NCBI GenBank assembly: GCA_030666035.1
Contig: DAOUYQ010000012.1
Location: 1-11,015, forward strand
Reading direction: 5' to 3'
From: Microcaldota archaeon
GTDB taxonomy: Archaea; Micrarchaeota; Micrarchaeia; Anstonellales; Bilamarchaeaceae
DNA length: 11,015 bases
Shown here: positions 1 to 11,015 of the stretch, in pieces
How positions within the stretch are numbered: position 1 is the stretch's first letter
Layout: each line of letters opens with the position of its first letter
Notes under the pieces: model-generated
The model's input: only the letters and a program-made list of their open reading frames with translations
What the model was told of the DNA's origin: nothing
Databases searched by the model: none
Translations under genes and position numbers: made by a program

Positions 1-93
1 AACATAGGGATATCTGCTGTGCCAGGCCCTTACGCGCTTTGTTTTATGTTGTGGGAAAAAACCATGGTTTCTCAGCTTAAGGTGAGGGAATGA
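1..93 (+). CDS. C-terminal end of an unidentified protein, cut by window edge
   Basis: Frame 1 is open from the first base and closes with TGA at 91-93, giving 30 residues that end in TMVSQLKVRE. The part before this is hydrophobic (ISAVPGPYALCFMLW) and could be the end of a membrane segment. No family is recognisable from so short a piece. The stop overlaps an ATG at 90 preceded by a strong ribosome-binding-like GGTGAGG (81-87), which hints at translational coupling to something downstream, but the 67-residue frame that follows (90-293) looks unconvincing. The open frame could be chance. Confidence 0.3.
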   Translation, partial: NIGISAVPGPYALCFMLWEKTMVSQLKVRE

Positions 94-125
94 CCACGCT
101 TCCTCGCCATTTGGGCAATTTAGAT

Positions 126-140
126 ACAAAAATATTTAAG
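126..140 (+). promoter_or_regulatory. possible TATA box upstream of adenine deaminase
   Basis: The AT-rich stretch ACAAAAATATTTAAG resembles an archaeal TATA element. It would place a start of transcription near 165 and leave a leader of about 100 nt before the deaminase gene. The motif is nearly symmetrical, so direction is uncertain. Confidence 0.25.
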
Positions 141-237
141 GAGTGGCAGAGAAGTTGGTGCATGGGAACCTGCAAAATATCCAAAAAACTTGTAGAGGGT
201 TCGCTGGGAACAAAATGGAAAAGAATTTCAGGGTGCC

Positions 238-252
238 GCACTGAGCCGGTGC
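238..252 (+). promoter_or_regulatory. hairpin beside the deaminase ribosome-binding site
   Basis: GCACTG and CGGTGC form a 6-bp stem (one G-T pair) with a 3-nt loop. It ends immediately before AGGA (253-256), the candidate ribosome-binding site for ATG 265. It could modulate access to the site; no more is visible. Confidence 0.25.
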
Positions 253-264
253 AGGAATTCTTTG

Positions 265-1311
265 ATGTTGGGGGAGATTTTTTTGAAAAATAATGAAACC
301 GGCTTAAAATCATTTATTGGCAATATGCCAAAGGCAGAGCTCCATGTGCATGTTGAGGGGACTCTGGAGCCGGAGATGATGCTTAAACTGGCCAAAAGGA
401 ATTCTATTGGCCTAAAATATAATTCTGTTGAGGAAATTGAGGCAGCATACAATTTCTCAGATTTGCAGGATTTTTTGGATGTTTATTATGAAGGTTTAAA
501 GGTTCTTATCAGGGAAGAGGATTTTTATGATTTAACAATGGCTTACCTTGAGAAAGCGCATTCCCAGAATGTGCTGCATACTGAGGTATTCTTTGACCCT
601 CAGGCACACCTGCGGCGTGGCATAGAATTCAAAACATTCTTCGATGGAATTTGGGGGGCAATGAAGGATGCAGAAAAAAAGTTGGGAATAACTGCAAAAC
701 CGATTATGTGTTTTCTTCGGGATTTGGATGAGGGCTCTGCTATTAAAACATTTAAAGAGGCATTGGTGCATAAGAAGGAGATAATTGCAGTGGGGTTGGA
801 TTCTGCTGAGCTTGGGAATCCACCATCCAAATTCCAGGAGGTTTTTGCGGATGCAATTAAAGAGGGGTTTCTGACTGTTGCACATGCGGGTGAAGAAGGG
901 CCGCCAAGCTATATCTGGGAAGCAATCAGGTTGCTGCATGTATCCCGCATAGACCATGGGGTTCATGCTGTTGATGATCCAGAGTTAGTTGAGTACCTGG
1001 CTCGAACACAGATTCCGCTTACTATGTGCCCCCTCTCTAACCTGAAATTGAAGGTAGTGGAAAGCCTTAAGGACCATCCCTTGAAAACTTTGATGGATTA
1101 TGGAGTTGTTGTAACAGTAAATTCTGATGATCCGGCATATTTTGGAGGCTATGTTAATGAGAATTATTTGGCTATTTCAAAGGCTTTGGAGTTAACTAAA
1201 GGGGAGATAATTCAATTGGCTAAGAATTCGTTTAATGCTTCATTTATGCCTCCTCAGGAAAAAGAAAATTTTGTTTCAAAGATAGACGAATACGTCAAAT
1301 CCAAAGGATAA
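265..1311 (+). CDS. adenine deaminase (adenosine deaminase-like family)
   Basis: A 348-residue zinc hydrolase of the adenosine/AMP deaminase fold, predicted to convert adenine to hypoxanthine and ammonia in purine salvage. The metal ligands are visible: HVH at residues 27-29, H207 in HAGEE with catalytic E210, H231 in RIDHGV, and the SDDP motif at 287-290. I favour adenine over adenosine as substrate because EGTLEPEMM, FFDPQAH, GLDSAELGNPPSKFQ, HAGEEGPPSYIWEA and VNSDDPAYFGGY match the bacterial/fungal adenine deaminase subgroup from memory. The ATG at 265 follows AGGA by 8 nt; TTG at 262 and TTG at 283 (preceded by GGGGGAG) are alternatives, and ATG 325 would still keep the fold. The length is slightly above the roughly 320-340 usual for the subgroup. 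It stands alone, with the repeat-rich ATPase block behind it. The bacterial/fungal type may mean transfer, which only a tree would settle. Confidence 0.9.
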   Translation: MLGEIFLKNNETGLKSFIGNMPKAELHVHVEGTLEPEMMLKLAKRNSIGLKYNSVEEIEAAYNFSDLQDFLDVYYEGLKVLIREEDFYDLTMAYLEKAHSQNVLHTEVFFDPQAHLRRGIEFKTFFDGIWGAMKDAEKKLGITAKPIMCFLRDLDEGSAIKTFKEALVHKKEIIAVGLDSAELGNPPSKFQEVFADAIKEGFLTVAHAGEEGPPSYIWEAIRLLHVSRIDHGVHAVDDPELVEYLARTQIPLTMCPLSNLKLKVVESLKDHPLKTLMDYGVVVTVNSDDPAYFGGYVNENYLAISKALELTKGEIIQLAKNSFNASFMPPQEKENFVSKIDEYVKSKG

Positions 1312-1316
1312 AGGAT

Positions 1317-1374
1317 ATATTGCCTCTTTTGGTAGGCTTCATTCAATACGGAGCATTTCCCATAGTGGCAATAT
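1317..1374. repeat. inverted repeat after adenine deaminase
   Basis: ATATTGCC (1317-1324) and GGCAATAT (1367-1374) are perfect 8-bp arms enclosing 42 bp, starting 6 bp after the deaminase stop. It may be a 3'-end structure or a mark of the left edge of the accessory block. Confidence 0.35.
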
Positions 1375-1375
1375 T

Positions 1376-1422
1376 CAGATAACAGTTTACAAAAAACGCA
1401 CATGTATGTGAACCTCGTAAAC
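1376..1422. repeat. dyad element 1 (four half-sites, weak first)
   Basis: Half-sites at the standard 9/22/9 spacing: CAGATAA (poor), GTTTACA at 1385, TGTGAAC at 1407, CGTAAAC at 1416. The right-hand pair TGTGAAC..CGTAAAC has a counterpart at 3373-3388, where a different repeat has replaced the left half. Confidence 0.5.
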
Positions 1423-1559
1423 TTTAGGGAAATTGGATACTAAAATATTAGAGTATATATTGTTTACAAAGTTTGCAAAAATGAGCCTAAAATGCAAACT
1501 ATGTCAACTGGTTCCTGTTTAGTTATCAAAGTCAACAAAATTTGACATTATTTGTTGAC
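1415..1559. repeat. long direct repeat A, copy 1
   Basis: Aligns without gaps to 3381-3525 at a constant offset of 1966 bp. I count 19 mismatches in 145 positions, about 87% identity. It carries dyad elements 2 and 3. Read on the minus strand it follows the ATPase gene. Confidence 0.85.
1462..1508. repeat. dyad element 2
   Basis: Half-sites GTTTACA (1462), GTTTGCA (1471), TGCAAAC (1493), TGTCAAC (1502). The inner pair is a perfect inverted repeat, GTTTGCA and TGCAAAC, 15 bp apart. Confidence 0.75.
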
Positions 1560-1568
1560 TCTGTTGAC
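1522..1568. repeat. dyad element 3
   Basis: Half-sites GTTATCA (1522), GTCAACA (1531), TGTTGAC (1553), TGTTGAC (1562). Three of the four agree exactly. It overlaps the end of a short relic frame (1548-1634). Confidence 0.8.
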
Positions 1569-1634
1569 TTTTTGCATCCTCCGTCTAAAATAATTAGATG
1601 ACAAAGAGTTTCCGACAAAATCAACAAAATCCAT
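1548..1634 (-). pseudogene. remnant of an ATPase C-terminus
   Basis: A 28-codon minus-strand frame starts 2 nt after the stop of the intact ATPase and ends in YFRRRMQKVNRVNK. This aligns with the intact protein's end YIIQRMAEVNEVNK, sharing Y, R, M, V, N, V, N and K at equivalent places. Dyad element 3 lies over its stop codon, as dyad element 4 does for the intact gene. I read it as the last codons of a deleted or decayed cassette, not a working gene. Confidence 0.55.
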
Positions 1635-1657
1635 AATTATTTGTTGACTTCGTTGAC
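1611..1657. repeat. dyad element 4, overlapping the ATPase stop codon
   Basis: Half-sites TCCGACA (1611), ATCAACA (1620), TGTTGAC (1642), CGTTGAC (1651). The two right-hand sites are the coding sequence for the last residues VNEVNK of the ATPase (stop 1637-1639), so the element is partly protein-coding. Confidence 0.8.
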
Positions 1658-2833
1658 TTCTGCCATTCTTTGTATGATGTATGTTCGGAAAAGAGTATCG
1701 TCCACAGAATATGTGGCTCTTCTGAGTTTTTTGACTACTCTCTTTTTAACAAGACGCTCCAAATTCACAGCCACTACGTTCTTTTGGAGCGCGTATCTTT
1801 TTTGTGCTATTGAGAATACTTCATGGAAAGACTGGTTGCCTTTATTCTCCGCGAGAACGCTTAACACAAGCTGCTCAGTACTACCCGCAGATTCAAAGAG
1901 ATCATCAAACACTTCTTCTCCAAGAGTATCTAAGGTACGTTCTAGAGCAGATTCAAAAACTTTTGGAGTAACCCTTCCTTTTATCTGATTATTAAAAAGG
2001 TGATTGCACAGAACGTGGACCTCATATAGATGGCCTTCAGTATAATGATATACTTGTTTCATTACCTCTTTAGAAAAACTAACTCCGGAATGTTCCAAAT
2101 AATCTTCTATGAATTTGTATGTCTCAGATTCGGAAAGATTTGTAAGCTTCATTCTGGGAGTAAAATACCTGCCTATGGGATGGTTTCTCTGGAGAAAGGG
2201 CTTCCACCCGTGAAAAGTAGAAGCAAGAACAAAAAGCAACTTTACCTCTTTTACAATTTTTTCTTCTGCGAGTGTATTCCTGATGATAGACATGATAGCT
2301 GAAATTGAAGAAAGATATTGAATATCATCTAAAAGAACAACCAGAACCTTGGTCTCATTCCTGAGATCTGACCAAAGATTTAGCATATTAGAGTAGAAAA
2401 ATGGTTGAGGGTCTCCCCTTACTATCTCTTTTGAGAAATGGAAACCTGTACCTGCTACTGTGACTCCTACTTGAGTAAGATCTCCTGCAAATTTATGGAA
2501 TCTGCTCACATCCAAAGGGAGACGTAGAGCAATCTCTTCAACTAGATAATTAATTCCATCTCTCAGAGACTTTTCTCCTTCAAAATCACGTACCGAAACC
2601 AGGGAACACAGGGAACCTTCTTTTTGGGCAATATTCTTGAATTCCTTTAGGAGACTTGTTTTTCCTGAACCCCAATCTCCAAGCACAATAAAGTGGCTCG
2701 GTCTTCCGGCTTCAGTGTCTTTTAAGGCTTGTTTGAAGAACTTTATTTCTCCTTCTCTCCCAATAAAGAAGCGGGGTTCAATCCCTGATTTTGGTGTAAA
2801 TGGATTATGTATCGAATTCACTGCACCACCCAA
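1637..2833 (-). CDS. AAA-type P-loop ATPase with C-terminal winged helix
   Basis: A 398-residue protein of the archaeal AAA_16/Cdc6-like ATPase type. The N-terminus NPFTPKSGIEPRFFIGRE (10-27) is the usual lead-in. Walker A is GDWGSGKTS (52-60), Walker B VLVVLLDD (163-170), sensor-1-like FVLAST (201-206), and YTEGHLYEVHVLCNHL (264-279) resembles the sensor-2 region. Residues about 318-388 look like a winged-helix DNA-binding domain. It starts at TTG 2833 (GTGAGGA just upstream) or GTG 2821. A TATA box lies at 2933-2940, right after repeat B. The final codons lie in dyad element 4, and remnants of paralogous C-termini lie at 1548-1634, 3112-3264 and 3611-3691. No nuclease or transposase is adjacent. 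The exact function is unknown; a DNA-binding ATPase acting on the flanking elements is my inference. Confidence 0.8.
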   Translation of the reverse strand: MGGAVNSIHNPFTPKSGIEPRFFIGREGEIKFFKQALKDTEAGRPSHFIVLGDWGSGKTSLLKEFKNIAQKEGSLCSLVSVRDFEGEKSLRDGINYLVEEIALRLPLDVSRFHKFAGDLTQVGVTVAGTGFHFSKEIVRGDPQPFFYSNMLNLWSDLRNETKVLVVLLDDIQYLSSISAIMSIIRNTLAEEKIVKEVKLLFVLASTFHGWKPFLQRNHPIGRYFTPRMKLTNLSESETYKFIEDYLEHSGVSFSKEVMKQVYHYTEGHLYEVHVLCNHLFNNQIKGRVTPKVFESALERTLDTLGEEVFDDLFESAGSTEQLVLSVLAENKGNQSFHEVFSIAQKRYALQKNVVAVNLERLVKKRVVKKLRRATYSVDDTLFRTYIIQRMAEVNEVNK

Positions 2834-2932
2834 TTATTCCTCACTCAGTCTTAGTGGACTACCCAACCTTGATCTGAGAAATTTCATGGCCCCCCCTTAT
2901 TTTCATTATCTGGATTTTGAGGTTTATAAAGA

Positions 2933-2940
2933 AGAGGAGG
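2933..2940 (-). promoter_or_regulatory. TATA box of the ATPase gene
   Basis: TTTATAAA with a purine-rich stretch (gaagaggagg on the plus strand) at the BRE side. Transcription would start near 2908, giving a leader of about 75 nt before TTG 2833. The box begins at the edge of repeat B copy 1 and is not shared by copy 2. Confidence 0.55.
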
Positions 2941-2941
2941 G

Positions 2942-3055
2942 TAGGTTTCCGGTGTTTCCACTGGGCCTGTGTGTGGGATGTGTGGGATTGCATAAGCAAT
3001 TCGTCCATGGCAGAAATGCCAGTGAGTTTCTTGCTGGGTATGGTTGGACAGTAAA
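2942..3055. repeat. direct repeat B, copy 1
   Basis: Aligns without gaps to 3265-3378 (offset 323): 8 mismatches in 114, about 93% identity. On the minus strand both copies keep one open frame containing PSKKLTGI, AMDELLMQS and SHTQAQWKHRKP, but the frame runs into unrelated sequence on each side. It contains a small ATTGC/GCAAT hairpin. It sits just upstream of the intact ATPase promoter. Confidence 0.85.
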
Positions 3056-3092
3056 TGCTCTTCGTTACTATGCCTTTCAAATACCTAGAAAA

Positions 3093-3139
3093 ACTGACAT
3101 ACCTGACAAATTCATGTCCTTTTTGTCAGTTCTGCCATC
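3093..3139. repeat. dyad element 5, at the stop of the ATPase remnant
   Basis: Half-sites ACTGACA (3093), CCTGACA (3102), TGTCAGT (3124), and a weak TGCCATC (3133). ACTGACA and TGTCAGT are exact complements. The stop codon of the 3112-3264 remnant is inside the element. Confidence 0.75.
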
Positions 3140-3264
3140 TTTTCCAGAATGTACTCTCTAAAGAGACGATCAGGGATGAAGTAATTCCCTCTTTTAGGGC
3201 GGTGAATTATCTTCTTCTGAAGAAGCCGGTCCAGTAATCTTGGGATAGTCTTTTCAGATAAATC
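3112..3264 (-). pseudogene. ATPase C-terminal remnant (winged helix only)
   Basis: Fifty in-frame codons on the minus strand, including TIPRLLDRLLQKKIIHRPKR and then DRLFREYILEKMAELTKRT, align with the end of the intact ATPase (LERLVKKRVVKKLRR, then DTLFRTYIIQRMAEVNEVNK). Everything upstream, including the P-loop domain, is missing; repeat B copy 2 is joined directly at 3265. The remaining codons have no stop or frameshift, so the loss may be fairly recent. A short protein starting in repeat B (ATG 3381) is possible on paper, but I consider the copy broken. Confidence 0.75.
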
Positions 3265-3378
3265 TAGGTTTCCGGTGTTTCCACTGGGCCTGTGTGTGGG
3301 ATACGCGGGATTGCATAAGCAATTCATCCATGGCATAAATGCCTGTGAGTTTCTTGCTGGGCATGTTTGGACAGTAAA
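3265..3378. repeat. direct repeat B, copy 2
   Basis: Partner of 2942-3055. Its left end is fused to the ATPase C-terminal remnant and its right end interrupts a dyad element, of which only AGTAAAC (3373) and CGTAAAC (3382) remain. Confidence 0.85.
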
Positions 3379-3380
3379 CA

Positions 3381-3525
3381 TCGTAAACTTTAGGGAGATT
3401 GGATTCTAGAATATTAGAATATATGTTGTTTGCAAAGTTTGCAAAAATGAGCCTAAAATGCAAACTGTGCCATATGGTTCCCATTTAGTTCTTAAAATCA
3501 ACAAGATTTAGCAGTATTTGTTGAC
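3381..3525. repeat. long direct repeat A, copy 2
   Basis: Partner of 1415-1559. It contains dyad elements 6 and 7 in the same positions as elements 2 and 3 in copy 1. Several of the differences fall in half-sites. Confidence 0.85.
3428..3474. repeat. dyad element 6
   Basis: Half-sites GTTTGCA (3428), GTTTGCA (3437), TGCAAAC (3459), weak TGCCATA (3468). Compared with its partner, element 2, the first half-site changed from GTTTACA to GTTTGCA and now equals the other two. Confidence 0.75.
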
Positions 3526-3534
3526 TTTGCCATG
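3488..3534. repeat. dyad element 7
   Basis: Half-sites GTTCTTA (weak, 3488), ATCAACA (3497), TGTTGAC (3519), TGCCATG (weak, 3528). It is the partner of element 3. Confidence 0.65.
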
Positions 3535-3591
3535 CCCATATCCTAAAAGCAGGAAAGATGTATTCTCACTGATATGTGCTTCTATTTACCG

Positions 3592-3638
3592 AGTCCGAGT
3601 ACCGACAAACTCACCCTCTTTTTGTTGGTTCTGTCATT
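3592..3638. repeat. dyad element 8
   Basis: Half-sites AGTCCGA (weak, 3592), ACCGACA (3601), TGTTGGT (3623), TGTCATT (weak, 3632). The inner pair matches at six of seven positions and overlaps the stop of another ATPase C-terminal remnant. Confidence 0.6.
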
Positions 3639-3691
3639 TTCTCTATGATACTGCTATCAGAATTGGATGATCTTAATCTGAAAAGGTACAT
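3611..3691 (-). pseudogene. second ATPase C-terminal remnant
   Basis: A 26-codon minus-strand frame ends SIIEKMTEPTKRG before TGA at 3611-3613. This matches the other remnant's YILEKMAELTKRT at 8 of 13 positions. Upstream similarity fades quickly. It is a decayed end of a third cassette. Confidence 0.5.
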
Positions 3692-3726
3692 AAAGGTACA
3701 AAAAATTTTCTTACCTTTTTGTACCT
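3684..3726. repeat. dyad element 9, lengthened variant
   Basis: AGGTACA at 3684 and 3694 (10 bp apart) face TTACCT (3711) and TGTACCT (3720). The half-sites agree well, but the spacing (10 and 26) differs from the 9/22/9 rule of the others. Confidence 0.5.
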
Positions 3727-3767
3727 TTCATTTTTCCTGAGCAAAAACGCCCTAAATAATCGAGTAA

Positions 3768-3805
3768 GTTTACAAAGTTTACAGAAATTTGGTTTTTTTG
3801 TTAAC
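3768..3805. repeat. dyad element 10 (three half-sites)
   Basis: GTTTACA (3768), GTTTACA (3777), TGTTAAC (3799) at exact 9 and 22 bp offsets; no clear fourth site. Confidence 0.65.
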
Positions 3806-3823
3806 TCTAGCTTTATTCTGAAA

Positions 3824-3870
3824 GTCTACAATATCTACAAAAATGTTACTTTTGTGTAGACTCTGAGACT
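3824..3870. repeat. dyad element 11
   Basis: GTCTACA (3824), ATCTACA (3833), TGTAGAC (3855), weak TGAGACT (3864). It has the same size and spacing as element 2, but its half-site is CTACA where element 2 has TTGCA, changed together in all three sites. On the minus strand a frame ending SESTQK closes in it, resembling the other ATPase tails. Confidence 0.7.
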
Positions 3871-4069
3871 TCAAATTTTGTATTGGTGCGGACCATAAAT
3901 CGATTTGTTCCTCTGATTAATCTTTGAGTACTGTGGAGCAGTTTTTCACTGCTCAAAAACCCAACCCGAGAATAAAGAGGAGAAAAAGGCAAGTTATCCA
4001 TGACGCAGGTTCGAAATGCGACAAGCGGAACATTGAGATGCAGAACACGGTGCTAAGAAGCTGGAATAG

Positions 4070-4104
4070 AACACCGAGACCCAAACAGGAAAACGGTGTT
4101 TTTT
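4070..4104 (+). terminator. possible terminator on the plus strand
   Basis: A 7-bp stem (AACACCG/CGGTGTT) with a 17-nt loop runs into T6 at 4099-4104. No plus-strand gene precedes it, so it either ends an unseen RNA or is incidental. Confidence 0.3.
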
Positions 4105-4109
4105 GGTTC

Positions 4110-4145
4110 CACTTTTTGCGTAGCGTAAAACCGCAGTAAAAAGTG
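4110..4145 (-). terminator. probable end of tRNA-Glu transcription
   Basis: Four bases past the tRNA 3' end the minus strand reads CACTTTTT, giving an oligo-T stop. The sequence can also fold back through an 8-bp CACTTTTT/AAAAAGTG stem extended by GCG/CGC. Confidence 0.45.
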
Positions 4146-4148
4146 AAA

Positions 4149-4223
4149 TGCTCCCGCCGGGATTCGAACCCGGGCTACCGGAGTGAGAGTCCGGTGTCCT
4201 TGACCGAGCTAGACTACAGGAGC
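4149..4223 (-). tRNA. tRNA-Glu (anticodon CUC)
   Basis: The minus strand folds as a full cloverleaf of 75 nt. The acceptor arms GCTCCTG/CGGGAGC pair with one G-U. The anticodon stem CCGGA/TCCGG carries loop CTCTCAC, so the anticodon is CTC, reading GAG. The T arm CCGGG-TTCGAAT-CCCGG is perfect. The discriminator base is A and CCA is not encoded. No intron is seen. It is divergent from serS. I looked for a second copy of its 3' end as an attachment site on the repeat side and found none. Confidence 0.95.
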
Positions 4224-4253
4224 TAAATAGTAGAAGAGTTGTATTTAGAGTAA

Positions 4254-4262
4254 TATATTAAA
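4254..4262 (-). promoter_or_regulatory. TATA box for tRNA-Glu, possibly shared with serS
   Basis: On the minus strand this reads TTTAATATA, about 35 bp before the tRNA 5' end, giving a leader of roughly 8 nt. The core is near-symmetrical and could also fire rightwards, starting near 4285 with a leader of about 34 nt for serS. Confidence 0.5.
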
Positions 4263-4306
4263 AGCATGATGTTGGGCATTTAAAGATTTCTGAATAGAGA
4301 TACTGA

Positions 4307-4314
4307 GGAGTGAT
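4307..4314 (+). promoter_or_regulatory. ribosome-binding site that sets the serS start
   Basis: GGAGTGAT is one base away from a full archaeal Shine-Dalgarno sequence and lies 4 nt before ATG 4319. This favours 4319 over the in-frame GTG at 4310, which falls inside the motif. Confidence 0.6.
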
Positions 4315-4318
4315 ATTC

Positions 4319-5596
4319 ATGATTGACAAGGAAATGCTTAGGAAAGAACCTGAGAAAATGCGGAAGGCGATTGGGCTTAGGGGCGGGGATAAGGCTGTGG
4401 TGGATAAGCTTGTGGAGCTTGATGAGGATTGGAGGAAAGAGAAGGGGGTTGCGGATGAGCTTAGGGCGGAGAGGAACAAGCTTGGGCCAAGAATTGCAGA
4501 AGCGAAAAAGAAGGGGGAAGATGCTGGGGAGCTGCTCAAAAAAGGGGAGGAAATTGCAAAAAAGCTGCAGGAGATTGAGAGCAAGGAGGAAGAATTTGAG
4601 AGGAAACGGGTGGGGCTGATGCTTATTATTCCAAACCCCCCGCATGAGAGCGTTCCTGTGGGGGCGGGAGAGGATGAGAATGTGGGGGTGAGAAAGTGGG
4701 GGGAACCTGCAAAGAAGAGCACAGATGTTGAGCCGCATTATGAATTGGGAACTCGCCTGGGGGTAATTGATTTTGAGAAGGGGGCAAAACTTGCAGGGCA
4801 CCGCTTTAGTGTGCTTAAGGGATGGGCAGCGAAATTGGAGAGGGCACTTGCGCAATATATGCTTAAGATGGCTGAGAGTGCGGGGTATACTGAATTTGGG
4901 CTTCCGTATATGGTGAAGGAGGACTGTATGGTAGGGACCGGGCAGCTTCCGAAATTCAGGGCGGATTTGTACCAGACTGAAGAGGAGGAATTGCAGAATC
5001 AATTGTGGCTTATACCTACTGCGGAAGTTCCTTTGGTTAATTTGCACAGGGGCGATGTTTTAGAAGAAGAGAAATTGCCTTTGAGCTACTGTGCATTTAC
5101 ACAGTGTTTTAGGAGGGAGGCGGGGGAATATGGAAGGGACATTAAGGGGTTGATGAGGCAGCACCAGTTTGGGAAGGTTGAGCTTGTGAAGTTTGCGGCT
5201 CCGGAGCAGAGTTATAATGAGCTTGAGGGCTTAACCCTGGATGCGGAAAAGGTGCTGCAGGGGCTGAAGATTCCTTATAGGGTAATTGAGCTTTGCACTG
5301 GGGACTTGGGCTTTGGGGCAAGCAAAACTTATGATTTGGAGGTGTGGATTCCGAGCCAGGACAAGTATCGGGAGATTAGCTCGTGCTCAAATTGTGAGGC
5401 TTTCCAGGCAAGGAGAGCGGATATTAAATTCAGGAAAGATGGGAAAAATGAGTTTGTGCATACTCTAAATGGGAGCGGGGTTGCTGTGGGGAGGGCGCTT
5501 ATTGCGGTGATGGAGAATCACCAGGAAAAGGACGGGATTAAAGTTCCGAAAGCGCTCCAGAACTATATGGAAACGGATTGGATTGGGTTTGAATGA
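4319..5596 (+). CDS. serS: serine--tRNA ligase
   Basis: A 425-residue class II aminoacyl-tRNA synthetase that charges tRNA-Ser with serine in the cytoplasm. Residues about 25-105 form the charged, heptad-like antiparallel coiled coil that grips the long arm of tRNA-Ser. Motif 2 is FRREAGEYGRD from residue 264, with R265, R266 and E267, and motif 3 includes GVAVGRALIAVMENHQ with R392. ISSCSNCEAFQARRADIKFR is also typical. The length and motifs match the common (bacterial and most archaeal) SerRS, not the divergent methanogen type. Its stop TGA overlaps the ATG of the methyltransferase (ATGA), so the two genes are translationally coupled. It is rich in GGG, AGG and GAG codons, as is its downstream partner. 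Confidence 0.96.
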   Translation: MIDKEMLRKEPEKMRKAIGLRGGDKAVVDKLVELDEDWRKEKGVADELRAERNKLGPRIAEAKKKGEDAGELLKKGEEIAKKLQEIESKEEEFERKRVGLMLIIPNPPHESVPVGAGEDENVGVRKWGEPAKKSTDVEPHYELGTRLGVIDFEKGAKLAGHRFSVLKGWAAKLERALAQYMLKMAESAGYTEFGLPYMVKEDCMVGTGQLPKFRADLYQTEEEELQNQLWLIPTAEVPLVNLHRGDVLEEEKLPLSYCAFTQCFRREAGEYGRDIKGLMRQHQFGKVELVKFAAPEQSYNELEGLTLDAEKVLQGLKIPYRVIELCTGDLGFGASKTYDLEVWIPSQDKYREISSCSNCEAFQARRADIKFRKDGKNEFVHTLNGSGVAVGRALIAVMENHQEKDGIKVPKALQNYMETDWIGFE

Positions 5597-6375
5597 TTTA
5601 TTTAACTGGGGAATTGGTTGAAAAATACAAAAATGGAGAAAGGGAGCTATCTCTGGATTTGGGGCGGAATGTAACCATGGTTACACATGAGCTGGACGGG
5701 CTTCCGCTTGATGAGGTTAGGGGGGATTTTGTTTATGCATGGGATGGAAAAGAACTCTGGAAGGTTGCTGTCTTTGATGATGGGTTGTATCGGCTGCGCA
5801 TGATGAAGGGAAAGCCCATATTGGAAATTGATGGATTGCGGATGCATTTGGTTAAGGATTTCAAGGATGTTTTTGATTATTCTAAGTTGGTTGTAAGGGC
5901 ACTAAGAATCAGGCAAAGTGATGTTGTCCTGGATACCTGCATGGGGCTTGGGTATACTGCGATTGCAGCAAGCAAAAAGGCAGACAAGGTTACTGCAATT
6001 GAGCTTTCTCCCGCGGTGCTTGCAATGGCAAAATGGAATCCCTGGAGCAGGGAATTATTTGAGAGGAAACGGATTGAGGTAATTGGGGAAAAGGATTGTT
6101 TTGATTATATTAAAGATGCTCCGGGTGGGAAATTCACAAAAATAATACATGACCCTCCGCGCTTTAGCAAAGCCGGGGACTTGTACTCGCGCAAATTTTA
6201 CACGGAATTGAGAAGGGTTTGCAAAGAAGGGGCGCTCATGTTCCATTATGTAGGGAGCCTGGGGAAAAAGAAAAGGAATATTATGGGGGAAGTTGCAGCG
6301 CGCTTAGAAGAGTGCGGGTGGAAGGTTATGAAAAAAGATGAGCGCCTGCAAGGTATATTGGCAAAAGCCGTTTGA
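5593..6375 (+). CDS. archaeal SAM-dependent methyltransferase (COG2521-like)
   Basis: A 260-residue class I methyltransferase. Motif I is VVLDTCMGLGYTAIAA (111-126), the acidic ribose-binding position is E137 in AIELSP, and AKWNPWSREL (146-155) and IIHDPPRFS (184-192) are hallmarks I associate with the archaeal COG2521 group. The DPP motif sits where NPPY or DPPY lies in N-methyltransferases, so methylation of a base or another nitrogen is plausible, but the substrate is not known to me. Residues 1-100 form a separate N-terminal domain. It is coupled to serS by an ATGA overlap and has no promoter of its own that I can see. A perfect 16-bp palindrome lies inside the gene (5670-5685) and again 7 bp after its stop. 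Confidence 0.85.
   Translation: MIYLTGELVEKYKNGERELSLDLGRNVTMVTHELDGLPLDEVRGDFVYAWDGKELWKVAVFDDGLYRLRMMKGKPILEIDGLRMHLVKDFKDVFDYSKLVVRALRIRQSDVVLDTCMGLGYTAIAASKKADKVTAIELSPAVLAMAKWNPWSRELFERKRIEVIGEKDCFDYIKDAPGGKFTKIIHDPPRFSKAGDLYSRKFYTELRRVCKEGALMFHYVGSLGKKKRNIMGEVAARLEECGWKVMKKDERLQGILAKAV
5670..5685. repeat. 16-bp perfect palindrome, copy 1 (inside the methyltransferase)
   Basis: TGTAACCATGGTTACA equals its own reverse complement. It encodes part of NVTMVTH (residues 26-32). An identical copy is at 6383-6398. Confidence 0.85.
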
Positions 6376-6382
6376 GGGGTTG

Positions 6383-6398
6383 TGTAACCATGGTTACA
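6383..6398. repeat. 16-bp perfect palindrome, copy 2 (after the methyltransferase)
   Basis: Identical to 5670-5685 and placed 7 bp after the methyltransferase stop. It is followed by AAAACTGC and eight T, so it could double as a 6-bp terminator hairpin with loop CATG. Confidence 0.85.
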
Positions 6399-6406
6399 AA
6401 AACTGC

Positions 6407-6414
6407 TTTTTTTT
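6407..6414 (+). terminator. T-run ending the serS-methyltransferase transcript
   Basis: Eight T about 30 bp after the methyltransferase stop, preceded by the palindrome. Oligo-T is the usual archaeal termination signal. Confidence 0.5.
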
Positions 6415-6416
6415 AG

Positions 6417-6448
6417 AAAAAAGAGATAAAAAAAAGGAAAAGAAAAAA
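6417..6448 (-). terminator. T-rich terminator of the translation operon
   Basis: Read on the minus strand, the bases directly after the EF-2 stop are T6, then T8, then T6 with short interruptions. This is a typical archaeal oligo-T terminator, convergent with the one at 6407. Confidence 0.6.
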
Positions 6449-8641
6449 TCAGTCCATAAATGTCTGCACGGTTGGAGGTTCAGGCTTGAGGCCCTTCCTC
6501 TCACGAATCTGCATGACTATTTTGGGCACAAGGTCTTTGGGCACATTCTCATACCCATGGTATTCCTGGTACCAGGTTGCACGGCCCTGTGTTGCCCCAC
6601 GGATTGCATTGGAGAATCCAAAGAGCTCAGAAACAGGCAGGATTGTATGGATTGTATCGGTTTCCCCCTCCTGCTCCATGTTCAGGAGCTGCCCACGCCT
6701 GCCGTTAGTCATGTTGATTACTTCGCCTCCATATTCCTGAGGGGTAGTAATCAAAACTTTTTGCTTCGGCTCCATCAGGGAAACGCCGGCTTCAATCATG
6801 CATGCATAAATGGGCCTCTTAATTGCAGGAATTACCTGTGCAGGGCCCCTGTGCACATTATCCTCGTGCAGGCTTACATCAACAAGCGTTACTTTTACTC
6901 CGGTAACAGTTTCCTGTGCAAGAGGGCCCTTTTTCATTGCTTCCTCAAATGCCTCAATTGCAAGTTCCTGCACTTCATTTAAGTACTGGACACCTTTGGT
7001 GACATCTATGAGCATATTGCTTCCGCAGATGTCCCAAATCCCCTTGGCTTCATCACGGGGCATTCCAAGCTCAACAAGAGCCTGGATATGCTCCTTTCCC
7101 TTGGGTTTGCCCTGTGGGATTTTCCCAAGCTCAATTGCTTCCATAATCTTGGGGTCAAGAGGCTCCACATACATCTTGAACTTGTTGTGCTTGTTTGGGG
7201 ATTTTCCTTCAACCATGTTGGATCTTTTGGTAATTGTTTCCCGGTACACTACAATGGGGGGGGAGGTTACAATGTTGATTCCTTTCTCCTTGGAAATCTT
7301 GTATTCAATAATTTCCAGGTGCAATTCACCCATCCCAGAAAGAAGATGCTCCCCGGTTTCCTGGTTGATTGTAACCTTAAGGGTGGGGTCTTCTTTTGAA
7401 AGCCCCCTAAGAGTTTCAATTAGTTTTGCAAGGTCTTTTGACTCTTTTGCCTCAATGGACTTTGTAACTACTGGTTCGGAAACATGCTTGATGTCTTCGA
7501 ACGGTTCTACTGTATCTGAAGAACTGAGTGTTTCTCCAATGTAAATATCCTTAAGCCCTACAATAGCGCCAATGTTTCCTGCACAAAGGAATTCTGCGGG
7601 AACACGGTCCGGGCCCATGTAGATTCCCACCTGCTGAACCTTGAGGAATTTCTTTTTGGAGAACACATAAATCTGGTCTCCCTTTGCAACCTTTCCGGAG
7701 AAAAGGCGCACTACTGCAACTTCCCCTGCATGCTCATCATATACTACCCCAAAGCAGATACCGATTGCCATTCCATCCTTGTCACAGAGTATCATCTGCT
7801 GTCCCTGTTCGCTCTCCGGGTCTCCTTTCCAGATTGCAGGCATCCTGTATTTCTGGGATACCCTGGGGCTTGGGAGATTTTGGATTACCATCTCAAGGAG
7901 CACATCATCCAGGGGGGACTTGTCCACCAGGAATTGGTGGTTCTCTGCTGCGCATTTTTCGTAAATGTCTTTGAAGGTGATGTTAAATCTCGACATTGAG
8001 GCCGCACTTACCGCCCATTTGTGGAAAGCGCTTCCAAATGCAATGTTTGCATTCTCGATTTTGATTTCCCAGTCTTTCTTGAATTCAGGAGCGCAGTTTG
8101 CAAGGATAATCTTGTTTATTCCGGTAATTACTTTTACGAGCTTCTCCTGCATCGCCGCCTGATCCAGCTTCATCTCGTTGATGAGCCTGTCTACTTTATT
8201 GATGAAAACGATTGGTTTTGCACGCTCTTTGAGAGCCTGCCTAAGGACGGTTTCGGTCTGGGGCATAATTCCCTCAACCGCATCCACCACAAGGCATACG
8301 CCGTCTACTGCACGGAGTGCGCGGGTAACATGGCCCCCAAAGTCCACATGCCCCGGAGTATCAATGAGGTTAATAAGATGCTCTTCCCCCTTATAGTTAA
8401 AACCGAGGGAAATATTTGCAGATTTAATTGTAATTCCACGGGCCTGCTCCTGCTCATCAAAGTCCATCATGCGCTGCTCTCCTGCAAGTTCCTTGGAAAT
8501 AAGCCCGGCCCTTGCTACAAGAGAGTCCGTAAGGGTAGTCTTCCCATGGTCCACATGCGCAATAATTGCGATATTCCGGACATTCTTGGTATTCTCCATG
8601 ATCTTCTGGACTTCTTCTACAACAACTTCTTTCCTGACCAT
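6449..8641 (-). CDS. translation elongation factor 2 (aEF-2)
   Basis: A 730-residue GTPase that moves tRNA and mRNA through the ribosome after peptide transfer. The G-domain motifs are present: AHVDHGKT (residues 28-35), RGITIKSA (switch region), DTPGHVDF and NKVDR. Domains II to V follow, with SGMGELHLEI in domain III. The domain IV tip is LHEDNVHRGPAQVIPA, with H597 as the expected diphthamide residue. The length is normal for the family. I chose ATG 8641 because GGTGA lies 5 nt upstream; GTG 8650, 3 codons earlier, overlaps that site. It is the last gene of the operon, with a poly-T stretch and a possible TATA box in front of it, so part of its expression may be independent. Confidence 0.97.
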   Translation of the reverse strand: MVRKEVVVEEVQKIMENTKNVRNIAIIAHVDHGKTTLTDSLVARAGLISKELAGEQRMMDFDEQEQARGITIKSANISLGFNYKGEEHLINLIDTPGHVDFGGHVTRALRAVDGVCLVVDAVEGIMPQTETVLRQALKERAKPIVFINKVDRLINEMKLDQAAMQEKLVKVITGINKIILANCAPEFKKDWEIKIENANIAFGSAFHKWAVSAASMSRFNITFKDIYEKCAAENHQFLVDKSPLDDVLLEMVIQNLPSPRVSQKYRMPAIWKGDPESEQGQQMILCDKDGMAIGICFGVVYDEHAGEVAVVRLFSGKVAKGDQIYVFSKKKFLKVQQVGIYMGPDRVPAEFLCAGNIGAIVGLKDIYIGETLSSSDTVEPFEDIKHVSEPVVTKSIEAKESKDLAKLIETLRGLSKEDPTLKVTINQETGEHLLSGMGELHLEIIEYKISKEKGINIVTSPPIVVYRETITKRSNMVEGKSPNKHNKFKMYVEPLDPKIMEAIELGKIPQGKPKGKEHIQALVELGMPRDEAKGIWDICGSNMLIDVTKGVQYLNEVQELAIEAFEEAMKKGPLAQETVTGVKVTLVDVSLHEDNVHRGPAQVIPAIKRPIYACMIEAGVSLMEPKQKVLITTPQEYGGEVINMTNGRRGQLLNMEQEGETDTIHTILPVSELFGFSNAIRGATQGRATWYQEYHGYENVPKDLVPKIVMQIRERKGLKPEPPTVQTFMD

Positions 8642-8666
8642 AATCTTCACCGCCTAGAAAACTCAT

Positions 8667-8688
8667 AAATTAAAAAATAAAAAAAATA
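8667..8688 (-). promoter_or_regulatory. poly-T stretch and possible promoter between uS7 and EF-2
   Basis: On the minus strand T8 and T6 runs follow the uS7 stop, then AATTTATGAG. The first could stop part of the upstream transcripts; TTTAATTTA resembles a TATA box and would start EF-2 transcripts near 8645. Confidence 0.35.
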
Positions 8689-8692
8689 GCGC

Positions 8693-9298
8693 TCATCTGG
8701 CGCTTCTTGCCATCCTCTCTGCTTCATCGCGTTTCTTGATTGCAAAACTGTTTTGCACATCATTGTTCGCAGAGTAGAGAATCTCGTCTGCAAGAGATTC
8801 TGAAAGTGAAACCGGCTTATTAAACGACCTCATGAGCGCTGCAAGAGTAATGTTCCTAAGGGCCAGGTCAAGCCTCCTTGAAGAGGATACATCCACTGCA
8901 ATCTGGTAGCTCACTCCACCGTATGATACCCTGGTCACCTCTTCACGGGGTGCCGAGTTCTCAAGAGCATCCACAAGAACCTGGACCGGGTTCTTCTTGG
9001 TCTTTTCTGCAACGATATCAAATGCTTTCTCGACAACCCTGAGGACCTGCTGCTTCTTTCCCTGGAGCCTTCCATGGGTACGGATTACTTTCCCGGAAGT
9101 TTTTTCTCCGGTTCCTCCCCTCATAAGCTTGTTGGTAAGGCGTTCCACCACGTTTACATTATTCTTTGCATGCTGCCTTTTTGCGTGCCTTCCAAATGTG
9201 TGGGCGCGGTAATTTACGCCTTCAAACGAGAGTGCACTTCTGAGGCTCAGGTCCCTGACTTCAACTTCATCCAGTTCGTATTTTCCAAAGAGCTTCAT
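8693..9298 (-). CDS. rps7: small ribosomal subunit protein uS7
   Basis: A 201-residue uS7, which nucleates assembly of the 30S head and lines the E-site. Clear family blocks are RLTNKLMRGGTGEKTSGKV (about 54-72), NPVQVLVDALENSAPREEVT, RVSYGGVSYQIAVDV, RRLDLALRNI, and the conserved tail KKRDEAERMARSAR. The usual VDV-x-PQRR turn reads VDVSSSRR here, a mild change. An upstream in-frame ATG at 9334 would add 12 Arg-rich residues overlapping uS12; I prefer ATG 9298, 7 bp after the uS12 stop, with GAGGT upstream. It lies between uS12 and EF-2 as in other archaea. Confidence 0.95.
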   Translation of the reverse strand: MKLFGKYELDEVEVRDLSLRSALSFEGVNYRAHTFGRHAKRQHAKNNVNVVERLTNKLMRGGTGEKTSGKVIRTHGRLQGKKQQVLRVVEKAFDIVAEKTKKNPVQVLVDALENSAPREEVTRVSYGGVSYQIAVDVSSSRRLDLALRNITLAALMRSFNKPVSLSESLADEILYSANNDVQNSFAIKKRDEAERMARSAR

Positions 9299-9305
9299 TT
9301 GCAAT

Positions 9306-9734
9306 CTACCTCTTGGCCTTCTCCTTCTTCCCATGCCTCATGGCCTGAAGGTCTATGCCATTTACGCTGACAACTTTGTACCTGACTCCGGGAATGGAGC
9401 CCATCTGCCCACGCTGGGAGCCACCTAATCCCGCAATAACAACAGTATCGTGCTCATCAATGAAAGTAATTGCCTTATCCCTTGGGGGGAATGCTGTTAC
9501 AACCTTCCCATTCTTGATGAGCTGTACCTTTACGCACTTGATAAGCCCGGAGTGGGGCTGCTTCTGCTCAAGCACCACTTTCTCCAGCACGATTCCACTT
9601 GCCTGTGGAGCTCCCTCGAGAGGGTCGTACTTATTTTTAAGCTTAAGCCTCTTTCGTTTGTCGCGCTTGCTGAGCCAGCGCTCCCTTTTCCTGGTTCTTT
9701 CTATATTTCTTCCTGCAAATTCACCATTTCCCAT
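9306..9734 (-). CDS. rps12: small ribosomal subunit protein uS12
   Basis: A 142-residue archaeal uS12, a decoding-centre protein of the 30S subunit. The archaeal/eukaryotic signature is plain: GEFAGR near the start, [17 protein letters not shown] (37-53), [16 protein letters not shown] and [13 protein letters not shown]. Several residues expected to be near invariant differ: KQPHSGLIK (58-66) where the family has KQPNSAxRK, FPPRDKA (82-88) where PGDGA or PNDGC is usual, and GSIPG (112-116) where GDIPG is usual. The frame and length are intact, so these look like lineage substitutions, not decay. It starts at ATG 9734 with its own TATA box upstream at 9792-9799. Confidence 0.96.
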
Positions 9735-9791
9735 ATGAACACCAACGAGAATATGACTGTATTCTGTATTCTAAGTTTTAGCCTCGATTTC

Positions 9792-9799
9792 TTTATAAA
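9792..9799 (-). promoter_or_regulatory. internal TATA box ahead of uS12
   Basis: TTTATAAA lies 5 bp after the NusA-like stop on the minus strand. Transcription would start near 9770, about 35 nt before the uS12 ATG. It suggests uS12-uS7-EF-2 can be expressed apart from eL30 and NusA. Confidence 0.55.
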
Positions 9800-9804
9800 C
9801 CTTG

Positions 9805-10245
9805 TTATCCTACTCTCCGAGTCCTCAAATTAAGGTCTGCTCCAAATTTCCGCTTCAGGAAGGCCTTTGCTGCCTTCACACGGATTCCTGCTCTCCCAAT
9901 TGCGATTCCCCTCTGGGAATCCGGGATCGTGAGGAATATCATCTTCTGCCCTGGAGCCTCCCTGAGCTCATAGGCAAGAATGTCAATATTATTGAAAAAT
10001 TTCTTCAGGAACTCCTCGGGCGCACCCGCATCCATTGAAATGAGGACATTCATATTGTTGAGCTTCTGCTTCAGCTTCAGGATATTTGCGCCTTTCTTGC
10101 CAATTGCTTTCCCCAAGCTGGATTCATCCACCAGGAAAACGATTCCATCGCCTACTTTTTCCATATCCCTGGGTATCAATCCTGTAACAGACTCGAATAT
10201 ACTAATCAGCTTAAGGTCGTCTCCTGTAATTTCCACGAGCTTCAC
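9805..10245 (-). CDS. nusA: NusA-like KH-domain transcription factor
   Basis: A 146-residue archaeal NusA-like protein made of two KH RNA-binding domains and lacking the N-terminal and S1 domains of bacterial NusA. The GxxG-type loops are GKAIGKKG (45-52) and GIAIGRAG (113-120). It is thought to act with RNA polymerase on transcripts, fitting its place in the polymerase/translation cluster. It starts at GTG 10245, whose GTGA overlaps the eL30 stop, so it is translationally coupled. The length is usual for archaea. Confidence 0.93.
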   Translation of the reverse strand: MKLVEITGDDLKLISIFESVTGLIPRDMEKVGDGIVFLVDESSLGKAIGKKGANILKLKQKLNNMNVLISMDAGAPEEFLKKFFNNIDILAYELREAPGQKMIFLTIPDSQRGIAIGRAGIRVKAAKAFLKRKFGADLNLRTRRVG

Positions 10246-10676
10246 TTCTTCTTTTCGAATTCCAATATATTGGAAACGCCTTCTTCATAAACCGCAAGCA
10301 CGGAAACCGGGAACGGTTTTCCGCAGATTGAACCAAGCTCAATGCTTGTTCCAGGAAACATGACTAAGGGGATTTCCGAGATTTCCCCAAACCTCCTCAC
10401 ATCTTCTGCAAGTGAAGGCGGGACATTTGATGCAATTACCGCAAGTTTAATGTTTCCCATAAGAATATCCTTTATTCCCTTTCTTGAGCCAAAACCAACC
10501 TTTCCACTCTCCACTGCAAGGCGAATCGCACTGGAAAGGGGATTTTCCTTCTCTTTCTTGGATTTCCTTTTCCGGATTACTTTGTGCTTTGATTTTAGCC
10601 GCGTTTTAGTTTCAGCCACTTCAGTCACCGTGGTTCCTCCGGCCAATTTGGCTTTCTCAACCTTTTCTTCTTCCAT
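10242..10676 (-). CDS. rpl30e: eL30 (L7Ae/L30e family) with a long basic N-terminal extension
   Basis: The L30e fold spans residues about 46-140: SSAIRLAVESGKVGFGSRKG, IKLAVIASNVPPSLAEDV, EIPLVMFPGTSIELGSICGK and FPVSVLAVYEEG. It is a large-subunit ribosomal protein of the kink-turn-binding superfamily. Archaeal eL30 is usually about 100 residues; this one has some 45 extra at the N-terminus, with KTRLKSKHKVIRKRKSKKEK strongly basic. The first residues MEEEKVE and their ribosome-binding site GAGGTAAT are repeated twice more upstream, so the extension may come from local duplication. The place next to NusA-uS12-uS7 supports eL30. A start nearer the domain is possible, but I see no better ribosome-binding site. 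Confidence 0.88.
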   Translation of the reverse strand: MEEEKVEKAKLAGGTTVTEVAETKTRLKSKHKVIRKRKSKKEKENPLSSAIRLAVESGKVGFGSRKGIKDILMGNIKLAVIASNVPPSLAEDVRRFGEISEIPLVMFPGTSIELGSICGKPFPVSVLAVYEEGVSNILEFEKKK

Positions 10677-10688
10677 ATTAATTACCTC
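10656..10688 (-). repeat. eL30 start module, copy 1 (the real start)
   Basis: The ribosome-binding site GAGGTAAT (minus strand, 10681-10688) and ATG plus codons for MEEEKVE. The 21 bases 10656-10676 are identical to those at 10802-10822 and 10894-10914. Confidence 0.85.
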
Positions 10689-10822
10689 TATCTTAGCATG
10701 ATTGGACTAAAAGAAAAGGGTGAGAGCTGTGGACGAAGGCCACTCAACCGAGTTGGTAAACGAAGTGGACCAACAAGGGCTGTGGTCAAAGACCACTCAA
10801 TCTCAACCTTTTCTTCTTCCAT
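10688..10822 (-). CDS. possible 44-codon leader frame ahead of eL30
   Basis: It starts MEEEKVEIEWSL on copy 2 of the start module with GAGGTAAT at 10827-10834, and stops with TAG at 10688-10690, overlapping by one base the ribosome-binding site of eL30. Its later sequence (PLRLPTRLSGLRPQLSPF) does not look like a folded protein. It could be a leader peptide that couples translation, or just duplicated debris. Confidence 0.3.
   Translation of the reverse strand: MEEEKVEIEWSLTTALVGPLRLPTRLSGLRPQLSPFSFSPIMLR
10713..10779. repeat. eL30 leader repeat, long segment copy 1
   Basis: Matches 10949-11015 at offset 236 with 3 mismatches in 67. It contains the arms GTTGGT/ACCAAC and CAAC/GTTG, so the RNA can fold on itself. 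A further hairpin, GTGGTC/GACCAC with a 3-nt loop, follows it. Confidence 0.85.
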
Positions 10823-10834
10823 TTATATTACCTC
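10802..10834 (-). repeat. eL30 start module, copy 2
   Basis: The same 21-base start sequence and the same GAGGTAAT as copy 1. The bases 10827-10868 also match 10919-10960 with one mismatch. Confidence 0.85.
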
Positions 10835-10836
10835 AT

Positions 10837-10914
10837 TTAACATTGTTTGGGCTTGGGAAAAGGGTGAGAAAAGAAATCTCTGATTTCTCGGATCTCAACC
10901 TTTTCTTCTTCCAT
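10837..10914 (-). CDS. possible 25-codon leader frame ahead of eL30
   Basis: It starts MEEEKVEIREIRDFF on copy 3 of the start module and stops with TAA at 10837-10839, just before the next ribosome-binding site. The same frame is open upstream to the window edge, so this may instead be the tail of a longer frame. A GAAATC/GATTTC hairpin lies within it. Confidence 0.3.
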   Translation of the reverse strand: MEEEKVEIREIRDFFSHPFPKPKQC

Positions 10915-10926
10915 AGCTATTACCTC
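10894..10926 (-). repeat. eL30 start module, copy 3
   Basis: The identical 21-base start sequence with GAGGTAAT at 10919-10926. Starts of the three modules are 146 and 92 bp apart, neither a multiple of three. Confidence 0.85.
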
Positions 10927-10948
10927 ATGTAACATTGTTTGGGCTTGG

Positions 10949-11015
10949 GAAAAGGGTGAGGGCTGTGGACGAAGGCCACTCAACCGAGTTGGTAAACAAA
11001 GTGGACCAACGAGGG
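10949..11015. repeat. eL30 leader repeat, long segment copy 2 (cut by window)
   Basis: Partner of 10713-10779, truncated by the window end, so the array probably continues. Confidence 0.8.

Follow-up and report, generated by a model that had tools for sequence, protein, structure and literature searches.

Why does one archaeal gene sit among many copies of a DNA element that keeps the same plan and changes its words, and what do these copies do? We address this question in a stretch of 11,015 nucleotides from a Microcaldota archaeon (contig DAOUYQ010000012.1; hereafter, the window), where such elements surround a gene for an AAA+ ATPase (Table 1). Each element has four 7-bp words with starts spaced 9-22-9, the first pair direct and the second pair inverted.

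Table 1. Positions of the elements, ATPase sequences, repeats, and tRNA gene in the window.
Feature	Position	Strand	Description
E1	1376..1422		GTTTACA family, left outer site lost
E2	1462..1508		GTTTACA/GTTTGCA
E3	1522..1568		GTCAACA in three sites
E4	1611..1657		GTCAACA; overlaps 3' end of intact ATPase gene
Intact AAA+ ATPase gene	1637..2833	-	398 aa; last codons inside E4
Direct repeat D2a	2942..3055		Upstream of intact ATPase gene
E5	3093..3139		ACTGACA; overlaps 3' end of ATPase remnant 2
Remnant 2	3112..3252	-	wH tail of second ATPase gene, ends in FREYILEKMAELTKRT and stop; wH profile E 7e-16
Direct repeat D2b	3265..3378		93% identity with D2a; on the upstream side of remnant 2
Right half of second E1-type element	3374..3388		At D2b/D1b repeat junction
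E2'	3428..3474		GTTTGCA in three sites; duplicate of E2
E3'	3488..3534		GTCAACA, degenerate, two good sites; duplicate of E3
E6	3592..3638		ACCGACA/ACCAACA, degenerate, three partial sites
Remnant 3	at E6	-	ATPase tail IIEKMTEPTKRG and stop
E7	3682..3728		AGGTACA family; perfect 42/42 but 10-20-10 spacing
Remnant 4	at E7	-	ATPase tail RLFRAFLLRK
E8	3768..3814		GTTTACA
E9	3824..3870		GTCTACA
tRNA-Glu(CTC)	4149..4223	-	Array on its 3' side, likewise in same-genus genome G004

We scored elements strictly by comparing all six word pairs (maximum 42, threshold ≥28). Five sites reached this threshold between 1300 and 4000, against a mean of 0.03 and a maximum of 1 in 60 dinucleotide shuffles, and the region 4000-11015 held none. 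Over their first four bases, W1 and W2 agreed at 2.69 of 4 positions within an element and at 1.47 between elements (13 hand-listed elements). The geometry and the agreement of words within an element, both proposed in the initial annotation, are confirmed, and shuffled sequences of matching composition did not reproduce the density of elements. The annotation's count of about eleven elements is also right, but only five of them are four-site elements at the strict threshold. A relaxed score, taking the best three of four words (maximum 21, threshold 17; the shuffles cover the six-pair score only), finds the exact spacing in eight elements, those starting at 1376, 1462, 1522, 1611, 3093, 3428, 3768, and 3824. 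It also lists 2601, 3084 (shifted by 9 bp from the phase of 3093), and 3796 (which shares bases with 3768 and 3824), with 6398-6399 and 6945 lying beyond the array. Three degenerate or variant elements (3488, 3592, 3682) and one half (3374-3388) complete the set. Duplication accounts for some of these elements: 1408-1563 is 86% identical to 3374-3529, and the elements at 3428 and 3488 are therefore copies of those at 1462 and 1522. When the organism's own assembly (82% complete) was scanned with a 12-base core pattern allowing at most one mismatch, the pattern occurred at four places, all within the array (reversed-pattern control, one).

The intact gene encodes AAA_16-like and C-terminal BlaI/MecI-like winged-helix (wH) domains, the latter at about residues 307-378. 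Its stop codon (1637-1639) falls inside E4, a detail absent from the initial annotation; E4 is positioned between convergent genes and shares its word, GTCAACA, with E3, 89 bp apart. Besides E4, three elements sit on other ATPase 3'-end remains, each with a different word. A further tail at E8 (ELTKK) is weakly supported, being equalled in 10 of 300 shuffles, and a search for an ATPase tail at E9 gave none that was significant. The first 24 bp of repeat D2 recur in the genus; D2a begins with a motif recurring elsewhere in the genus and adjoining TATA-like sequence. We rejected D2 as a replication-origin box: the 21-base motif (two mismatches) was present in only three of six genus genomes, at one or two copies each. 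The search for a tRNA 3'-end duplication that would mark integration found no exact tRNA-Glu repeat of at least 12 bp in the window or in L016, and the far border may lie outside.

Which protein might bind the elements? The initial annotation offered no role for the elements; it suggested that a multimer of a DNA-binding protein with shifting specificity binds, or once bound, each of them. As this protein it had put forward the ATPase, through its wH, and several observations support it as the putative binder. Profile A2, compared with the PDB at E≤0.01, matches only 1sd4, 1sd6, 1okr, and 1p6r, all BlaI/MecI-type repressors, over positions 307-378; these matches are weak (E 0.0018-0.008). PF03965 (Penicillinase_R) matches on P0002, P0018, and P0037. 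In L053, a WOR-3 locus, the wH region matches AbiEi instead (25 bits). Judged by sequence comparison, the wH region is hypervariable and diverges far faster than the ATPase domain; P0003 and P0004 are 92% identical in the latter and 37% in the wH. Across 17 hand-listed elements, the half-site consensus is RNYKACA (R 0.89, Y 0.74, K 0.76; the last three, A/C/A at 0.88/1/1, are set by the choice of phase). This equals the CopY half-site published with the CopR-CopY consensus RNYKACANNTGTMRNY (PMC7253601). The element is also absent from four of four relatives without a wH. The apparent link between wH and word rests on few pairs, and the window and L053 both use GTCAACA although their helices are not obviously similar.

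The same element recurs at ATPase gene edges in other phyla. Our gene-boundary analysis covered 37 of 47 loci, with cut or weak ones excluded (L073, L082, L084, L087-L093); L047, on the same contig as G004, was counted once, the start in L075 is uncertain, and the gene in L078 is truncated (198 aa). With the three best words required to end in ACA or GCA and to score ≥17, 9 of the 33 family loci have a gene-edge element, where the remaining sequence of these loci predicts 0.11. Without this filter there were nine matches at ≥18 against 0.19 expected; the filter gives the cleaner signal over background, and under it L054 drops out, L048 fails, and the window's E4 fails on one letter (GTCAACG). 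When 168 geometries were ranked, 9/22 came first (9 of 28 non-window loci). Geometries 9/13 (eight loci) and 9/31 (four loci) arise from these elements when the register shifts by one half-site; the remaining ones had at most one locus each, and 158 gave none.

Within the window's clade, the element is present in eight of nine wH-bearing loci, the window included, and in one truncated copy. Among the eight, L048 is weak, with a four-site score of 28 and a false register at threshold 17; L054, a clade member with a wH, has no element, its unfiltered match being A-rich low complexity. Members at 24-30% identity gave no ACA-type element in 11 loci, four of which have AT-rich dyads before the start, and most Omnitrophota homologs of the sister clade lack the element, though those aligned have a wH. 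The check suggested in the initial annotation, whether elements lie at the 3' ends of this family, came out positive across phyla as an association with the gene edge and not as a strict 3' location. Most clade members have the element 3' of the gene, but it is 5' in L050, L078, L074 and L076 (both Omnitrophota), and a Woesearchaeota copy that has decayed; its position therefore does not dictate one role. In 10 whole genomes (about 20 Mb), chosen for elements already seen at their ATPase loci, we found eight exact sites, six of them at ATPase genes, against two in the control; one of the six is a decayed copy not known before, and four of the 10 genomes gave no exact site. Exact copies of the pattern in the scanned genomes thus lie mainly at these ATPase genes.

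The ATPase itself is sporadic. Among 301 genomes of the phylum, two carry it at E≤1e-40, the own genome included, with no further relative beyond G004; in the phylum of the Woesearchaeota locus, it was found at E≤1e-55 in one of 371 genomes, the locus's own. The counterpart of E1 in G004 is perfect (42/42) with nearly the same spacer, and the element matching E2 overlaps the stop of the G004 ATPase gene. We rejected a viral origin of the ATPase: no relative was confirmed among the 87 viral-contig stretches that matched peptide patterns. When viral contigs were scanned with a TACA-based pattern, at least 120 stretches matched, 80 of which were taken as loci; no ORF of at least 100 aa in those 80 matched the ATPase profile. 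The spacers of the five best-scoring viral pattern matches are palindromic, and these matches resemble simple hairpins, distinct from the elements.

Taken as a whole, we think it probable that the elements are cognate sites of the adjoining ATPase genes, with wH and site changing together. The sequences show an AAA+ ATPase, rare and sporadic in its distribution and equipped with a BlaI/MecI-like wH, that carries a 47-bp element of four half-sites at one gene boundary. Four wH domains of an ATP-dependent oligomer, arranged as two head-to-tail pairs facing each other, would bind it, so that the protein would recognise its own locus and little else. The wH and the half-site word would change jointly with the ATPase domain conserved, so that each copy would be blind to the sites of its predecessors. 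In this archaeon the module lies beside tRNA-Glu; at that place the congener has it together with an extra Orc1/Cdc6 and a tyrosine recombinase. Several rounds of replacement or duplication have probably followed in this archaeon, and they would account for the elements on truncated ATPase 3' ends. Its most likely role, which is the least certain step of the explanation, would be that of a self-recognition switch of a mobile gene, in which autoregulation is combined with a specificity akin to immunity or incompatibility, and not regulon control. More tentatively, a minimal selfish module of an ATPase gene and a four-half-site address may cross archaeal and bacterial phyla, swapping wH and site as it goes; the window would be a fossil stack in which new copies ignore their predecessors' sites and the dead addresses are still in place.

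Other accounts of the same locus deserve weighing. The ATPase may simply repress or activate its own or a neighbouring gene, the elements being ordinary autoregulatory operators and nothing more. Such an operator fits the occurrence of sites at one gene edge and rarely outside it, the sites directly before the start codon in L050, L078, and G302:C49, the 3' sites of L049, L051, and L053 about 66-71 bp ahead of the next same-strand start, and the existence of homologs with a receiver domain. However, because the window's 3' element lies between convergent genes, no promoter is expected there, and an operator alone leaves an array with ATPase tails and several words unexplained; we consider this account somewhat unlikely. 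A hairpin read at the RNA level, or used as a transcription terminator, strikes us as highly improbable. RNA arms do fold better than shuffles in five of six elements (z -3.1 to -6.4; L051, -1.7), but a hairpin does not need a tandem repeat within its arm, yet W1 and W2 agree. Some elements also precede start codons, and the scanned genomes contain few exact copies of the pattern. An intrinsic terminator would place hairpins at the 3' ends of genes generally, and what we see is a pattern mainly at ATPase genes, in several cases 5' of them.

Two further readings give the locus a mobile past of another kind. If the element were the origin or partition site of a former plasmid, the ATPase would be its initiator or partition protein and the words its incompatibility groups. 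G004 indeed gathers a tyrosine recombinase, the ATPase, elements, a small ORF without a Pfam match, and a third Orc1/Cdc6 in one place; the ATPase scores weakly against the orc1/cdc6 model (28 bits; the cut-off is 181), and the direct repeats are iteron-like. Such a history is nonetheless improbable given that the 10 neighbour genes tested in other phyla named no replicon gene (nor a recombinase or BREX gene), a plasmid collection gave four weak matches (23-41% identity), and viral contigs yielded no relative. We see a slimmer chance that the element is the recombination site of a single-gene cassette, with new ATPase genes entering beside old ones and a tyrosine recombinase acting in trans. 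Gene and site are compact, the array retains elements with clipped gene ends, the D2b/D1b junction lies inside a half element, and the G004 recombinase gene overlaps the ATPase gene. In WOR-1, moreover, the ATPase gene is within an operon, and in four of four relatives that carry the gene following it, the 0.9-1.5 kb ahead of that gene contains no ATPase. Against this stand the missing recombinase among those 10 neighbours, a 15-bp spacer, which is long for a tyrosine recombinase crossover, and the failure to find target duplications; at WOR-1, the flanks of gene-lacking relatives were not alignable by eye at the exact insertion ends.

Under the reading of cognate sites, an AAA+ ATPase family about which little is known gains a defined DNA site, and its biochemistry is therefore directly testable. 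Repeated co-change of recognition domain and site, with old sites kept, would offer a natural series for the evolution of DNA-binding specificity; should the module prove mobile, it would represent a single-gene element, present in archaea and bacteria, that carries an address of its own. In searches of an open-access library, PMC7253601 and PMC4158269 among the papers, we came across no account of this gene-site pair.

How do these loci compare with known systems? They resemble BlaI, MecI, and CopY in the (weak) profile match of the ATPase C-terminus, in the half-site RNYKACA, and in half-site starts 9 bp apart. The CopY operator is one inverted pair, whereas these elements are two direct pairs facing each other over 15 bp; a single inverted pair bound by a dimer thus does not describe their four half-sites. 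Unlike those repressors, the wH is fused to an AAA+ ATPase, and the word drifts from locus to locus. The combination of AAA+ and wH recalls Orc1/Cdc6 initiators, whose sites adjoin their own gene, as the elements do here. Their origin boxes are unlike this element, and the ATPase falls far below the family cut-off (P0001, TIGR02928, 28.4 bits against 181.3); the neighbours tested in other phyla include no replicon gene.

Other P-loop families were compared by model score. Pfam AAA_16 (45.3 bits; cut-off 32.6) and KAP_NTPase (31.1; 20) are above cut-off, as is BrxC_BrxD (29.6; 22.2), but only over positions 10-85 of 414, and the archaeal ATPase_2 is below (27.7; 33.2). The 11 members at 24-30% identity lack the ACA-type element. 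PADLOC BrxD matches weakly, at 17-24 bits in P0001, P0007, and L049, and PADLOC SngB is also weak. BREX-specific models fail by far, NCBIfam BrxD giving 20-24 bits against 350 in P0007 and L049 and no match in P0001; no BREX gene was among the 10 neighbours. As for the att site of a tyrosine recombinase, a recombinase accompanies the site in G004 and is absent from those neighbours in other phyla. Integron gene cassettes consist of one gene with a variable inverted-repeat site, attC, at its 3' end, and they form arrays. The present loci share the single gene, the variable 3' inverted-repeat site, and the arrays; no integrase-like ORF was noticed by eye in the window. They differ from attC in that the site is made of repeated protein-type half-sites and the likely binder is the product of the cassette gene itself.

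We scored the geometry 7-2-7-15-7-2-7 at every position of the 11,015-bp window, with 60 dinucleotide shuffles as the control. Region 1300-4000 contained five sites with at least 28 of 42 points (the maximum over all six word pairs), compared with a shuffle mean of 0.03, while 4000-11015 contained none, which bears out the four-half-site geometry that the initial annotation had described as shared. With a best-three-of-four score of at least 17 (three or more agreeing words), eight elements fit; the remaining array elements are degenerate or halved, and the one at 3682 is perfect but spaced 10-20-10. This relaxed scan also returns 2601, 3084 (out of phase with element E5), 3796 (overlapping E8 and E9) and, outside the array, 6398-6399 and 6945, and it includes chance matches. 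Part of the element count results from two long direct repeats (1408-1563 and 3374-3529, 86%; 2942-3055 and 3265-3378, 93%). In the source assembly (0.95 Mb, 82% complete), the core pattern with up to one mismatch occurs at four places, all in the array, versus one for the control.

An adenosine deaminase gene lies to the left of the ATPase gene; to the right follow the array, tRNA-Glu(CTC) and a seryl-tRNA synthetase-like gene, which we take to be SerRS. Upstream of the ATPase, a GGTTTCCGGTGTTTCCACTG-like motif (2939-2962) with two GGAAAC copies 9 bp apart adjoins a TATA-like sequence; the motif recurs elsewhere in several same-genus genomes (loci L095, L096, L097, L102) and is perhaps the site of another regulator. 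Visual inspection also showed imperfect repeats near the window end (10640-11015), centered on or close to AACCTTTTCTTCTTCCAT and GTGGACGAAGGCCACTCAACCGAGTTGG.

Several elements coincide with ATPase 3' ends. The intact gene has its stop codon within E4, and E5 overlaps the winged-helix tail (profile E 7e-16) of a truncated second ATPase gene. Shorter tails coincide with E6 (IIEKMTEPTKRG followed by a stop) and E7 (RLFRAFLLRK), each unequaled by any of 300 shuffles; the E8 tail is weakly supported (equaled by 10/300), and the same test found no significant tail at E1, E2, E3, E2', E3' or E9. The intact gene and the tails at E5, E6 and E7 thus give four ATPase 3' ends, with the words GTCAACA, ACTGACA, ACCGACA and AGGTACA. 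G004, a genome of the same genus, adds a fifth: its ATPase (64% identical) ends within a GTTTACA element, with a perfect 42/42 element 87 bp beyond. Counterparts of both persist in the window as E1 and E2, spaced by 86 bp and lying past the window's own E3/E4 pair (89 bp); we infer that the window's ATPase took the place of an earlier ATPase whose gene ended at E2. Pairs 86-89 bp apart occur at window 1376-1657, L016 (3258/3345) and L052 (2038/2125); archaeal pairs share one word, and the words of the Nitrospira pair differ.

Within the genus, the ATPase is matched (E≤1e-15) in two of six genomes, the window's and G004. The tRNA-Glu/SerRS site holds other genes in G001, G002 and G005; in G003 the tRNA orientation is opposite and the contig ends 244 bp past the tRNA. 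In G004, a tyrosine recombinase gene overlaps the ATPase start, and there are three Orc1/Cdc6 genes versus two in each of the other five genomes. Judged from sequence, the G004 locus looks like an integrated element; a duplicated tRNA end, searched for at tRNA-Glu as an integration mark, was not found. The record name Candidatus Micrarchaeota archaeon is common to P0004 and P0012, close relatives of the window's ATPase, and to the G004 contig, L047.

A protein search yielded 80 proteins, the window's included, and a species-genome scan 47 loci spanning Omnitrophota, WOR-1, WOR-3, Nitrospira, Woesearchaeota, Methanosarcinales, ANME-2, Elusimicrobia and others. The window geometry, applied unchanged, gave the elements tabulated below.

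Window ATPase gene, decayed copy, and first-pass elements of relatives
Feature	Position	Strand	Word	Score	Remark
Window ATPase gene	1637-2833	minus			398 aa; Pfam AAA_16 at 45.3 bits
L226, decayed second ATPase copy	G302:C49:25980-26590				middle missing, internal stops
Woesearchaeota L049			AACTACA	37	gene-edge element
WOR-1 L051			ATTTACA	36	gene-edge element
Methanosarcinales L050			TGTAACA	32	element before start
ANME L078			TGTAACA	35	element before start; gene truncated
WOR-3 L053			GTCAACA	28	gene-edge element
Omnitrophota L048				28	gene-edge element

A second pass required the three best words to end in ACA or GCA (score at least 17) and found a boundary-zone element in 9/33 family loci (L047, L049, L050, L051, L052, L053, L074, L076, L078), compared with 0.11 expected from eight matches in the remainder of the same loci. 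The suggested check at the 3' ends of this ATPase family was positive across phyla, but several of these elements precede the start instead. Distant members (24-30% identity) had none (0/11). Among 168 geometries, 9/22 ranks first (9/28 non-window loci); 9/13 (eight loci) and 9/31 (four) pick up those elements again, shifted by one half-site, and all others reach at most one locus, 158 having none. At WOR-3 L053 (183-5661) the order is RadC, ATPase (overlapping start), element and a fused type I restriction-modification-like gene. By eye, a small ribosomal-protein-like gene directly precedes distant relatives in Bathyarchaeia and Hadesarchaea (L083, L085, L086).

In a tree of 37 proteins (seven of them metagenomic and known as protein sequence only), the window's clade (support 100/100) includes nine genome loci with the winged helix. 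Seven bear a clear element (window, L047, L049, L050, L051, L052, L053) and L048 a weak one; at L054 no element passes, and by eye there is only a tandem TTTTTGTC pair. Truncated L078 bears one. The four proteins of an Elusimicrobia-type subgroup (L056, L062, L070, L081; 297-299 aa) stop right after the ATPase/lid part, without a winged helix, and their loci have no element (0/4). Most of a large Omnitrophota sister clade lacks it; elements before the start occur in L074 and L076 and, on visual inspection, in L077. Homologs P0066 (named CheY-like by its source), P0070 and P0073 (538-548 aa) join a receiver domain (PF00072) to the ATPase part, a hint of signal control.

Scanning the 10 genomes behind element-bearing loci (about 20 Mb) for the exact core pattern gave eight sites versus two for the reversed control; five are known elements, and four genomes had no match. 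The sixth, in a Woesearchaeota genome, directly precedes the start of a second, previously unnoticed ATPase gene, the decayed L226 (ACTTACA/ACTTACA/AATCACA/AATTACA, score 35). Two sites lie elsewhere: inspection of the one on G305:C132 showed no ATPase gene, and for that on G301:C125 the genome's only family match sits on C36. No ACA-type element accompanied the more distant paralogs of G302 and G304; an A-rich match (score 28) before the start of paralog G302:C36:41294 was taken for low complexity.

The evidence is strong that the element exists and associates with the ATPase gene; what the pair does is our best guess, held with modest confidence. Autoregulation fits the sites 5' of the gene and the rarity of the pattern elsewhere, immunity or incompatibility the changes of word at a single tRNA site, a partition or origin role the neighboring genes in G004, and recombination the clipped array and compact gene-site unit. 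In WOR-1, gene and element lie within a sugar operon, and all four relatives holding the neighboring gene lack an ATPase in the 0.9-1.5 kb before it; therefore, the gene-element unit moves somehow. The arms could possibly form RNA hairpins, folding better than shuffles in 5/6 tested elements, yet hairpin formation requires no repeat inside an arm and the arms have one.

The ATPase, through its winged helix, is on good grounds the predicted binder. Most likely, it would form an ATP-dependent oligomer placing four winged helices on the site as two head-to-tail pairs. ATPase domain and winged-helix identities are 92% versus 37% (P0003/P0004), 90% versus 48% (P0003/P0008) and 87% versus 47% (P0004/P0008), as changing specificity would look. 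Rapid drift in a domain under weaker constraint would by itself agree with these identities, but it is disfavored because the divergence pairs with changing words. Three homologs carry PF03965, the Penicillinase_R domain, and the L053 winged-helix region has an AbiEi match in PADLOC (25 bits). With the phase fixed on ACA and the first four letters free, 17 hand-listed elements average to R-N-Y-K-A-C-A. PDB matches of the alignment profile (E≤0.01) were BlaI/MecI-type repressors only; published CopR-CopY operators have the sequence RNYKACANNTGTMRNY, and TACA/TGTA is reportedly used by BlaI and MecI (PMC7253601).
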